The notes under the pieces are model-generated. The model was not told the origin of the DNA, ran no database searches, and was given only the letters and a program-made list of their open reading frames with translations. Below are positions 1 to 64,000 of a stretch of DNA of 64,000 nucleotides, piece after piece. The DNA is from Ensifer canadensis (GTDB lineage: Bacteria > Pseudomonadota > Alphaproteobacteria > Rhizobiales > Rhizobiaceae), in contig NZ_CP083371.1 of assembly GCF_017488845.2 (NCBI RefSeq), forward strand, positions 248,001-312,000. Reading direction: 5' to 3'. The stretch's first letter is position 1. Each line of letters starts with the position of its first letter. The position numbers and the translations under genes are program-made.

Positions 1-409
1 CGGTCAGCGGTGCGATCTCCTTGATCAGCGCCAGCGAAAGCGCGATCGTGTGTTCGGCGACTGCGCGCGCGTTCGAGCCCATCGAGCGCAACACGGGTAT
101 GCCGCGATCGGCGGCGGCCTGGATATCGACATTGTCGACGCCGACGCCATGTTTGACGATGACTTTCAGCTTCGGGGACGCGGCTATGACGGCCTCGTTG
201 ATCTGGCCCTGGCGGACCATGATTGCGTCGACGCCGAGATCGGCGGCGCGTGCGGCAACGACATCGGGGGCGTCGTAGGGTGGAGAAAAGAAGACGTCGC
301 AGTCATGGGCGTTGAGCAGCGCGACGGCGCTCTCGGCAATCCTGTTGTGGGTTACAAGGACGCGCCATTTGCGGTTTGTATGGCTCTCGGCAGTCGGGAA
401 ATCGGACAC
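1..409 (-). CDS. D-isomer-specific 2-hydroxyacid dehydrogenase, N-terminal part (cut by window edge)
   Basis: I translated this frame by hand; it opens with GTG at 409, with a GGAG about 7 bases upstream, and is still open at base 1, so about 136 residues are visible. The reading contains KVIVKHGVGVDNVDIQAA followed by GIPVLRSMGSNARAVAEHT, the typical end of the first catalytic half-domain and start of the nucleotide-binding domain of the D-2-hydroxyacid dehydrogenase family (SerA, glyoxylate/hydroxypyruvate reductase relatives). The NAD-binding GxGxxG and the catalytic Arg/Glu/His lie outside the window. It is the last visible gene of the minus-strand operon led by iclR and follows the CitE-like lyase by 39 bases, so a role in reducing a 2-oxo acid released by that lyase is a reasonable inference. 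Exact substrate is unknown. Confidence 0.85.
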   Translation of the reverse strand, partial: MSDFPTAESHTNRKWRVLVTHNRIAESAVALLNAHDCDVFFSPPYDAPDVVAARAADLGVDAIMVRQGQINEAVIAASPKLKVIVKHGVGVDNVDIQAAADRGIPVLRSMGSNARAVAEHTIALSLALIKEIAPLT

Positions 410-448
410 TCTGTTCTCCAGGATAGATGGGGGTGCCGGACAATCGGA

Positions 449-1297
449 TCAGCCGGAGGAGCGGGCGATCAATGCGCGAGCGCGCGTGACGATCGGCAGG
501 TCGACGAATTTGCCTTCGAAGGTGAAGGCGCCGATCCCGGCCTGCGCGGCGGCATCAGCAGCGGCGATCAGGCGGCGGGCGCGGTCGAGTTCTTCCGCGG
601 AAGGCGCGAAGCCGTCGTTCAGCAGCGAGACCACGCTCGGGTGAATGCAGGTGGCGCCGTCGAAACCGAAGTCCTTGGCTTCACTGATGGCTGCGGCCAA
701 TGCCGTCTTGTCGGCATAGTCGGCCGTGCTGCGCAGCAGGCCGAAGGAGAGGACGCCGGCGGCCTTCGCGGCGTAGTGGATCATCAGCTTCGGTATGCGC
801 AAAACCTCAGGCGTCGGCTGGGCGCCCATGGATGTCGCAAGGTCCTCGCCACCAGCCGACAAGGCGAAGACCCGCGGGCCTGTGGCGATCGACGTGGCGT
901 TGAGCAATCCCGCGGGATCTTCGATCAGCGGCGCAAACCGCATCGGCGGCCGGTTCGCGGCCGATTCCAGCGGCTCCAGGTGCCGATCGAGTTGATGCAG
1001 GACTTCAGGCGAAGACACCTTGGGAATGTAGAGCGCCAGTGCGCCGGCCTCGCAGGCCGCACTGGCGTCGGCCAGCATCGTCGTTTCGTCATGGGTGTTG
1101 ATCCGCACGATCACCGCAGCGCCCCTCTGGCCAACCATCGGCACGGTTCGGGCAAGGGCCGCCCTTGCCGCGTCCTTCTCGTTGGCGGCGACCGCGTCCT
1201 CGAGGTCGATGATAATGGCATCGGCGCCGCGTTCGTGGGCCTTTTCCAGAAAGCGGGGCGAACTGCCGGGAACATAAAGTAGCGAGCGCAGCATCAT
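449..1297 (-). CDS. CitE-like CoA-ester lyase (HpcH/HpaI aldolase superfamily)
   Basis: A 282-residue protein of the citrate lyase beta-subunit-like family, whose members cleave malyl-CoA, citramalyl-CoA, methylmalyl-CoA or similar esters into an acyl-CoA and a 2-oxo acid, using Mg2+. Visible family marks are RSLLYVPGSSPRFLEKA at the N-terminus, the metal/substrate segment DAIIIDLEDAV near residues 26-36, a conserved Arg in VIVRINTHD, and PLIEDPAGLLN, which matches the LIET-type acidic metal ligand. No citrate lyase alpha or gamma genes are nearby, so this is a stand-alone lyase rather than part of citrate lyase. The start ATG overlaps the stop of the upstream CoA-transferase gene (ATGA), so the two are probably made together: the transferase makes the CoA ester and this enzyme splits it. 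Substrate is not determined by sequence alone. Confidence 0.85.
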   Translation of the reverse strand: MMLRSLLYVPGSSPRFLEKAHERGADAIIIDLEDAVAANEKDAARAALARTVPMVGQRGAAVIVRINTHDETTMLADASAACEAGALALYIPKVSSPEVLHQLDRHLEPLESAANRPPMRFAPLIEDPAGLLNATSIATGPRVFALSAGGEDLATSMGAQPTPEVLRIPKLMIHYAAKAAGVLSFGLLRSTADYADKTALAAAISEAKDFGFDGATCIHPSVVSLLNDGFAPSAEELDRARRLIAAADAAAQAGIGAFTFEGKFVDLPIVTRARALIARSSG

Positions 1298-2508
1298 TCG
1301 GTTCTTCCCCCCATGATCAGGTCGATTTCGTCGGTCGACAGGCCGACTTCGTTGAGGACGTCGCGGGTGTTTTCGCCAAGCGCCGGTGCCGGGTTGCGCC
1401 AGACGCCGGGGGTCGCCGACATCCGCGGCAGGATGTTGTGCATGGGCAGGGACCCGTGCTCACGATCCTCCACTTCGGTAAAAACCTCGCGCTCGATGAA
1501 ATGCGCGTCGCTGAAGGCATCGGCGATGTTGTAGACCGGCCCGACCGTTGCACCGGCCCGGCGCATGACGTCGAGTGCATCGTCGCGCTCCCTCGTCGCA
1601 AACCAGGCACTGACGGCCTCGTCGACCAGCGGCCGGTTGCGGACCCGGTCGGTATTGGTGGCAAAGCGCGGATCGGTGATCATTTCGGGACGGCCGATGA
1701 TCTCGAAGATACGTTTGGCAACCGCCTGGGTGGAGCCGGACAGCGCGACGTATTTGCCGTCGGCGCATCGATAGACGTTGCGTGGCGATGTCGTGTTGGA
1801 GCCACTGCCGACCCGTTCCTTGATCTTGCCGGTCGTCTTGTAGATCGCGGCCTCCGGTCCGAGCACCGAGAACATCGGCTCCAGCAGCGACAGGTCGATG
1901 ACCTGCCCGCGCGCCGTGCCGCGCTGGCGCGCCAGCAGCGCCATGCTGACAGCCGAAGATCCGTAGATGCCGGCGATCATGTCGGCGAGTGCCAACGGCG
2001 GCAGTACCGGTTCCCGATCGGGAAAGCCGGTGCGGGCGGCAAATCCGCTCATCGCTTCCACCAGCGTGCCGAACCCCGGCAGGGTGGCGTAAGGACCGGT
2101 CTGACCGAAGCCGGAAATGCGCACGACGATCAGGTCGGGATTGCTGGCAAGCAGCGTCTCCGGCGCCATGCCCATCTCCTCGAGCGTGCCCGGGCGGAAG
2201 TTCTCGATGAACACATCCGCCGTGTCGAGCAGCTTGAGCATGGCACCCATCGCAGCCGGTTCGCGAAGGTTGAGCATGACCGAGCGCTTGTTGCGGCCAT
2301 AGGTCTTCCAATAGAGCGAGCTTCCGCCGTCGCGCCAGTCGCGCAAGGGGTCGCCGACCGGCGGCTCCACCTTGATGACGTCGGCACCGAAATCGCCGAG
2401 CTGCAGCGACAGCATGTTGCCCGCGACCAGCCGCGACAGATCGACGACGCGAATGCCGTCAAGCGGGCCTTTGGCGGCGGCGTCGAAGCTTTTGGGTTCC
2501 TTGGTCAT
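1294..2508 (-). CDS. Family III CoA-transferase (CaiB/BaiF)
   Basis: A 404-residue class III CoA-transferase. The N-terminus GPLDGIRVVDLSRLVAGN, the segment GADVIKVEPPVGDPLRDW and YGRNKRSVMLNL are standard, and the catalytic Asp is expected in the later segment PPLALADMIAG. I start it at ATG 2508 (MTKEPKSF), with GGAG upstream; an upstream in-frame extension to 2598 would run into the neighbouring ABC gene and has no family similarity. It lies 22 bases after the ABC ATPase gene and overlaps the CitE-like lyase by four bases. In known pairs (for example succinyl-CoA:citramalate or malate CoA-transferases) such enzymes activate a hydroxy-dicarboxylate before the CitE-like lyase cleaves it; applying that here is inference. 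Confidence 0.88.
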   Translation of the reverse strand: MTKEPKSFDAAAKGPLDGIRVVDLSRLVAGNMLSLQLGDFGADVIKVEPPVGDPLRDWRDGGSSLYWKTYGRNKRSVMLNLREPAAMGAMLKLLDTADVFIENFRPGTLEEMGMAPETLLASNPDLIVVRISGFGQTGPYATLPGFGTLVEAMSGFAARTGFPDREPVLPPLALADMIAGIYGSSAVSMALLARQRGTARGQVIDLSLLEPMFSVLGPEAAIYKTTGKIKERVGSGSNTTSPRNVYRCADGKYVALSGSTQAVAKRIFEIIGRPEMITDPRFATNTDRVRNRPLVDEAVSAWFATRERDDALDVMRRAGATVGPVYNIADAFSDAHFIEREVFTEVEDREHGSLPMHNILPRMSATPGVWRNPAPALGENTRDVLNEVGLSTDEIDLIMGGRTE

Positions 2509-2530
2509 GAGGTGCTCCGCGTTTAAGGGC

Positions 2531-3610
2531 TCAGGCCTGCGGCCGGGATTGCGCGGCAAACAGCGTCGAGGCTTCCGGCGGCACATAGACGAAGACATGC
2601 TTGTCGGCGACCTCGCGCGCGGTCTGGACGCGGAAGGTGCTGCCGGCGCCTGTCAGCTCGTACTGATAGACGGAGCCGAGATAGGAGCCGCCCTGAACGG
2701 TTGCCTGTACGACGTTTTCACCGGCGCTGCCGACGATCTGCAGCCGCTCCGGACGCACGGCAATCACGACTTTTTCGTCAGCACCGTTCCGGCCGGTGTT
2801 CGCCTTGATCATCGTTCCGTCTTCGAGGCGAACATTGGCGATGCCGGCGGCGCGATCGACCACGGTACCTGTCAGGAAGTTCGAGGAGCCGATGAAGTCG
2901 GCGACGAAGGCATCGGCCGGCGTCTCGTAGATTTCCTTCGGGGTGCCGAGTTGGCGGATACGCCCCGTGTCCATCACCGCGATGCGGTCGGAAACCGCAA
3001 GCGCTTCCGCCTGATCGTGGGTCACGTAGACGGTCGTGACGCCGAGACGTTCCTGAAGCTCGCGCAACCAGACACGGGCGCGCTCGCGCAGCTTCGCATC
3101 GAGGTTGGACAACGGTTCGTCAAGCAAAAGCAGGCCCGGTCGATAGACGAGTGCGCGCGCGAGCGCCACGCGCTGCTGCTGGCCGCCGGAAAGCTCGAAG
3201 GGGTAACGCTCGGCGAATTTGGCCATCTCGACCAGTTCAAGCGCTTCCTTTATGCGCTTGTCCTGCTCGGCGCGGCCGATCTTGCGCAGTTTCAGCGGGA
3301 AGGCGAGGTTTTCCGCCACCGACATATGCGGCCAAAGCGCGTAGCTTTGAAAGACGAGCCCGATGTTGCGCTGTTCCGGCGGCACCACCGTTTTGGTCTT
3401 GCCGTCGAAGAGCACGCGATTGCCCATGCGGATTGCGCCCGATGTCGCGTGGTTCAGTCCGGAAATTGCAAAAAGCGTCGTCGACTTGCCGCAGCCGGAG
3501 GGGCCGAGCAGCGTCAGGAACTCGCCCTTCGGAATGGTCAGCGAGACTTCGCTGACGGCATTGTAGGAGCCGTAGTTGATGGAGAGGTTGTCGAGGATGA
3601 GATCAGCCAT
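2531..3610 (-). CDS. ABC importer ATPase (FbpC/PotA-like)
   Basis: A 359-residue cytoplasmic ATPase that would power the permease just upstream. It shows Walker A LLGPSGCGKSTTLF, Q-loop GLVFQSYALWPHMSV, signature LSGGQQQRVALARAL, Walker B LLLLDEPLSNLDAKLRE and switch VTHDQAEAL, followed by a roughly 110-residue C-terminal TOBE-type regulatory domain. This arrangement is typical for iron, spermidine/putrescine and 2-aminoethylphosphonate importers. The start ATG at 3610 lies inside the end of the permease gene (8-base overlap), which argues for translational coupling and against the longer in-frame extension. Confidence 0.93.
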   Translation of the reverse strand: MADLILDNLSINYGSYNAVSEVSLTIPKGEFLTLLGPSGCGKSTTLFAISGLNHATSGAIRMGNRVLFDGKTKTVVPPEQRNIGLVFQSYALWPHMSVAENLAFPLKLRKIGRAEQDKRIKEALELVEMAKFAERYPFELSGGQQQRVALARALVYRPGLLLLDEPLSNLDAKLRERARVWLRELQERLGVTTVYVTHDQAEALAVSDRIAVMDTGRIRQLGTPKEIYETPADAFVADFIGSSNFLTGTVVDRAAGIANVRLEDGTMIKANTGRNGADEKVVIAVRPERLQIVGSAGENVVQATVQGGSYLGSVYQYELTGAGSTFRVQTAREVADKHVFVYVPPEASTLFAAQSRPQA

Positions 3611-5321
3611 AGATCTTGGCTCCCAGCAGACGGCGCGCCATGAAGACGAACAAGGCCGTGATGATGACTTGGATGGTGGCAAGGGCGGAGACGGGTCCGT
3701 TGTCGCCCTGGGCATAGAGCTGCAGCATGGTCGAGCCGATGATTTCGGAGCCCGGCTGATAGAGGAAGACCGCCGTCACATACTCCTTGAAGAAGTGGAT
3801 GAAGAGCAGCGCGAAGCTGGAAAACAGCGCCGGCTTCAACAGCGGCAGGACGATGCGCGTCACCGTCGTCCACCAGTCGGCGCCGGAAATGCGCGAGGCG
3901 CGGTCAAGCTCCTCACCGATCTGCGACAGCGCCGGTGCGATCGCACCGAAGCCGATCGGAATGTAGCGCACGACAAAGGCGGCGATCAGGATCCAGATCG
4001 TGCCGCGGATCATGTCGAGGCCCGGGACCCAGACCACGGCATAGAAGAAGCCGAGGCCGGCGATGATGCCGGGCAGCGAGCGCGGGAACAGCGCGACATA
4101 TTCCAGCGCGCGGCGGAAGCGGAATTCGGAACGCTTGGCGACAAGCGCGATGAGCACGACGCAGGCGGTGCCGATGATGCCGCCGAGGAAGGAGATGACG
4201 ACGGAATTGAGGATCGCCCTGACATATCCCGGCTGATTGAAGATCAGCTCGAAGTTGGCAAGGGTCAGTAGCTTCCAGAACGGGACCAGCGGCGTCAGGA
4301 AGCTGACGCTGGCGCGCATGAAGATGCCCGCAAAGACGGCGACGATGGTGAAGAGCACATAGGCCGCGACGGCGGCGAATGCGACCCAGCGCCAGTGTCC
4401 GAGGTCGACGAGCGAGGGGCGGGAGGCCTTGCCGCGCACGGTGACGAAGCGACCGCTGTCCTTCATCAACCGGCCCTGCAGCCAGACGAGCAGACCGACG
4501 ATCACAAGCAGCATGACCGCGCCGGCGCCGACGATGCCGTAGTCGGATTGCACCGCGGCGTTGATGCCCTGGTCATAGAGGAAGGTCGTGACGGTATGAA
4601 TGCCGCTCGGGCCGCCGAAAACCAACGGGATTGCCAGCATCTCGATGCCGATGACGAAGTTCAGAACAGCGGAATAGACCATGGCCGGCCGCATCATCGG
4701 TACGGTGATGCTGATTAGCGCTCGCATCGGGCTGGCGCCGGCCGAGCGGGCAGCATCTTCCAGCTGGGCATCGGCCTTGGTGACGGCGCCGATGCACATG
4801 AGATAGGCGAGCGGCGCCTGGCTCAAGCCCGCAACGATGCTCATGCCGGTCAGGCTGTAGAGGTTCCACGGGCTGAGTCCGGTGCTCGCCTTGAAGGCGA
4901 GGGTGATATAGCCCGACGGTCCGTACATGGTGAACCAGCCGAAGGCCATGACGAGGTTGCTCACGAAAAGCGGCCAGATCAGGATCTCGCCGATCCATTT
5001 GCGTCCGGGCAGATTGGTGCGGCCGACGATGACGGCCATAACCGAGCCGAACAGCTGGGCAACGACCATCGTGACGACGGCGAAGAACAGCGTGTTGAGC
5101 ACGATCTTGCCCATGCCCGCCTCGGTGAACAGGCGAACGAAGTTGCCGGCGGTGACGACGGCGTCGGGCTTGTAGAGCGGCCGGTCGAGAAAGGCCTGGA
5201 GAATAATGGGCGCAATCGGCCCGATCACCAGGATCGTGGTCAAGATGCTTACGGCCCAGAAGGTGATGGTCGACCGGTCACGCGTGGCGCTCGGTGCCGA
5301 CCCTGCTGTGAGCTCGGTCAT
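3603..5321 (-). CDS. ABC importer permease, fused double-domain (FbpB-like)
   Basis: A 572-residue inner-membrane protein with about twelve hydrophobic segments, made of two homologous binding-protein-dependent permease domains in one chain, as in iron(III) and 2-aminoethylphosphonate transporters. Each half has the EAA loop: DAQLEDAARSAGASPMRALISITVPMM-like in the first half (near residues 215-240) and GEELDRASRISGADWW in the second. I start it at ATG 5321 (MTELTAGS), since the 60-residue upstream extension is Arg/Pro-rich and not membrane-like. It is followed by the ATPase gene with an 8-base overlap and preceded by the binding-protein gene with a 127-base gap. Confidence 0.92.
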   Translation of the reverse strand: MTELTAGSAPSATRDRSTITFWAVSILTTILVIGPIAPIILQAFLDRPLYKPDAVVTAGNFVRLFTEAGMGKIVLNTLFFAVVTMVVAQLFGSVMAVIVGRTNLPGRKWIGEILIWPLFVSNLVMAFGWFTMYGPSGYITLAFKASTGLSPWNLYSLTGMSIVAGLSQAPLAYLMCIGAVTKADAQLEDAARSAGASPMRALISITVPMMRPAMVYSAVLNFVIGIEMLAIPLVFGGPSGIHTVTTFLYDQGINAAVQSDYGIVGAGAVMLLVIVGLLVWLQGRLMKDSGRFVTVRGKASRPSLVDLGHWRWVAFAAVAAYVLFTIVAVFAGIFMRASVSFLTPLVPFWKLLTLANFELIFNQPGYVRAILNSVVISFLGGIIGTACVVLIALVAKRSEFRFRRALEYVALFPRSLPGIIAGLGFFYAVVWVPGLDMIRGTIWILIAAFVVRYIPIGFGAIAPALSQIGEELDRASRISGADWWTTVTRIVLPLLKPALFSSFALLFIHFFKEYVTAVFLYQPGSEIIGSTMLQLYAQGDNGPVSALATIQVIITALFVFMARRLLGAKIYG

Positions 5322-5448
5322 GGCAATAGTCCTCGAAAGCCGTCCGCGAACGCGAAAGACGGTCGTCAGGCTTCGTAGAGTTGAAAATGAGGGCAGAGGA
5401 ACCGCCGGCCGACCGTATCGCGGCCGACGGTTGCTGAGTCGAGGCCCG

Positions 5449-6561
5449 TTAGTTGCCGGCCATCGCGGCGGTCCACTTGGTGGCAAAGCCCGCAGCGTCA
5501 TCGATGATCGCCTTGTCGAAGCCGACGGCGATCAGGTTTTCCATGCCTACCTTGGCAGCGATCGCCTGATAGGTGTAGCGAACCTCGGCTTCTTCGACGT
5601 CCTCGCGATAAGGCGTCAGTCCGCCCTTGCCGACCTGCGTCTGGCCCTTCTGGCTGAGCAGATAGTCGACGAACAGTTTTGCCGAGTTCGGGTTGGCCGC
5701 CTCGCTCGGGATGCCGAGGCCGCGAAGCATGACCGGCGTTCCGTCATCGGGGAAGGCAAAGCCGAGGATCTCGCCGCCGGGCTGCTCCAGGCGGGGGAAG
5801 ATGGTGATGCCGGAGACGGCGATGCCGACGAGATATTCGCCGGTGGCGATCTTCTCGTTCATCGGGCCGCCTGAGACTTCACCGCGGATCATCGGGCCGA
5901 TTTCGCGCAAGCCCTTCCAGCCGTCGTCGCCCTTGACCTGCAGCGTCTTCCACCAGGCAGCAAGCCCAAAGGAGTTGCGGGCGGCGTCATAGGTGGTGAT
6001 CTTGCCGTCGAACGTCGCCTTGTCGGCGGCTGCCGCCTTGACGAGCGAGGCGAAACCGGTCGGGCGCTGGCCCTCCGGCAGCAGGGCGGCATTGTAGGTG
6101 ATGACGAGCGGGTCCGCTGACATCACGTAGATGCCCGGGTAAGGATTGGCGAAGCCCGGCAGGCGTTCGGTTTCCGGGCTGGCATAATCGAGCATGCGGC
6201 CCTCGCTGCCATAGCGTGCCCAGCGGTCGTTTGCGCCCGAGACCAGGATGTCGGCGGTGCGCGCACCGCTGCCAGCTTCGGCTTCCCAGCGGGTGTGCAC
6301 GGTGCCGGAGCCGAGGTCGAGCGTCTCGATCTTGATCCAGGGATAGAGTTCGTTGAAGCCCTTGATGACAGGCTGCCAGTTGTTGTCGGCCATGTTGGAA
6401 TAGACGACGAGGCCAGCTTCCTTGCGCGATGCTTCGACGATCTGGCCGTAATCGGCCGGATAGTACTCAGGCAGCTTCGGCTCCTGGGCAAAGGCGCTGG
6501 TCGAGACCATCGCCGATGCGGCCAGCAGCCAACCGGCGAGCTCTCTCTTCAAATAGGACAT
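5449..6561 (-). CDS. ABC importer periplasmic binding protein (FbpA-like family)
   Basis: A 370-residue secreted protein. The first 26 residues form a Sec signal peptide ending in STSAFA, and the mature part (GQIVEASRKEAGLVVYSN, then WIKIETLDLGSG and YNAALLPEGQRPTGFASL) is that of the class that binds Fe3+, aminoethylphosphonate, thiamine or small carboxylates. The start ATG at 6561 has a near-perfect GGGAGGA site and overlaps the iclR stop as TGATG. Because the same operon carries CoA-dependent carbon-acid enzymes and no iron genes, a carboxylate ligand is more likely than iron, but this is inference. Confidence 0.9.
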   Translation of the reverse strand: MSYLKRELAGWLLAASAMVSTSAFAQEPKLPEYYPADYGQIVEASRKEAGLVVYSNMADNNWQPVIKGFNELYPWIKIETLDLGSGTVHTRWEAEAGSGARTADILVSGANDRWARYGSEGRMLDYASPETERLPGFANPYPGIYVMSADPLVITYNAALLPEGQRPTGFASLVKAAAADKATFDGKITTYDAARNSFGLAAWWKTLQVKGDDGWKGLREIGPMIRGEVSGGPMNEKIATGEYLVGIAVSGITIFPRLEQPGGEILGFAFPDDGTPVMLRGLGIPSEAANPNSAKLFVDYLLSQKGQTQVGKGGLTPYREDVEEAEVRYTYQAIAAKVGMENLIAVGFDKAIIDDAAGFATKWTAAMAGN

Positions 6562-7325
6562 CAATTCCTCCCGTGGGTTTTCCCATTTTTGAAAATGCGT
6601 CGCGAGAGCTCCTCACTTGCGCGACGCGCGGCTTCGACCGTCGCCTCGGTGACGCGATCGAGATTGTTGGCGATCCGCTCGCGTGGACCGGAAATATTGA
6701 CGACAGCGACGATGCGGCCATCAGGATCGCGAATGGGCGCCGCGACGCCGGCGGCACCCTCGACCCGGCCGTAGAGGTTGGCGACATAGCCTTCGAGGCG
6801 GCCGGCGCTCACGCGCTCGGCGATGGCATCCGGATCGTCTTCGGTCGGGATGGATCGGCCGAGATAGGTTTCGAGCTCCTGGTCCGTCAGGCCGGACAGT
6901 AGCATCAGTCCGCTTGCGACGTAGTGGGCGACACGCTGTGTGGCGATATCGCGGTCATAGCGGATCTCGCGCATGGGCAGGATCTTGTTGAGATAGCGGA
7001 CCTGCCGGTCGTCCGTCAACACGGCGATGAAACCGGTCTCCTCGATCGCCGCCACCGTTTCGCGAAGGATCGGCTCAGCCACCCGCAGGATCGTGCCCCA
7101 GCCGCTGTTTGCCTCCGATGGCTCACCCGGCAGCCGGATCAACAGGTAGCGTCCGTCGGTCTGGCGGGTGACGTACCGGGCTTCAACAAGGGTGCGCAGC
7201 AGAAGCAGCGTGCTGCTCTTCGGCAGGGCAAGGGCCTGGACGACCTCGGCGAGCGAGACGGCTTCGCTGCGCGACGCCAGCCACTCGATCAGGTCCAAAA
7301 TTCTTTCCGCGCCCCGGCCGCTCAT
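6561..7325 (-). CDS. IclR-family transcriptional regulator
   Basis: A 254-residue regulator with an N-terminal winged helix-turn-helix (ILDLIEWLASRSEAVSLAEVVQALALPKSST pattern, residues about 9-40) and a C-terminal GAF-like ligand domain (GVAAPIRDPDGRIVAVVNISGP is the family hallmark). I chose ATG 7325 with an AAGGA site about 10 bases upstream; an in-frame TTG at 7346 is possible but falls inside the palindrome described below. It is the first gene of a minus-strand operon (iclR, binding protein, permease, ATPase, CoA-transferase, lyase, dehydrogenase) and probably controls the whole operon including itself. Confidence 0.92.
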   Translation of the reverse strand: MSGRGAERILDLIEWLASRSEAVSLAEVVQALALPKSSTLLLLRTLVEARYVTRQTDGRYLLIRLPGEPSEANSGWGTILRVAEPILRETVAAIEETGFIAVLTDDRQVRYLNKILPMREIRYDRDIATQRVAHYVASGLMLLSGLTDQELETYLGRSIPTEDDPDAIAERVSAGRLEGYVANLYGRVEGAAGVAAPIRDPDGRIVAVVNISGPRERIANNLDRVTEATVEAARRASEELSRRIFKNGKTHGRN

Positions 7326-7340
7326 CGTGATTTTTTCCTT

Positions 7341-7356
7341 GTTCAATATATTGAAC
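7341..7356. promoter_or_regulatory. Perfect 16-bp palindrome, probable IclR operator
   Basis: GTTCAATATATTGAAC reads identically on both strands. It lies 16 bases in front of the chosen iclR start, in the leader. A second, imperfect copy of the same half-site (GTTCATTATATA on the minus strand, 7374-7363) lies just upstream and includes an AT-rich stretch that could be the -10 region. Two operator-like sites over the promoter fit autorepression by the IclR protein. Confidence 0.6.
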
Positions 7357-7374
7357 GCGTGCTATATAATGAAC

Positions 7375-7632
7375 TTACCGAGCGTGGCCGCCCTTGTCAA
7401 GGTGCGACCAGTGCTGTCGTTTCCTGTGCGCCTTGTCGTTCGCCAACGAGTGCCAGCAGGCAAAGGATAAGTTCCGGCTCTCGAAACGTCATTTCAGACC
7501 GCAACAAATCTTGAATCGTCTGATCAAACGCTCGCCTCCATTGGCGGGCACGCTCCCGTCGTGTCCGGTCTCAGATCGCGCCTCGTCAAGGTGCATGAAC
7601 GACCTGGGCAGTGTTCGACTGAGGAGTGAACT
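7375..7632. other. Intergenic region without a recognisable gene
   Basis: This stretch lies between the iclR promoter and the small ORF at 7633. A minus-strand TTGACA at 7400-7395 is present but is too far (26 bases) from the TATATA near 7368 to be a good promoter pair. Long open frames here are GC-skew artefacts without family features. I see nothing else. Confidence 0.4.
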
Positions 7633-7818
7633 ATGCGTAAGCCAAAGCTTAATTCCACGGCCCATCCCGTAATCGAGCCCGGCTACAAGCCGGTGGCGCT
7701 GCCGGCGGTGCGTGCCGCTCACCTGATGCTGAAGAGCAAGCGCGATGCCGACGTGCGCCACGCACAGCGCAAGACCGCCATGCGCATCGTCAATCAGTTC
7801 GATCGTGACACCGACTGA
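7633..7818 (+). CDS. Small hypothetical protein (61 residues)
   Basis: A 61-residue basic protein (many Lys/Arg, e.g. MLKSKRDADVRHAQRKTAMR) starting at ATG 7633 with an AGGAG site 6 bases upstream. It has no signal peptide or membrane segment. The good ribosome binding site and codon use like that of its neighbours support it as a real gene; a 178-residue open frame on the other strand lacks a ribosome binding site and looks like a shadow. I do not recognise the family. Its helical, charged composition could suit a nucleic-acid-binding or stress protein, but that is a guess. Confidence 0.5.
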   Translation: MRKPKLNSTAHPVIEPGYKPVALPAVRAAHLMLKSKRDADVRHAQRKTAMRIVNQFDRDTD

Positions 7819-8125
7819 CGAACAGGCGCCCGCTTCGCACGGACGTTTCCCGAAGGCTGGATGCGCATCGTCGCAGGAGTGGTAACTTATCCGGCGATAT
7901 CTGAGCGTGGGGCCGACGGCCGTCGAGCGACGGCAGTCGCTCAGTTCGCGGATACGGGCGAGACCACCTGCCAGTTTCCAAACAGCGTCAAGCCAGCGGC
8001 CTTGGCAAGAGCCACGGAGGCTCATTGTCGAGCTGGCATCTGCGGGGGAATGGACACCCGGAAAGCGCTTTGCGCCGCGTAGGGCGGGCCGTCTTGCCGC
8101 GTCTTTGCTGCGACGGCGATCAAAC

Positions 8126-8153
8126 CTGCCGGGCGCACCATCGCGCCCGGCAG
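8126..8153 (-). terminator. Hairpin after the RLP gene, probable terminator
   Basis: CTGCCGGGCGC and GCGCCCGGCAG form a perfect 11-bp stem with a 6-base loop, 40 bases beyond the RLP stop codon. On the minus strand it is followed by GTTTGAT, a weak T stretch. The preceding 300 bases (7819-8125) hold no gene I can support. Confidence 0.6.
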
Positions 8154-8192
8154 AGCCTTGGGAGGCTATCTCGTAGCCGAACCGTCGTACGC

Positions 8193-9311
8193 TCAGCGTG
8201 CAACCGCTTCGACGATCCGGCGGCTGGCCGAAACGATGTCCGTGTCCTGAAGCAACGCGCCGCCGATCAGATACATCACGTCTTGGCCGTAGGCTTCGCG
8301 CATCTCCGGCACACGGCTAAGATTCATGCCGCCACCTGGCGCCGGCACGATCGCCTTCGGGCCACCCATGTCGTCGGCGCAAGCCTTGGCGATCGACTGG
8401 CATTCCTCGCGAGTGAAACCGAAACGGCCGCCGAAATTGGGGTAGATTGCCGCGTCGGCGCCCATCAGGCGCTGCAAGGCGCCGTAGAAGCAACGATGGG
8501 AAAAGCCGAGATCCGGCGAGACGACGTTGGCGCCCGAAAATGCCGGGTGCGAAACGATCGGCAGGGTGAAGTTAGGATCGGACGCCAGCGTGTGGATGAC
8601 GTCGTAGCCGGCCAGTGCCGGAGATATCATGACGGCGCCGGCGCCGGCTTCTTCCGCCATCTTCGCCCGTTCGAACAGCTCTTTTGACGGCGCGGTGATG
8701 TTCGGCACGAAACTCGCCTGCCCGCCACTCTTGGCATTGGCTTCGCCGACAGCGTCGACGCAGGCCGCCAGTCGCTCGGCGAATGGTGACGTCCTTTGAT
8801 CGACCAATCCGTGGTCGTCCTTGACGAAATGCATGCCGCCGAGCGCGAAGTCGTGCGCGCGGCGCGCCAGTTCGGACGTAGACAATCCGACCGGCTTGAT
8901 GGCCGACATCAACAGCGGTTGCGCGCCGATGCCGGCTTTTTGCCGCAGCCCGGCAATGCCATGTCGCGGACCATGGCAGAGAGCAAGGATGCCCTTGGAC
9001 AGGCCGATGCCCTCGACCTTCAATCCCGGTTTGATCGAACTGTTGCCGAAGACGATGTTGAGGAATTGTAGGAAGTCGCCGCCGACATCGTCCTCGCTAT
9101 AGGAAATGGTGGCGAGGTAGCCGGGGCGCCCGACCGGGTCCTGCGCGAGGGCTTCGAGCTTGCCGAGGATTTCATCCTCGACATAACCTTTGGGCACGAC
9201 ATCGCGCGGGATTTCGACCGTCTGTTCCAGGGCGATATCCAGCGCCCGTGCGCGCGCCTCGGCTTCATCTGCGGCCCTGACGTAATAGCTGACGGTAAAC
9301 CGGGGCGCCAT
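8193..9311 (-). CDS. RuBisCO-like protein (form IV RLP)
   Basis: A 372-residue member of the RuBisCO large-chain superfamily, shorter than photosynthetic RuBisCO. It keeps the core barrel: SAIKPVGLS (K139, the KPKLGL region), GGMHFVKDDHGL (residues 158-169), and the phosphate-binding glycines PAPGGGMN (325-330) and LIGGALL (348-354). The Lys-Asp-Asp-Glu metal box of true RuBisCO reads K164-D-D-H167 here, and the loop-6 Lys is absent (NFGGRFGF, 292-299), so CO2 fixation is very unlikely. Known RLPs do enolisations or isomerisations in methylthioribose salvage, or decarboxylation in acid-sugar catabolism. Its operon carries mtnK, mtnA and a split transketolase, so I infer it acts on a ketose-1-phosphate made by MtnA. 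The start ATG shares one base with the transketolase stop (TGATG), with GGAGG upstream. Confidence 0.9.
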   Translation of the reverse strand: MAPRFTVSYYVRAADEAEARARALDIALEQTVEIPRDVVPKGYVEDEILGKLEALAQDPVGRPGYLATISYSEDDVGGDFLQFLNIVFGNSSIKPGLKVEGIGLSKGILALCHGPRHGIAGLRQKAGIGAQPLLMSAIKPVGLSTSELARRAHDFALGGMHFVKDDHGLVDQRTSPFAERLAACVDAVGEANAKSGGQASFVPNITAPSKELFERAKMAEEAGAGAVMISPALAGYDVIHTLASDPNFTLPIVSHPAFSGANVVSPDLGFSHRCFYGALQRLMGADAAIYPNFGGRFGFTREECQSIAKACADDMGGPKAIVPAPGGGMNLSRVPEMREAYGQDVMYLIGGALLQDTDIVSASRRIVEAVAR

Positions 9312-10312
9312 CAGAGCGCCTCCGCCTTCTGTGCCGAATGCACGTGGTCGAGACGAACCTCGGTCAGTTCGTCCTCGCCGATTTCGAGCGATCTGCCGGT
9401 AAGCTCCTCGATTGCCGACACCAGCGCGCCGGCATCAAGGCCGTACTTCTTCATCAGGTAAGGCTTCGAGGCGCCATGGGCAAAAGTGTCCTTCAGACCG
9501 AGGCGCTTCAGACGGACGCCAAGCCCCTCTTCGGCGAGGATCTCGGCCACCAACGATCCGAGCCCGCCGACGATGGTGTGGTTCTCGAGCGTGACGATGC
9601 CCTTCTTGCCGCGCGCAGCCTTGATCAACCCGTCGCGGTCGAACGGCTTGAGCGTCGAGGCGTGCAGGTGATGCAGCCCGATCCCGCGGGCTTCGATCGG
9701 CCGTGTCGCCCGCAGGGCCTCTTCGGTGCAGACGCCCGAGCTGACGACGAGGATGTCGTCGCCTTCCGAGAGCGTGCGCAGTTTGTTGAAGGCGAACGGC
9801 GTAGAAAAAAGCCGTGGAACTTCGCCGCGAAGGACGCGGACATAAACAGGACCGTCGATCGCATCGGCAACCTCGAGCACGGTCTCGACCTCGGTCGCGT
9901 CGCCGGTCTCGAAGATCGTCATGTTCGGCACGGCGCGCAGGACGGCGATGTCTTCGATGGCCTGGTGGGTGATACCGCCCGGCGTGGTGATGCCCGGCAG
10001 GAAGCCCATCAGCCGGACCTTGCGATTGGAATAGGCGATCGAATTGATCAACTGATCGTACGGGCGGCGGTAGAGAAAGACCGAGAAGGTGTGGATGAAC
10101 GGCCGATAACCCTGCATGGCAAGCCCGCCGGCGAAGGAGAGCATGTTCTGCTCAGCCATCCCCAGCGACAGGAACTGCTCCGGATGCCGATCACGGAAAC
10201 CGTCGACCTCGCAGGAAGAGGTGAGGTCAGCCGAAAGGCAAAGCACTTCCGGGCGCGCTGTCGCGAAAGCCTCGAATGCTCTCGCATAAGGGCGGTTGAC
10301 GATTTCGACCAT
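9311..10312 (-). CDS. Split transketolase, C-terminal subunit (pyrimidine-binding)
   Basis: A 333-residue protein covering the Pyr and C-terminal domains of transketolase. The key Glu that activates the thiamine diphosphate aminopyrimidine is in LGMAEQNMLSFAGGLA (about residues 50-65), followed by FSVFLYRRPYDQLINSIAYSN. It pairs with the N-terminal subunit gene two bases upstream; together they equal one transketolase. In this locus the enzyme would cut or transfer a two-carbon unit from the sugar phosphate produced by the RLP, or replace a DXP-synthase-like step; both are inference. A plain housekeeping transketolase is unlikely given the operon. Confidence 0.9.
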   Translation of the reverse strand: MVEIVNRPYARAFEAFATARPEVLCLSADLTSSCEVDGFRDRHPEQFLSLGMAEQNMLSFAGGLAMQGYRPFIHTFSVFLYRRPYDQLINSIAYSNRKVRLMGFLPGITTPGGITHQAIEDIAVLRAVPNMTIFETGDATEVETVLEVADAIDGPVYVRVLRGEVPRLFSTPFAFNKLRTLSEGDDILVVSSGVCTEEALRATRPIEARGIGLHHLHASTLKPFDRDGLIKAARGKKGIVTLENHTIVGGLGSLVAEILAEEGLGVRLKRLGLKDTFAHGASKPYLMKKYGLDAGALVSAIEELTGRSLEIGEDELTEVRLDHVHSAQKAEAL

Positions 10313-10314
10313 GG

Positions 10315-11250
10315 TCAGGCCCCTTCCATTTCATTCGGGCTCACGCCCAGTTCGACAGCCAATGCCGCCTGCATCTCAAGCCGCTCCTCGGCGCTCTTGA
10401 AGCGCACGTAATGAAGGCGGGGAAAGCGCTTCTGCAGGAAGTTCATTCCCTGGAACGGCGACGTATTGGCGAGGATGATCAGCGGCTTGCCGGGCTCGGC
10501 GCTGTTGGCCGCGTCGCGCAGGGCTTGGAGATCGTGGCCGTCGATCGAGCGGCAGGTGGCCCCGAAGGGCTCGACCCGGCCGGCGAGATCGCCGAGATCG
10601 AGAACCGAAGACATGGCGCCGTCGCATTGCTGGCGGTTGACGTCGACGACGACGCGGATGTTGTCGATCCGGTGGTGGGCCATGGCGGCAAGGCACTCCC
10701 AGGTTTGCCCCTCCTGGAATTCCCCGTCGGACATATAGACCCAGACCTTGCCTGGCTCGTTCCGTTTCTTGCGGGCAAAGGCGACGCCGGAGGCCATGGA
10801 AAGCCCCTGTGCCAGCGAGCCGGTTGTAACCTCCATGCCCGGGCTGTGTTCGGCGCCGATCATTTCGACCGAGCTTCCGTCCTTGTTGAAATGGTCGAGC
10901 GCGCTATCGTCCATACGGCCGACTTCGATGAGCGCGCTATAAATCACCAGCGCATAGTGCGCCGGCGAGATGAAGAAGCGGTCGTACTCGGGTGCTGCCG
11001 GGCCGTGATAGCCCGCGCCGGTGAAGGCCTCCGGGTTATCGGCAGAGGGCACGCCGCGAAACGGCAGCGGTACTTTGGGCAAGGTCGGCTCGCCGAGCGT
11101 CAGGATCTCGTTGTAGAGCAAGGCAAGGCTTTCGGCGGCCGAGCAGGCCTGGCTCAGATAGCCGCCGTTGTTCTTCATCGTGTGGAAGAAGACGCGGCGG
11201 CGAATGCCGAGCGCGATTTCTTCGGTGGTCTTCTGGTTTGTAAGGCTCAT
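10315..11250 (-). CDS. Split transketolase, N-terminal subunit (TPP-binding)
   Basis: A 311-residue protein matching the N-terminal thiamine-diphosphate domain. The diphosphate/Mg2+ motif reads YMSDGEFQEGQTWECLAAM with the later Asn in VVVDVNRQQCDG, an SDG in place of the usual GDG. Other family marks are FFISPAHYALVIYSAL and EHSPGMEVTTGSLAQGLSMA, which match the transketolase HxxxxxY and GSLGQGL segments. Start ATG 11250 has a good AAGGAG site; only three bases separate it from the mtnA stop and two from the C-terminal subunit gene, so stoichiometric expression is expected. Confidence 0.9.
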   Translation of the reverse strand: MSLTNQKTTEEIALGIRRRVFFHTMKNNGGYLSQACSAAESLALLYNEILTLGEPTLPKVPLPFRGVPSADNPEAFTGAGYHGPAAPEYDRFFISPAHYALVIYSALIEVGRMDDSALDHFNKDGSSVEMIGAEHSPGMEVTTGSLAQGLSMASGVAFARKKRNEPGKVWVYMSDGEFQEGQTWECLAAMAHHRIDNIRVVVDVNRQQCDGAMSSVLDLGDLAGRVEPFGATCRSIDGHDLQALRDAANSAEPGKPLIILANTSPFQGMNFLQKRFPRLHYVRFKSAEERLEMQAALAVELGVSPNEMEGA

Positions 11251-11253
11251 CGG

Positions 11254-12348
11254 TCAGCTCCTTTCCGGAAACAGCGCTTTGAGGCCTTCGGGCGAGGGCA
11301 CGGCGACGCCGCGCTCGGTGATGAGGCCAGTGATGAGCCGGGCCGGCGTCACGTCGAAGGCCGGGTTTGCCGAAGGGCTGCCTTCTGGCGAAACGCGAAC
11401 CGAGATGATCGAACCGTCGGGGCCGCGGCCCTGGACGAAGCTCACCTCGTCGCCGGTGCGCTCCTCGATCGGAATCTCCTTCACGCCGTCCTTGACCGTC
11501 CAGTCGATGGTCGGCGAAGGCAGCGCGACATAGAAGGGGACGTCGTTGTCGCTGGCGGCAAGCGCCTTCAGATAGGTGCCGATCTTGTTGCAGACATCGC
11601 CATTGGCGGTGGTGCGGTCGGTGCCGACGATCACCATGTCGACTTCGCCGTGCTGCATCAGGTGGCCGCCGGCATTGTCGACGATCAGCGTGTGCGGGAC
11701 ACCATGGCCGTTCAATTCCCAGGCTGTCAGCTGCGCACCCTGGTTTCGCGGCCGGGTCTCGTCGACATAGACGTGGACGGGGATGCCCGCCTCCGTCGCC
11801 ATATAGATCGGCGCGGTCGCCGTTCCGTAGTCGACCGTTGCGAGCCAGCCGGCATTGCAGTGGGTGAGGATGTTGACCGGCTCGCCCGACTTCTTGGTTG
11901 CGGCGATCTCGCGGATGATCTTGAGGCCGTTGGCGCCGATCGCACGATTGAGTTCAACATCCTCCTCGGCGATTTCGGCGGCGCGCTGGTAGGCGGCCAC
12001 GGCACGCTCTTCCACCGGCAGCGGACGGAGGAACTGGCGCATGGCGTCGAGCGCCCAGCGCAGGTTGATCGCCGTCGGCCGGGTTTCGTTGAGTTCCTCC
12101 CAGACCGCGTCGAGATGGCGGTCAGACGGGTCGTCGGCCATTGCGATGGCGATGCCGTAGGCGGCGGTGACGCCGATCAGCGGTGCGCCGCGCACCCACA
12201 TGTCGCGGATGGCAACGGCGACGTCGGCGACGGTTTTCAGCGTGACGATCCGGAACTCATGCGGCAGCCAGCGTTGGTCGATGATGTCGACCGACCGGCC
12301 GTCGGCGTTGAGCCAAATCGTATGGTAGTGCTTTTCTCCGACTTTCAC
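11254..12348 (-). CDS. mtnA: S-methyl-5-thioribose-1-phosphate isomerase-like protein
   Basis: A 364-residue aldose-1-phosphate isomerase of the MtnA / eIF2B-alpha-like family, converting methylthioribose-1-phosphate (or 5-deoxyribose-1-phosphate) to the matching ribulose-1-phosphate. The catalytic Cys is in [18 protein letters not shown] (C164) and the catalytic Asp in [14 protein letters not shown] (D244); the substrate segment [16 protein letters not shown] (50-65) is intact. I take GTG 12348 as start: it overlaps the mtnK stop as GTGA and gives the usual N-terminus. The longer in-frame start at 12462 would lie well inside mtnK. Confidence 0.92.
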
Positions 12349-13616
12349 GAAAGTGTCTCCTGCTGAAGCCGTTCCGCAGTGGCGCGAATATCCCTGAGGC
12401 TCGCAATGCGATCCCGGTTGACGGCAAGATGGCGCCCGAGCTTCAGCGCCTTGCTTTCGCATTTGGCGCGGCGGCTGAGGTCGGCGATGGTTTCGAAATC
12501 GGCATTGTGGGCAAGGCCGAGGATGCGGCGCAGGATCTCCACCCCGGCAAAGCCGAGCATCTCGCGGTAGATCTCATCAAGAACGATGGTCAGCGCCTGT
12601 TCGGCGCCGAACGGGTCGTCGCGGTCTTCGAAAAGGCTCGCCTGATAGAGGATACCCTTGCGCTCGCTGCGCCACAGTGCCGAAAACTCGTCGCAGAAGG
12701 TTTGCCAGATCGTCTCTGCCGTATCCAGCAGGTAGGCGCGCATCTGATCGCGTTCGCCGGCAGCGCTCTCGTGGCCTTCCTGCGAAAAGTAGCTCATCCA
12801 GAAATTGGCGAGCAGCATACCGACATCGAAGCCGATCGGTCCGTAGAAGGCGAATTCCGGATCAATGACGCGCGTCTCGTCGTCGGTGACCATGACCGAG
12901 CCGGTATGCAGGTCGCCGTGGCAAAGGGTCTCGGCCTTGGCGGAAAAGATATGTTTTAGGCGCTGCGCTTCGACCTTCAAGTCACGGTCGCGGCGCAGCT
13001 CTTCGACCAGGCTGTCGAGATGCGGGGTCGTGTGCCGGTTCATCTCCGCCTCGAAGTAAGGATCTGAGAAAACCAGGTTCTCGGTGATATCGCAGAGTTC
13101 GACATTGTCGGCGAAAAGCGCGAGATCGGCCTTCTTGTCGCGCGTCGGCATCGAAAGATCCGAGCCGCGGAAAAGCGTGCGTGCCGCGAAGAGCCCGAGA
13201 TCGCGGCCGATCTTCGGCAGCTTGCGCCCTGCAATCAGAGCGCGCCGAAGGATCACGTGCGGCGTCAGATATTCCATGATGATCATCGCCTGTTCGGCGT
13301 CGAAGAACAGGATTTCCGGCACCATGCCCGGGTCGCGCGCCGCCTGGCGGGTGAGGGCGTGGTATTCGAAGTACGAGCGCTTCAGCGGCAGGGGCCAGCG
13401 CTCACCGACGAGCCGGACATAGGGCAGCGCCTGCTTGACGATCGCCGCGCCCTTCTCGCCCGTGACGATGAAGACGAGATTGAGGTTGCCGTCGCCGACC
13501 TCCTTGACCTGCCAGCGGCCATGCTCGCCGCCGATCCTGTCGCAAAGTGCTGCGTTGCCGCTCAGTCTCAATGGCAGCGTTTCGGCGCTCAGTGCCTCGA
13601 AAACGTACTTGTCCAT
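12345..13616 (-). CDS. mtnK: Methylthioribose kinase-like protein
   Basis: A 423-residue kinase of the MtnK family (APH-type fold) that phosphorylates C1 of 5-methylthioribose using ATP. Recognised by [11 protein letters not shown] (41-51), the catalytic loop [13 protein letters not shown] (231-243) with Asp235, and the metal motif [20 protein letters not shown] (252-271). It is the first gene of the minus-strand operon and has an AAGGAGGAGCC site. Because mtnB, mtnC/X and mtnD are not in the window and an RLP plus transketolase follow instead, the substrate could be methylthioribose or a 5-deoxypentose. Confidence 0.92.
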
Positions 13617-13675
13617 AGGCTCCTCCTTGTCCGCATGACCGGCCTTCGCCGCTCCTCGTCATGCTGTCGTGCCAT

Positions 13676-13739
13676 AGGTAAGTCGGCATTCTGTCAAATG
13701 TCAATCGCCTTGACATTTGATGGATAGCCATCCTAACCT
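13676..13739. promoter_or_regulatory. Divergent promoters with a perfect 27-bp inverted-repeat operator
   Basis: TCAAATGTCAA (13694-13704) and TTGACATTTGA (13710-13720) are perfect 11-base arms around TCGCC. Each arm contains TTGACA reading outward: 13710-13715 toward the importer operon (then 18 bases and TAACCT at 13734-13739) and 13704-13699 toward mtnK (then 17 bases and TTACCT at 13681-13676). The two -35 boxes therefore sit inside one symmetrical operator, so a bound regulator would shut both operons. The SorC-type protein at 17519-18499 is the natural candidate. Confidence 0.7.
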
Positions 13740-13759
13740 GACTTCATTGGGAGGAGAGC

Positions 13760-15283
13760 ATGAGCGAACAAGCAGTGTTTCGCGTCGAGGGCGTGCGCAA
13801 ATCCTTCGGGCCGATACCGGTTCTGAAGGGCGTCGATCTCGAATTGCGCAAGGGTGCCGTGACGGTGCTGATGGGCGCCAACGGCGCTGGAAAGTCGACA
13901 CTGGTGCGCATCCTCTGCGGCGTCTACGTCGGAGACGCCGGAGCCATGCAGCTGGATGATCTCCCTTTTTCGCCGACAACACCGGCGGAGGCGATCCGTG
14001 CTGGTGTGGTGACGGTTCACCAGAACATCAATGATGGCGTCGTTGCCGACCTCGACGTCGCGACCAACCTCACGCTCGACCGGCTGAACGGCCGCGGTGC
14101 GCGCCTGTTCTTCAACCCGCGCCGGGTAAGGCGCGAGGCAGCCGTCGTTGCCGCCCGCATGGGCCTCGCCATAGATCTTTCCGCTGATATCAACGATCTG
14201 ACGCTCGCCGACCGGCAGATGGTGGCGATCGCCCGCGCCATGGCGCACGAGCCGCAGGTGCTGATCCTCGACGAGCCGACGTCGTCGCTCTCGAGTGCCG
14301 AGGCCGATCGGCTGTTCGAGCTTCTCGACCGGCTGAAAGCCCGTGGGGTCGCGATCCTTTATATCTCGCACCGGATGTCCGACATCCGCAGGCTCGCCGA
14401 CAGCATCGTCACCCTGCGCGACGGGCGCATAACCGGCCGCTTCGAAGGCGCGGATCTGGACTATGAGGGTGCCGTCAATGCGATGCTCGGACAGAAAGTC
14501 TCGGCAGGCGACGTGACCGTGCGCGAAGGGCTCGGTTGCGTCTTTTCTGCCCAGGGACTGAAACTTACCGACACGTCGCGTCCGTTCGATCTCAAACTGG
14601 GCGATGGAGAAATCGTCGCGGTCACGGGCCTCGTAGGCGTCGGCAAGACGGCGCTGGCCGAGACGCTCTTCGGAGCCCGCCCGCCCGCCGCCGGCCAGAT
14701 GACGCTCGACGGCGCTTCCTATCGCCCGCAATCGACCGGCCAGGCGATTGCCAAGGGCGTGTTTCTGGTGGCGAAGGATCGATCCGACAGCGGCATCGTT
14801 CCCGATTTCAACATCTACGAGAATATCAGCCTGCCGTTCCTCAAGCGGCTGTCGCGCTTCGGCATAGCGAACCGCCGGTCCGAACGGGCGAAATCGCGGG
14901 CGCAGATCGCCGCCCTCGGCGTCGTCTGCCGCAGCGAGCGCGACGAAATGCAGACGCTTTCCGGCGGCAATCAGCAGAAGGTGATGGTCGGGCGGTGGCT
15001 TTCCGAGCCGTCGCGTCTCCTGATCCTCGACGAGCCTTTCCAGGGCGTCGACATCGCCGCACGCCGCGATATCGGCGCCAAACTGCGCGCCTCGGCGGCG
15101 GGTCGCGCCACTATCGTCTTCCTGACCGAACTCGACGAAGCTTTCGAGGTCGCCGACCGCATTCTGGTGATGTCGGAACACACTGTGGTCGGCGAGCATC
15201 GCAACGCTTCGGTCGACGTCGAGCGCCTCCTGCAGGAGATCGCCGGTCAACATCATCAGCAGGGACAGCCCCATGAGCAGTGA
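13760..15283 (+). CDS. Ribose-type (CUT2) sugar ABC importer ATPase, double cassette
   Basis: A 507-residue ATPase with two ABC cassettes, as in RbsA. The first cassette has Walker A GANGAGKST (39-47) and Walker B QVLILDEPTSSLSS; the second has a degenerate Walker A GLVGVGKTALAE, signature LSGGNQQKVMVGRWL and Walker B LLILDEPFQGVD. It starts at ATG 13760 behind GGGAGGAGAGC and overlaps the permease gene by 11 bases. It drives uptake of the pentose-like sugar handled by the divergent mtnK operon (context inference). Confidence 0.95.
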   Translation: MSEQAVFRVEGVRKSFGPIPVLKGVDLELRKGAVTVLMGANGAGKSTLVRILCGVYVGDAGAMQLDDLPFSPTTPAEAIRAGVVTVHQNINDGVVADLDVATNLTLDRLNGRGARLFFNPRRVRREAAVVAARMGLAIDLSADINDLTLADRQMVAIARAMAHEPQVLILDEPTSSLSSAEADRLFELLDRLKARGVAILYISHRMSDIRRLADSIVTLRDGRITGRFEGADLDYEGAVNAMLGQKVSAGDVTVREGLGCVFSAQGLKLTDTSRPFDLKLGDGEIVAVTGLVGVGKTALAETLFGARPPAAGQMTLDGASYRPQSTGQAIAKGVFLVAKDRSDSGIVPDFNIYENISLPFLKRLSRFGIANRRSERAKSRAQIAALGVVCRSERDEMQTLSGGNQQKVMVGRWLSEPSRLLILDEPFQGVDIAARRDIGAKLRASAAGRATIVFLTELDEAFEVADRILVMSEHTVVGEHRNASVDVERLLQEIAGQHHQQGQPHEQ

Positions 15284-16340
15284 ACAGATGAAACCCGCGG
15301 TGCCCGCCGCTTCCGCGTTGCCGGTGCTGCCGCCCACGGCCACGGTTGGCCTGCGCGATATCGCCATCAAATACGGTTTCCTTGTCCTTCTGGGCGGACT
15401 GGTCGTCTACTTCTCGCTGGTGACGAACGGGTTTTCCTCGCCGCAGAGCGCCGTCTTCATCCTGCAATCCGTGTCGATCACCGGCATCCTGGCGCTCGGC
15501 GTCACGGCGACGCTGGTTGTCGGCGGCTTCGACCTGTCGATCGGCTCGGTCGCGACCACGGCGATGATGGCGTCGTCCTATGTGATGGTGGTGATGGGCG
15601 GAGATGCGCTGACGGCGACGCTCGTCTGTCTGGCGATCGGCGTTCTCGTCGGGCTGATCAACGGTATCATCATCGTCTACATGCGTGTGCCGGACCTGCT
15701 CGCGACGCTCGGCATGATGTTCCTGCTGCTCGGCCTGCAGCGCATACCGACCGAGGGACGCTCTATCGCCGCCGGCATGACGCTTCCTGACGGCTCGGTC
15801 GCAACAGGCACTTTCAGCCCCGCTTTCCTGGCGCTTGGCCGCCATCGCTTCGACCTCATCCTGCCGAACCTCGTACCCGTCGCCGTCGTGGTGCTGATCG
15901 TGCTGGCGGTGCTGATCTGGTTCTTCCTCGAATACACCCGCTTCGGACGCATGATGTATGCGGTCGGCTCCAACGAGCGCGCCGCCGGCCTGGCTGGCGC
16001 TCCGGTCAACGCCTATAAGATCTCGGCCTATGTCATTTCAGGCGTCTTCGCGTCGATCGGCGGCATCCTGCTCGCCGCGCGCCTCGGCCGCGGCGACATC
16101 GCCTCGGGCAACAATCTCTTGCTCGATGCCGTCGCTGCCGCGCTGATCGGCTTTGCCGTCTTGGGGGCGGCCAAGCCGAATGCGTTCGGCACAGCGATCG
16201 GCGCGCTCTTCGTCGGCATCCTGCTCCAGGGCCTGACGATGATGAATGCACCCTATTACACGCAGGATTTCATCAAGGGCGCGGTTCTCGTCATCGCCCT
16301 GATCTTCACCTTTGCGCTCTCGAAAAGAGGCAAACGCTGA
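15273..16340 (+). CDS. Ribose-type (CUT2) sugar ABC importer permease
   Basis: A 355-residue inner-membrane protein with about nine hydrophobic segments after a short Pro/Ala-rich N-terminus. The segments LALGVTATLVVGGFDLSIGSVATTAMMAS and TRFGRMMYAVGSNERAAGLAGAPV are typical of the RbsC family. It overlaps the ATPase gene and is followed 52 bases later by the binding-protein gene, so the three form one importer. Confidence 0.95.
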   Translation: MSSEQMKPAVPAASALPVLPPTATVGLRDIAIKYGFLVLLGGLVVYFSLVTNGFSSPQSAVFILQSVSITGILALGVTATLVVGGFDLSIGSVATTAMMASSYVMVVMGGDALTATLVCLAIGVLVGLINGIIIVYMRVPDLLATLGMMFLLLGLQRIPTEGRSIAAGMTLPDGSVATGTFSPAFLALGRHRFDLILPNLVPVAVVVLIVLAVLIWFFLEYTRFGRMMYAVGSNERAAGLAGAPVNAYKISAYVISGVFASIGGILLAARLGRGDIASGNNLLLDAVAAALIGFAVLGAAKPNAFGTAIGALFVGILLQGLTMMNAPYYTQDFIKGAVLVIALIFTFALSKRGKR

Positions 16341-16392
16341 CGGGAAAGCCCCGCCCGCGGACAACAAACGTTCACCAGTGGAGGAGACTGAA

Positions 16393-17436
16393 ATGAACAT
16401 GACACGCAGAGCATTGGGCAAGCTGGCGCTTGGCCTTGCCGGAACCGTGGCTTTCGCCACCGCTTCCTTTGCCGCCGATATGCCGAAGCCCTTCGACAAG
16501 CCGGCTGACGTCAAGATCGCGCTGGTGCGCTATCTCTCGACCGGCGATTTCTTCCAGTCCTACCTTGCCGGCGTGGAGGCGCAGGCAAAGGCCCTCGGCG
16601 TTCAGTTGCAGGTTCTCGACAGCCGCCAGGATGCAGCGCTGCAGGCCGACATGGTCGACCAGGCGATCGCGCTCGGCGTGCAGGGGATCATCATCCAGCA
16701 CGGCCTGACCGAATCGATGAAGGAAGCGGCACAGCGCGCCGTCGAGGCCGGTATCAAGGTCGTGGCCTTCGACGTGAACGTCGAAAACGAGAAAATCCCG
16801 CAGGTCGAACAGTCCGACCGGGATCTTGCCCGCCTTGCTCTGGAACAGGCGATCAAGGACAATGGCGAGAGCTTCAAGGCGGGCTACGTCTATGTCGCCG
16901 GCATCGCTCCGCTCGACCGTCGCGACGAGACCTGGAAGGAATTCAAGGGCAAGTATTCCGGGATCAACGAGGTCTCGCAATTCGGCACCATGGACAACCC
17001 GATTGCCAACTCGGTTGCCAACCAGGCGCGCTCGGTCATCTCCGCCAATCCCGATATCACCGTGATGTTCGCGCCCTATGACGAGTTCGCCAAGGGCGTC
17101 AAGATTGCGGTCGACGAAGCCGGTCTTTCGTCCAACGTGAAGATCTATTCCGCCGATATCTCGACCTCCGATATCGCGGCAATGCGCGAGCCGGATTCCG
17201 CCTGGGCTGCGACTGCCGCCACCAACCCGGCCGTGGTCGGACAAGTCTCGGTTCGCACACTCGCCATGCTGCTTGCCGGCGAGGATCCGGGCCGCAGCGT
17301 CATCGTGCCCCCGACGTTGATCACCCAGAAGGACCTGAACGATCAGGACATCAAGAACATGGAAGAACTCGGCACCAAGCTGCCGCAGTTCGCCCACGCG
17401 GATGTCGCCATGCCGGCGTGGATGCCGAAGCCCTGA
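16393..17436 (+). CDS. Ribose-type sugar ABC importer periplasmic binding protein
   Basis: A 347-residue secreted protein with a signal peptide of about 28 residues that begins MNMTRRALGKLALG and ends ASFA. The mature region (KIALVRYLSTGDFFQSYLAGVEAQAKALG, then GIIIQHGLTESMKEAAQRAVEAGIKVVAFDVN) is the periplasmic binding protein type 1 fold used for ribose, autoinducer-2, inositol and similar ligands. I start it at ATG 16393 behind GTGGAGGAGACTGAA; the longer in-frame start overlaps the permease and is not signal-like. The ligand is unknown; context suggests a pentose or methylthioribose-like sugar. Confidence 0.93.
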   Translation: MNMTRRALGKLALGLAGTVAFATASFAADMPKPFDKPADVKIALVRYLSTGDFFQSYLAGVEAQAKALGVQLQVLDSRQDAALQADMVDQAIALGVQGIIIQHGLTESMKEAAQRAVEAGIKVVAFDVNVENEKIPQVEQSDRDLARLALEQAIKDNGESFKAGYVYVAGIAPLDRRDETWKEFKGKYSGINEVSQFGTMDNPIANSVANQARSVISANPDITVMFAPYDEFAKGVKIAVDEAGLSSNVKIYSADISTSDIAAMREPDSAWAATAATNPAVVGQVSVRTLAMLLAGEDPGRSVIVPPTLITQKDLNDQDIKNMEELGTKLPQFAHADVAMPAWMPKP

Positions 17437-17459
17437 TCACGCGGTTTGTTGATGAAAGT

Positions 17460-17481
17460 GGGGCGGTCGAAAGACCGCCCC
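17460..17481 (+). terminator. Strong hairpin after the importer operon
   Basis: GGGGCGGTC, loop GAAA, GACCGCCCC: a perfect 9-bp GC stem with a stable tetraloop, 24 bases after the binding-protein stop and followed by GTTTG. It sits between the convergent importer operon and the regulator gene (ending 17519) and could serve both. Confidence 0.75.
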
Positions 17482-17518
17482 GTTTGCGTACTGCCAGCCC
17501 TACGCATCACAACGCGCT

Positions 17519-18499
17519 TTAAGTCGTCGTTGCGCCTGCCTTGCCGAGACCGTCCCGGCTCCAGCGCTCCATGACGCGGCGCGCCATTGATGTCGTGACC
17601 ACCAGATGCGAGGCGAAGCCGCCCTTCAGCGCCGCCATCAGCGGTTCGAATTTGCTCTCTTCCTGGACGACCAGCATGCGCTTCTCGATGGCGCGGATCG
17701 ACGAGAGATCGGCGGAGATGCAGCGCCGATTGTGGGCGCAGTTCACCCATTGGCCGTCACCATCGATCAGCTGTCCGGCGATGACACCGACAGCGCCTTC
17801 CTCGCCCATGCGGTGCATCTCGCTGGCGCTGAGCGCGCCGCACTTGACGAGGTGGCTGTCGTCCTCGATGCCGCCGACGGAATAGAGCGCCAGATGACAG
17901 TCGGCGATCGTCGACAGCTGCTCGCGGATCACCGGCTCGCCGCGAAGCTCCTCGGCCAGCCGCTCGGACGACAGCACGAGCGGCGCGTAGAAATTGATGC
18001 CTTCGGCATTGAGCCGGCGGGCGATCTCCGTCGTGCACTGGTCCGGCCGATAGGAATAGGGCGCGCCGAGATTGCCGCAGAGCTGGACCACAGTGACGCC
18101 ACGCAGGTCGGCGAAGGGCATCACGTCGGCGATATGATAGACCGTTCGCCCCCAGGCGACGCCGACGCGATCGCCCTTGTTGATCAGTTCGAGAAAGACG
18201 GATGCAGCCAGCACCGGCATCTCAGCCGTCGGGTCCATGGCCTGCCGGTCCTCCGGCACGATCCAGGCCGCCGTGACCCCGGTTGCATCCTCGAGCTCGC
18301 GCGCCAGCACGTCGTCGGTGAAAAGCTCGGTCGAAGTGGTGATGTTGACGATCCCGGTCTCGCGTGCTCGCCTGAGATAGGTCGCGACAGAGGCGCGGGA
18401 GATCCCCAGTTTCTGCGCAACTTCGTCCTGCCGTAACCCATGGCTATAGTAGAGCCACGCGGCTTTGTGCATGATCTGATCGGTGTTGCGGATAGGCAT
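17519..18499 (-). CDS. SorC/DeoR-type sugar-sensing transcriptional regulator
   Basis: A 326-residue regulator with an N-terminal helix-turn-helix (YYSHGLRQDEVAQKLGISRASVATYLRRARETGIV, about residues 17-51) and a large C-terminal sugar-phosphate-binding domain (DRVGVAWGRTVYHIADVMP, VTVVQLCGNLGAPYSY, YSVGGIEDDSHLVKCG). This family usually senses a phosphorylated sugar produced by the pathway it controls. Start ATG 18499 has AAGGA 6 bases upstream. It lies convergent to the importer operon. Copies of TGACAT in its own upstream region match the arms of the 13694-13720 operator, suggesting it controls the locus and itself. Confidence 0.9.
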   Translation of the reverse strand: MPIRNTDQIMHKAAWLYYSHGLRQDEVAQKLGISRASVATYLRRARETGIVNITTSTELFTDDVLARELEDATGVTAAWIVPEDRQAMDPTAEMPVLAASVFLELINKGDRVGVAWGRTVYHIADVMPFADLRGVTVVQLCGNLGAPYSYRPDQCTTEIARRLNAEGINFYAPLVLSSERLAEELRGEPVIREQLSTIADCHLALYSVGGIEDDSHLVKCGALSASEMHRMGEEGAVGVIAGQLIDGDGQWVNCAHNRRCISADLSSIRAIEKRMLVVQEESKFEPLMAALKGGFASHLVVTTSMARRVMERWSRDGLGKAGATTT

Positions 18500-18523
18500 G
18501 GGGATCCTTCAGTTGTCGATTGC

Positions 18524-18556
18524 TGACATTATTCATCGGTCGTGACATAAGTCAAA
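18524..18556 (-). promoter_or_regulatory. Operator-like half-sites upstream of the SorC-type regulator
   Basis: TGACATT at 18524-18530 and TGACATAAGTCAAA at 18543-18556 repeat the elements TGACATT and GTCAAA of the perfect inverted repeat at 13694-13720. They lie 25-57 bases in front of the regulator start and are the expected place for autoregulation. Confidence 0.45.
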
Positions 18557-18592
18557 TTGCCATTCAGGCAAAGTTGGAGGGCGGGCGTTGCC

Positions 18593-18868
18593 TCAGGCGT
18601 TGGAGCCGCGAAAGTGTCGCGCTTGCGCCTCTTCCATCAGCCAGTCGACGAAATGCGCAATTGCCGGCCGTTCGGTCGCCGCAGGCAACGTCACGATATA
18701 ATAGGCGAATTCGCTCGGCCATGGTCGATCGAGAGCGACGGCTAGGCGGCCGTCGGCGATTTCTTCCCGCGCATAGATACCGCGGACAAGTGCAACGCCC
18801 TGACCAATGACAGCAGTTCGGTCCAGACGGAACGGAAGACCGTCTGCCGTTGGTAACGAACGTTTCAC
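18593..18868 (-). pseudogene. LysR-type regulator remnant (C-terminal end only)
   Basis: About 70 residues here (AVIGQGVALVRGIYAREEIADGRLAVAL and then FVDWLMEEA) match the last part of the effector-binding domain of GcvA-like LysR regulators. The DNA-binding domain and the first two thirds of the protein are missing; hand translation of the bases upstream in the same frame gives no LysR similarity. It sits next to a dispersed palindromic repeat (18968-19071), which may mark the break point. Nothing suggests it is functional. Confidence 0.65.
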
Positions 18869-18967
18869 CGGCCGGGGTCGCTTGAGAGCGGGGCTGATCC
18901 TTAGGGGTAAAGGTGGCGTGCCGGCGGGCAGGTTTTGCCGGCTGAAGGCGAAGGCCCGCCTTCAGTT

Positions 18968-19071
18968 CTACAGCGCCACGCGTCTTAATGGACGCGCAAA
19001 GGTCGCCGTAGCACTTTGAATTGCTGCATGTTTTTATCCTTAGATCGGATAGGACTTAAGGAAACATGCAG
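18968..19071. repeat. Two-module palindromic intergenic repeat, copy 1
   Basis: Module 1 begins CTACAGCGCC and ends in CGCCGTAG, enclosing ACGCGTC/GACGCG-type arms; module 2 is bounded by CTGCATG (19024-19030) and CATGCAG (19065-19071). A nearly identical element is at 39117-39220 and a variant at 25578-25666. Such mosaic palindromes are common between genes in rhizobial genomes. The bases from here to the next gene (19072-19152) show nothing else. Confidence 0.75.
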
Positions 19072-19152
19072 TGGGCTCCGGTTGGGCCACACGGCCATCG
19101 CGTAGCACGGGCGGCGATGTCGTTGTGACGCATCCGTGCGTCACACGCCCGA

Positions 19153-20379
19153 TCAGGTCTGGCAGCAGCGGGCATCGACCGGCAGTGTCGTCGCCCCGCC
19201 ATCGGCGTGATGCAGCGTGAAATGATCGAAGTTGGCGATCGATGCGCAGGAGTGGTTGGGAAAGACCCGCACACGGCTTCCGAGGGTCAAGGGGCGTCCC
19301 GAGAAGGGAACGAAGCCATGTTCTTCAGACAGCCGCTCGAGCGTCCAAACACCTGTTTCGCCATCGCCTTCGGCGCTGACGACGGTGCCGAAGCCGGCGC
19401 CGCCCATGCCGTGTGCGCCGCGATCGGAGCTCATCGACTTGGAGCCGGCGTCGATGATGAAGTGCGTGTCATTGGAGGCAACGACGCGCGCAACCACCGA
19501 GAGCGCCAGGTCGTCGGCCGTGCAGATGCCGAGCCTGAGCGCGGTTCCGTCGAGGAACACGTAATTGCCGGGCCGGACGCAGTCGACCTCCTGGGACAGA
19601 GGCGCGCCGGCACAGGTCGGCGTTGCGCCGACGGAAATGCAGTCGACGGCGATGCCGCGGTCCCGAAGCCGGCCGGCGAGACCGGCAAGGTCTGCGGCCT
19701 CATCGCGGGCGACCTTGGCCAGGCCCTGCGGGCCAGTGGCCGCGTAGGAATGGCCGGCGTGCGAAAGCAGGCCGGCAAAGTGCAGGCCGTCGGAAGCGGC
19801 GATCTGGGCGCACAATTTGAGCGCAGCCGGATCGTTCGGCTTGAGGCCGACGCGGCCGAGGCCGACATCGACCTTGAGGAAGACGCCGATTTCGACACCG
19901 TGACTTGTGGCGGCCGCCGACAACGCTTCGACGCCCGTCGCGCTTGCCGCAATCGTGCGCAGCTGCGTGCCGCGCGCCTTGACCACGGGCAGCAAACGGT
20001 CGAGCGACTGCGGCTTGACGATGGGATAGGCAAGGATGATCGACGGTATCCCGGCTTCCGCAAAGACCAGCGCCTCGCTTGGCTTGGACGCGGTGATGCC
20101 GCGGGCGCCAAGTGCCAGCTGCCGTCGCGCGACATAAAGGCTCTTGTGCGTTTTCACGTGCGGAAACATCGAGACGCCGGCTTGATCGGCACGCTGCTGC
20201 ATGGCCTCAATGTTGCGGGCAAGGCGCAATTCGTCGACTTCGATATAGGGCGTCGGTCGCTCTGCGGCCGCAGGGCGCAGGAAGCCGTTGGCTTTCGGTT
20301 GCGCCGGGGCGCTGTCGATGTCTGCGGTCACGTTGCCGGTAGCGTTCGCAGCCGCCAGCATCACTTCGGAAGTGTTCAT
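19153..20379 (-). CDS. D-threonine aldolase / D-serine dehydratase-like PLP enzyme
   Basis: A 408-residue enzyme with the alanine-racemase-type barrel fold of the D-threonine aldolase / eukaryotic-type D-serine dehydratase family, which needs pyridoxal phosphate and a divalent metal. The PLP Lys is in FPHVKTHKS (K76). The C-terminal metal pair is seen in PNHSCASI (H376 and C378). Substrate-pocket segments LSHAGHSYA and VGATPTC are present. The first about 40 residues are Ala-rich and not conserved-looking, so a downstream start is possible; ATG 20379 has only a weak site. Located next to an oligopeptide importer and, further on, an M55 D-aminopeptidase, it likely breaks down a D-hydroxy-amino acid such as D-threonine or D-serine. 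Confidence 0.85.
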   Translation of the reverse strand: MNTSEVMLAAANATGNVTADIDSAPAQPKANGFLRPAAAERPTPYIEVDELRLARNIEAMQQRADQAGVSMFPHVKTHKSLYVARRQLALGARGITASKPSEALVFAEAGIPSIILAYPIVKPQSLDRLLPVVKARGTQLRTIAASATGVEALSAAATSHGVEIGVFLKVDVGLGRVGLKPNDPAALKLCAQIAASDGLHFAGLLSHAGHSYAATGPQGLAKVARDEAADLAGLAGRLRDRGIAVDCISVGATPTCAGAPLSQEVDCVRPGNYVFLDGTALRLGICTADDLALSVVARVVASNDTHFIIDAGSKSMSSDRGAHGMGGAGFGTVVSAEGDGETGVWTLERLSEEHGFVPFSGRPLTLGSRVRVFPNHSCASIANFDHFTLHHADGGATTLPVDARCCQT

Positions 20380-20420
20380 CTCGGAATGCTCTGATCTGAA
20401 GAGGGGATTGGTTGTCGTCG

Positions 20421-21373
20421 TCAGCCCGTTGCGACCTGTCGCACGAAATGGCTGGATGAGACCTGTTGCATCGGCAGTTCGCGCGGCACGAAGTCCGGCG
20501 GGCGCACGGCGCTTGGGATCTCGTCGGACATCGGCTGGCGGCCTTCCGGGCGGCGTGTCGGGTCGGCGATCGGAACGGTCGACAGGAGCTTGCGGGTATA
20601 GGGATGCTGCGGATTGCCGAAGACCGAACGGCGGTCGCCGATCTCGACGATTTCGCCGAGATACATCACCGCGACACGGTGGGCGATGCGCTCGACCACG
20701 GCCATGTCGTGGCTGATGAACAGGAGGGCGATCTGCATCTCGCGCTGCAAGTCCATCAGGAGGTTGATGACCTGCGCCTGGATCGTCACGTCGAGCGAGG
20801 CGACGGCTTCGTCGGCGACGATCAGGCGCGGGTTGAGCGCAAGCGCGCGGGCGATGCAGATGCGCTGGCGCTGGCCGCCGGAAAACGCGTGCGGATAGCG
20901 CTCGAGATGCTCAGGCGACAGCTCTACTTTGGAGAGAAGCTCGGCGGCGCGGGCGCGCATGACCGCGGTCGAGCCCAGCTTGTGAACGCGCATAGGGTCC
21001 ATCAGCGACTGCTCGATCGTCATGCGCGGGTTGAGCGACGAGAACGGATCCTGGAAGACCATCTGGGCGTCGCGTCGAAACCGCGCGAGCATAGTGCGCG
21101 GCGCGCCGATCAACTCGGTTCCGTCGAACCGGATCGAGCCCGAACGCGGTCGGTCGAGCTGCATGATCGAACGGGCAACCGTCGACTTGCCACAGCCGGA
21201 TTCACCGACCAGCGCCAGGGTCTCTCCCGGAAAGATGTCGAAGGAGACGTTCTCCACCGCGTGCACCCGACCCGAGACATGGCCGAACAATCCGGCCTTC
21301 AAATCGAAGCGCGTCACCAGGTTGCGCACCTCGACGAGCGGCTTTCGGGTTTCCTTCATCGGCGCGGACGCGT

Positions 21374-21377
<4 letters not shown>
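20421..21377 (-). CDS. Oligopeptide ABC importer ATPase (DppF/OppF-like)
   Basis: A 318-residue ATPase with Walker A LVGESGCGKSTVAR, Q-loop MVFQDPFSSLNPR, signature FSGGQRQRICIARAL, Walker B LIVADEAVASLDVT and the C-terminal oligopeptide-type extension GDRRSVFGNPQHPYTRKLL. It overlaps the partner ATPase gene by four bases. The two ATPases are on the minus strand, while the binding protein and permeases they should serve are on the plus strand at 23645-27611. Confidence 0.94.
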
Positions 21378-22300
<923 letters not shown>

Positions 22301-22567
22301 CAGCACATGCACCCGATTTCGAAGGGACGTTGCGCTTTCAGGTCTCGCAACGAGGTCGCATCCTGTCAATACGGAAGGGAGGTGCGATCAGCCCTGTCCG
22401 CCGGGGCGCTGGAGCAGACATCGGCCTCGCTCCCAATCCGCTGCCGCCGCAAAATCCAGTGAAATCAATGTGTCACGATTGTGGCAGGCAAAACTATGTG
22501 CTTTGCGCATTGTATCGCCTGTCTTCGCATATCGCGCCGGTCGTGCGATTTCGGGCGGATTGACGCC

Positions 22568-23521
22568 TCAGGCCGCGTCGGTCGTTGCCTCGAAGCCGCT
22601 CTTGTACTGGGGCAGTGCGGCACATTGCTTGAGATGCTGCCATAGCGCATCGCTGTCATGGCTACCGGGGCCGGCGCGCCTGAAGATCCGGATCTCCATT
22701 TCCAGCGACATCTGCTGGCCGCCGATCTGGGCCAGGCGTCCCTGCCGCATGGCCTCGGCGACGCAAATCTGCGGCAGCCAGGCGACGCCCCGCCCGGCAA
22801 CGGCCATGTGCTTCAAGCCATCGGCAAGGCCGGACTGGTAGACGGTGCTGAGGTTGAGCGGGCGGCGCCAGCGCGATTGGATCAGCGTTGCCAGCTTGCC
22901 GATATAACCGTCGCTCCAGGAATAGGCGAGATAGGGGATCTCGGTGGTTTCGGGCACGTCGATGTCGAACAGCGGCCGGCCGTTGTCGTCGGTTCCCGAT
23001 ACGAGAATGAGCCGGTCCTTGCCGATCTGCAGGGATTCGAACGGGCCGCCCTCCAGCACCGGAGGGCCGTCGGGATGGACATAGGTGATGGCGAAATCGC
23101 ACTGGCCGGAGCACAGGTGATCGATGCTTTCGAGGAAGTCGGCCGCATGCATGCTGGTGCGAAGCGGCATGCGCGAGATCAGCGGCGAGCCGATCCACTT
23201 TGGAAAGAAATACATCGCCAGCGTATGCAGCGAGGTGAAGGTGAGCATGGCCGAGCTTTCGCCGGCGACATTGCGGCAGTCGGTGCGCAGGCGGTACGCT
23301 TCGCGGACGAGCCGTTGGCAGCCGGGCAGGAACATCGTGCCGGCCCGGGTCAGCTGCACGGGGTAAGTGCTGCGGTCGATCAGGTCGGCGCCAATCCAGT
23401 TCTCCAGCGATTTGATGCGTCGGCTGAAGGCCGGTTGGGAAATATTGCGCGCGGTCGCCGCCGTCGAGAAATTCCGCGTCGCGGCGATTTCCAGAAAATC
23501 TTCAAGCCATTGCAGTTCCAT
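22568..23521 (-). CDS. LysR-type transcriptional regulator
   Basis: A 317-residue regulator. The helix-turn-helix is WLEDFLEIAATRNFSTAATARNISQPAFSRRIKSLENWIGADL at the N-terminus; the effector domain follows (FAITYVHPDG, LKHMAVAGRGVAWLPQI). Start ATG 23521 (MELQWLED) has GAGGG about 8 bases upstream and gives the family's usual N-terminus. It is divergent from the peptide-binding-protein gene at 23645, the classic place for a LysR protein that controls its neighbour. Confidence 0.92.
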   Translation of the reverse strand: MELQWLEDFLEIAATRNFSTAATARNISQPAFSRRIKSLENWIGADLIDRSTYPVQLTRAGTMFLPGCQRLVREAYRLRTDCRNVAGESSAMLTFTSLHTLAMYFFPKWIGSPLISRMPLRTSMHAADFLESIDHLCSGQCDFAITYVHPDGPPVLEGGPFESLQIGKDRLILVSGTDDNGRPLFDIDVPETTEIPYLAYSWSDGYIGKLATLIQSRWRRPLNLSTVYQSGLADGLKHMAVAGRGVAWLPQICVAEAMRQGRLAQIGGQQMSLEMEIRIFRRAGPGSHDSDALWQHLKQCAALPQYKSGFEATTDAA

Positions 23522-23644
23522 GCCGGCCCTCATGCGTGTTTTGCATAGTCTATCCTAACTACACATTGGACAGACCTGCAAGCGCTCTTCTAGCCTCCCT
23601 TATAACGAGAAGAAAACTTCCGCCTCCACCAAATGGGAACAACG

Positions 23645-25573
23645 ATGAAACGCACCTTAGCCCTAGCCCTCAGCCTGGGGCTCGGCATCGCGGCTGCGCC
23701 CGCTATGGCCGAGACCAAGAACCCCGGCACTTTCGTCTTCATGTGGACCGACGACATCCAGTCGTTCGATCCGGCCTATATCGCCAACACGCCAAGCTCC
23801 TACGGCGCGCTCAACATCTACAGCCGGCTGTTGAACTTCAACGGCTCGAAGATCTCCGAGTTCGTGCCGTCGCTTTCGACCGAGGTGCCGTCGCTTGAAA
23901 ACGGCCTCATCAAGCAGGGCGACGACGGCTCGGTGAGCTATACCTTCCCGATCCGCAAGGGCGTTTTCGCCCACAAGGTCGGCGTCAAGGGCGCCGACGG
24001 CAAGGTCACCTGGGAATATTACGACAAGCTGACCGACGCCCAGAAGGCGACGATCGAGCCGGGCTACGGCCAGATCACGCCCGAGGACGTGCGCTATTCG
24101 CTGCTGCGCGCCATTCTTCAGGGTCAGTCGTGGATGTCGAACGCGATCACCGAGGTGATCACCGCCGGCAAATATACCGACATCGCCAAGTGGGTAGAGA
24201 CCGAAGGCGAGGTCAAGTCCATCAACGACGCCAGCCCCGAGATCCTGCGCAAGGTCTATGACCAGCTCGCCTCGCAGATTATCGTCGATGGCGACAATCT
24301 CACGCTGAAGCTGCCGAAGTCGTTTCCGGCCACCCTTGGCGTGATCGCGCTGCCGTTCGGTACCTCGGTTCTCGACAAGGAATGGGTTGCCTCGGTCGGC
24401 GGCTGGGATGGCTCGGGCGATACCTGGAAGGCCCACTATCGTCCGGAACTCGGCGCCAATCCGCTGTTTGCCGAGGAGAACGGCACAGGGCCATTCATGC
24501 TCGAGGAATGGGACCGCACCGACCGGCGCATCACTCTGAAGCGCTTCGACAATTATTTCATGGGGCCGGCCAAGCTCGAGCGGGTGGTCATGCGCACCGT
24601 TCCGGAATGGACGACGCGACGCCTGCAGCTTCTGTCCGGCGACGCCGATTTTGTCACCGCGCCGGTCGAGTTCATCGACGAACTCAGCAAGACCGAGGGC
24701 GTCAAGGTCATCGACGGCCTGCAGAAGGTGTTTTCGCGCGGCGTCTTCTTCGCCTGGCCGCTCGACGACAACGACAACCCGGCCATCGGCAGCGGCAAGC
24801 TCGACGGTGCCGGCATTCCGCCGGACTTCTTCGCCGACATCGATGTGCGCAAGGGCTTCAACTACGCCCAGAACTACGATGCGCTCCTGAACCAGGTGCT
24901 GCTCGGAAAGACCGTGCAGTCGCGCGGGCCGACCGTGCGCGGCATCATGGGCTATCGCCCGGATTCGCCTGTTTACAGCTACGATCCCGCCAAGGCCGAG
25001 GAACACTTCAAGAAGGCGTTCGGCGGCAAGCTCTGGGAGACCGGCTTTGCGTTTACGGCCTATGTCACCGAAGGCAACCCGCAGCTGACCGCCGCACTTT
25101 CGGCGCTGCAGCAGGGCCTGTCGCGCATCAACCCGAAGTTCAAGATGCAGATCCAGGCGCTGCCATGGGCATCCGTTTCGGACAAGCTCAACAACCGCGA
25201 AAAGCCGGCCGCACCCTTGACGGTGATGGGCTGGGGGCCCGACTATTCCGACCCGGGCGGTCCGCTCGGTGCCGCCAGCTACTATCTCTCGCCCACGGGT
25301 CTCGTCGGCGGCATGGTTGGCCAGGGTTATCGCGACCTGATGGCGGAGAAGTTCAAGCCGTTGCTCGATGAGGCCTGGGCCTCGGTCGATCCCGCCGTGC
25401 GCGAGCCGATCTACGCCAAGCTGCAGGAAATGTCGTACGAATACGCCACCACCCAGTTCCTGTGGGAGGACTTCGGCTACGTCGTCACCCGCAGCAACAT
25501 CGATGGTTATGTCGACAACATGATCCTCTACGGTGCCTGGGACTTCTATCCGGTCACCAAGGCCAACGACTGA
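23645..25573 (+). CDS. Oligopeptide ABC importer periplasmic binding protein (family 5)
   Basis: A 642-residue secreted protein with a signal peptide ending APAMA at about residue 22 and family-5 features: GTFVFMWTDDIQSFDPAYIANTP, ITPEDVRYSLLRAI and NGTGPFMLEEWDRTDRRITLKRF. It is long for a DppA-type binding protein (usually near 530), with an insertion around residues 100-200. Two ATGs are possible (23633, 23645); the second gives the clean signal peptide. It would bind a short peptide, here perhaps one carrying D-amino acids given the downstream M55 peptidase. Confidence 0.92.
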   Translation: MKRTLALALSLGLGIAAAPAMAETKNPGTFVFMWTDDIQSFDPAYIANTPSSYGALNIYSRLLNFNGSKISEFVPSLSTEVPSLENGLIKQGDDGSVSYTFPIRKGVFAHKVGVKGADGKVTWEYYDKLTDAQKATIEPGYGQITPEDVRYSLLRAILQGQSWMSNAITEVITAGKYTDIAKWVETEGEVKSINDASPEILRKVYDQLASQIIVDGDNLTLKLPKSFPATLGVIALPFGTSVLDKEWVASVGGWDGSGDTWKAHYRPELGANPLFAEENGTGPFMLEEWDRTDRRITLKRFDNYFMGPAKLERVVMRTVPEWTTRRLQLLSGDADFVTAPVEFIDELSKTEGVKVIDGLQKVFSRGVFFAWPLDDNDNPAIGSGKLDGAGIPPDFFADIDVRKGFNYAQNYDALLNQVLLGKTVQSRGPTVRGIMGYRPDSPVYSYDPAKAEEHFKKAFGGKLWETGFAFTAYVTEGNPQLTAALSALQQGLSRINPKFKMQIQALPWASVSDKLNNREKPAAPLTVMGWGPDYSDPGGPLGAASYYLSPTGLVGGMVGQGYRDLMAEKFKPLLDEAWASVDPAVREPIYAKLQEMSYEYATTQFLWEDFGYVVTRSNIDGYVDNMILYGAWDFYPVTKAND

Positions 25574-25577
25574 TTGG

Positions 25578-25666
25578 CTACTGCGCCGCGCGTCTTATTA
25601 GACGCGCAAAGGTCGCTGTAGCACTTTGAATTGCTGCATGTCGGGCGGCATCCCCGCCCGACATGC
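25578..25666. repeat. Palindromic intergenic repeat, copy 2, with an unusual second hairpin
   Basis: Bases 25578-25640 repeat module 1 of the elements at 18968 and 39117 (CTACTGCGCCGCGCG to CTGCATG). Module 2 is replaced by a perfect 13-bp stem: GCATGTCGGGCGG (25636-25648), loop CATCC, CCGCCCGACATGC (25654-25666), then a T-rich run. It sits just after the binding-protein stop and before the permease genes, where it could stabilise the upstream mRNA or partly terminate, lowering permease expression. Confidence 0.7.
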
Positions 25667-25704
25667 CTTTGTTTCATTTTCCCTGAAATCGGAACGTGTG
25701 AACC

Positions 25705-26742
25705 GTGCTGAACTATGCACTCAGACGACTGATGATGTTGCCGATCGTCCTCTTCGCTCTGTCGTTGATGATCTTTGCGCTGCAGATGTCGCTTTCGCCG
25801 ACGCAGAGACTGGCGGCCTATGCGCCGTCGCCTGATTATCTCAAGGGTGGTCAGGAAAGCATCCGCAGGATGATCGAACAGTACGGGCTTAACGATCCCT
25901 TCTACATTCAGTACGGCCGCTGGATCGGCGGCATCCTGACCGGCAATCTCGGCTGGTCGGAGACGGCCCGCCAGCCGGTTTCGACCGCGCTGATGTCGCT
26001 GTTTCCGGCGACCCTGGAACTGGTGGTGCTGGCCTTCGTTCCATGCCTGCTGCTCGCGGTCTTCCTTGGCTCGCGCGCGGGCATCTATCTCAATCGTTGG
26101 CCGGATCACCTCATCCGCATCTTCACCATTCTCGGCTGGTCTTTCCCGGTCTACGTCTTCGGCCTCTTGATGCTGTTGATCTTCTATTCGGCGCTCGACT
26201 GGTTTCCACCGGGCCGACTCAGCCAGTGGGCCCAGACCGTGGTCAGCTCCAGCGACTTCGTGCGCTACACCGGCGCAAACACCGTCGATGCGCTGCTGAA
26301 CGGCAATCTGGCGATCTTCGGCGATGCGCTTCGCCATCTGGCAGCGCCGGTGATCACGCTGACCTATGTTAACGTTGCCAGCATGACCCGGGTGATGCGC
26401 ACCTCGATGCTGGAGACGCTGCGCCAGGACTATGTGCGCACCGCCCGCGCCAAGGGTCTGCCGCGCCGTGTCGTCGAACTGCGTCATGCCCGGCGCAACG
26501 CGCTTCTGCCGGTTGCGACCATCGCCGGCATGGAGCTCGCCGTGATGATGGGCGGTGTCGTCATCACCGAGACGATCTTCGACTATGCCGGCCTCGGCCA
26601 GTTCGCAGCCAAGACCGCCGCCAATCTGGATTTCCCGGCGGTTCTCGGTTTCGGCCTCTATTTCGCGGTCGTTCTGGTGCTGATGAACCTGATCGTCGAC
26701 CTTATCTATCCGCTGCTCGATCCGAGGGTGAAGACGCAATGA
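25705..26742 (+). CDS. Oligopeptide ABC importer permease (DppB-like)
   Basis: A 345-residue membrane protein. The N-terminal TM segment RRLMMLPIVLFALSLMIFAL, the periplasmic stretch YGLNDPFYIQYGRWIGGILTGNLG and the EAA loop ETLRQDYVRTARAKGLPRR are standard for the DppB/OppB family. It starts with GTG at 25705 with only a poor ribosome site and overlaps the second permease gene by four bases (ATGA). Confidence 0.94.
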   Translation: MLNYALRRLMMLPIVLFALSLMIFALQMSLSPTQRLAAYAPSPDYLKGGQESIRRMIEQYGLNDPFYIQYGRWIGGILTGNLGWSETARQPVSTALMSLFPATLELVVLAFVPCLLLAVFLGSRAGIYLNRWPDHLIRIFTILGWSFPVYVFGLLMLLIFYSALDWFPPGRLSQWAQTVVSSSDFVRYTGANTVDALLNGNLAIFGDALRHLAAPVITLTYVNVASMTRVMRTSMLETLRQDYVRTARAKGLPRRVVELRHARRNALLPVATIAGMELAVMMGGVVITETIFDYAGLGQFAAKTAANLDFPAVLGFGLYFAVVLVLMNLIVDLIYPLLDPRVKTQ

Positions 26743-27611
26743 AGGTTCTTCGTTACCTCGCAAGAAATCCGGTGTCCCTCTTTGGCGTCGTGGTGCTTCT
26801 GGCCTTCGTGCTGATCGCCGTCTTCGCGCCGGTTCTGGCGCCGCCGCAGAGCTTCCAGCTTTCACCCTACGACACGCCGCGTGCCGGCTTCCTGGCGACG
26901 CCGCAACCGCCTTCGCCGGAAGCCGTTTTCGGCACCACGCAAGGCCAGTACGACATCTTCTACGGTGTCGTCTGGGGGACGCGCACGGCGTTCAAGATCG
27001 GTCTCGGGGTCGTGGCGATCTCCGTGCTGATCGGCACGGTGGTCGGCGCGGTCGCCGCCTATTATGGCGGGCTTGCCGAAGAAATCCTGATGCGCATCGT
27101 CGACGTCTTCATGGCGGTGCCGTTCCTGATCGCGGCCATGGTGCTGACGGCGCTGCTTGGCAAGGGCATCGTGCCGATCACCATTGCCCTGACGACGTTC
27201 GGGTGGATGAGCTATGCCCGTATCGTGCGCAGCGAGATCCTGAGGATCCGCGAGATGGACTATATCCATGCGGCACGCAGCTACGGCGCCAGCGATCTCA
27301 GGCTGATCGTGCTGCATATCCTGCCCAACGCCATGTTCCCGGTGCTGGTGCTGGCGACGATGGCGACTGGTTCGATGGTGCTGTCCGCCTCGGCGCTCAG
27401 CTTCCTCGGGGTCGGCACCGAAGAAGGCTATGCCGACTGGGGCCAGTTCATCGCCTACTCGCGCAACTGGATCGTCGGCCAGCCCGGCAACCCTTTCCAG
27501 TTCTGGTACACGCTGGCCTTTCCGGGCGCTGCCGTCTTCCTTTTCGTGCTGTCGTGGAACCTTGTCGGCGATGCGTTGCGCGACATGCTGGACCCTCGCC
27601 ATTCCCATTGA
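26739..27611 (+). CDS. Oligopeptide ABC importer permease (DppC-like)
   Basis: A 290-residue membrane protein with an N-terminal TM anchor (SLFGVVVLLAFVLIAVFAPVL), the sequence FGTTQGQYDIFYGVVWGTRTAFKIG and EAA loop REMDYIHAARSYGASD, as in DppC/OppC. It forms the heterodimeric channel with the DppB-like protein; start overlaps the preceding stop as ATGA. The serine hydrolase gene follows after 34 bases. Confidence 0.94.
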   Translation: MKVLRYLARNPVSLFGVVVLLAFVLIAVFAPVLAPPQSFQLSPYDTPRAGFLATPQPPSPEAVFGTTQGQYDIFYGVVWGTRTAFKIGLGVVAISVLIGTVVGAVAAYYGGLAEEILMRIVDVFMAVPFLIAAMVLTALLGKGIVPITIALTTFGWMSYARIVRSEILRIREMDYIHAARSYGASDLRLIVLHILPNAMFPVLVLATMATGSMVLSASALSFLGVGTEEGYADWGQFIAYSRNWIVGQPGNPFQFWYTLAFPGAAVFLFVLSWNLVGDALRDMLDPRHSH

Positions 27612-27645
27612 GACCCATTCCTATCGAGACCCAAGGAGCGTACCG

Positions 27646-29322
27646 ATGCCCTCTCTGTCTGCCGCCTCGATCGAGCTTTTCGAGGATCTGATCCGTTACG
27701 AGGTCGAGGACAAGGCGATCCCGTCGATCTCCTATGCCCTTGTCGACCGTGACGGCGTGCTCGCCGAAGGCCATGTCCAGCGTCATGACCGGCATTTCGA
27801 CATGGGCAGGGACACCTGCTTCCGCATCGGCTCCATCACCAAGACCTTCACCTCACTGGCGATCATGCAATTGGTCGAGAAGGGGCTTGTCGATATCGAT
27901 GTCGACGTGTCGACCTATCTCCCCGGCTTCAAGCCGATAAACCCGTTCGCCGGCGCCGAAGGCGGGCCCTACGGCTCGGTCATCAGCCTGCGCAAGCTGA
28001 TGACCCATACGGCCGGCCTTGTACGCGAGCCGAAGAGCGGGCACTATCTCGATGCCACCCGTCCGCCGCTCGAAGACACGGTCAACGAGCTGGCAAGCTC
28101 GACCTTGAAGCAGGACCCGAGCCTCGGGGTGATGCATTACTCCAACGCCGGCATCGCCGTCGTCGGCCGGGTGATCGAGACGGTCAGCGGCCAGAGCTAC
28201 TCCGATTATGTCGCCGCCAACATCCTAAAGCCGCTCGGCATGGACAGCTCCTCGTGCGGCATGGCACCCGGCATTCGTGAAAGGCTTGCACCAGCTGACA
28301 TGTGGACGCTCGACGGCGACACGCCGGCGCCGGTGTTCAGCCTCGGCGGATCGCCGGCCGGCAATATCTTCTCCACCACCGGCGACATGGCGCGTTACGC
28401 CCAGTGCCTGCTGCGCGGCGGGTTCGACGTGCAAGGCAATTCCATCATCTCGCCGGCGGCGCTGCGCGAAATGTGGACGCCGTTCGGCAAGCGCCCGGCC
28501 GGTCACGACAAGACGCTTGCCGGCTACGGCCTGTGCTTCGGGTCCGGTGATGTCGACGGCTGGACCTCTGTCGGCCATGGCGGCGCCGTCTATGGCTATG
28601 CTTCGCAAATGATGCTGCTGCCGGCCGCCGGCGTCGGTGTGCTGATCTTCGCGACGCTTGACTTCTCCAACCAGATCGCCTCGCGGCTGGGCGTCGACGG
28701 CGTGCGCATCGTCCTTGCCGAACGCAGGATGGGCAAGATGCCGGAGCGCGTGCAGCGCCCGCCTGCAATCTCCGAGGCGCAGTTCAAGACGCTGCCGGGC
28801 TATTACCGCGACGACGCCACGCAGGAGATCGTCGAGGTCAAGTCCAAGGACGGCAAGATCTACCTGATGGGCGAGGGCGTGCCACACCAGATTCGTCCGG
28901 TCGCCGGCAACGACTTCGTCATAGACGGCCGCATCTACGGGCGCGGCGCTGATTATGCCCATATGAACCTCTCCTTCCCGGAAGCCGGCAAGCTCCTCTG
29001 GAAGGATGCGAACTGGACGCGCATCGAGGCACCTCTCGACGAGACCGTGCCCGACGCGATCAAGCCGCATCTCGGCGAATACGGGCCGGATTTCAACATC
29101 ACATACCTGACCTACAGCCATGGTGGGCTGAAGTGCCTGATCGAGTATTTCTGCACGCACACGTGCGAGCCGGTCGAGGAAGGGCGCTTCCGCATGCACG
29201 GCCGGCTCTACGAGGACGAGATCCTCGAACTCGACGCCGTCGATGACAACGGCAAGCGCGGCATCCGCGTCGGCCCGATGTTCCTGGAACGGCGCAGCCC
29301 GTCCCAGGCGGAAGCGGCGTGA
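27646..29322 (+). CDS. S12-family serine hydrolase (beta-lactamase-like, candidate D-aminopeptidase/esterase)
   Basis: A 558-residue penicillin-recognising-fold enzyme. Catalytic motifs are in the usual order: SITK (S63-K66), YSN (Y165) and HGG (H311) in place of KTG. After the catalytic domain (to about residue 360) there is an extra C-terminal part of about 190 residues with beta-rich, lipocalin-like composition, as in D-aminopeptidase-type S12 enzymes. No signal peptide is visible, so it probably acts in the cytoplasm on imported peptide. Start ATG 27646 has AAGGAGCG; an earlier in-frame start lies inside the permease. It overlaps the next gene by four bases (GTGA). Confidence 0.85.
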   Translation: MPSLSAASIELFEDLIRYEVEDKAIPSISYALVDRDGVLAEGHVQRHDRHFDMGRDTCFRIGSITKTFTSLAIMQLVEKGLVDIDVDVSTYLPGFKPINPFAGAEGGPYGSVISLRKLMTHTAGLVREPKSGHYLDATRPPLEDTVNELASSTLKQDPSLGVMHYSNAGIAVVGRVIETVSGQSYSDYVAANILKPLGMDSSSCGMAPGIRERLAPADMWTLDGDTPAPVFSLGGSPAGNIFSTTGDMARYAQCLLRGGFDVQGNSIISPAALREMWTPFGKRPAGHDKTLAGYGLCFGSGDVDGWTSVGHGGAVYGYASQMMLLPAAGVGVLIFATLDFSNQIASRLGVDGVRIVLAERRMGKMPERVQRPPAISEAQFKTLPGYYRDDATQEIVEVKSKDGKIYLMGEGVPHQIRPVAGNDFVIDGRIYGRGADYAHMNLSFPEAGKLLWKDANWTRIEAPLDETVPDAIKPHLGEYGPDFNITYLTYSHGGLKCLIEYFCTHTCEPVEEGRFRMHGRLYEDEILELDAVDDNGKRGIRVGPMFLERRSPSQAEAA

Positions 29323-30425
29323 TCCGGACCATGGTTGCTCCGATCAAGATGGAATCGCCGCTCGGCGCCCGTATGTTCATCGGCGGGCGCGAGGTCGACT
29401 ATTACTGCGGCACGTCCTACTTCTGCCTGCACGGCCACCCCGAAGTGATCGAGGCGGCCTGCGACGCCACCCGGCAGTACGGCATGGGGCCGGGAACGCT
29501 CGCCCACATGCAGGTCTATGCCGACCTGCAGGAGCGGCTGCGCGACTGGTTCGGCACCGAGGAGGTCGTCTACATGATCTCCGGCTACACCAGCCCGATG
29601 GTGCTGCTGCAGGGGCTACGCGACGATTTCGACGTCATCCTCATCGACTCGGCCACCCATTACAGCACCCGTGACGCGATCCCGACGCTCGGCAAGCCGA
29701 TCCACGAGTTTCGCCATGCCGACCCGGAAGATCTCGCAGCGCAACTGTCGCTGCATGTGAAGGCAGGCGAGCGGCCGGCTGTTCTGACGGACGGCGTTTT
29801 CCCGTCGTCAGGCAAGCTTGCACCGCTTGCCGACTACCGCCAGGCGATGGCGGCCTACGAGGGCGCGCTGCTCTGCATCGACGATTCCCACGGCGTCGGC
29901 GTTCTCGGCGAAACCGGGCGTGGCTCGCTGCAGCATGCCGGGCTCGAGGGCGAGGGCAATTTTCTGGCCGGCACCATGAGCAAGGCATTCGGCGCACTCG
30001 GCGGCGTCGTTCCGGGCGACGCAGCGCTTGCCGAAAAGATTGCCCGCAACGCAATGATCATGCGCGGCGCCTCGCCGGCGCCGCCCGGTCTTGCGGCGGC
30101 GGCGGCCGCATCGCTCCGGGTCCTGCAAACGACGCCGGAAAAGCGCGCGAACCTCACCCGCAACATCAAGCATGTGCGCAGCGGCCTGCGAACGCTGGGC
30201 TTCGAGGTCGCCGACACGCCAGTGCCGATCGTCACCGTCAAGGGCGTGACCGATCTCGAGCAGCTTCGCGACCGTCTCGCCGAACGCGACATCATCGTCC
30301 GTGTGCAGCCGGCGGGCGGCTATTCCGACGCACCCGACGTGCCGACCCTGCGGCTCGCGGTGTTTTCCGAACATTCCCCAGCTCAGATCGATCGGCTGCT
30401 GCAGTCGATGGCCGAGCTTCTTTGA
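29319..30425 (+). CDS. Alpha-oxoamine synthase-like PLP enzyme
   Basis: A 368-residue fold-type-I PLP enzyme close to 2-amino-3-ketobutyrate CoA ligase / 8-amino-7-oxononanoate synthase. It keeps the PLP contacts LCIDDSHGVGVLGETGRG (D188, H191) and Lys in TMSKAFGALGG (K222). It starts with GTG overlapping the hydrolase stop. In this locus, with a D-threonine-aldolase-like enzyme and peptidases, a role in threonine/aminoketobutyrate-type carbon breakdown (for example glycine plus acetyl-CoA chemistry) is a plausible inference; biotin synthesis is unlikely because no other bio gene is near. Confidence 0.8.
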   Translation: MIRTMVAPIKMESPLGARMFIGGREVDYYCGTSYFCLHGHPEVIEAACDATRQYGMGPGTLAHMQVYADLQERLRDWFGTEEVVYMISGYTSPMVLLQGLRDDFDVILIDSATHYSTRDAIPTLGKPIHEFRHADPEDLAAQLSLHVKAGERPAVLTDGVFPSSGKLAPLADYRQAMAAYEGALLCIDDSHGVGVLGETGRGSLQHAGLEGEGNFLAGTMSKAFGALGGVVPGDAALAEKIARNAMIMRGASPAPPGLAAAAAASLRVLQTTPEKRANLTRNIKHVRSGLRTLGFEVADTPVPIVTVKGVTDLEQLRDRLAERDIIVRVQPAGGYSDAPDVPTLRLAVFSEHSPAQIDRLLQSMAELL

Positions 30426-30442
30426 AATACGAGGCAACGATC

Positions 30443-31240
30443 ATGAAGGTTTTCATCAGCGCAGATATCGAGGGCACGGCGGGGATCACCGCCTGGGACG
30501 AGGCCAAGAAGGGGCATCCGGAATACGAGGAATTCCGCGAATACATGACCGACGAGCTGGTGGCGGCCTGCGAAGGGGCGAAGGCGGCCGGTGCCAAGGA
30601 GGTGGTAGTCAAGGATGCGCATTCGACCGCGCGCAATCTGATCCTGTCGAAGCTGCCGGCCTATGTCAGCATCGTCAGGGGCTGGAGCGGTCATCCCGAT
30701 CTGATGATGTTCGGCATCGACAAGAGTTTTTCGGCAGCCCTCTACACTGGCTATCACAACAAGGCCGGCACCGACACCAATCCGCTCGCCCATACGCTGA
30801 CCGGCACGGTGTCGCGGCTTTTGATCAATGGCGACGTGGCGTCGGAATTCACGCTGAACGCATTTTGCGCCGCACGCTACGGCGTTCCGTCGGCGTTTCT
30901 CTCCGGCGACGCCGGCATGTGCGCTGAGGCCAGGGCGATTGTTTCCGGCATCGGCACCGTTGCCACCAGCGAAGGTTTCGGCCCCGCGACCCGATCGCTG
31001 ACGCCGAAGGCTTCGGTTGCAGCCATTAGCGAGGGCGTGGAGAGGGCGCTGTCGGGCGATCTGAGGGCCTGCCTACCGAAGCTCGCCGACCGCTTCGAGC
31101 TTGTTGTCGAATACACGACCCCGATCGAGGCCTATCGCGGCAGCTGGTATCCCGGCGTTGAACATGTCGCCGCCCGCACGCTGCGCTTCGAGGCCAAGGA
31201 CTTCTTCGAAATCCAGCGCGCCATCCGCTTCATCGTGTGA
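30443..31240 (+). CDS. M55-family D-aminopeptidase (DppA-like zinc peptidase)
   Basis: A 265-residue protein of the DppA family, decameric zinc D-aminopeptidases that release D-Ala from short peptides. The metal ligands are seen in SADIEGTAGI (D8, E10), VVKDAHSTARN (H60), TGYHNKAG (H105) and DVASEFTLN (E135). I start at ATG 30443 with GAGG upstream. It is the last gene of the peptide-import operon. As in Bacillus dpp, a peptide importer plus DppA points to scavenging of D-amino-acid peptides such as cell-wall fragments. Confidence 0.92.
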   Translation: MKVFISADIEGTAGITAWDEAKKGHPEYEEFREYMTDELVAACEGAKAAGAKEVVVKDAHSTARNLILSKLPAYVSIVRGWSGHPDLMMFGIDKSFSAALYTGYHNKAGTDTNPLAHTLTGTVSRLLINGDVASEFTLNAFCAARYGVPSAFLSGDAGMCAEARAIVSGIGTVATSEGFGPATRSLTPKASVAAISEGVERALSGDLRACLPKLADRFELVVEYTTPIEAYRGSWYPGVEHVAARTLRFEAKDFFEIQRAIRFIV

Positions 31241-31242
31241 GC

Positions 31243-31274
31243 GAGGCGATTTGCGGCAGGTCCGAAATCGCCTC
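31243..31274 (+). terminator. Hairpin after the peptide-import operon
   Basis: GAGGCGATTT and AAATCGCCTC form a perfect 10-bp stem starting three bases after the stop codon of the M55 peptidase, with a 12-base loop. No clear T-run follows, so it may be a terminator or mRNA end stabiliser. Confidence 0.5.
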
Positions 31275-31371
31275 CTGGCCTGCCCAACCCTTCATCGACG
31301 GGCCGCGGGCCCCCGCTAGAACGATCATCGACTGGTGGTGTCGAACTGAGACAGCCGCGGACCGCGTCAGC

Positions 31372-31875
31372 TCAGCTGCTTGTTGAACCAGTCCACGTGC
31401 AGACCCGCTGATCGTGATGATAGGTTAGTGCCGCCCGCAGGCAGAGCGCCAGCGGTTCTCGCGGCAAATCGCCGATGGCGGGGATGAGGAGGGCGCGATT
31501 GCCCTCGAAGGTGAAATCATCGGCAAAGTGAATGCCGAAGGTTTCGACGAGCGTCGTCCTGCAATTGAAGAACACAGCGCAACGTTCGGGCGCTGATTTG
31601 GCGACGCCGAGCCGGATGGTCGTTCCGCTTCCGCTTGCCTCCGTCAAATAGGCCGGCTCTCCCCATTTGAGTGTCTCGGTCAACGGACCGACCCCATCGG
31701 TCTCGCCTGCCAGGGCATAGATGAGATCGCGAACCTGCAGGAGGCGCGCCTGTATTGGCTCGGCGTGGCGCGCGAGAACCTCGGCAACGTCGCGCGGAAC
31801 GGGCGGGCTCGTTACGGTGCGTCCGTCGGCGCCGGGATAGGTCCGTAATTCCCGCTGCGGCAGATCTTTACGCAT
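31372..31875 (-). CDS. DUF1801 domain protein
   Basis: A 167-residue protein with the DUF1801 pattern: LARHAEPIQARLLQVRDLIYALAG, then ETLKWGEPAYLT and a C-terminal ALCLRAALTYHH. The function of the family is not established; some members resemble iron-related YdhG/frataxin-like folds. Start ATG 31875 has AAAGGAC upstream; the longer in-frame extension has no family match. It is a single-gene unit convergent to the M55 peptidase gene. Confidence 0.75.
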   Translation of the reverse strand: MRKDLPQRELRTYPGADGRTVTSPPVPRDVAEVLARHAEPIQARLLQVRDLIYALAGETDGVGPLTETLKWGEPAYLTEASGSGTTIRLGVAKSAPERCAVFFNCRTTLVETFGIHFADDFTFEGNRALLIPAIGDLPREPLALCLRAALTYHHDQRVCTWTGSTSS

Positions 31876-32042
31876 GTTCGTGTCCTTTCCGCTCTCACAG
31901 CGAAAAGATTTGCACGAACGGGCAGACAAATCTTGCGGAGTTGAAAACATTTCGATGCAATCAGCTCTCCTGATCGTCACGGGGTCTGCCACAGCGAACA
32001 GCGACCGGTTCCAGTCGTTCTAACTCGGTCTGGTGTCGATCG

Positions 32043-32747
32043 TCAGTAGCTGAGCTTCGGATACCAGTCTGTGCCGCGACCCTCCGGCGTCAGGTCCAGG
32101 ATCGACCAGAGCGAGGCGATGTCGGGTGCATCCCTTGGGTCCTGACCGGGGTCGGCCATCTCCATCGTCATCTCGCTTGCCCAGAAGAGCCTGACGGCAT
32201 TGCCTTCACGCTTGAAGACGCCAAGCGCCGGGTTTTCGCTTCCGTCCGCATTGATGAGGCCGAGATCCCGAGCATAGTCGTCGCCGACGGTCTGGACGAA
32301 ATCGAGGTCTCGCCAGCCGCGCTCCTGGGCGAACGCCAGTTGGCGCTCGACGGGGCTGCGGCCGAGGATCTTCAACGCCACCCGCTGTTTGATATCGGCG
32401 GCGTTGCCGTTCACTGCGCCGAGCCAGTTCGTGCACATCGGGCAGGGGCGCGCGCGCTGCGGCCCGTACATCCAGAAATAGGTGACAAGCGTCTGCTTGT
32501 CGCCGAAGAGGTCGAGCAGGCCGATGTCGTTGCCGTTGGCATCCTTGAAGCGATAATTCTTTTCAATCACCGGCCCATCCGGCAGCAACCGCCGCAGCTC
32601 GACCAGCCGCGTCATCTGCCGCCGGAACTCGATTTCTTCGCGCAGCAAAGCCTGCCGCGCCTTTCTGTACTCAGCCGTTTCGCCGGGAAAGGGCGATTTG
32701 CCCTTGGCTGCGAGATCCGGCGCCGGAACGAGTTGATCGAAGCTCAT
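32043..32747 (-). CDS. DUF899 thioredoxin-like protein
   Basis: A 234-residue protein of the DUF899 family with a thioredoxin-type fold. The redox-like segment RPCPMCTNWLGAVNG (about 100-114) contains a CPMC pair, and LLDLFGDKQTLVTYFWMYGPQ precedes it. The start ATG 32747 has AAGGAC upstream. Function of the family is unknown; the Cys pair and the DipZ-like protein nearby suggest a thiol-redox role, which is inference. Confidence 0.85.
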   Translation of the reverse strand: MSFDQLVPAPDLAAKGKSPFPGETAEYRKARQALLREEIEFRRQMTRLVELRRLLPDGPVIEKNYRFKDANGNDIGLLDLFGDKQTLVTYFWMYGPQRARPCPMCTNWLGAVNGNAADIKQRVALKILGRSPVERQLAFAQERGWRDLDFVQTVGDDYARDLGLINADGSENPALGVFKREGNAVRLFWASEMTMEMADPGQDPRDAPDIASLWSILDLTPEGRGTDWYPKLSY

Positions 32748-32825
32748 GTCCTTGCCCTCGTTTTATCGATCCCAACTAACGGCTTCGAGCCGTCCAGGTT
32801 CCCGAACGAGTGAAGGAATGCTCGG

Positions 32826-32845
32826 CCGGGCGCTGCAACGCCCGG
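32826..32845 (-). terminator. Hairpin between the hydrolase and DUF899 genes
   Basis: CCGGGCG (32826-32832) and CGCCCGG (32839-32845) pair around a 6-base loop, about 58 bases beyond the stop of the minus-strand hydrolase gene. A terminator for that gene is the simplest reading. Confidence 0.4.
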
Positions 32846-32902
32846 ACCAATTGCGATAAACGCTGCAGCCAGATGTTTGCACGTCAGTTGCCGTGCATCG
32901 AC

Positions 32903-33658
32903 TTACTGGCCGAGCTGTTTGGCTGCCTTTTCGATGACATCAGCAACCATCTCCGGCTGAGAGGCAAAGACGGCATGGCTCGCCGTGATCTCCGTCACCT
33001 CGCTGTTCGCCCGCTTGGCCATGTCGCGTTCGAGATCGGGATTGATCGCGCGATCCTGCGTCGCCACGATCGACCAGCTCTTCTTGGTTCGCCAGGCCGG
33101 ATCGTCGACCTTGGCCGAAAACGCCGCCTTGGCGGCAAAGACCTGAGATTTTGCAAGGAATGCCGCTTCGTCCTTCGGAAGGTCCGCAGCGAAATCGGCG
33201 GCGAAGGCGCTTGGGTCGAGATAGAGGTATTTTCCGTCCTTGGTCTCCCTGATGTTCATGCCGCCGGCCGGTTTGGAGCTGGCGAGGGCGAGCAGACTTT
33301 CGCCCTTGTCGGGCTGGAAGGCGGCGACATAGACGAGGCCTGCGACGTCGGCACGGTTGCCGGCTTCGGTGATGACGATGCCGCCATAACTGTGCCCGAC
33401 GAGTAAGGTCGGACCATGCTGCAGATCGAGCACGCGGTTGGTGGCGGCAACGTCATCCGCCAGCGACGTGATGGGTTGTTGAACGATCGTCACGGCATAG
33501 CCCCGCCTCTCGAGAATTTCGGTTGCCTGGCGCCAGCCGGAGCCATCGGCCAATGCGCCGTGAACGATGACGATATTCTTGACCTCGGCTGCCTGGGCCG
33601 CCAAGGCAATCGCGCTGGTGAAGAGGGCGAGCGCGAGGGTGGAAAGATGACGGTTCAT
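32903..33658 (-). CDS. Exported alpha/beta hydrolase
   Basis: A 251-residue alpha/beta hydrolase with a Sec signal peptide (MNRHLSTLALALFTSAIALAAQAAE). The oxyanion segment VIVHGALADGSGW, nucleophile elbow VGHSYGG (Ser) and the C-terminal His in ITASHAVFASQPE complete a catalytic triad of the type found in esterase/hydroxynitrile-lyase-like enzymes. Start ATG 33658 follows AAGGAGTGAAATCC. Substrate unknown. It lies 58 bases downstream of the DipZ-like gene and may be co-transcribed with it. Confidence 0.85.
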   Translation of the reverse strand: MNRHLSTLALALFTSAIALAAQAAEVKNIVIVHGALADGSGWRQATEILERRGYAVTIVQQPITSLADDVAATNRVLDLQHGPTLLVGHSYGGIVITEAGNRADVAGLVYVAAFQPDKGESLLALASSKPAGGMNIRETKDGKYLYLDPSAFAADFAADLPKDEAAFLAKSQVFAAKAAFSAKVDDPAWRTKKSWSIVATQDRAINPDLERDMAKRANSEVTEITASHAVFASQPEMVADVIEKAAKQLGQ

Positions 33659-33716
33659 GGATTTCACTCCTTGTCGGGTTGATGGCGATTGGCAGGTTTG
33701 AACATGTCTCGAGGTC

Positions 33717-35495
33717 TCAGCCGAAGGTGAAGGCGTAGGCCTGAACGCCTGGGTCAAGGAACCGGATGCTGAAGCTGCGCGCCGAGACGTCACCGGACTG
33801 GCGCACCAGTTGGTAGAGTCTGGTTGCCGTGACCGTGCCGTTTCCATTGGCGTCGATATCGGCGCCGTGGTCCTTGCCCGGCGTCTTGCCGTCGATGCTC
33901 ACCTGAAAGCGGACCGGCTTTCCGGCCGCTCCCGGCCCAAGAACCAGATGCAGGTCGCGCGCACTGAAGCGCGAGGCGATGCCGCCTCCCGGCTCGTCGA
34001 GCGTTGCCTGTTCCGGGCCGACGGTCCAGGTGCCGGTGAGGCCCCATTCGTTGAGACCCGGTTCGGCGACCGTGTATTTGCGTGCCGCATCGGCGCTCAG
34101 GCTCTCGTTGGAGGCGAAGTTCGAAGCGCGCTGGTAACCGAGATAGGTTTCGCTGGAGCCGATGTTGTTGAGGTCGGCACCGAGTTCAGCACCCTTGGTT
34201 TCGGGCGCTACCGGCCCGCTCGCCGCCATGTCGCTGCCGGCTTCCCTGAGCAGGTCCTGGATGGCCTTCTCCGTCTGCGGGTAATTGCCCTCGCCGAAAT
34301 GATGATGGCGGATCTGCCCCTTGGCATCGATCAGGTAATGGGCTGGCCAATAACTGTTCTCGAATGCGCGCCAGATGCGGTAGTCGTTGTCGATGGCGAC
34401 GGGATAGCCGATGTTGAAATCGCTGACCGCCTTGCGGACATTGTCGATCTTCTTCTCGAAGGCGAATTCAGGCGCATGCACGCCGATGACGACGAGGCCT
34501 TGATCCCGGTATTTTTCCGCCCACTCGCGGACATAGGGGACGGTGCGAATGCAGTTGATACAGGAATAGGTCCAGAAATCGACGAGCACCACCTTCCCCC
34601 GCAAGGCTTCCGCGGTGAGCGGCGGCGAGTTCAGCCACTCCACCGCTCCATCAAGCGATGGTGCAGCGCCTTCGACGGGCAGGTCGCTTTGAAAGGGGCG
34701 GGTCGTATCGGCCGATGCGACGTCCACGCCCTTGTCGGCAGCCGCGGAGAACGGTCCGCCAGCGGCTTTGGTATCGAGCTTTTCGAGCACGGTCTGTTCC
34801 AGGGATGCCGTGCTGGCGTAGGAAAGTTGGGCCAGCAGGCCGGTATCGAGGCCGAGCGCGATTGCCGCAACGCCGGCGAGCACCGCGGCACCCAGGACCT
34901 GGCGAACGCGCTCGCTGATCCCCAGCGACCGCTTCATGGCGGCGAAAACCTTTCCGCCGACAAACATGGCTGTGGCAAGCGAGGTGGCCGCACCGGCAGC
35001 ATAGGCAAGCAGCAGGAATGTCGTCGCAAGATTGGCACCCTGCAGTGCCGCGCCGGTCAGGACCAGACCAAGGATGGGCCCGGCGCAAGGGGCCCAGAGC
35101 AGGCCGGTCGCGATGCCGAGAACAAACGACCCGGCCACATCGGGCGTCGCGCGCCCATTGCCGGTGGCCCTCATCAGGCGGTTGCCGAAATCGACGACGG
35201 GCTGTGAAAGCGCGCTGGCGATCCGCGGTGACAGCAGGCTTGCGCCAAACGCCGCAAGCAAGGCAATCGCGGCAATGCGGCCATATTCGTTGGCATGGAT
35301 GGCCCAGCTGCCGCCGATGGCTGCCAGGGTGGCGACAAGCGCAAAGGTGATGGCCATGCCGGCAAGCATCGGCAGCGTGCTTCGGAGGAAGGACTGTTCG
35401 GCGCGTGCGAAAACGAAAGGCAGGATAGGCAGGATGCACGGACTGAAGATCGTCAGCGCGCCTCCGAGATAGGCTATGATGAGAAGCGTCATCAT
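33717..35495 (-). CDS. DipZ-like protein: CcdA-type membrane domain fused to a thioredoxin-like domain and C-terminal beta domain
   Basis: A 592-residue membrane protein. The N-terminal part (to about residue 225) has CcdA/DsbD-type TM helices with the paired Cys motifs FSPCILPILPF (C20) and LWAPCAGPILG (C137), which pass electrons across the membrane. A periplasmic TlpA/AhpC-type domain follows with FWTYSCINCIRTVPY (C312-x-x-C315) and HAPEFAFEKKIDNV. The last about 140 residues form the beta-sandwich seen in DipZ proteins (FSARDLHLVLGPGAAGKP). It should reduce periplasmic disulfides or peroxides with cytosolic thioredoxin as the electron source. Start ATG 35495 (AAAGGAAACG) is divergent from the epoxide-hydrolase-like gene. 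Confidence 0.9.
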   Translation of the reverse strand: MMTLLIIAYLGGALTIFSPCILPILPFVFARAEQSFLRSTLPMLAGMAITFALVATLAAIGGSWAIHANEYGRIAAIALLAAFGASLLSPRIASALSQPVVDFGNRLMRATGNGRATPDVAGSFVLGIATGLLWAPCAGPILGLVLTGAALQGANLATTFLLLAYAAGAATSLATAMFVGGKVFAAMKRSLGISERVRQVLGAAVLAGVAAIALGLDTGLLAQLSYASTASLEQTVLEKLDTKAAGGPFSAAADKGVDVASADTTRPFQSDLPVEGAAPSLDGAVEWLNSPPLTAEALRGKVVLVDFWTYSCINCIRTVPYVREWAEKYRDQGLVVIGVHAPEFAFEKKIDNVRKAVSDFNIGYPVAIDNDYRIWRAFENSYWPAHYLIDAKGQIRHHHFGEGNYPQTEKAIQDLLREAGSDMAASGPVAPETKGAELGADLNNIGSSETYLGYQRASNFASNESLSADAARKYTVAEPGLNEWGLTGTWTVGPEQATLDEPGGGIASRFSARDLHLVLGPGAAGKPVRFQVSIDGKTPGKDHGADIDANGNGTVTATRLYQLVRQSGDVSARSFSIRFLDPGVQAYAFTFG

Positions 35496-35848
35496 CGTTT
35501 CCTTTGAACCGATTGATCGGGCTCTGGACGGCGATGTGCCTTGACCAGCAACGGATACGCATCTGGTCTTTGCGACGTATCCCGCATGTGTCCGCTCAGG
35601 TATGAAAATGTACCGGGATGTAGGCGTAGCCCGGCCTGCTACAGAGCGATACAAATCGGCTGCCGATGATCAGCCATCAGACACGCGCCGGCGGATCGAG
35701 TTGGCTGGTCGCAAGGCGTCTTTGTATCAGACTGTATCCGGGCGGGTCGGCGCTACATTGGTATTCAAGATCGGGCGGGCGCGACACACGCAGGATACAA
35801 GCGGCCCGTCTTTCTCCCATTGTGCTTGGGTTCAAAAAGGAGAGGCCG
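35496..35848. promoter_or_regulatory. Divergent regulatory region with repeated TGTATC boxes
   Basis: Between the DipZ-like and hydrolase genes the hexamer TGTATC occurs as a direct pair exactly 10 bases apart (35723-35728 and 35733-35738) and inverted as GATACA at 35648-35653 and 35794-35799. A separate inverted pair, GGATACG (35553-35559) and CGTATCC (35576-35582), is closer to dipZ. Direct repeats one helical turn apart are how OmpR-type regulators bind, and such a regulator is encoded at 37021. Confidence 0.5.
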
Positions 35849-36901
35849 ATGTCTGACGAAATCAACCATGAACGCCGCAAGTTTTTCGGGGTGGCTGCCA
35901 TGACCATTGCTGCGGTCGAGCTTGGCATGGCGGGTGCCGCGATGGCGCAGTCGGGGCAAGCGTCCGCCGCACGGCTGCCTGACATCAAGCCCGGCACACA
36001 CACCTCCTTTGCCGCACTCAAGCAGATCCGGGCCGGCGTGCTCGAAGTCGGCTACGCGGAGGCAGGTCCCGCCGATGGGCCGGCTGTTCTGCTGCTGCAC
36101 GGCTGGCCCTATGACATTCATACCTATGTCGACGTCGCGCCCTTGCTTGCTCAAGCCGGCTACCGCGTGATCGTGCCTTACCTGCGCGGTTACGGAACGA
36201 CGCACTTCCTTTCGCCGGATACGCCGCGCAACGGCCAGCAATCGGCGATCGCTGCGGATATGATCGCCTTGATGGATGCGCTGGGCATCGAAAAGGCGGT
36301 GCTTGGCGGTTGCGACTGGGGCGCACGCACGGTCAATATCATGGCAGCACTTTGGCCGGAGCGCTGCAAGGCGATGGTCTCTGTGAGCGGCTATCTCATC
36401 GGAAGCCAGGAAATCAACAGGAAGCCATTGTCGCCCAGCGCCGAGCTTGCCTGGTGGTACCAGTTCTATTTCGCCACCGAGCGCGGGCGGCTGGGCTATG
36501 AGGAGAATCGGCGCGCCTTTGCCAAGCTGATCTGGCAGACCGCCTCGCCCACCTGGAAATTCGATGATGCGACCTTCGAGCGTTCGGCTGAAGCCTTCGA
36601 CAATCCCGACCATGTCGCCGTCGTCGTCGACAATTATCGCTGGCGATTGAGCCTGGCGGAAGGCGAACGCAAATACGACGCTTACGAAAAGCGGCTTGCC
36701 GCGGGACCGAAGATCTCGGTTCCCACCATCACGCTGGAAGGTGATGCCAACGGCGCGCCGCATCCGCAGCCTGCCGCCTATGCCGGCAAATTTTCGGGAA
36801 AGTACGAACATCGCACCGTCAGCGGCGGCATCGGGCATAACCTGCCGCAGGAAGCGCCGCAGGCGTTCGCACAGGCGGTTATGGACGTGGATCGTTTTTA
36901 G
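35849..36901 (+). CDS. Tat-exported epoxide-hydrolase-like alpha/beta hydrolase
   Basis: A 350-residue alpha/beta hydrolase. The N-terminus ERRKFFGVAAMTIAAVE with an Arg pair (9-10) and AMAQ after it is a twin-arginine signal. The catalytic core resembles epoxide hydrolases/dehalogenases: LLHGWPYDIHTY (83-92) and an Asp nucleophile in LGGCDWGARTV (D156), and His in GGIGHNLPQEAP. Start ATG 35849 has AAGGAGAGG. The substrate is unknown. The gene lies between the TGTATC boxes and the two-component system, which may control it. Confidence 0.88.
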   Translation: MSDEINHERRKFFGVAAMTIAAVELGMAGAAMAQSGQASAARLPDIKPGTHTSFAALKQIRAGVLEVGYAEAGPADGPAVLLLHGWPYDIHTYVDVAPLLAQAGYRVIVPYLRGYGTTHFLSPDTPRNGQQSAIAADMIALMDALGIEKAVLGGCDWGARTVNIMAALWPERCKAMVSVSGYLIGSQEINRKPLSPSAELAWWYQFYFATERGRLGYEENRRAFAKLIWQTASPTWKFDDATFERSAEAFDNPDHVAVVVDNYRWRLSLAEGERKYDAYEKRLAAGPKISVPTITLEGDANGAPHPQPAAYAGKFSGKYEHRTVSGGIGHNLPQEAPQAFAQAVMDVDRF

Positions 36902-37020
36902 ACCGACGATAGTCGGCAACAGGGCGCGCGACCTTGTGGATGCCTGCCTCGCGCAAGCCGCCTTGGGTCTAAAGGCATCAGGCGCTGTGGCCGAGTGCAT
37001 AGGGGAGTGGGAAGTCGGAT

Positions 37021-37761
37021 ATGGAGCACGTCGATCACATTCTGATCGTCGACGACGATCGCGAAATTCGCGAGCTGGTGTCGAGCTATCTAAGGAAGAA
37101 CGGGCTGCGCACGGCCGTTGCCGCGGATGGCCGCCAGATGCGCGCCTTTCTGGAAGCCAACACCGTCGATCTGATCGTGCTCGATGTGATGATGCCCGGC
37201 GACGACGGACTCGTCCTCTGCCGGGAGCTGCGCGCCGGCAAGCACAAGGCGACGCCGATCCTGATGCTGACGGCTCGCAGCGATGAGATGGACAGGATCA
37301 TCGGCCTGGAAATGGGAGCGGACGACTATCTGCCCAAGCCATTTGCTGCGCGCGAGCTCTTGGCACGCATCAAGGCGGTGCTGCGCCGAACCCGAATGCT
37401 GCCTCCGAACCTGCAGATCACTGAGGCGGGTCAATTGCTGACCTTCGGCGACTGGCAGCTCGACACGGTCGGCCGCCGCCTTCTCGACAGGCAGGGCACG
37501 GAGATCGCCTTGAGTGGTGCCGAATACCGGCTGCTGCGTGTCTTCATCGATCATCCGCAGCGCGTGCTCAACCGTGATCAGCTTCTCAATCTGACCCAGG
37601 GGCGCGACGCCGAGCTGTTCGATCGCTCGATCGATCTTCTCGTCAGCCGTCTGCGCCAGCGGCTCGGTGACGATGCGCGTGAGCCGACCTACATCAAGAC
37701 GCTGCGCAGCGAAGGTTACGTCTTTTCCGTTCCGGTCGAGATCTCGGAGCCCAGGCAATGA
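37021..37761 (+). CDS. OmpR-family response regulator
   Basis: A 246-residue response regulator. The receiver domain has the acidic pair DDD (11-13), the phosphorylated Asp in LIVLDVMMPGDDG (D55), Thr in LMLTARS and Lys in DDYLPKPF (K106). The C-terminal winged-helix domain ends in RDAELFDRSIDLLVSRLRQRLGDDAREPTYIKTLRSEGYVF. It overlaps the sensor gene by four bases. The likely targets are the nearby divergent dipZ/hydrolase promoters. Confidence 0.95.
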   Translation: MEHVDHILIVDDDREIRELVSSYLRKNGLRTAVAADGRQMRAFLEANTVDLIVLDVMMPGDDGLVLCRELRAGKHKATPILMLTARSDEMDRIIGLEMGADDYLPKPFAARELLARIKAVLRRTRMLPPNLQITEAGQLLTFGDWQLDTVGRRLLDRQGTEIALSGAEYRLLRVFIDHPQRVLNRDQLLNLTQGRDAELFDRSIDLLVSRLRQRLGDDAREPTYIKTLRSEGYVFSVPVEISEPRQ

Positions 37762-39080
37762 GCTTGGGCGTCACATCGACTGTCAGCTGGTATTGGCCGA
37801 GCACCTTACGCGCTCGGCTTTTTCTCGTTCTTCTCCTCGGTCTCGCAATCGCCTATGGCCTTTCTTTCAGCGTCCTGTTTCTCGAACGCTATATGTCGGC
37901 GAAGGCGGTCATGCTCGGCACGCTGGAAACCGATGTTGCCACATCGATCGCCATTCTCGATCGACTGCCGGCGAGCGAGAGAGCGGGTTGGCTCGATCGT
38001 CTCAGCCGCGGCAGCTATCGTTTCGTGCTGGGGCCCGGCCTTCCCGGCGTGCCGGATCTCACCACCCGTGGTGCGGAGATCGCTACCAAGATCGAGGAGG
38101 CGGCCGGGCATCGCTTTCCCCTGCACGTGGAGGCGATTCCGGGTGACGACAAAAGATTGCAGGCCCACCTGACGCTCAGCGACGGCGCGCCCCTGACGAT
38201 AGACGTGACGCCACGGGGCGTGATGCCGATCGCCGAATGGCTGCCTTACGTGCTGGCGACCCAGATGGCGCTTCTGCTCCTTTGCGTCTGGTTTGCCGTG
38301 CATCAAGTCATCCGCCCTTTGAGCGATCTTGCCGCTGCCGCCGATGCGCTGGACCCGAACAGGAAGGCCGCGCCGTTGAGCGAGACCGGCCCACGCGAAG
38401 TCGCGCATGCCGCCCGGGCCTTCAATGCCATGCGCGACAGGATCGCCCACTATCTCGAAGAGCGCGTGCAGATCCTTGCCGCCATTTCCCACGATCTCCA
38501 GACGCCGATCACGCGCATGCGGCTTCGCGCCGACATGGCGGATGAAACGCCTGAAAGGGACAAGTTGGTGCAGGATCTCCGCGAGATCGAACGACTGGTT
38601 CAGGACGGTATTGCTTACGCCCGAAGTGCGCACGGCAATGTCGAGAAGACTTCCCGCATCGACCTCGCATCCTTTATCGACAGCCTGGCCTATGATTATC
38701 AGGACACCGGAAAGTCCGTGGCCGTCGTCAGTGCCGTTGACGGGACCATACCCGTCAAGCCGCATGCGTTGCGCCGGATCCTCTCCAACTTCATCGACAA
38801 CGCGCTGAAATTTGCCGGCGCTGCCGAGATCAGTGTCGAGCGACGGGAAAATGGCGAGGTCGCCATCACGGTGTTGGATCGGGGGCCGGGCATTCCGGAC
38901 GACATGCTTGAGGCTGCCATGCAGCCGTTCTTCAGGCTCGAGCAATCCCGCAATCGGGAGACGGGCGGCACCGGGCTCGGACTTGCGATCGCCCAGCAAC
39001 TGGCAGGGGCCATCGGCGGCTCGGTGCGGCTCTACAATCGCGCCGGCGGCGGTTTGGCGGCGGAGGTCGTCATCCGCTGA
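37758..39080 (+). CDS. Two-component sensor histidine kinase
   Basis: A 440-residue membrane sensor. TM1 is about residues 20-42, a periplasmic sensor of about 115 residues follows, TM2 is about 161-182, then a HAMP linker, the H-box AAISHDLQTPITRMRL (H245), N-box LSNFIDNALKFA, G1 DRGPGIPDDM and G2 GTGLGLAIAQQL. It should phosphorylate the response regulator encoded directly upstream (ATGA overlap). The signal is unknown; redox or envelope stress would fit the neighbours. Confidence 0.94.
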   Translation: MSLGVTSTVSWYWPSTLRARLFLVLLLGLAIAYGLSFSVLFLERYMSAKAVMLGTLETDVATSIAILDRLPASERAGWLDRLSRGSYRFVLGPGLPGVPDLTTRGAEIATKIEEAAGHRFPLHVEAIPGDDKRLQAHLTLSDGAPLTIDVTPRGVMPIAEWLPYVLATQMALLLLCVWFAVHQVIRPLSDLAAAADALDPNRKAAPLSETGPREVAHAARAFNAMRDRIAHYLEERVQILAAISHDLQTPITRMRLRADMADETPERDKLVQDLREIERLVQDGIAYARSAHGNVEKTSRIDLASFIDSLAYDYQDTGKSVAVVSAVDGTIPVKPHALRRILSNFIDNALKFAGAAEISVERRENGEVAITVLDRGPGIPDDMLEAAMQPFFRLEQSRNRETGGTGLGLAIAQQLAGAIGGSVRLYNRAGGGLAAEVVIR

Positions 39081-39116
39081 TATTACGGTCAAAGTTCGTC
39101 GAAGCGGTTTTTAGCT

Positions 39117-39220
39117 CTACAGCGCCGCGCGTCTTATCAGACGCGCAGAGGTCGCTGTAGCACTGTGAATTGCTGCATGTTTTTATCCTCAAATCGAATA
39201 GGATTTAAGGAGCCATGCAG
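39117..39220. repeat. Two-module palindromic intergenic repeat, copy 3
   Basis: Module 1: outer arms CTACAGCG (39117-39124) and CGCTGTAG (39153-39160) enclose the inner stem GCGCGTCT / AGACGCGC. Module 2: CTGCATG (39173-39179) to CATGCAG (39214-39220). It matches the copy at 18968-19071 almost base for base, and the first module of 25578-25640. It lies between the sensor-kinase and ohr genes. Confidence 0.8.
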
Positions 39221-39353
39221 CAGGTGTCCGGAGCGACCACCGCTACGCTTTGGTACATTTCCGGCGTTTTCGGAAACATGCCGGATACCCCAGCCGGTCA
39301 AATCTCCCTCCGTCAACGCAGTCGCCACAAGCGACACAACAACGGAGTGTTCC

Positions 39354-39770
39354 ATGACACAGGTCGACAAGGTTCTCTACACCGGCAGGACGCATACCAG
39401 CGGCGGTCGCGACGGCGCCGCACGCAGTGATGATGGGCGGCTGGATGTCAAGCTCTCGCCACCGGGAAGCGCCCATGCCGGGACCAATCCCGAGCAACTC
39501 TTTGCGGCCGCATGGTCGGCCTGTTTCATCGGCGCCATCGGTAAAGCGGCGGGAAAGCGCGACGTCAAGCTTCCTGGAGATCTCTCCGTGGCTGCCGAGA
39601 TTGATCTCGGATCGACCGACGGCGCCTATCTGCTGCAGGCCCGGCTGAAGGTGAACATTCCGGGTATCGAGCGGGAGCTGGCGACAGCTCTTGTCGAAGA
39701 GGCGCATCAGACCTGCCCCTATTCGAAGGCGACGCGCGGCAACATCAACGTCGAGCTGACGGTCGCCTAA
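39354..39770 (+). CDS. ohr: Organic hydroperoxide resistance protein (Ohr/OsmC family)
   Basis: A 138-residue peroxidase that reduces organic hydroperoxides with a reactive Cys pair: C57 in AAAWSACFIGAI and C121 in HQTCPYSKATRGN. The N-terminus VLYTGRTHTSGGRDG and segment GTNPEQLFAAAW are classic Ohr. Start ATG 39354 follows GGAGTGTTCC. No OhrR-type MarR gene is adjacent. Confidence 0.94.
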   Translation: MTQVDKVLYTGRTHTSGGRDGAARSDDGRLDVKLSPPGSAHAGTNPEQLFAAAWSACFIGAIGKAAGKRDVKLPGDLSVAAEIDLGSTDGAYLLQARLKVNIPGIERELATALVEEAHQTCPYSKATRGNINVELTVA

Positions 39771-39824
39771 AACGATGAATGGAAAGGAATGGGCGATGCT
39801 TGCGCATCGCCATCGGAGGATCCA

Positions 39825-39983
39825 ATGAAGCTGATGATCATCATCGCACTTGGAGCGGCGGTTTTTGCAGCACCGTGTATCTATGATGTGAGCTCGCAAG
39901 AACCTTCGCCCTTGATAGGCCTGTTTGCTGCGGCTTCCACGATTGAGGGTGCCACCGTCAATTTCGCGCCGAGCAGGCACTGA
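39825..39983 (+). CDS. Small secreted or membrane-anchored hypothetical protein (52 residues)
   Basis: A 52-residue protein starting at ATG 39825 behind a clear GGAGG site. The first 17 residues (MKLMIIIALGAAVFAAP) form a signal peptide or single TM segment. The rest has no recognisable motif. It follows ohr by 54 bases and may be in the same transcript, ending at the strong hairpin at 39998. Confidence 0.6.
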   Translation: MKLMIIIALGAAVFAAPCIYDVSSQEPSPLIGLFAAASTIEGATVNFAPSRH

Positions 39984-39997
39984 CCTCTCGAAGGTGA

Positions 39998-40037
39998 CCC
40001 CAACCGGCCCCGCTCGTGCGAGCGGGGCCGGTTGGGG
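39998..40037. terminator. 19-bp perfect hairpin between convergent genes
   Basis: CCCCAACCGGCCCCGCTCG (39998-40016) pairs fully with 40019-40037 around a 2-base center. It lies between the small plus-strand gene ending 39983 and the minus-strand permease ending 40055, so it can act as a bidirectional terminator. T-runs are short on both sides. Confidence 0.75.
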
Positions 40038-40054
40038 TGGCGATCCCCTTGTTG

Positions 40055-41437
40055 TCAGTCGATGATTTCTTCCTGGCGCTCGGGCAGAAGCCAGTTGAGG
40101 AAGACCGCGCAGATGCCGCCGGTTGCCACGCCCGATTCCAGTACGTCCGCGAGCGCCCGGGGCATATGCGTGACGAACTCGGGAACCTGAGAGACGCCGA
40201 GCCCGAGGGCAAGCGAGATGGCGATGATCAGAAGCGCGCGGCGGTCCAGATGAACGCCGGCGAGGATGTTGATGCCGGAGGCGGCAACCGCGCCGAACAT
40301 GACGATGACGGCACCGCCGAGGACCGGTTCCGGCACGGCCTGGATGACGCCGGCAACCGTCGGGAACAGCCCTAGCAGGACCAGCACGGCAGCGATGTAG
40401 ATGCCGACGTGACGGCTGGCGACTCCGGTCAATTGGATGATGCCGTTGTTCTGCGCAAACACAGAGCTTGGGAAGGTGTTGAAGATGCCCGCCAGCAGCG
40501 AGTTCACGCCGTTGACGAGAACGCCGCCCTTGATCCTCTCCATCCAAAGCGGACCTTCGATCGGCTGGCGCGAGATCTTGCTGGTGGCGGTGATGTCGCC
40601 GATCGCCTCAAGCGACGTGACGAGATAGATGACCACCATCGGCGCAAACAGCGACCACGAGAAGTCGACGCCGAAATGAAACGGCACCGGCGCCTGGAAC
40701 CAGGCTGCCTGATGCACGCCGGCAAAGTCGAGGCGACCCATCCATGCCGCCAGCAGACAACCGGCGGCGAGCGCCAGCATGATGGCGCTACTGCGGACCC
40801 AGACGACCGGAATGCGGTTGAGCGCAATGATAAGCCCAAGCACGACGCCTGACAGCAGCAAGTTTTCGCCGTTGGCAAAGGTGCCCTGCGACATCGCGGC
40901 AAAGCCTCCGCCCATGCTGATCAGGCCGACCTTGATCAAGGTAAGGCCGATCATCAGGACGACGATGCCGGTGACGAGAGGGGTGATCAGGCGCTTGACG
41001 AAGGGCAGCACGCGCGAAAGGCCCATTTCGATGAAGGATCCGGCGATGACGACGCCGAATATGCACGCCATCACGGTTTCGACCGGCGTCCCCTGCTTCA
41101 CCATCAACACGCCGCCGGCAATCAACGGGCCGACGAAGTTGAAGCTTGTTCCCTGAACGATCAGCAGGCCCGCGCCGAGCGGGCCGAAACGGCGACATTG
41201 AACGAAGGTTGCGATCCCCGAGATGACCAAGGACATCGACACGATCATGTTCGTGTCGCGAAGAGAGACACCGAGTGCCTGGCAGATCAGCAGGCCTGGC
41301 GTGACGATCGGCACGATGATTGCCAGCAAATGCTGCAGCGCTGCAAGAAAGGCGATCGGCGGCGAGGGGCGATCGTCGAGGCCGAGCACGAGTTCGGTCG
41401 GCCGCGTTGGCGCGGCGGTGGGATTGTGTATGTTCAT
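40055..41437 (-). CDS. NCS2-family nucleobase permease (xanthine/urate type)
   Basis: A 460-residue membrane protein with about 14 hydrophobic segments of the nucleobase:cation symporter-2 family. Family marks are ALQHLLAIIVPIVTPGLL near the N-terminus, QGTSFNFVGPLIAGG, the conserved TM8 segment LVTSLEAIGDITATSKISRQP and FAQNNGIIQLTGVASR, which carries the NCS2 QxxGxxxxT-like signature. Ligand is probably a purine or uracil. The ATG at 41437 has a weak own ribosome site but overlaps the stop of a short leader ORF (41434-41520) with a strong one. Confidence 0.92.
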   Translation of the reverse strand: MNIHNPTAAPTRPTELVLGLDDRPSPPIAFLAALQHLLAIIVPIVTPGLLICQALGVSLRDTNMIVSMSLVISGIATFVQCRRFGPLGAGLLIVQGTSFNFVGPLIAGGVLMVKQGTPVETVMACIFGVVIAGSFIEMGLSRVLPFVKRLITPLVTGIVVLMIGLTLIKVGLISMGGGFAAMSQGTFANGENLLLSGVVLGLIIALNRIPVVWVRSSAIMLALAAGCLLAAWMGRLDFAGVHQAAWFQAPVPFHFGVDFSWSLFAPMVVIYLVTSLEAIGDITATSKISRQPIEGPLWMERIKGGVLVNGVNSLLAGIFNTFPSSVFAQNNGIIQLTGVASRHVGIYIAAVLVLLGLFPTVAGVIQAVPEPVLGGAVIVMFGAVAASGINILAGVHLDRRALLIIAISLALGLGVSQVPEFVTHMPRALADVLESGVATGGICAVFLNWLLPERQEEIID

Positions 41438-41520
41438 GCGCGTCGACCCATGGTCAGGGTCCCGAGCAGGTTCGGCGTGCGCGATTTCGAAGTCCGTCGG
41501 TCGGCTGAAAGTTTCGACAT
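41434..41520 (-). CDS. 28-codon leader ORF coupled to the NCS2 permease
   Basis: Hand translation from ATG 41520 gives a 28-residue peptide beginning MSKLSADRRTSKSRT and ending TMGRRA. It is preceded by GGGAGGAACA, one of the best ribosome sites in the window, and its TGA stop overlaps the permease ATG as ATGA. The arrangement suggests that the permease is translated by coupling to this leader. It resembles in length, basic character and coupling a second leader ORF at 42553-42642. It could instead be a longer N-terminus read by frameshift, but the frames differ. Confidence 0.55.
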   Translation of the reverse strand: MSKLSADRRTSKSRTPNLLGTLTMGRRA

Positions 41521-41540
41521 TGTTCCTCCCTTGTCGATCG

Positions 41541-41562
41541 CCGAATGTCTCGAAACATTCGG
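41541..41562 (-). promoter_or_regulatory. Hairpin upstream of the leader ORF
   Basis: CCGAATGT and ACATTCGG form an 8-bp stem with a 6-base loop about 20 bases before the leader ORF start. It may be an operator or an mRNA leader structure. The rest of the divergent region to 41805 shows no gene. Confidence 0.35.
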
Positions 41563-41805
41563 TGGGGCGCCCGCCGTCCTCCAACGTTGGGTGCGCGGCG
41601 AAAGCTAGCTGAATTCGACGGTTCTCATTCACAAGAAATACGTGAAGCTGTTTCGCTGGTGCTCAGCGCAATCATGCGGCGTGCCGCCGGCCCGCCCTGC
41701 AAGACCAAAGTCTGATGCAAGATCTTGCCGTCGACAGATCGCGCCCATTGACCTCAACTATGCTTGAGTTTCTATAAGGCACTCCGTACAGCGCTATGGA
41801 GAAAC

Positions 41806-42177
41806 ATGATGACCGACCAATTGCTCTTTCGAAATGTCATGAAGATCAAAGCCGGGCATCTGCAGCCCTTCCGTGAAGCGGTGCGGGCAGCGGTCGACTT
41901 CGTGGAAGAGAACGCTCCACAATTGATGGTCCGCACGCTCATCGACGAGACAGAAATGCGGGCGGTCAGCTACCAGCTCTACCGAAATTCCGCCGATGTC
42001 CTGCGCCACTGGCAGATGTCGGATGCGCATATTCAGAGCGTGTCTGCGCATTGCACCGTCGAAAAATTCGAAGTCTACGGCGATCCGAGCGAGGAGGTGG
42101 CGAGAGGCGTGTCCCAGTTCATGGGTGACGGACGTGGCATGATCATGCCACCGCTGAAAGGCTTCTCGCGCTTCTAG
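41806..42177 (+). CDS. Small hypothetical protein, ABM-like ferredoxin fold possible
   Basis: A 123-residue protein starting at ATG 41806 with GGAG 5 bases upstream (41809 is an alternative). It reads MMTDQLLFRNVMKIKAGHLQ and has alternating strand and helix patterns like dimeric alpha/beta-barrel (antibiotic biosynthesis monooxygenase-like) proteins, such as MRAVSYQLYRNSADVLRHWQ. No catalytic motif can be named. It is divergent from the NCS2 permease. Confidence 0.65.
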   Translation: MMTDQLLFRNVMKIKAGHLQPFREAVRAAVDFVEENAPQLMVRTLIDETEMRAVSYQLYRNSADVLRHWQMSDAHIQSVSAHCTVEKFEVYGDPSEEVARGVSQFMGDGRGMIMPPLKGFSRF

Positions 42178-42552
42178 GCGCACGCGTATCCGGCCATGCG
42201 GCGTGTGTGCCAATCGCCCCCTCTGACAGCGCGCGCGCACTCGGCCATGCCATCATCGGACTGGCTGATGCGTCCTGTAGCTGCCGATCCGCTCGGTCTG
42301 AGAAATTGCGCCAGATGCCGCCCTTTGACTCCACTCGCGAATGTCGCCTGTCCGTCTGTCTGGAGCCCCGTATCGGGTCGGCTGCGGCTGAGCTTCTCTC
42401 TTCCTAAAACCGATCGTCCGTGCTGACGCTGCGCTGCCTCGGGGCTCTCTCTTTGGCTTTTGGCCTCGCCGTTCGAAATCAACAGGCTAAAAAACAAATT
42501 CTGATTTACGTACCTCAGAAAATGGGTTAGCAGTACTTCCGGAGGAGTTCTT
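42178..42552 (+). promoter_or_regulatory. Untranslated region before the second sugar importer
   Basis: No gene is supported here. Close to the leader ORF the arms TTCTGA and TCAGAA (about 42500-42521) form an imperfect inverted repeat around TTTACGTACC in an AT-rich patch, the most likely promoter/operator of the importer operon. Confidence 0.35.
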
Positions 42553-42642
42553 ATGACATTGTTTCGTTGCGTTCGTGCCCGAGCACGGGGCGTGGCGGCC
42601 GACCCTGTGGGGCGTGGCTTGACGATTGCGGTCGCCACATGA
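42553..42642 (+). CDS. 29-codon leader ORF coupled to the sugar importer ATPase
   Basis: Hand translation from ATG 42553 gives a 29-residue peptide beginning MTLFRCVRARARGVAADP and ending LTIAVAT. A perfect GGAGGAG lies 6 bases upstream. Its stop TGA (42640-42642) overlaps the ATPase ATG at 42639 as ATGA. The ATPase start has no ribosome site of its own, so translation of the importer probably depends on this ORF. Arg-rich content may make it sensitive to charged Arg-tRNA or nascent-chain stalling, but this is speculative. Confidence 0.6.
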   Translation: MTLFRCVRARARGVAADPVGRGLTIAVAT

Positions 42643-44162
42643 CGGCTGCGGCATCCCAGAGTGCGCCACCCGTCCTCGAGGCGAGGGGCATTTCCAAGAC
42701 GTTTGGCATCGTCGAGGTGCTGCGCGACATCGATGTGTCCGTGCGGCCCGGCGAAGTCCACGCCATCATCGGCGAAAACGGTGCCGGCAAATCCACGCTG
42801 ATGAAGATCCTGGCCGGCAATCATTTGCCGACACGCGGCGAGCTGGCGATCGGTGGAAGGCCGGTGAGCTTTTCCGGCCCCGTCGATGCCGAGCAAGCCG
42901 GCATCGTCCTTGTCCACCAGGAAATCCTGCTCGCGCCGGATCTGACGGTGGCGCAGAACATCTATCTCGGCCGCGAACTGCGCAAAGGTCTTTCCGTCGA
43001 CGACCGGGCCATGAACGATGGCGCGGCCAGAGCGATCCGTGATCTCGGTGCCGATCTCGACCCAAGGACCATTGTGCGCCGTCTGTCGATCGCCCAGCGC
43101 CAGCTGGTCCAGATCGCGCGGGTGCTGCTGGTGCCGCACCGGGTGGTGATCTTCGACGAGCCGACGGCGTCCCTGACGCCGCATGAAACTGAAGCGCTGC
43201 TCAAAGTGATCAAGGATATCCGCGCCAAGGGCGTCGGCGTTCTCTATATTTCGCACCGACTGCCGGAGGTGAAGGAGATCGCCGACCGGGTGACGGTGCT
43301 GCGCGACGGCCGGGTCGTTGCTGGGCACGCTGCCGCCGAGCTGCAGCCGGCCGACATGGCGCGGCTGATGGTCGGGCGCGATGTCGCAAAACTTTACCCC
43401 GAACGCCACGGTGGGCCTGCACGCGACGTCGTGCTCGAGATCGAAGACTTTTCGGTGCCGGGCTTCGCGCGCAACGCCACCTTTCAATTGCGCAAGGGCG
43501 AGATCCTCGGCTTTGCCGGGCTTGTCGGCGCCGGCCGAACCGAGTTGATGGAGGGCATTGCCGGGCTTCGTCCGGGTCATGGCCGGATCAGGCATCACGG
43601 CCAGACGGTGAATTTCTCGAGCGTTGAGGCGAGCCTCAAGGCCGGATTGGTCTATCTAAGCGAGGACCGAAAGGGCAAGGGCCTGTTGCTGACCAAGGAT
43701 CTGAGGGTCAACCTGACGCTTGCGTCGCTGTCCCGCTTCGTCAAAACCCTGCAGATCGACCGCAAGAAGGAAGCCGACGCGCTCGACGGGGCGATCCGCG
43801 AGTTCGACATCCGAACCGGCCGCAAGGATATTCTTGCCGGGCAGCTGTCCGGCGGCAACCAGCAGAAGCTGCTGCTTGCCAAAATGATGATGCTCGATCC
43901 GGAGATCGTCATCATCGACGAGCCGACGCGCGGCATCGACATCGGCAACAAGGAGCAGATCTACAAATTCATCGCCAAGCTCGCAGAGGAGGGGCGGTCG
44001 ATCATCGTCGTTTCTTCTGAAATGCCGGAGTTGATCGGTATTTCCGACCGCATCCTGGTCATGCGGGCGGGCCATATCGTCGGCGAAGTTACGGGAGACA
44101 AGATGAACGAAAACGAGATCGTCGTTCTTGCGACAGGCGCCAATACCGGGGAGGCCGCGTAA
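42639..44162 (+). CDS. Ribose-type (CUT2) sugar ABC importer ATPase, double cassette
   Basis: A 507-residue double-cassette ATPase. First cassette: Walker A IIGENGAGKSTLMK (44-57), signature-like LSIAQRQLVQIARVL and Walker B VVIFDEPTASLTPHE. Second: GLVGAGRTELMEGIAG, LSGGNQQKLLLAKMM and IVIIDEPTRGIDIGNK. It belongs to the operon ATPase - permease - binding protein - isomerase - oxidoreductase, but has a separate leader ORF in front. It differs from the importer ATPase at 13760, so the two import different sugars. Confidence 0.95.
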   Translation: MTAAASQSAPPVLEARGISKTFGIVEVLRDIDVSVRPGEVHAIIGENGAGKSTLMKILAGNHLPTRGELAIGGRPVSFSGPVDAEQAGIVLVHQEILLAPDLTVAQNIYLGRELRKGLSVDDRAMNDGAARAIRDLGADLDPRTIVRRLSIAQRQLVQIARVLLVPHRVVIFDEPTASLTPHETEALLKVIKDIRAKGVGVLYISHRLPEVKEIADRVTVLRDGRVVAGHAAAELQPADMARLMVGRDVAKLYPERHGGPARDVVLEIEDFSVPGFARNATFQLRKGEILGFAGLVGAGRTELMEGIAGLRPGHGRIRHHGQTVNFSSVEASLKAGLVYLSEDRKGKGLLLTKDLRVNLTLASLSRFVKTLQIDRKKEADALDGAIREFDIRTGRKDILAGQLSGGNQQKLLLAKMMMLDPEIVIIDEPTRGIDIGNKEQIYKFIAKLAEEGRSIIVVSSEMPELIGISDRILVMRAGHIVGEVTGDKMNENEIVVLATGANTGEAA

Positions 44163-44174
44163 GCGCGGGACACG

Positions 44175-45182
44175 ATGATGACGAATGTTGCAACCGAAAC
44201 GCAGAGCGCTCCGCGAACGTCGCGAGATTGGGATATGGCGGCCATCGCGCCCTTTGTCGCGCTGGCACTGCTGCTCATCCTTGGCTATTTCGCCAATCCG
44301 AACTTCATTTCTGTCGCCAATCTTTTGAACGTCATCACGCGCAGCGCCTTCATCGCCATCATCGCGCTGGGTGCAACCTATGTGATTTCGTCCGGTGGGC
44401 TCGATCTTTCCGTTGGCTCGATGGTCGCCTTCGTCGCCAGCCTGATGATCCTGTTTATCAACAGCGGCGTTATTGCTGATCCCGTGTTGATGCTGATCTG
44501 CGCCGCGATCCTGGCGCTGGTGCTGGGTGCGGCGTGCGGGCTCGTCAACGGGCTGATCACCACCGTCGGCCGGATCGAGCCCTTCATCGCCACGCTCGGC
44601 ACCATGGGCATCTACCGCGGGTTGACGACCTGGCTGTCGCAAGGCGGCGCGATCACGTTGCAGGACCGCGAACTCCAGCAGATCTATCGGCCGGTCTATT
44701 TCGGCTCGGTCGCCGGCGTGCCCGTGCCGATCATCGTGATCTTTGTGACCGCAGCGATCGCCGCCTTCGTGCTCTATCGCACGCGTTACGGCCGTCACGT
44801 CATTGCGGTCGGCTCCAACGAGGACGTCGCGCGCTATTCCGGCATCTCGGTCAACCGCGTGAGGACGATCGCCTATGTGATCCAGGGCCTCTGCGTCGCC
44901 GTCGCCGTCCTGCTCTACGTGCCGCGTCTCGGCTCCACATCGGCGACCACCGGCATCCTCTGGGAGTTGCAGGCAATCACGGCCGTCGTCGTCGGCGGAA
45001 CGGCTCTGAGGGGCGGCGTCGGACGTGTCTGGGGCACGGTCTGCGGCGCCTTCATCCTGGAGATCGTCGGCAACATCATGCTGCTTTCGAACTTCGTCAG
45101 CGAATATCTGATCGGCGCCATCCAGGGCGCGATCATCATCATCGCCATGCTGGTGCAGCGGTCGCTCATGCGCCGCACCTGA
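44175..45182 (+). CDS. Ribose-type (CUT2) sugar ABC importer permease
   Basis: A 335-residue membrane protein of the RbsC family with about nine TM segments; FIAIIALGATYVISSGGLDLSVGSMVAFVASL and TRYGRHVIAVGSNEDVARYSGISV are family signatures. ATG 44175 has only a weak ribosome site 12 bases after the ATPase stop, so it is probably translated by coupling. Confidence 0.94.
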   Translation: MMTNVATETQSAPRTSRDWDMAAIAPFVALALLLILGYFANPNFISVANLLNVITRSAFIAIIALGATYVISSGGLDLSVGSMVAFVASLMILFINSGVIADPVLMLICAAILALVLGAACGLVNGLITTVGRIEPFIATLGTMGIYRGLTTWLSQGGAITLQDRELQQIYRPVYFGSVAGVPVPIIVIFVTAAIAAFVLYRTRYGRHVIAVGSNEDVARYSGISVNRVRTIAYVIQGLCVAVAVLLYVPRLGSTSATTGILWELQAITAVVVGGTALRGGVGRVWGTVCGAFILEIVGNIMLLSNFVSEYLIGAIQGAIIIIAMLVQRSLMRRT

Positions 45183-45255
45183 GATTGGCCGGGCCGTTGG
45201 GGCGAGCCCGGCTTCATTGCAATCGAGGCCCCGTGGAACTCTTGGGAGGGAGACT

Positions 45256-46215
45256 ATGCGTAAACAAATTATCGGCCTGGCCGTTGCCGCCGTGGCGGCT
45301 TTTGCGGGTGCTGCACCGGGCGCGTGGGCGCAGGACAAGAAAGTCACTATCGGCGTATCGATCCCGGCAGCCGACCATGGCTGGACGGCCGGCGTCGTGT
45401 TCCATGCGGAACGCGTCGCCAAACTTCTGATGCAGGAGCATCCGGGCCTCAACGTCATCGTCAAGACGTCGCCGGACGCGGCCACTCAGGCAAATGCGGT
45501 GCAGGACCTTGCGGTGCAGGGGCTCGACGCGCTGGTCATCCTGCCGTCGGACCCGGATCCGCTGGTCAACGCCATCCAGCAGGTCAAGGATTCCGGGGCC
45601 TTCGTTGCGCTCGTCGACCGCGCGCCGTCGGTCAACGACAGCTCGATCCGCGATCTCTATGTCGCCGGCAACAACCCGGCGCTCGGCCAGGTCGCGGGCG
45701 AATATATCAAGAAGACGACGCCGGATGCCGAAGTCGTCGTTATCCGCGGTCTGCCGATCCCGATCGACCAGCAGCGCCAGGATGGTTTCGACAAGGGCAT
45801 TGCCGGTTCCAACGTCAAGGTTCTCGACCGCCAGTACGGCAACTGGAACCGCGACGACGCCTTCCGCGTCATGCAGGACTACCTGACCAAATACCCGAAG
45901 ATCGACGTGGTCTGGTGCCAGGACGACGACATGGCGGTCGGCGTTCTCGAAGCCATCGGCCAGGCAAAGCGCACGGATATCCAGTACATCGTTGCCGGTG
46001 CCGGCTCGAAGGACATGATCAAGAAGGTCATGGACGGCGACAAGATGGTCCCGGTCGACGTGCTCTATCCGCCGGCGATGGTCGCAACCGCAATGCAGCT
46101 CACGGCTGCCAAGTTCTACGACCAGGTCCCGGTCAGCGGCGAATACATCCTCGACGCCACGCTGGTGACCAAGGACAATGCCGAGCAGTTCTACTTCCCG
46201 GATTCTCCGTTCTGA
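45256..46215 (+). CDS. Sugar ABC importer periplasmic binding protein
   Basis: A 319-residue secreted protein with a signal peptide ending GAWAQD (about 24 residues) and the type-1 periplasmic binding fold: VTIGVSIPAADHGWTAGVVFHAERVAKLL, LDALVILPSDPDPLVNAI and VWCQDDDMAVGVLEAIGQA. Start ATG 45256 follows GGGAGGGAG. The binding-pocket pattern (HGW, DDD) is close to proteins that bind ribose, xylose or polyols; the exact ligand cannot be read. Confidence 0.93.
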   Translation: MRKQIIGLAVAAVAAFAGAAPGAWAQDKKVTIGVSIPAADHGWTAGVVFHAERVAKLLMQEHPGLNVIVKTSPDAATQANAVQDLAVQGLDALVILPSDPDPLVNAIQQVKDSGAFVALVDRAPSVNDSSIRDLYVAGNNPALGQVAGEYIKKTTPDAEVVVIRGLPIPIDQQRQDGFDKGIAGSNVKVLDRQYGNWNRDDAFRVMQDYLTKYPKIDVVWCQDDDMAVGVLEAIGQAKRTDIQYIVAGAGSKDMIKKVMDGDKMVPVDVLYPPAMVATAMQLTAAKFYDQVPVSGEYILDATLVTKDNAEQFYFPDSPF

Positions 46216-46359
46216 TAAGCCAGGCGCGCCCGTCGGTCGGGCGCGCCTTTTCCTTTCGCACCCATTTTTCAGGTCACAATCGCGCTTGGCCAACCCTGTG
46301 TCCGGCGCCTCTTCAGCGTGACATCGATCCGGTCACGGCAGCTTAGACGAGGAAAAATC

Positions 46360-47412
46360 ATGAAAACGATCAAGGGCCCTGGGCTGTTTCTTGCGCAGTT
46401 TGCCGGGGATGCGGCGCCGTTCAACTCGTTTGCGGCGATCACCAAGTGGGCTGCCGATTGCGGCTACAAGGGCGTGCAGGTGCCGACCTGGGATACCAGG
46501 CTGATCGACTTGCGGAAGGCGGCGACGTCGAAGGCCTATTGCGACGAGCTGTCCGGCATTGCCCGCGACAACGGCGTCGAGATCACCGAGCTGTCGACCC
46601 ATCTGCAGGGCCAGCTGGTCGCCACCCATCCGGCCTATGACGAGGTGTTCGACGGTTTTGCCGTGCCGGAAGTGCGCGGCAATCCTGGGGCACGGCAGCA
46701 ATGGGCGGTCGAGCAGGTGAAGATGGCGCTGACGGCGTCGAAGAACCTCGGGCTTAATGCGATGGCGAGCTTCTCCGGCGCGCTTGCCTGGCCGTTCGTC
46801 TATCCCTGGCCGCAGCGGCCGGCCGGCCTGGTCGAGACCGCCTTCGACGAACTGGCGCGGCGCTGGAAACCGATCCTCGACCATGCCGAGGATTGCGGCG
46901 TCGACATCTGCTACGAGATCCATCCGGGCGAGGACCTGCACGACGGCATCACCTTCGAGATGTTTTTAGAGCGCACCGGCAACCATGGCCGCGCCAACAT
47001 GCTCTACGACCCCTCGCACTATGTGCTGCAGTGCCTCGACTATCTCGACAACATCGACATCTACAAGGATCGCATCCGGATGTTCCACGTCAAGGATGCC
47101 GAGTTCAACCCGACCGGGCGGCAGGGCGTCTATGGCGGCTACCAGGGCTGGGTCAACCGGGCCGGGCGTTTCCGCTCGCTCGGCGACGGCCAGGTCGATT
47201 TCGGCGCGGTGTTTTCCAAGATGGCGGCCAATGATTTTTCCGGCTGGGCGGTGGTGGAATGGGAGTGCTGTCTGAAGCATCCCGAAGACGGCGCGCGCGA
47301 AGGCGCCGAGTTCGTCAGGCACCACATCATCCGGGTTACCGAAAAGGCCTTCGATGACTTTGCCGACGGCGGCACCGACGAGGCCGCCAACCGGCGCCTG
47401 CTGGGGATCTGA
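46360..47412 (+). CDS. Sugar phosphate isomerase/epimerase-like TIM barrel (AP-endonuclease 2 family)
   Basis: A 350-residue protein of the xylose-isomerase-like TIM-barrel family (IolE/IolH/YcjR relatives). Likely metal ligands: Glu/His in VDICYEIHPGEDLHDG, Asp/His in NMLYDPSHYVLQ, His in IRMFHVKDAEF and Glu in WAVVEWECCLKHPEDG. Start ATG 46360 has GAGGAAAAATC. Together with the Gfo/Idh/MocA dehydrogenase it forms a pair often seen in catabolism of inositols or 3-keto sugars, where the dehydrogenase oxidises and the barrel enzyme isomerises or epimerises. Confidence 0.88.
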   Translation: MKTIKGPGLFLAQFAGDAAPFNSFAAITKWAADCGYKGVQVPTWDTRLIDLRKAATSKAYCDELSGIARDNGVEITELSTHLQGQLVATHPAYDEVFDGFAVPEVRGNPGARQQWAVEQVKMALTASKNLGLNAMASFSGALAWPFVYPWPQRPAGLVETAFDELARRWKPILDHAEDCGVDICYEIHPGEDLHDGITFEMFLERTGNHGRANMLYDPSHYVLQCLDYLDNIDIYKDRIRMFHVKDAEFNPTGRQGVYGGYQGWVNRAGRFRSLGDGQVDFGAVFSKMAANDFSGWAVVEWECCLKHPEDGAREGAEFVRHHIIRVTEKAFDDFADGGTDEAANRRLLGI

Positions 47413-47469
47413 GGCGAAGCACAGCTTCGGCGGCAGCCCGCCGCAGCCGCAGTGCGCGCCCCGGCCGCA

Positions 47470-47697
47470 GCCCCTCACCCTAACCCTCTCCCCGCAAGCG
47501 GGGAGAGGGGACGTGCCACCCGGTGCTGCAGAGCGAGAGGAAACGCCGTCGCGATCGCCCTTCTGCCAGCTGCTGGAGGAGGGGATGTGAGCTGACGCTG
47601 GCGCTGCTGCCTTGGCTGGCGGTGCGAGCGGGTGCCGCATATTCCTTCTCCCCGCCTGGCGGGGAGAAGGTGCCGGCAGGCGGATGAGGGGCAGCCG
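47470..47697. repeat. REP-like palindromes in the isomerase-oxidoreductase gap
   Basis: The 338-base gap (47413-47750) holds two related palindromes: CCCTCACCCTAACCCTCTCC with CCGCAAGCGGGGAGAGGGG (about 47474-47512), and CTTCTCCCCGCC tggc GGGGAGAAGG (47644-47669). The first is a sequence type found repeatedly between genes in many proteobacteria. No gene is supported. Confidence 0.65.
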
Positions 47698-47750
47698 CAC
47701 GACGATGACAACGAGACGATAGAGCAGGTTCAGAACAGGGAGACAAAACG

Positions 47751-48932
47751 ATGGCAATCGAGGGAACGAGCGAGAAGCGCGAGCGGCGGATCAGGCTCGG
47801 CATGGTCGGCGGCGGTTCGGGCGCCTTCATCGGCGCGGTGCACCGCATCGCCGCCCGGCTCGACGATCACTACGAACTGGTGGCCGGCGCCCTGTCGTCG
47901 ACGCCGGACAAGGCCGAAAGCTCCGGCCGCGAGCTCGGGCTTGATCCGTCGCGGGTCTATTCCGACTTCAAGCAAATGGCGATCCGCGAGGCCAAGCTGA
48001 AGGACGGCATCGAGGCGGTGGCGATCGTCACCCCCAACCATGTGCACTATGCCGCCGCCAAGGAATTCCTGAAGCGCGGTATCCATGTGATCTGCGACAA
48101 GCCGCTGACCTCGACGCTTTCGGATGCGAAGAAACTGAAGAAGGCGGCCGACGACAGCGATGCGCTGTTCGTGCTCACCCACAACTACACCGGCTATCCG
48201 ATGGTGCGCCAGGCGCGCGCGATGGTTCAAAATGGCGACATCGGCGCTATCAGGCTGGTGCAGATGGAATATCCGCAGGACTGGCTGACGGAGAACATCG
48301 AGCAGTCGGGCCAGAAACAGGCGGCCTGGCGCACCGATCCGGCCCGCTCCGGCGCCGGCGGCTCGACCGGCGACATCGGCACCCATGCCTATAATCTCGG
48401 CGCCTTCGTCTCCGGGCTGGAACTGGAAGAACTTGCCGCCGATCTCGACAGCTTCGTCGAAGGCCGTCAGCTCGACGACAATGCCCATGTGATGATGCGC
48501 TTCAAGGCCAAGGACGGTGAGCGCGCCAAGGGGCTCTTATGGTGCAGCCAGGTGGCGCCCGGCCACGAGAACGGCCTGATGGTGCGGGTCTACGGCACCA
48601 AGGGTGGGCTCGAATGGACGCAGAAGGACCCGAACTATCTCTGGTACACGCCGTTCGGCGAGCCGAAGCGGCTGCTCACCCGGGCTGGTGCCGGCTCCGG
48701 CCCGGCCGCCGCTCGCGTCAGCCGCATTCCTTCTGGCCACCCCGAAGGCTATCTCGAAGGGTTTGCCAATATCTACACCGAAGCGGCCCGGGCGATCTTC
48801 GCCAAACGAAAGGGCGAGGCGATCGATGCCGCCGTCACCTATCCGACAATCGACGACGGTATGAAGGGCATGGCCTTCGTCGATGCCTGCGTGCAGTCGT
48901 CAAAACGAAACGGCGCCTGGGTAAAGGTGTAG
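47751..48932 (+). CDS. Gfo/Idh/MocA-family oxidoreductase
   Basis: A 393-residue NAD(P)-dependent sugar dehydrogenase. The Rossmann domain has RLGMVGGGSGAFIGAVHRIAA and the family EKP-type catalytic segment reads VICDKPLTSTLSDAKKL (Lys of DKP). The C-terminal domain has GGSTGDIGTHAYNLGAFVSG with the catalytic Asp/His of DIGTH. Start ATG 47751 has GGGAG. It is the last gene of the second sugar locus and should oxidise the imported sugar or a derivative. Confidence 0.92.
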   Translation: MAIEGTSEKRERRIRLGMVGGGSGAFIGAVHRIAARLDDHYELVAGALSSTPDKAESSGRELGLDPSRVYSDFKQMAIREAKLKDGIEAVAIVTPNHVHYAAAKEFLKRGIHVICDKPLTSTLSDAKKLKKAADDSDALFVLTHNYTGYPMVRQARAMVQNGDIGAIRLVQMEYPQDWLTENIEQSGQKQAAWRTDPARSGAGGSTGDIGTHAYNLGAFVSGLELEELAADLDSFVEGRQLDDNAHVMMRFKAKDGERAKGLLWCSQVAPGHENGLMVRVYGTKGGLEWTQKDPNYLWYTPFGEPKRLLTRAGAGSGPAAARVSRIPSGHPEGYLEGFANIYTEAARAIFAKRKGEAIDAAVTYPTIDDGMKGMAFVDACVQSSKRNGAWVKV

Positions 48933-48954
48933 CCGGAAAGCATGCCGGGGGGCT

Positions 48955-49057
48955 AGAGCGTTTCCGGTTTGGGCGGAGTCACAGAAACGCTCTATCTCCT
49001 TGTTTTTACGCATTTCCTGACGGAAAACTGCTTCGCACTTTTCCTGGAAATGCTCTA
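48955..49057. repeat. Double-hairpin rhizobial-type intergenic repeat
   Basis: AGAGCGTTTC (48955-48964) pairs with GAAACGCTCT (48984-48993), and GCATTTCC (49010-49017) with GGAAATGC (49046-49053), the whole bounded by AGAGC...GCTCT-like ends. This two-hairpin pattern resembles a repeat common in Rhizobium/Sinorhizobium intergenic DNA. It lies after the oxidoreductase stop. Confidence 0.7.
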
Positions 49058-49184
49058 AGTACTTCCGGATGGCGGAAGGCAATCGGCCGCGCTCGACCTT
49101 TGCGCGCATACCCTTTCCGGGTTGATGCCGAAGCACCCCGCAGCAGGTTTGCCTCAAGCTGCGGGGCCGGTTCCAAGCCTACTT

Positions 49185-50495
49185 TTATCTGTTGCATCCC
49201 GGCGTGGTCGGTCGCGTCGGGTCGCATCCGCTCGCCGTCGCAGCACGGTTGGTTCTCGCAGCCGAACTGCCGAGGTGATCGGCGTAGTTGTCGCGGGTGT
49301 TCTGATCGACGACGGCGACGGGTGCTGCAAGAACCAGACCGGCCGCGTTGCCGACGGCCGCGGCCGTTCCGGTCGTTGCCACCAGGATCTGGTCGCCGAG
49401 ACCGACCCGGCTGTCTGTCAGCGTCTGGCCGTCGGAGATGCGCGAACCGATGAGGCGAACGATTTCGGGCGATTCCGCGAACTTGCCGTGATTGAGGCTG
49501 TCGCCGGCCTTGATCTTCGTCAGGTCGATCACCGTGATCTTGTTGTCCGCGAGCTCCTTCTTGAACGGCGCCTGCTCCGGATCGATCGCCCCGAGCCGGG
49601 AAACGTCGCCCCAGACCCGGCGCGAGACTGCCAGAGCTCGATCGTCGCGGGATACGAACAGCGTGAAGTTCGGGTGCTTCTCGCCCATGTCGGCGATCTG
49701 CTGGCGGAAGACATCGACGTCGACATCGGGTGCCGCCAGCATGACGTTCTTGAACTTTGCGGGCAGTTCGCCATTGCGGATTGCCATCTGGCGCAACGCC
49801 TCAAGCGCCAGCCAGTTGCCCATCGAGTGCGCGAGGATCGAGACCTCCTTCACTTCCGGGTCGCGGTAGAGGTACTGGAACAGGTTTTCGAGCGCATTGC
49901 GCGTGTAGTTGGTGCTTTCGCGATCGTAGCCGTAGGCAAGCAGGCTGCCGCGAGACGGCCACGTGATCAGAATGGGGGCGCTGTGGACGCCGGAATCATG
50001 GACGATCTGGGCAAAACGATAGACAGAGTCTTCGAAGCGGTTGTTGAAGCCGTGAACGAAGACGAAAACGCTCTTGTCAGGACTTTTGCGCACACTCGCG
50101 CTCAGCCATGATTTGGCGCCGGCCATGTCCAGATCGTCCGCCTTCAGCGTCGCAAAATCCGTTGCCGGATTGGGCGGCAGCTTTTTCGGCCAGGCGACCT
50201 CGCCAGCCTTGCGCACGGTGTCTGACGGAATGGAAACGGTCATGTCGACGAAGGTGGGCGCCAGGGCGCGCTCGCCGCTATACATTTCTCCGGGATTTTC
50301 CGACCGGCTGCGCGTCGTCGTGATCAGCATGTTGACCCGGCTTGAATCCGGGGCTGTATCTGCGACCGGCGTCAGCACGCCCTTCGGATGCCCGCCGCAT
50401 GCGGCCAGCACAAACACAAGCATGGCAACCATTGCGCCGCTGCGAATTCGCTCGAGAGGCGAATTGAACCTCACGCCGCCAGTATTCCTGCTCAT
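49185..50495 (-). CDS. DUF900-type alpha/beta hydrolase lipoprotein
   Basis: A 436-residue protein with a lipoprotein signal peptide (AMLVFVLAACGGHP; lipid Cys C33) and an alpha/beta hydrolase domain: VFVFVHGFNNRFEDSVYRFAQ (oxyanion region), nucleophile SILAHSMGNWLALEAL and a late His in GDSLNHGKFAES. DUF900 proteins act as membrane-linked esterases of unknown substrate. Start ATG 50495 has a GGGGG-type site. A Pro/Thr/Cys-rich tail follows the domain. Confidence 0.85.
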   Translation of the reverse strand: MSRNTGGVRFNSPLERIRSGAMVAMLVFVLAACGGHPKGVLTPVADTAPDSSRVNMLITTTRSRSENPGEMYSGERALAPTFVDMTVSIPSDTVRKAGEVAWPKKLPPNPATDFATLKADDLDMAGAKSWLSASVRKSPDKSVFVFVHGFNNRFEDSVYRFAQIVHDSGVHSAPILITWPSRGSLLAYGYDRESTNYTRNALENLFQYLYRDPEVKEVSILAHSMGNWLALEALRQMAIRNGELPAKFKNVMLAAPDVDVDVFRQQIADMGEKHPNFTLFVSRDDRALAVSRRVWGDVSRLGAIDPEQAPFKKELADNKITVIDLTKIKAGDSLNHGKFAESPEIVRLIGSRISDGQTLTDSRVGLGDQILVATTGTAAAVGNAAGLVLAAPVAVVDQNTRDNYADHLGSSAARTNRAATASGCDPTRPTTPGCNR

Positions 50496-50904
50496 CCATC
50501 CCCCTGTCAAAGCGCAGTGCAAGCAGTCCCCAGCCGGCTTCCTGTCTTATGCCGGGGATGCTAGTGCACGGAGCAGTTACAATGCAATAGCGCGCGCTGA
50601 CTTTCGGGCGAACCTTGTCCGGTATCGACGACGGGCTTTCGATCTTTTGGCAGGGCCTGACCAGGGCATCGGGGCCGTTCGTCGCGCTCGTCAGGTGGAT
50701 CTATGGTCGCATTCCGGCGATCCTGCTGATCACCTCAGTAAAGCCCCAATCACCGGCTACCCATCAATCGTCATTCTCAGGCTCATCTGGCTTCTCACTG
50801 CGGCGGTGACCGCAGATTCGCCGACGCGCCCGTTTATCGATCCCTCAATAGCAATTCGGTCCCTGCTCGCGGGCAGGACGGCGCGAATACGGAGCGAGGT
50901 TCTT
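50496..50904. other. Intergenic region without supported gene
   Basis: Open frames crossing this 409-base stretch are long but lack ribosome sites and family features. A small inverted repeat (CTGCGG / CCGCAG around 50797-50814) is the only structure I noticed. It should contain the promoters of the divergent lipoprotein and small genes. Confidence 0.4.
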
Positions 50905-51144
50905 ATGCGCGGAATTCCCGACGAGATGCTTGCTGCATTGAGCAAGGAGGAAATCGGCATGCTTTGGCGCGTTTTTGAGACTGTCTGTATCGAGTACGAC
51001 ATTCCGAGAGATGGCGAGCAGATCCAGCATCTCGCCCGATTTCTCATGCGCGAGTTTCGCCGTCCGCTGGACGAAGAAGCGCTGCTTGTCGCAGCCAAGA
51101 CTTTCTACCGTCACCACGACGGTGGATTCGCAAAGTCGGCCTGA
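50905..51144 (+). CDS. Small hypothetical protein (79 residues)
   Basis: A 79-residue acidic/helical protein from ATG 50905, with GCGAGG upstream: begins MRGIPDEMLAALSKEEIGML and ends FYRHHDGGFAKSA. It has no TM segment or signal peptide. I do not recognise the family. The larger in-frame reading from 50074 overlaps the lipoprotein gene and is not protein-like before this ATG. Confidence 0.5.
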   Translation: MRGIPDEMLAALSKEEIGMLWRVFETVCIEYDIPRDGEQIQHLARFLMREFRRPLDEEALLVAAKTFYRHHDGGFAKSA

Positions 51145-51237
51145 GGCCGCAAGCCTATAGGCGTCGTCTCGACGTTCCATCCGCTAACCCGGGTACCCGG
51201 GACGCAGTCGCTCAGAAGACAACCACGGGAGAAAACC

Positions 51238-51360
51238 ATGAAGCCATCTGTTGGAAGCTTTGGATATCAGTTCAGGCTGCTCGATTTCACGATCCGATCA
51301 TCCCTGGCGATCGTGCTCGGTGTCGTCGGCTGTGTCACCTTCTACGGTGCCTTCTGGTAA
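51238..51360 (+). CDS. Small membrane protein (40 residues)
   Basis: A 40-residue protein found by eye: ATG 51238 follows ACGGGAGAAAACC (good GGGAG), stop TAA at 51358. It begins MKPSVGSFGYQFRLLDFTIR and has one hydrophobic segment (SSLAIVLGVVGCVTFYGAFW) to the C-terminus, as in small single-span inner-membrane proteins. Function unknown. It is convergent with lrgB. Confidence 0.5.
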   Translation: MKPSVGSFGYQFRLLDFTIRSSLAIVLGVVGCVTFYGAFW

Positions 51361-51383
51361 CGGACTGTCCCCGAGGGCGGCGC

Positions 51384-52109
51384 TCAGAGCAGCAGCCCGA
51401 GGACAATGGCGGCGATGGCTGAGGTCAATATGCCGTTGAGCGCCATCGCAAGGCCCGAGAACGTCCCGGCAATTTCGTTGACCTGGAAAGCCCGTGCCGT
51501 GCCGATGCCGTGCGACGTCAGGCCGGCCGCAAACCCGCGCGCGGCATAATTCCGGATCCGCAGAAGGTTCATCAGCGGCGTGACGATGATTGCCCCGAAC
51601 ACTCCGGTGAAGATGACGAGAAGCGCTGTCAGGGCCGGGTCGCCGCCGAGTTGCTGCGAGATGCCGACGGCGATGCCGGCCGTTGCCGACTTCGGCGCCA
51701 GAGATATCGCCACACTGTCAGGTGCGCCGAGCAGGATGGCGACACCCGTGGCGCAAACGATCGCCGTCAGGCTGCCCGCGACAAGCGCAACGACGACGGG
51801 CACGAGGTTCTGCCGGATCAGTGTCCGGTTCCGGTAAAGGGGAACAGCAAGCGCCACCGTCGCAGGTCCCAGTGCAAAATGCACGAACTGCGCCCCGTCG
51901 AAATAGGTTGAATAGGATGTCCCGGTGGCAGCCAGTATCGAGATCACCAGGACGACGGCGATCAGCACAGGATTGACGATGGGGTTGAAACCGCTGAGCG
52001 CCGCAAGCCGCTGAGCGGCGATATAGGCGCCGATCGTCACGGTCAGCCACGTGAGCGGGCTGGTCGAGAGATAGACCCAAAGCTCGAACACGCGACCGCT
52101 AGTGTCCAT
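51384..52109 (-). CDS. lrgB: LrgB/CidB-family membrane protein
   Basis: A 241-residue membrane protein with about seven hydrophobic segments. The family signature is VAISLAPKSATAGIAVGISQQLGG, with GFAAGLTSHGIGTARA near the C-terminus. LrgB and LrgA/CidA proteins are linked to murein hydrolase control and export of pyruvate or glycolate-like metabolites in various organisms. Start ATG 52109 has GGAGGGG and overlaps the lrgA-like gene by 11 bases. Confidence 0.92.
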   Translation of the reverse strand: MDTSGRVFELWVYLSTSPLTWLTVTIGAYIAAQRLAALSGFNPIVNPVLIAVVLVISILAATGTSYSTYFDGAQFVHFALGPATVALAVPLYRNRTLIRQNLVPVVVALVAGSLTAIVCATGVAILLGAPDSVAISLAPKSATAGIAVGISQQLGGDPALTALLVIFTGVFGAIIVTPLMNLLRIRNYAARGFAAGLTSHGIGTARAFQVNEIAGTFSGLAMALNGILTSAIAAIVLGLLL

Positions 52110-52485
52110 CGCCAGCCCCTCCTGCGCCCGACATCCTGCTCGCGAACAGGAAAGCTCCCACCGTCACCATCAAAGTCACAAGGGTCGACACCACGACGGC
52201 GACGACGATCGTGCCGGCATATTCGTAGATCAGCCGGTAGTTCTGCATCACCCCAACGCCAAGGGGCACGAACAGCACACCGAGGTTCTTGAGCAGAGCG
52301 TCGGCCACGCCGCTGACCCGGGTGTGGGCGGTGCCATCTTCCAACCCGGCTCTCCTGTCGGCAAACCAGAGATAGACAAGCAGGAGCACGATACCGAGTG
52401 CGGGTGCTGGCATGCTCAGGTCGAGCGTCCTGACAACGATCTCGCCGACCAGTTGACAGAGCAGTATGACAAACAGTCCTTCCAT
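52099..52485 (-). CDS. lrgA: LrgA/CidA-family membrane protein
   Basis: A 128-residue protein with four hydrophobic segments of the LrgA/CidA holin-like family: FVILLCQLVGEIVVRTLDLSMPAPALGIVLLL and LLKNLGVLFVPLGVGVMQ. I start at ATG 52485 with GGGAGACGGCG; the longer in-frame start at 52647 runs through a repeat and is not membrane-like. Confidence 0.9.
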   Translation of the reverse strand: MEGLFVILLCQLVGEIVVRTLDLSMPAPALGIVLLLVYLWFADRRAGLEDGTAHTRVSGVADALLKNLGVLFVPLGVGVMQNYRLIYEYAGTIVVAVVVSTLVTLMVTVGAFLFASRMSGAGGAGDGH

Positions 52486-52540
52486 CGCCGTCTCCCGCAT
52501 GATCAGTGGTGATGTCCCCACGGCGTATTCCGCAACACAG

Positions 52541-52688
52541 CCGCATCCATGGATGCTTCGTAGCCGAAATCCTTCGGCCACGCCTACTGCATATTTTGCG
52601 CGATGGCTCAAAGCGCGTTGCTGCTCTAAGCCCTTGTTCTTTCGCATGTCGGGGGCGCAAAACCGCGGCCACTTTTGCGCGACATGCG
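52541..52688. repeat. Palindromic repeat region between lrgA and the NCS2 permease
   Basis: GCATGTCG (52644-52651) pairs with CGACATGC (52680-52687), and GCGCAAAA (52655-52662) with TTTTGCGC (52673-52680). The upstream part with TGCATATTTTGCGCGATGG resembles further repeat arms. Such elements recur in rhizobial intergenic DNA; here it may also terminate the permease transcript. Confidence 0.55.
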
Positions 52689-54176
52689 TTAGTGGTGGGG
52701 CACCGCCATCGGGACCTCGTTGCCATCGCGGTCATAGAGCTTCCCATCGCGATAGTGATCACCGTCGCGCAGAGCGGAAATATCCTGATACCGGATGATG
52801 CGTTCCGTGCCGGCCACGAAGACGGACTGCTGATCGGAGTTGCCGGTTTTGAAATGATTGAACAGCAGGTTCAGCGAGATCGCCATGATCGCGGAAGAAC
52901 TGATGCCCGAGTGGAAGATGGTTTCGAACCAGGCCGGGAAGTGGTCGTAGAAATGCGGCGCGGCGATCGGGATCATGCCGAAGCCGATCGAGGTGGCGAC
53001 GATGACCAGGTTCATGTTGTTGTGATAATCGACCTTGGAGAGCGAGCGGATGCCGCTCGCCGCCACCGTGCCGAACAGCACGATACCGGCGCCACCGAGC
53101 ACGGCCGGCGGAACAGCTGCGATCACCCGCCCCATGACAGGAAGAATGCCGAGCGTCACCAGAATGAGGCCGCCGGTTGCGACGGCATAGCGGCTCTTGA
53201 TGCCGGTCACGGCCACAAGACCGACGTTCTGGGCAAAGGCGCTCTGCGTGAACGAGCCGAAGATCGGGGCGAACAGGCTCGAGATCATGTCGGCGCGCAG
53301 GCCATCGCCCAGTCGCTTGGAATCGACCTTGGTGCCGATGATTTCGCCGACGGCCAGGATGTCTGCCGACGTCTCGACCAGGATGACCAGGAGAACGATG
53401 AACATCGAGACGATCGCCGCGGCCGTGAAGACCGGCGCCCCGAAATGGAAGGGCGAGGGGAAGGCCAGGATCGGACCTTCGGCGACCTTGGAAAAATCGG
53501 TCATCCCGAAAGCCAAGGCGATCAGCGTGCCGATGACCATGGCAAGCAGGATCGACAGGCGCGATATACTGGAGCTGCCAACCTTGCTGAGGAGCAGGAC
53601 GGTGAGCAAAGTCACCGCCGCCAGGCCGATGTTGCTGACGCTGCCGAAGTCGGGCGCGTTGGGATTACCACCCATGGCCCAGCGGGCCGCGACCGGCATC
53701 AGTGTCAGGCCGATCGTGGTAATGACGATGCCGGTAACCAGCGGCGGGAAGAACCGCGTGATGCGCGAGAAGATCGGCGTGATCGCCAGGCCGACGAGTG
53801 ACGCCACCATCACGGCGCCCATCACCGCCGGCAATCCGCCACCTTCGCGGCTGGTGACGATCGCCACCATGGTAGCGACGCCGGCAAACGAAACGCCCTG
53901 AACCAGCGGCAGCTGACAGCCGAAGAACGGAATGCCGATCGTCTGCAGGATAGTCGCCAGGCCGCCGGCAAACAGCGACGCGGTGATCAGCAGGCCGATG
54001 TCGGCTGGAGACAAGCCGGCCGCCTGGCCGATGATCAGCGGGACGGCGACGATGCCGCCATACATGGTGAGCACGTGCTGAAGGCCATAGACGAGGTTTG
54101 CGCCTGCGCCCAGGCGCTTGTCTTCCGGCCGCTCAATCGTTTGTTCGATGTGATCGTTTCGATGCGAAACATCCAT
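52689..54176 (-). CDS. NCS2-family purine permease
   Basis: A 495-residue membrane protein with about 14 TM segments. Marks: LVYGLQHVLTMYGGIVAVPLIIG, QGVSFAGVATMVA, ILVETSADILAVGEIIGTKVD and FAQNVGLVAVTGIKSR (NCS2 signature). Purines such as urate or xanthine are the likely cargo. Start ATG 54176 has GGGAGGAGACGC. After the TM domain it carries a hydrophilic tail with RDGDHYRDGKLYDRDGNEV. It is unlike the first NCS2 permease at 40055 in sequence, so they are separate paralogues. Confidence 0.93.
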   Translation of the reverse strand: MDVSHRNDHIEQTIERPEDKRLGAGANLVYGLQHVLTMYGGIVAVPLIIGQAAGLSPADIGLLITASLFAGGLATILQTIGIPFFGCQLPLVQGVSFAGVATMVAIVTSREGGGLPAVMGAVMVASLVGLAITPIFSRITRFFPPLVTGIVITTIGLTLMPVAARWAMGGNPNAPDFGSVSNIGLAAVTLLTVLLLSKVGSSSISRLSILLAMVIGTLIALAFGMTDFSKVAEGPILAFPSPFHFGAPVFTAAAIVSMFIVLLVILVETSADILAVGEIIGTKVDSKRLGDGLRADMISSLFAPIFGSFTQSAFAQNVGLVAVTGIKSRYAVATGGLILVTLGILPVMGRVIAAVPPAVLGGAGIVLFGTVAASGIRSLSKVDYHNNMNLVIVATSIGFGMIPIAAPHFYDHFPAWFETIFHSGISSSAIMAISLNLLFNHFKTGNSDQQSVFVAGTERIIRYQDISALRDGDHYRDGKLYDRDGNEVPMAVPHH

Positions 54177-54353
54177 GCGTCTCCTCCCAGATGCGTGTTC
54201 TGTTCAATCTGCGCATCTCCTCAAACGCGCAGCCCGAACTGTAGGCCGAGATCTTGGGCACCATTGCATGCGGGTGATTTGAAGTTGTTTTCGGTTTGGC
54301 AGCGGTAATCCGTGCGTCCGGAAACGGACATCGCGATAGGTCAAGCGCCGCCG

Positions 54354-55352
54354 CTATCGCGACGCTGCCTGGACCACCGTGACGGCGATCATGTGGAAGA
54401 CGTCATCGGCCGTGCAGCCACGCGAAAGGTCGTTGGCGGGCTTGGCCAGCCCCTGAAGCACCGGGCCGATGGCGGTCGCGCCGCCGATGCGCTGGGCGAT
54501 CTTGTAGCCGATATTGGCGGCATCGAGATTGGGGAAGACGAAGACATTTGCCTGACCGTGCAGCGCCGAATTGGGTGCCTTGGACGACGATACGGCCTCG
54601 ACGAAGGCGCTGTCGAACTGCAGTTCGCCGTCGATCAGCAGGTCGGGATTGGCGGCGCGGGCAATGTGCGTCGCCTCGACCACCTTGGAGACGCGGTCGT
54701 GCGCGGCGCTACCATTGGTGGAGAAGGAGAGCATCGCGACCTTGGGACGTTCGCCAAGCAGCGCCTGATAGGACCGAGCCGACATGCGGGCGATATCGGC
54801 GAGACCGGCAGCATCCGGGTCGACCACGAGGCCGCAGTCGGAAAAGACGAAGGCGCCCTTCTTGGCGTGATGCGGCTGGCACAACATCATCAGGAAAAAA
54901 CTGGAGACCAGGCCGGCGTCAGGCGCACGGCCGATGATTTGCAGGGCGGTGCGCACCGTATCGGCCGTTGTTGCCACCGCTCCTCCGATGGTGCCGTCCG
55001 CCTCGTCTTCGCGAACCATCATGGCTGCGAAGACCAGGTCCTCTCGCACTGCCTTCTCGGCCATCTCTCGGTCGACGCCCTTGCTCCGGCGCAGGTCGTG
55101 ATATCGCAACGCGAACTGCTGTGTCAGTGGCGACGTCGCCGGGTCTTCGATCCGGAAGGCATGCGCATCGCCGCCGTGATCGCGCAGGCGCTCGGCGATG
55201 ATCTCGTGCCGACCAATGAGCGTGACTTCGGCGAGACCTTCTGCGCGGGCGCGCATGGCCGCAGCGACCACCCGCGTGTCTTCGCCCTCGGCAAGCACGA
55301 TGTGGCGCGGTGCCTGCTTAGCGGTTTCGATGATGCGATCGAGTGGTTTCAT
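54354..55352 (-). CDS. pta: Phosphate acetyltransferase
   Basis: A 332-residue short-form phosphotransacetylase. Segments IVLAEGEDTRVVAAAMRA, FSTNGSAAHDRVSKVVEA and DGELQFDSAFVEAV, and the C-terminal VFVFPNLDAANIGYKIAQR are diagnostic. In taurine operons it turns the acetyl phosphate made by Xsc into acetyl-CoA. The start shares one base with the stop of the upstream gene (TAATG), so it is translationally coupled; it is the last gene of the operon. Confidence 0.94.
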   Translation of the reverse strand: MKPLDRIIETAKQAPRHIVLAEGEDTRVVAAAMRARAEGLAEVTLIGRHEIIAERLRDHGGDAHAFRIEDPATSPLTQQFALRYHDLRRSKGVDREMAEKAVREDLVFAAMMVREDEADGTIGGAVATTADTVRTALQIIGRAPDAGLVSSFFLMMLCQPHHAKKGAFVFSDCGLVVDPDAAGLADIARMSARSYQALLGERPKVAMLSFSTNGSAAHDRVSKVVEATHIARAANPDLLIDGELQFDSAFVEAVSSSKAPNSALHGQANVFVFPNLDAANIGYKIAQRIGGATAIGPVLQGLAKPANDLSRGCTADDVFHMIAVTVVQAASR

Positions 55353-56389
55353 TAGAGATGCCCCAGATAATGCATGCCGCCGAGGATGAAGACGCCGAGG
55401 AAGATCGTTTCGGCGACGATGAGCGCGACCGCGTCGCCGCCGACGTCGAGCACGCGCCGGAGCGACGTCTTCATGCCGACGGCGACGATGCCCGCCAAAA
55501 GCGCCCAGCGCGATGCCTCCATGCCGAGTTCGGCGACGGCGGCCGGCACCATCCCGCCGGAGTTCATGGCGGCAAGGATCAGGAAAGCGACGACGAAGCC
55601 GGGGAGCAATGGTGGACGTTTGCCGGCCTCCACCCCTTCCTGCGGCACGTTTCGAAGGGCGATGGAGAAGATGAGGACAACGGGTGCCAGCATCGTCACG
55701 CGGATGAGCTTGACGAGTGTTGCGGTCTCGCCGGCCTCCGGCGAGACCGAGAAGCCGGCGCCGACCACTTGGGCGACATCATGGATCGTGCCGCCGAAGA
55801 AGATGCCGGTGCCGCGCGCATCGAGCCCCAGCGACTGGGCGAGGATGGGGTAGCCGATCATCGCCAGGGTGCTGAGGACGGTCACCGACAGCACGGTGAA
55901 GATCAGATTGCGCTCGGAAAATTCGTTCTTCGGCAGCACGGCGGCGATCGCCATAGCGGCGGAAGCACCGCAGATCGCGACCGCACCGCTGGTCAGAAGC
56001 GCGAGCCTCCAGCCCCTTCCAAGGATCTTGGCGGCTGCAAGGCCGAAGAGGATCGTTGCTGCAATCGCTGCCACCAGCAGGAGAATGGTGCCGCTCCCGA
56101 GGCCGATCAAGAGGTCGACGCTGATGCGCATGCCGAGCAGGGCAACGCCGATCCGGAGGATCTTTTTTGCTGAAAGCTCGATGCCGGCGACGCACCTGCC
56201 TTCCTCGGAGAGAAAGTGGAATGCGATGCCGAGCAGAAGCGCCATCAGCATGGCGGGCGCGCCATAATGATCCGACAGGAACTGAGCGGCCATGGCGACG
56301 GCGGCCGTCACCAGCAGACCAGGGCCGTATGTCGACAGGGCCGAGGGCAGCCATTGGAGCCGCCGCGTCGTTTCGGATACCGCATTCAT
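55352..56389 (-). CDS. tauZ: YeiH/UPF0324-family membrane protein, probable sulfite/sulfate exporter
   Basis: A 345-residue membrane protein with about ten TM segments of the YeiH/YadS family (GVALLGMRISVDLLIGLGSG, GASAAMAIAAVLPKNEFSERNL, FGGTIHDVAQVVGAG). In taurine-degrading bacteria a gene of this type accompanies xsc and is thought to export the sulfur product, giving the name tauZ; that function is known only by association. I start at ATG 56389 rather than the TTG at 56416. It overlaps pta by one base. Confidence 0.85.
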   Translation of the reverse strand: MNAVSETTRRLQWLPSALSTYGPGLLVTAAVAMAAQFLSDHYGAPAMLMALLLGIAFHFLSEEGRCVAGIELSAKKILRIGVALLGMRISVDLLIGLGSGTILLLVAAIAATILFGLAAAKILGRGWRLALLTSGAVAICGASAAMAIAAVLPKNEFSERNLIFTVLSVTVLSTLAMIGYPILAQSLGLDARGTGIFFGGTIHDVAQVVGAGFSVSPEAGETATLVKLIRVTMLAPVVLIFSIALRNVPQEGVEAGKRPPLLPGFVVAFLILAAMNSGGMVPAAVAELGMEASRWALLAGIVAVGMKTSLRRVLDVGGDAVALIVAETIFLGVFILGGMHYLGHL

Positions 56390-56462
56390 GTTAAATTTCC
56401 CGTCTGAAAGCGCCAAGTCGGAAGCCCATGCCCGGCGACATCAGCCGGGCATGGGGTGGATG

Positions 56463-58238
56463 TCAGACGTGCTGCTGCGGCCGCATGTCCGAGCGCTGGA
56501 TGCCAGCCACCTGCACCGGCTTCTTCATCGCGTCGCGGCGGAAGGGCTCACCCAGCTCCTGGTTGAGGATGACTTCGACGAAGGTGGTCACGCCCTGTGA
56601 CTGGTCGTCGAGCGCCTGCTGCAGGGCGGCCGTCAGGCCCGCCTGCGTGTCGACCGTCACACCCTTGAGACCGCAGCCGTCGGCCACTTTCGCGTAGCTG
56701 AGGTTGGGATTGAGTTCGGTTCCGACAAAGTTGTTGTCGTACCAGAGCGTCGTGTTGCGCTTCTCGGCTCCCCACTGGAAGTTACGGAAGATCACCATGG
56801 TGATCGGCGGCCAGCCGGCGCGACCGATGGAGGTCATCTCGTTCATCGAGATGCCGAATGCGCCATCGCCGGCAAAGCCGATCACCGGCACATCAGGGCA
56901 ACCGATCTTGGCGCCGACGATCGACGGGAAGCCGTAGCCACAGGGTCCGAACATGCCGGGCGCCAGGTATTTCCGGCCTTGTTCGAAGCTCGGATAGGCG
57001 TTGCCGATGGCGCAGTTGTTGCCGATGTCGGTGGAGATGATGGCGTCCTTGGGCAAGGCCGCCTGGATCGCACGCCATGCCTGGCGTGGCGACATGCGGT
57101 CGGATTCCCGCCGACGGGCCGAGGCATTCCATTCGGTGCCCGGATCGTCGTCCTCGTGGTCCATCGACGACAGCTGCTGCAGCCAGGCCGAGCGGGTGGT
57201 GTGGATCAGTGCCTTGCGTTCCTCGCGGCCGATATCGCCGGCCGACGGCGACAGTTGATCGAGGATTTGGCTTGCCACCTGCTTGGCATCGCCGCAGATG
57301 CCGACCGTCACCTTCTTCGTCAGGCCGATGCGATCGGAGTTGATGTCGACCTGGATGATCGCGGCATTCTTCGGCCAATAGTCGATGCCGTAGCCCGGAA
57401 GCGTCGAGAACGGATTGAGGCGGGTGCCGAGCGCCAGTACGACGTCGGCCTTGGCGATCAGTTCCATGGCCGCCTTGGAGCCGTTGTAGCCGAGCGGGCC
57501 CGCCGCTAGCCGATGGCCGCCGGGAAAGGCGTCGTTATGCTGGTATCCGCAGCAGACCGGGGCGTCGAGACGCTCAGCCAGCGCGATGGATTCGCCGATC
57601 GCGCCGCCGATGACCACGCCGGCGCCGTTGAGGATCACCGGGAATTTCGCTTCGGACAGCAATCTTGCTGCCTCTGAAATTGCCTGCTTGCCGCCGGAGG
57701 GGCGCTCCAGCCGAACGATGCTCGGCAGCTCGACGTCGATCACCTGTGTCCAGTAATCGCGCGGGATGTTGATCTGCGCCGGGGCGCAGCCGCGCCAGGC
57801 TTTCTCGATGACCCGGTTGAGGACTTCGGGAACGCGGCTCGCGTCGCGCACCTCTTCCTGGTAGCAGACCATTTCCTCAAACAGCGCCATCTGGTCGACT
57901 TCCTGGAAGCCGCCCTGGCCGATCGTCTTGTTTGCCGCCTGCGGCGTGACGAGAAGCATCGGCGTATGGTTCCAGTAGGCCGTCTTGACTGCGGTCACGA
58001 AGCCGGTGACGCCGGGGCCGTTCTGGGCGATTGCCATCGACATGTTGCCGGTGACCCGGGTGTATCCGTCGGCGATCAATGCCGCGTTGGTTTCATGGGC
58101 GCAGTCCCAGAAGGTGATGCCAGCTTTCGGGAAGAGGTCGGACACCGGCATCATCGCCGAGCCGATGATCCCGAAGGCGTGTTCGATGCCGTGCATCTGG
58201 AGGACTTTTACGAAAGCCTCTTCGGTCGTCATTTTCAT
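56463..58238 (-). CDS. xsc: Sulfoacetaldehyde acetyltransferase
   Basis: A 591-residue thiamine-diphosphate enzyme that converts sulfoacetaldehyde plus phosphate to acetyl phosphate plus sulfite. The Xsc signature INIPRDYWTQVIDVELPSIVRLERP is present, as are the aminopyrimidine Glu in CAHETNAALIADGYTR, and the GDG motif in IGFAGDGAFGISMNEM. Start ATG 58238 with AAAGGAAACAG. It lies between tauY and tauZ in the taurine operon. Confidence 0.96.
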   Translation of the reverse strand: MKMTTEEAFVKVLQMHGIEHAFGIIGSAMMPVSDLFPKAGITFWDCAHETNAALIADGYTRVTGNMSMAIAQNGPGVTGFVTAVKTAYWNHTPMLLVTPQAANKTIGQGGFQEVDQMALFEEMVCYQEEVRDASRVPEVLNRVIEKAWRGCAPAQINIPRDYWTQVIDVELPSIVRLERPSGGKQAISEAARLLSEAKFPVILNGAGVVIGGAIGESIALAERLDAPVCCGYQHNDAFPGGHRLAAGPLGYNGSKAAMELIAKADVVLALGTRLNPFSTLPGYGIDYWPKNAAIIQVDINSDRIGLTKKVTVGICGDAKQVASQILDQLSPSAGDIGREERKALIHTTRSAWLQQLSSMDHEDDDPGTEWNASARRRESDRMSPRQAWRAIQAALPKDAIISTDIGNNCAIGNAYPSFEQGRKYLAPGMFGPCGYGFPSIVGAKIGCPDVPVIGFAGDGAFGISMNEMTSIGRAGWPPITMVIFRNFQWGAEKRNTTLWYDNNFVGTELNPNLSYAKVADGCGLKGVTVDTQAGLTAALQQALDDQSQGVTTFVEVILNQELGEPFRRDAMKKPVQVAGIQRSDMRPQQHV

Positions 58239-58280
58239 TGTCTGTTTCCTTTCATGTTGGGTTGGGGGCCGACCGAGCGG

Positions 58281-59678
58281 CTAGAGGATTTCGTCCTTGA
58301 GGTAGTACCAGCGGTACATCCCCCACTGGCCGATGCGCCGGAACGGCGTCAGCAGCCCATGGCTGGGGAGAGGGGAGGTGAAGATCGGCAGGTCGAGGGC
58401 ACCGCCCTTGCCGGCGACCATCTGCGCCATGCGCCGTCCGGCCTGGGCCGAGTACATGACGCCGTTGCCGCCGTAGCCCATGGCGTAGAACAGCGCCTGT
58501 TGCGGATCCGGGCGGAAGATGCGCGGCATCATGTCGTGACTGACATCGACCCAGCCCCACCAGGAGTAGTCGACCTTGATGCCTGTCAGCACCGGGAACT
58601 TGCGGTAGAGGCCCTCGAGCAGACGGTCGAGATGTTTTGGGTTGACCGCGTCTTTGCCGGTGATCGCGCTGCGGCTGCCGATCTGCACGCGCCCGTCGGG
58701 CAACAGCCGGTAGTAGTGGCGAAGCGTGCGCGTGTCGGTAAGCGGAATATGCGTCTGGAAATTCAACGCCGACCGCTCTTCGTCGGTGAGTACGCGCGTG
58801 ACGATCGAGTTGGAGAGGATCGGCATCAGCCGGTGCTTCGTCAGCGAATGCAGGCCGGGCGAGGTATAGCCGGCCGTCGCGAAACACACAGCCCTCGCCC
58901 GCACGATCCCGCCGGGGGTGCGAAGGTGGAAGACTCCGCCTTTCCGGTCGCAGCTGAGAACCGGGCTCGAGGTATGAACGCGGGCACCGAGCTTGCGCGC
59001 CAGGGTGAGATAGCCGAAGGCGAGCTTGGCCGCATGGATGCCCATGCCGTCGGGCTCGTAAAGCGCGCCCACCGCCTCGTTGTCGCGGACGAAGTCGCGA
59101 TGGATTTCGTCGCGGCCGAGGATGCGGGTGCGGTAGCCGAAGACGTCGTTGAGGACGCGGGATTCGGCTTCCAGCGACGGCATCACCTTGTTGCGGTGGG
59201 CGATATAGAGATGCCCGCCATCCTGCGGGTCGCAGGCGATTTCCGGCGAGCGGATGAGGTCGCGGAAAAGATCGAAGGCTTCGCTGATCTCGACGTGAAG
59301 CTTCCTGGCGACATCCACGCCCCAGCGCTCGATCCATTGCGAGCGCTTGAGTCGGCCCGCCGAAATCTGCGCCTGACCGCCGTTGCGGGTGCTGCAGCCC
59401 CAGGCGACGCCGTTTGCCTCGAGCACCGTCGCCTTGATGCCATGCTCCTTGGCAAGATGGATGGCGCAGGAGAGGCCGGTGTATCCCGAGCCGACGATTG
59501 CGACGTCGACGTCGATATCCCCAAGCACGGGACCATCATCGGCGGGCGGCGGTCCGGCGGTTGCGATCCAGTAGGTCGGCGCATAATCCTTGCCGTCGCC
59601 GGGATTGGCGGCGCGATTGGGATCGTATGCCGGATCGAAGGGCTTGCTCGGCCGCAATGTTTTGACAAGCTGTTCCAT
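58281..59678 (-). CDS. tauY: Taurine dehydrogenase large subunit (FAD, DAO family)
   Basis: A 465-residue flavoprotein of the D-amino-acid-oxidase family. FAD binding: VDVAIVGSGYTGLSCAIHLAKE (about 74-95), STRNGGQAQISAGRL, and the C-terminal FYAMGYGGNGVMYSAQAGRRMAQ. With TauX it oxidises taurine to sulfoacetaldehyde and ammonia, passing electrons to the respiratory chain. I start at ATG 59678 (MEQLVKTL) with AGGAAA; the upstream in-frame start reads through the intergenic gap. No taurine:pyruvate aminotransferase gene is present, matching the TauXY route. Confidence 0.93.
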   Translation of the reverse strand: MEQLVKTLRPSKPFDPAYDPNRAANPGDGKDYAPTYWIATAGPPPADDGPVLGDIDVDVAIVGSGYTGLSCAIHLAKEHGIKATVLEANGVAWGCSTRNGGQAQISAGRLKRSQWIERWGVDVARKLHVEISEAFDLFRDLIRSPEIACDPQDGGHLYIAHRNKVMPSLEAESRVLNDVFGYRTRILGRDEIHRDFVRDNEAVGALYEPDGMGIHAAKLAFGYLTLARKLGARVHTSSPVLSCDRKGGVFHLRTPGGIVRARAVCFATAGYTSPGLHSLTKHRLMPILSNSIVTRVLTDEERSALNFQTHIPLTDTRTLRHYYRLLPDGRVQIGSRSAITGKDAVNPKHLDRLLEGLYRKFPVLTGIKVDYSWWGWVDVSHDMMPRIFRPDPQQALFYAMGYGGNGVMYSAQAGRRMAQMVAGKGGALDLPIFTSPLPSHGLLTPFRRIGQWGMYRWYYLKDEIL

Positions 59679-59703
59679 GTCGGTTTCCTGGCCTGGCTGG
59701 AGC

Positions 59704-60090
59704 TCAGTAGCGGAAGGGGGCCGCAATCAGCGGCCGGTTCTTGCGAAAGGCCTGCTTGCGGACGATCTTGCCGTCACGGAGCGTGAAGAGGTCGCAGCCT
59801 TCGGCCTCGATGCGGCTGCCGTCGGCGTTCGTGCCGGAGAACGTCCATTCCGATACGGCCCGGTCTCCATGGACGAAATGGCTGTGGTGGGCCCAGTGAG
59901 CGTCCGGCATCGTCTGCCACACGCTGCTGAAGGCGGTCGCGATCTGCTCAGTGCCCTCGACCCGGGTGCCGTGCGCTTCGCTGCCGGCCACCGTGTTGAA
60001 GACGCAGTCTTCGGCGAAGAAGGACATGACGCCGTCGATGTCGTGCCGGTTGAAGGCGTCGAAGAGGTCGGAGAGGTCGGTCGCGATCAT
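59704..60090 (-). CDS. tauX: Taurine dehydrogenase small subunit (SnoaL/NTF2-like)
   Basis: A 128-residue protein of the SnoaL-like/NTF2 fold: LFDAFNRHDIDGVMSFFAEDCVFNTV and DRAVSEWTFSGTNADGSRIEAEGCDLFTLRDGKIVRK. It precedes tauY by 25 bases, matching the TauX-TauY pairing. Start ATG 60090 has AGGAAACAC. Its exact role in the complex is not known. Confidence 0.9.
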   Translation of the reverse strand: MIATDLSDLFDAFNRHDIDGVMSFFAEDCVFNTVAGSEAHGTRVEGTEQIATAFSSVWQTMPDAHWAHHSHFVHGDRAVSEWTFSGTNADGSRIEAEGCDLFTLRDGKIVRKQAFRKNRPLIAAPFRY

Positions 60091-60197
60091 GGCTTGTGTT
60101 TCCTAAGCGTTGCAGGCGATGTTTTCGGGCATGGCTTCGCCGCGGCCGGGTGAACCGGCCGGATCGGCTTTGCGTGTCGAGTGAGGGGCCTTTTAGG

Positions 60198-60219
60198 GCC
60201 GAGCGGTTATCCGCTCGGC
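60198..60219 (-). promoter_or_regulatory. Hairpin in the tauC-tauX gap
   Basis: GCCGAGCGG (60198-60206), loop TTAT, CCGCTCGGC (60211-60219) form a perfect 9-bp stem in the 157-base gap between importer and catabolic genes. It may partly terminate or protect mRNA so that import and oxidation genes are expressed at different levels. Confidence 0.45.
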
Positions 60220-60247
60220 GGTTGTCGCTCTGTCGCGGGGTGCATCG

Positions 60248-61075
60248 TCACACCTTGCCCTTCCAGGGAATGAGCGCCTTCTCGAGACGCCGGATCAGGA
60301 GATCGAAGGCAAAGGCGAAGACGCCGATGACGATGATGCCCATGATCACAGTGTCGCTAGCCAGGAACTCGGCGGCGTTGAGCACCATGAAACCGAGGCC
60401 CCGATGGGCAGCGACCATTTCGGCCGCGACCAGCGTCGTCCAGCCGACGCCGATGCCGATGCGCATCCCGGTGAAGATCTCCGGCAGCGCTGCCTTGAGA
60501 ATGACGTGGCTGATGACCTGACGGCGGCTAGCGCCCATCGCATAGGCCGCATGGATCTGCTCGATCGAGACGGAGCGGACACCGGCGCGGGCGGCAATTG
60601 CCATCGGCGCGAAGATCGCGAGGAAGATCAGGAACACCTTCGGGAACTCGCCGATGCCGAGCCAGATGATGATCAGCGGCAGATAGGCGAGTGGCGGCAA
60701 GGGGCGGTAGAACTCGATGATCGGATCAAACAGCCCGCGCATCACCCGGTTCACGCCCATGAGGATGCCGATCGGAACCGCGGTGACAAGGGCTAGCGCG
60801 AAGGCCCCGAGCACGCGACCGAGACTTGCCAGCGTATGCTGGGCGAGGGTCGAATTGGAGACGCCCTCCGTCAGCGCGATCACGAACTTGTCCCAGACCG
60901 CAAGCGGCGATGGCAAAAACAGCGGCCGTACCCATTGCATCTCGGTGACCAGCAGCCAGAGCGCCACCAGGGTCAGCGCCGTCAGCAGGCTGATATGTCC
61001 GCTCATGCCCTCGCCGGGGGCGCCGTAGATCCGGCCCGGCTTGACCGGCTTGGCTTTCGTCACGCGCTCAAGCAT
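60248..61075 (-). CDS. tauC: Taurine ABC importer permease
   Basis: A 275-residue inner-membrane permease with about six TM segments of the TauC/SsuC family ([31 protein letters not shown] and [23 protein letters not shown] loop). I start at ATG 61075 with GGAG; it overlaps the tauB stop region by eight bases. Confidence 0.94.
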
Positions 61076-61880
61076 GGAGGAGCTCCGGGTTTCCGGACTG
61101 GCGTTCGTCGCCGTAGATGATGCTGAGGATCTGTTCACGCATGTCGATGAAGTCGCGACTGGATTTGATTGCACGGGCATTGCCTTCTTCCAGAAACCGT
61201 TTGTTGAAATCGAGCTCGTAGGTGTGGGTGATCCGTCCTGGTCGCGGCGACATGACGATCAGGCGCGACCCCAGGAACAACGCCTCCTCGACGCTGTGCG
61301 TGATGAAAAAGAACATCTTGTTGGTCAGCTGCCAGACTTTGAGCAGCAGTTCCTGGATGGTCTCGCGGGTCAGCGCATCGAGCGCCGCCATCGGCTCGTC
61401 CATCAAGAGCATCGACGGGTCGCAGCTCAGCGCCCTGGCGATGCCCACACGCTGCTGCATGCCGCCGGACAGGTGGTAGATCATGTGCCGGTGAAAATCC
61501 TGCAGGCCGACAAGAGCGAGGTTCTTGGAGGCGACCTCGTGGCGTTTCGCCTTGTCGACACCGCGCAGTTTCAGCCCGAATTCGGTGTTGTCGATGACAT
61601 TGAGCCAGGGCAGCAACGCATGCTTCTGGAACACGACCCCACGGTCGGCACCGGGACCGGAGACGCGGCGGCTTCCAAGTGTGATTTCACCACCGCTCGG
61701 GGCCATGAAGCCCGCCATCAGATTGAGCAGCGTGGTCTTGCCGCAGCCCGAGGCACCGAGCGCGACGACGAAATCGCCGCTCTTGATTTCGAGGTTGACG
61801 CCCTTGAGCGCAATGACCGCCTCGTCCGAATAGAGACCAGGATAGGTCAGGCTCACATTGCTAACATTCAGAGTTTCCAT
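61068..61880 (-). CDS. tauB: Taurine ABC importer ATPase
   Basis: A 270-residue ATPase of the nitrate/sulfonate/taurine type: Walker [16 protein letters not shown]-loop [14 protein letters not shown], signature [15 protein letters not shown], Walker [16 protein letters not shown] and switch [15 protein letters not shown]. It precedes tauC and follows tauA by 80 bases. Confidence 0.95.
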
Positions 61881-61960
61881 TGTGCAGGCCTTTCGAGAAA
61901 TGGCTGTTGAGTGGCGTTGGCGGCGCTCCTGACCAACAGGCGGTCAGGAGCGGGCGTCGG

Positions 61961-62980
61961 CTACTTCGAAGCCTCTTTCGCGTAGGCGCTGTTGACGTAG
62001 GGGGCGTAGTCGTCGAGCGCCTTGTCGATTTGCTTCTGGTCGGCAAGGAATTTCGCGCTTTCCGTGAGCGCGCGCACAGCACCGCCGCCGAGCCAGGTTT
62101 CGGACGCCTGCTCCTGCGCTGTCGGGAACGAGAGCAAGTTCAGCGCTTCGACGGTGCCGGCGCCATCGCCGCCGATGAGCTTGACGATGTTCTGGACCGG
62201 TGCGGAGTCTGCCGTCCAGCTTGCGCCGTTTGCCTTGTAGTCGGCATAGGCTTCGGCCAGCACCTTGGTGAAGGCGGCCATGAACTTCGGATTTTCAGCT
62301 GCCCATTTCTTGTCGACCACCAGACCGTCGAAGGTCGGGACGCTGGCTGCGCCGATCGCCTCGGAATCTGAAATCACCTTGCCGGATTTCAGCAGTTCCG
62401 ACAGGGCCGGAGGCCAGACATAGGCGGCATCGATATCGCCGCGCTGCCAGGCGGCCACGATCTGCGGTGGCTTCATGTTGAGGATGTTGACTTCGCGGGG
62501 ATCGACCTTCCACACCTGCTCAAGGCCGACAAGGAGATGGAAGTGGGACGTCGAGACGAAGGGGACGCCGACGGAGCGGCCGACCAGATCTTCCGGCTTC
62601 TCGATGCCCGAACCTTCGCGGGCGACAAGCGCTTCCGACTTGCCGATATTGTCGAGGATCCAGAACAGCTCGAGATCGACGCCGCGCGTTGCCGCGGCCG
62701 TGGTGCCGGTGGAGCCGATGACGCCGATCGGCACGTTGCCCGATGCAAGCGCCGTCGAGATATCGCCGCCAGAGCTGAACTGCCGCCAGTCGACGAGATA
62801 GCCAGCCTCTTTCGCGGCGGCGTCGAAACGGCCGTCGGCGATGGCGGCAATGAACGGGCCGACGATCTGCTGGTAGCCGATGATCACATTGGTCTCGGCG
62901 CGGGCAAGACTTGAGGTCAGGAGGCCGGCCGCAATCGTGGCCGCCCCCGCCATGGTTTTCAAGGCGTTGGAATAGAACAT
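61961..62980 (-). CDS. tauA: Taurine ABC importer periplasmic binding protein
   Basis: A 339-residue secreted protein of the SsuA/TauA family. The signal peptide (KTMAGAATIAAGLLTSSLARAE) ends near residue 28. Mature marks are VIIGYQQIVGPFIAAIADGRFD, WRQFSSGGDISTALASGNV and GVIGSTGTTAAATRGVDLELFWI. Start ATG 62980 has GAGGGAAACAA. It is the first gene of the taurine operon, divergent from tauR. Confidence 0.95.
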   Translation of the reverse strand: MFYSNALKTMAGAATIAAGLLTSSLARAETNVIIGYQQIVGPFIAAIADGRFDAAAKEAGYLVDWRQFSSGGDISTALASGNVPIGVIGSTGTTAAATRGVDLELFWILDNIGKSEALVAREGSGIEKPEDLVGRSVGVPFVSTSHFHLLVGLEQVWKVDPREVNILNMKPPQIVAAWQRGDIDAAYVWPPALSELLKSGKVISDSEAIGAASVPTFDGLVVDKKWAAENPKFMAAFTKVLAEAYADYKANGASWTADSAPVQNIVKLIGGDGAGTVEALNLLSFPTAQEQASETWLGGGAVRALTESAKFLADQKQIDKALDDYAPYVNSAYAKEASK

Positions 62981-63056
62981 TTGTTTCCCTCTGGTTCCGA
63001 CCCCGTTTTTCGGGATCTGTCGACTGTTATGCCGATCTCATTTTCGACCATAAGGG

Positions 63057-63115
63057 ATAAAGCAGCTTTCCGGTTTGCTTTATAGCCAGATTGAAAGTTA
63101 GATAAGTCCAGATTG
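63057..63115 (-). promoter_or_regulatory. tauA-tauR divergent region with direct and inverted repeats
   Basis: On the minus strand AATCTGGACTTA (CCAGATT at 63109-63115 on plus) and AATCTGGCTATA (CCAGATT at 63087-63093) are direct repeats 22 bases apart, two helical turns, which is the typical site for a dimeric MocR-type activator such as TauR; CTGGACTTA resembles the TauR motif I recall from Rhodobacter. An inverted repeat ATAAAGCA (63057-63064) / TGCTTTAT (63077-63084) overlaps the tauA side. Confidence 0.55.
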
Positions 63116-63133
63116 GCCGATAGGGGATCGGAC

Positions 63134-64000
63134 GTGGCACGCATCTCGGTTTCGGAAACCATTTTCTTCATCGACCGGGCGAGCCGTACGAGCCTGCAGG
63201 CGCAGATCCGCGAGACGGTCGTCTCCGCCGTGCTGTCAGGGCGGCTGCCACCCGGTGCCCTGCTGCCGTCGACGCGCAAGCTTGCGAGCTATCTCAACAT
63301 TTCGCGCCTCACCGTCACGCTTGCCTATCAGGAGTTGGCGACCCAGGGCTATCTCGATGCGGCCGACCGCAGCAGCTACCGCGTTGCCGACAAGCCGCCG
63401 TTCAACGTGCTTGATGCGGACGTGGCGAAGCCGGGGGCGGATGCGGTGGATTGGTCGTCCAAGCTGCGCTCGACCTTTCGCGTTGCCAAGCAGATGCGCA
63501 AGCCGCTCGACTGGCGGCGGTATCCCTATCCTTTCCTCTATGGCCAGATGGACCCGTCGCTGTTCGATCTCACCGCCTGGCGCGACTGCGCCCGGCGCGC
63601 GCTGGCGCGCGAAGATTTCGAACTCATGGCAGGCGATTTCGCCGCGTCTGACGATGTGCAACTGGTCAACTACATCTGTTCGCGCACGCTGCCGGGGCGC
63701 GGCATCCGGGCCAATCCCGACGAGATCCTGGTGACGGTGGGAGCGCAGAATGCGCTCTGGATCGTCATTCAGCTGTTGCTGCGGCGCGGGTCCCATGCTG
63801 TGTGCGAAAACCCCTGCCACCCGGATATGAGCGCCTCGCTGCAACTGAGCGGCGCAAAGGTGACGGTGCTTGACGTCGATGAAGGCGGGCTACCGCCGGC
63901 GGCCCTGCCGCATGAGATCGATGCCGTGTTTGTGACGCCGAGCCATCATTCGCCGACGGGTGCGACCATGCCGATGGATCGCCGTGTAGCACTGCTCGAA
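63134..64000 (+). CDS. tauR: TauR-like MocR-family regulator, N-terminal part (cut by window end)
   Basis: Translated by hand from GTG 63134 the frame is open to the window end (289 codons). It has a GntR-type winged helix (LQAQIRETVVSAVLSGRLPP, PSTRKLASYLNISRLTVTLAYQELATQGYL) followed by an aminotransferase-like domain (GQMDPSLFDLTAW, VTVGAQNALWIVIQLL, ENPCHPDMSASLQLSGA). This MocR layout and its place divergent from tauA identify the taurine activator TauR; the PLP-binding Lys would lie beyond the window. Confidence 0.9.
   Translation, partial: MARISVSETIFFIDRASRTSLQAQIRETVVSAVLSGRLPPGALLPSTRKLASYLNISRLTVTLAYQELATQGYLDAADRSSYRVADKPPFNVLDADVAKPGADAVDWSSKLRSTFRVAKQMRKPLDWRRYPYPFLYGQMDPSLFDLTAWRDCARRALAREDFELMAGDFAASDDVQLVNYICSRTLPGRGIRANPDEILVTVGAQNALWIVIQLLLRRGSHAVCENPCHPDMSASLQLSGAKVTVLDVDEGGLPPAALPHEIDAVFVTPSHHSPTGATMPMDRRVALLE

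Follow-up and report, generated by a model that had tools for sequence, protein, structure and literature searches.

The MTA-isoprenoid shunt and the DHAP shunt are the described routes closest to the locus analysed here. In the former, known from Rhodospirillum rubrum and Rhodopseudomonas palustris (PMC5893883), MtnA is likewise followed by a RuBisCO-like protein (RLP) of the DeepYkr type, and the product of R. palustris RLP1 is 1-methylthioxylulose-5-phosphate; the active-site motifs are the same as in our locus. The DHAP shunt, or 5-deoxyribose disposal (MtnK-MtnA-Ald2, DrdKIA), has the MtnK and MtnA front end in common with our locus; according to PMC12632272, PMC10986504, and PMC6079011, it also cleaves the sugar to give a phosphorylated C3 piece and a C2 piece, and in E. 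coli it is induced by its substrates and works on sugars from outside the cell. An RLP in a rhizobial sugar cluster is further known from apionate catabolism (OiaX/OiaT). AptA/AptB (apulose-4-phosphate) and SqwG/SqwH (sulfofructose) are two-subunit catabolic transketolases, also encoded in sugar-catabolic clusters; their substrates are different, they are set beside our locus by description only, and we know of no case in which they adjoin an RLP. Methylthioribose, a candidate substrate below, is a by-product of methionine use.

The window, which is the whole 64,000-nucleotide stretch of Ensifer canadensis DNA that was analysed, contains a cassette in which mtnK, mtnA, both halves of a split transketolase (TKN and TKC), and an RLP gene lie on the minus strand, divergent from an importer set on the plus strand (Table 1). 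The spacing from mtnK to the RLP gene is -4, 3, 2, and -1 bases, matching the tight packing described in an earlier note on this DNA, and the GTG start of mtnA overlaps mtnK by 4 bases. The ribose-type importer, SorC regulator, and shared operator of that description are all present. The operator is kept among relatives, where the palindrome is recognisable in 14/14 aligned intergenic regions and takes a variant form in some. MtnK and MtnA score well above their family cut-offs (490 bits against 275 for TIGR01767 and 442 against 279 for TIGR00512), and the RLP reaches 88 bits with PF00016 (cut-off 30.1). That MtnB, a cupin, and an aldolase are missing from the locus is true within the window: a domain scan detected no aldolase between the binding protein and the regulator, and no MtnB, MtnX, or MtnD was present among the cassette proteins scanned.

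Table 1. Features of the cassette (window positions). The start of the binding-protein gene was set at the signal peptide; its full frame is 16312-17436.
Feature	Position	Strand	Evidence
RLP (DeepYkr-like; proposed ketose 1,3-isomerase)	8193..9311	-	PF00016; 3qfw; tree; motifs
TKC, split transketolase C-terminal half (pyrimidine-binding and C-terminal domains)	9311..10312	-	PF02779, PF02780; best solved match 6yaj
TKN, split transketolase N-terminal half (diphosphate-binding)	10315..11250	-	PF00456; best solved match 6yak
mtnA, 5-methylthioribose-1-phosphate isomerase family	11254..12348	-	TIGR00512; GTG start
mtnK, 5-methylthioribose kinase family	12345..13616	-	TIGR01767
Operator-like palindrome, divergent promoter region	13694..13720	.	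TCAAATGTCAA-N5-TTGACATTTGA
Sugar ABC importer ATPase, two ABC domains	13760..15283	+	PF00005, 2 stretches
Sugar ABC importer permease, ribose type	15273..16340	+	PF02653
Periplasmic sugar-binding protein, ribose type	about 16393..17436	+	PF13407
SorC-type (DeoR/LsrR-like) sugar-responsive regulator	17519..18499	-	PF04198, 168.9 bits

The cluster is real and conserved. The suggested search of gene neighbourhoods for the same set returned all eight cassette genes, from the RLP to the binding protein, together in 42 of the 44 loci found via the RLP; the exceptions are TKN-TKC-RLP alone on a 7.8-kb contig (L026) and a lone RLP matching residues 43-370 (L036). Chance clustering is rejected because this synteny is kept across loci. 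The split transketolase clade with the altered donor pocket described below occurs in 31 of 247 Rhizobiaceae genomes, as well as in other Alphaproteobacteria and on a Vibrio plasmid.

With its characterised kind, the RLP shares only about 40% identity; its closest solved chain is 3qfw (E 5e-72). It is not MtnW, as its scores of 153 of 514 bits (TIGR03332) and 198 of 409 bits (PRK09549, MtnW type) fall far under the cut-offs, nor is it OiaX (61 of 700 bits), of which the same genome has a separate copy over the cut-off (782 bits). Sources name this RLP branch only generically, even as a "transcriptional regulator". In the tree, cupin-linked RLPs and 3qfw form one supported clade adjoining the transketolase-linked RLPs (98/99), and the KDDHG and shortened KP-xGL motifs are common to the window RLP and the cupin-linked RLPs. 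The isomerisation of a 1-phosphate to a 5-phosphate ketose, one of the activities suggested in the earlier note, is the best reading of what the RLP may do.

Sister-type RLPs, the kind that includes the proven methylthioribulose-1-phosphate 1,3-isomerase, have a cupin alongside in 13/14 genomes (E 3e-54 or better), and a cupin of the MTA-isoprenoid type was found in 0/6 genomes with a transketolase-type RLP. The best matches to the 1-methylthioxylulose-5-phosphate methylsulfurylase cupin in the genome of the window are generic cupins (E 2e-5), and the best match to MTA phosphorylase (MtnP, TIGR01694) in that genome reaches 93 bits (cut-off 275). Relative to the shunt as PMC5893883 presents it, the window has a kinase for the phosphorylase, a split transketolase for the cupin, and a dedicated importer.

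The split transketolase keeps the thiamine-diphosphate fold and the catalytic Glu411 together with His66, His261, His473, and Arg520; the catalytic Glu and THQ are retained in TKC. Its changes are His26 to Tyr, His100 to Ile, Asp469 to Gly, His461 to Phe, and Arg358 to Asn. We take these five positions to be the canonical donor hydroxyl and phosphate ligands, His100 being the C1-hydroxyl histidine and Arg358 and His461 the donor-phosphate ligands. Ile occupies the His100 position in 29/29 clade transketolases aligned, and Ser or Asn does so in 8/8 sister transketolases, from which His26 has also gone. Given these clade-wide changes in the donor pocket, we reject the reading of the split enzyme as an ordinary duplicate; the same genome already has a normal transketolase.

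We propose, with a probability of roughly one half, that the cassette is an inducible operon for the breakdown of 5-substituted riboses that employs an RLP and a split transketolase, the substrate most likely being 5-methylthioribose and possibly 5-deoxyribose. The importer would take up the 5-substituted ribose, which MtnK would convert to its 1-phosphate and MtnA to the 5-substituted ribulose-1-phosphate. The RLP would shift the carbonyl along the chain by 1,3-isomerisation to give 1-methylthio- (or 1-deoxy-) D-xylulose-5-phosphate, a D-threo ketose form usable as a transketolase donor. TKN-TKC would then cut the C2-C3 bond and free glyceraldehyde-3-phosphate, and the methylthio- (or methyl-) substituted two-carbon unit would stay on thiamine diphosphate. 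The split transketolase would fill the slot that the MTA-isoprenoid shunt gives to the cupin methylsulfurylase, and the overall route would be the glyceraldehyde-phosphate counterpart of the DHAP shunt. Gene identities, synteny, the exchange of cupin for transketolase, phylogeny, and active-site residues are direct results of the comparison. The reactions predicted for MtnK, MtnA, and the RLP are taken from their named families; the substrate of the transketolase, and whether the two-carbon unit is released, transferred, or eliminated, are only inferred. Several points speak against this reading: the clade transketolase has lost Arg358 and His461, His26 is absent from the eight sister transketolases as well, the RLP has only about 40% identity to its characterised kind, 32/44 relatives have an aldolase/dehydrogenase besides, and around five clade transketolases (L115, L174, L175, L178, and L179) the fetched stretch contains no RLP. 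At L115 (genome G691), neither RLP nor MtnA was found genome-wide at E 0.001, and the transketolase still has Ile.

The linear path from MtnK through MtnA and the RLP to the transketolase, as first put forward in the earlier note, is well supported by comparison as a probable order of steps, because of the linkage of TKN, TKC, and RLP at 24 loci, the swap of cupin for transketolase, the MtnA-TKN frame, the operons in which a nucleoside phosphorylase replaces the kinase, and the alteration of the transketolase's C1 pocket. The TKN-TKC-RLP order is constant in 24/24 loci checked, one of them on the Vibrio plasmid, although the rest of the cassette is rearranged. MtnA and TKN are joined in a single frame in G202, and G973 and Ponticoccus have phosphorylase-MtnA-TKN-TKC-RLP sets without a sugar kinase. 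What needs adjusting is the contrast with the aldolase route, in which the transketolase stood in place of the aldolase: a bifunctional aldolase/short-chain dehydrogenase, at least in part, lies beyond the binding-protein gene in 32/44 relatives. The idea of a plain aldolase replacement was dropped, as both are present in most cassettes.

The RLP-transketolase branch would therefore usually run beside a DHAP-shunt-like branch, and is usually not the sole drain. Cassettes without the aldolase are those of the window, L003-L008, L030, and L033; here, unlike in the DHAP shunt, RLP and transketolase would yield glyceraldehyde-3-phosphate and not DHAP. Outside the cassette, the genome of the window still has aldolase homologues (52% and 55% across the aldolase portion), which adjoin other SorC/ABC sets without MtnK. 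Among 97 genomes with MtnK, 15 have both aldolase and transketolase within 15 kb, 10 the transketolase only, 36 the aldolase only, and 36 neither, the first class being undercounted because the aldolase limit of 1e-120 missed copies of 46-52% identity in the cassettes of G755, G835, G747, and G936. Importer-MtnK-MtnA-aldolase cassettes (L150, L180) indicate that the MtnK-MtnA front end serves ribulose-1-phosphate cleavage.

An unlikely though credible alternative is that 5-deoxyribose is the main substrate, in which case the RLP would form 1-deoxy-D-xylulose-5-phosphate, and its cleavage by the transketolase would yield a two-carbon unit at the acetaldehyde level along with glyceraldehyde-3-phosphate. 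In the DHAP shunt of E. coli, both 5-deoxyribose and methylthioribose are handled by MtnK and MtnA, as PMC12632272 and PMC10986504 report, and Ile in the C1 pocket is compatible with hydrogen or methylthio. A deaminase in Ponticoccus, nearest to MTA/SAH deaminase, fits the NCBIfam model of 5'-deoxyadenosine deaminase (301 of 522 bits) better than that of MTA/SAH deaminase (220 of 779), all under cut-off. However, 1-deoxyxylulose-5-phosphate already feeds isoprenoid synthesis, where no transketolase is required, and BisC-family S/N-oxide reductase genes adjoin the module in three loci (none above the BisC cut-off); together with the Ponticoccus deaminase, these genes point to a thioether substrate.

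It is quite improbable that the operon handles unsubstituted ribose or ordinary nucleosides, with ribose-1-phosphate passing through ribulose-1-phosphate (MtnA) and xylulose-5-phosphate (RLP) to a dedicated ordinary transketolase and the pentose phosphate pathway. The ribose-type importer would suit this, as would the phosphorylases of G202, G973, and Ponticoccus, which are of the inosine/guanosine type and to that extent count against our preferred substrates, the NupC nucleoside transporter of G202, and the PnrA-type importer of Ponticoccus. Yet no clade transketolase aligned has the C1-hydroxyl histidine, MtnK exceeds the methylthioribose kinase cut-off, a normal transketolase is already encoded, and the three reductase loci fit poorly.

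Least probable among these rivals is a separate RLP-transketolase module for another sugar, which would have no more than importer, regulator, and promoter in common with MtnK-MtnA-aldolase. The Vibrio plasmid carries TKN-TKC-RLP-FGGY kinase with no MtnA listed, the transketolase of G920 has both an FGGY kinase and a class II enzyme resembling AraD next to it, and the frequent aldolase part and G691 agree with such a module. The single MtnA-TKN frame, the kinase-free phosphorylase sets, and the window itself, where MtnK-MtnA accompany RLP-transketolase and the aldolase is absent, argue against it.

A wider proposal, which we regard as a long shot, is that RLP and transketolase form a general catabolic device. 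The RLP would turn 5-substituted ketose-1-phosphates into 1-substituted ketose-5-phosphates, which a transketolase whose C1 pocket has been remodelled would split to glyceraldehyde-3-phosphate. With methylthio sugars, the thiamine adduct would lose methanethiol by beta-elimination, as in phosphoketolase or sulfoacetaldehyde acetyltransferase, and an acetyl unit would remain. Carbon and methanethiol could both be recovered without a cupin, dioxygenase, or aldolase, in an O2-independent methylthioribose route.

No description of an RLP working with a transketolase was found in open-licence PubMed Central texts, and if the operon is indeed for 5-substituted riboses, this RLP would be, to our knowledge, the first known to do so. 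MtnA-made ribulose-1-phosphates would then have a further fate in addition to the dehydratase, cupin, and aldolase routes, and both the generically named RLP branch and the split transketolase clade with its changed donor pocket would acquire a function. The splitting of methylthio sugars by a thiamine enzyme becomes a testable question with five purified proteins. For soil and plant-associated bacteria, the operon would provide a way to feed on external methylthioribose or 5-deoxyribose.

The window lies in an 8.09-Mb assembly of six contigs, and an Ensifer adhaerens protein is 98% identical to its RuBisCO-like protein (RLP). The layout described in the earlier note was confirmed: five minus-strand genes with gaps of -4, 3, 2 and -1 bases, a divergent importer, a SorC-type regulator and a shared operator (table). 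The neighbourhood search that the note had proposed recovered eight genes, namely those for RLP, the C- and N-terminal transketolase halves (TKC, TKN), MtnA, MtnK, and the importer ATPase, permease and binding protein, complete and in identical order at 42 of the 44 loci (L numbers; genomes have G numbers) found by an RLP search of genome contigs. This count includes L044, in which several genes are broken. L026 holds TKN-TKC-RLP alone, on a 7.8-kb contig, and L036 is a solitary RLP whose match covers residues 43-370. The regulator falls inside the fetched flank at 8 of the 44 loci.

Coordinates of the cassette and of related or neighbouring features
Feature	Location	Strand
RLP	window 8193-9311	-
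TKC	window 9311-10312	-
TKN	window 10315-11250	-
mtnA	window 11254-12348	-
mtnK	window 12345-13616	-
Operator palindrome	window 13694-13720	
Importer	window 13760-17436	+
SorC-type regulator	window 17519-18499	-
CoA-transferase- and CitE-like genes	window 449-2598	
PhnT2/PhnU2-like ATPase and permease	window 2531-5501	-
D-threonine/3-hydroxyaspartate aldolase-like protein and neighbours	window 19153-25573	
Second RLP of the window genome (G000)	C5:362227-363042 (L088:7207-8463)	
MtnA and TKN in one frame (G202)	L083:7149-9119	
BisC-family molybdenum S/N-oxide reductase gene adjoining transketolase or MtnA	L115:5300-7555	
Same	L173:12430-14748	
Same	L186:4779-7055	
Clade transketolase, AraD-like enzyme, kinase (G920)	L175:7333-11880	
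Vibrio nigripulchritudo plasmid module	L188:7932-12551	

The palindrome TCAAATGTCAA-N5-TTGACATTTGA is located between the divergent genes, in their promoter region. All 14 aligned regions contain a recognisable copy; L009, L043, L117 and the aldolase-only cassette L180 have variant forms of it. Exact copies of TGACATTTGA occur in the window only at its two half-sites (0.10 expected; at least two in 1 of 100 shuffles). We infer that the SorC-type protein binds this candidate operator. Elsewhere in the window, the ATPase and permease at 2531-5501 are nearest to models of a putative 2-aminoethylphosphonate importer, below cut-off, and adjoin the CoA-transferase- and CitE-like genes. Past the SorC gene, the aldolase-like protein (BhcC model, 122 bits, cut-off 690) has an ABC importer of peptide type and a regulator of the LysR family in its neighbourhood.

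The window RLP is divergent, scoring 88 bits with PF00016, 198 bits with the MtnW-type model (cut-off 409) and 61 bits with OiaX (cut-off 700). The nearest solved chain is 3qfw (E 5e-72), which we take to be R. palustris RLP1, annotated merely as RuBisCO large subunit. A class-wide search of 385 genomes found RLP-TKC-TKN also in G344 and G202, RLPs of 38-41% identity in 14 genomes, and otherwise remote matches (E 2e-22 or weaker). In 13 of these 14 genomes, a cupin with a strong match (E 3e-54 or better) lies near the RLP on the same strand; in the MTA-isoprenoid shunt, the RLP has a cupin methylsulfurylase as its partner. None was found in the fourteenth, G227, which is read as a contig end because the fetched locus stops 84 bases beyond the RLP match. 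In six transketolase-type genomes (G000, G662, G714, G686, G344 and G202), the same search gave at best weak matches to generic cupins (E 1e-5 or weaker). The window locus lacks the cupin, as had been claimed.

A maximum-likelihood tree was built from 47 RLPs; long branches, L083, 3qfw and 4nas among them, were flagged. The 15 cupin-linked RLPs (the 14 and 3qfw) form one clade with support of 98/99, and this clade is a single branch in 200/200 bootstrap trees. The 17 transketolase-linked rows make up the other three lineages, which meet the cupin clade at a fork of unsettled order, and for this reason they may themselves be a clade or may be the stock that gave rise to the cupin kind. Among 20 aligned RLPs, both kinds have a one-residue deletion past the active-site lysine motif and, the Vibrio RLP excepted, K-D/E-DHG in place of KDDE. 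PMC5893883 describes DeepYkr RLPs of R. palustris and R. rubrum that convert 5-methylthioribulose-1-phosphate to 1-methylthioxylulose-5-phosphate. Kinship, at about 40% identity, suggests this function for the window RLP. The second G000 RLP (OiaX, 782 bits, cut-off 700) adjoins an OiaK-like kinase (435 bits, cut-off 700) and sugar ABC genes, and is a separate apionate-type cluster.

TKN-TKC-RLP order is invariant in all 24 RLP-bearing loci checked, and at L169, L170, L171, L172, L176 and L177 this trio and MtnK stand on opposite sides of the importer. Distance correlations over the 24 loci are 0.94 for RLP-TKC and 0.92 for RLP-TKN, partly from common species history. MtnA and TKN share a single 656-codon frame in the draft genome G202, possibly a natural fusion; past the SorC gene, this locus has a nucleoside transporter of NupC type and also a purine nucleoside phosphorylase. 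A phosphorylase also lies upstream of TKN-TKC-RLP in G973, where MtnA is divergent. Ponticoccus alexandrii has the order phosphorylase, deaminase, mtnA, molybdopterin oxidoreductase, TKN, TKC, RLP, alongside a PnrA-type importer. The top solved match of its deaminase is the MTA/SAH deaminase 4f0r; among NCBIfam models, all below cut-off, 5'-deoxyadenosine deaminase scores above the MTA/SAH type. With 901 bits (cut-off 1018), its oxidoreductase belongs to the BisC family of S/N-oxide reductases; genes of this family also adjoin the transketolase in G691 (766 bits) and MtnA in G973 (909 bits). These neighbours at three loci are the best hint of a thioether substrate, and they hint at methylthio sulfoxides as substrates. 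Two sulfatase-family genes follow the reductase gene in L173. In G714 and G686, MtnA is located elsewhere in the genome and two EamA-type transporter genes follow the RLP. On the Vibrio plasmid, an FGGY kinase comes after TKN-TKC-RLP, the fetched stretch lists no MtnA, and the RLP has KEDDS in place of KDDHG; this is perhaps the same module acting on another ketose.

The best solved matches, 6yak for TKN and 6yaj for TKC, are split transketolase chains. Transketolases of the window kind stood apart as a clade when 398 genomes of the phylum were searched (limit 1e-60), with 62-91% identity in five other genomes and 42% or less in the next; the gap is not empty, since G202 and G920 have members at 54-58%. 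From loci already fetched, 29 clade members (24 with an adjoining RLP, 5 without), 8 sister split transketolases and E. coli TktA were aligned. His66, His261, Glu411, His473 and Arg520 are retained in 29/29 clade members and Ser385 in 28/29 (Asn in Vibrio), and His26 is Tyr in all 37 split enzymes. At the position of His100, presumably a ligand of the donor C1 hydroxyl, the clade has Ile (29/29) and the sisters Ser or Asn (8/8). The reference list of PMC3352088 holds a title on the role of this histidine in substrate recognition. In the clade, Asp469 is replaced by Gly and His461 by Phe (multiple alignment) or Leu (pairwise alignment). Arg358 and His461 are both lost, which places phosphate binding in doubt. 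Through the donor-site changes, the pocket of this clade has shifted towards a non-polar C1 substituent, and both hydrogen and SCH3 would fit.

For five clade transketolases (L115, L174, L175, L178 and L179), the DNA fetched around them contains no RLP. G691 (L115) has neither RLP nor MtnA genome-wide at E 0.001, and its transketolase still carries Ile at the His100 position. The divergent G920 enzyme has two neighbours, a class II enzyme resembling AraD and a kinase of the FGGY (XylB-like) type, and may belong to a further sugar route; that of G941 occurs with an SsuA/NMT1-type importer. It follows that either the clade serves other purposes or these cases are remnants.

An aldolase may offer a second branch. 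Past the binding protein, where the fetched DNA ends, 32 of the 44 loci show part of a bifunctional aldolase/short-chain dehydrogenase gene. The whole gene (NF006192, 1158 bits, cut-off 639) lies between binding protein and regulator in L117, L180, L181, L189 and L190. Cassettes L150 and L180 combine importer, MtnK, MtnA and aldolase without RLP or transketolase. In the window, as in L003-L008, L030 and L033, the regulator adjoins the binding protein with no aldolase between, which agrees with the absence noted earlier. Outside the cassette, G000 has two aldolase homologues, at 52% and 55% across the aldolase part, that adjoin other SorC/ABC sets without MtnK, and two weaker homologues. The G000 clusters L191 and L192 (contigs C2 and C4) carry an aldolase/short-chain dehydrogenase, a SorC-type regulator and a sugar ABC importer, without MtnK. 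Among 247 Rhizobiaceae genomes, MtnK (E 1e-50) occurs in 97, clade TKC (E 1e-100) in 31 and both in 28 (Fisher p 4e-10, kinship ignored), with TKC at most 15 kb from MtnK in 25. According to PMC5893883, R. palustris runs RLP and aldolase branches in parallel from one ribulose-1-phosphate; two branches therefore have precedent.

In the E. coli DHAP shunt, MtnK and MtnA use methylthioribose and 5-deoxyribose (PMC12632272, PMC10986504), and the B. thuringiensis paralogues use 5-deoxyribose (PMC6079011). No MTA phosphorylase above cut-off was found in the window genome. A ketose with a C1 phosphate is not an expected transketolase substrate. The RLP would remove this obstacle by flipping the ketose 1-phosphate to the 5-phosphate xylulose form, and for this reason the order MtnK, MtnA, RLP, transketolase makes chemical sense. 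The transketolase would then yield glyceraldehyde-3-phosphate and a substituted two-carbon unit bound to thiamine diphosphate, which could be released as methylthioacetaldehyde, transferred to an aldose or broken down by methanethiol elimination; no cassette gene discriminates between these fates. The mostly open-access literature covered, which took in PMC6302742 and PMC9917271, yielded no description of an RLP that acts together with a transketolase; twelve papers mention both, and their titles and opening abstract lines suggest other topics. Compared to cupin-type RLP systems, the window has a known front end and a known RLP type, and the new element is the transketolase partner in the cupin's place.
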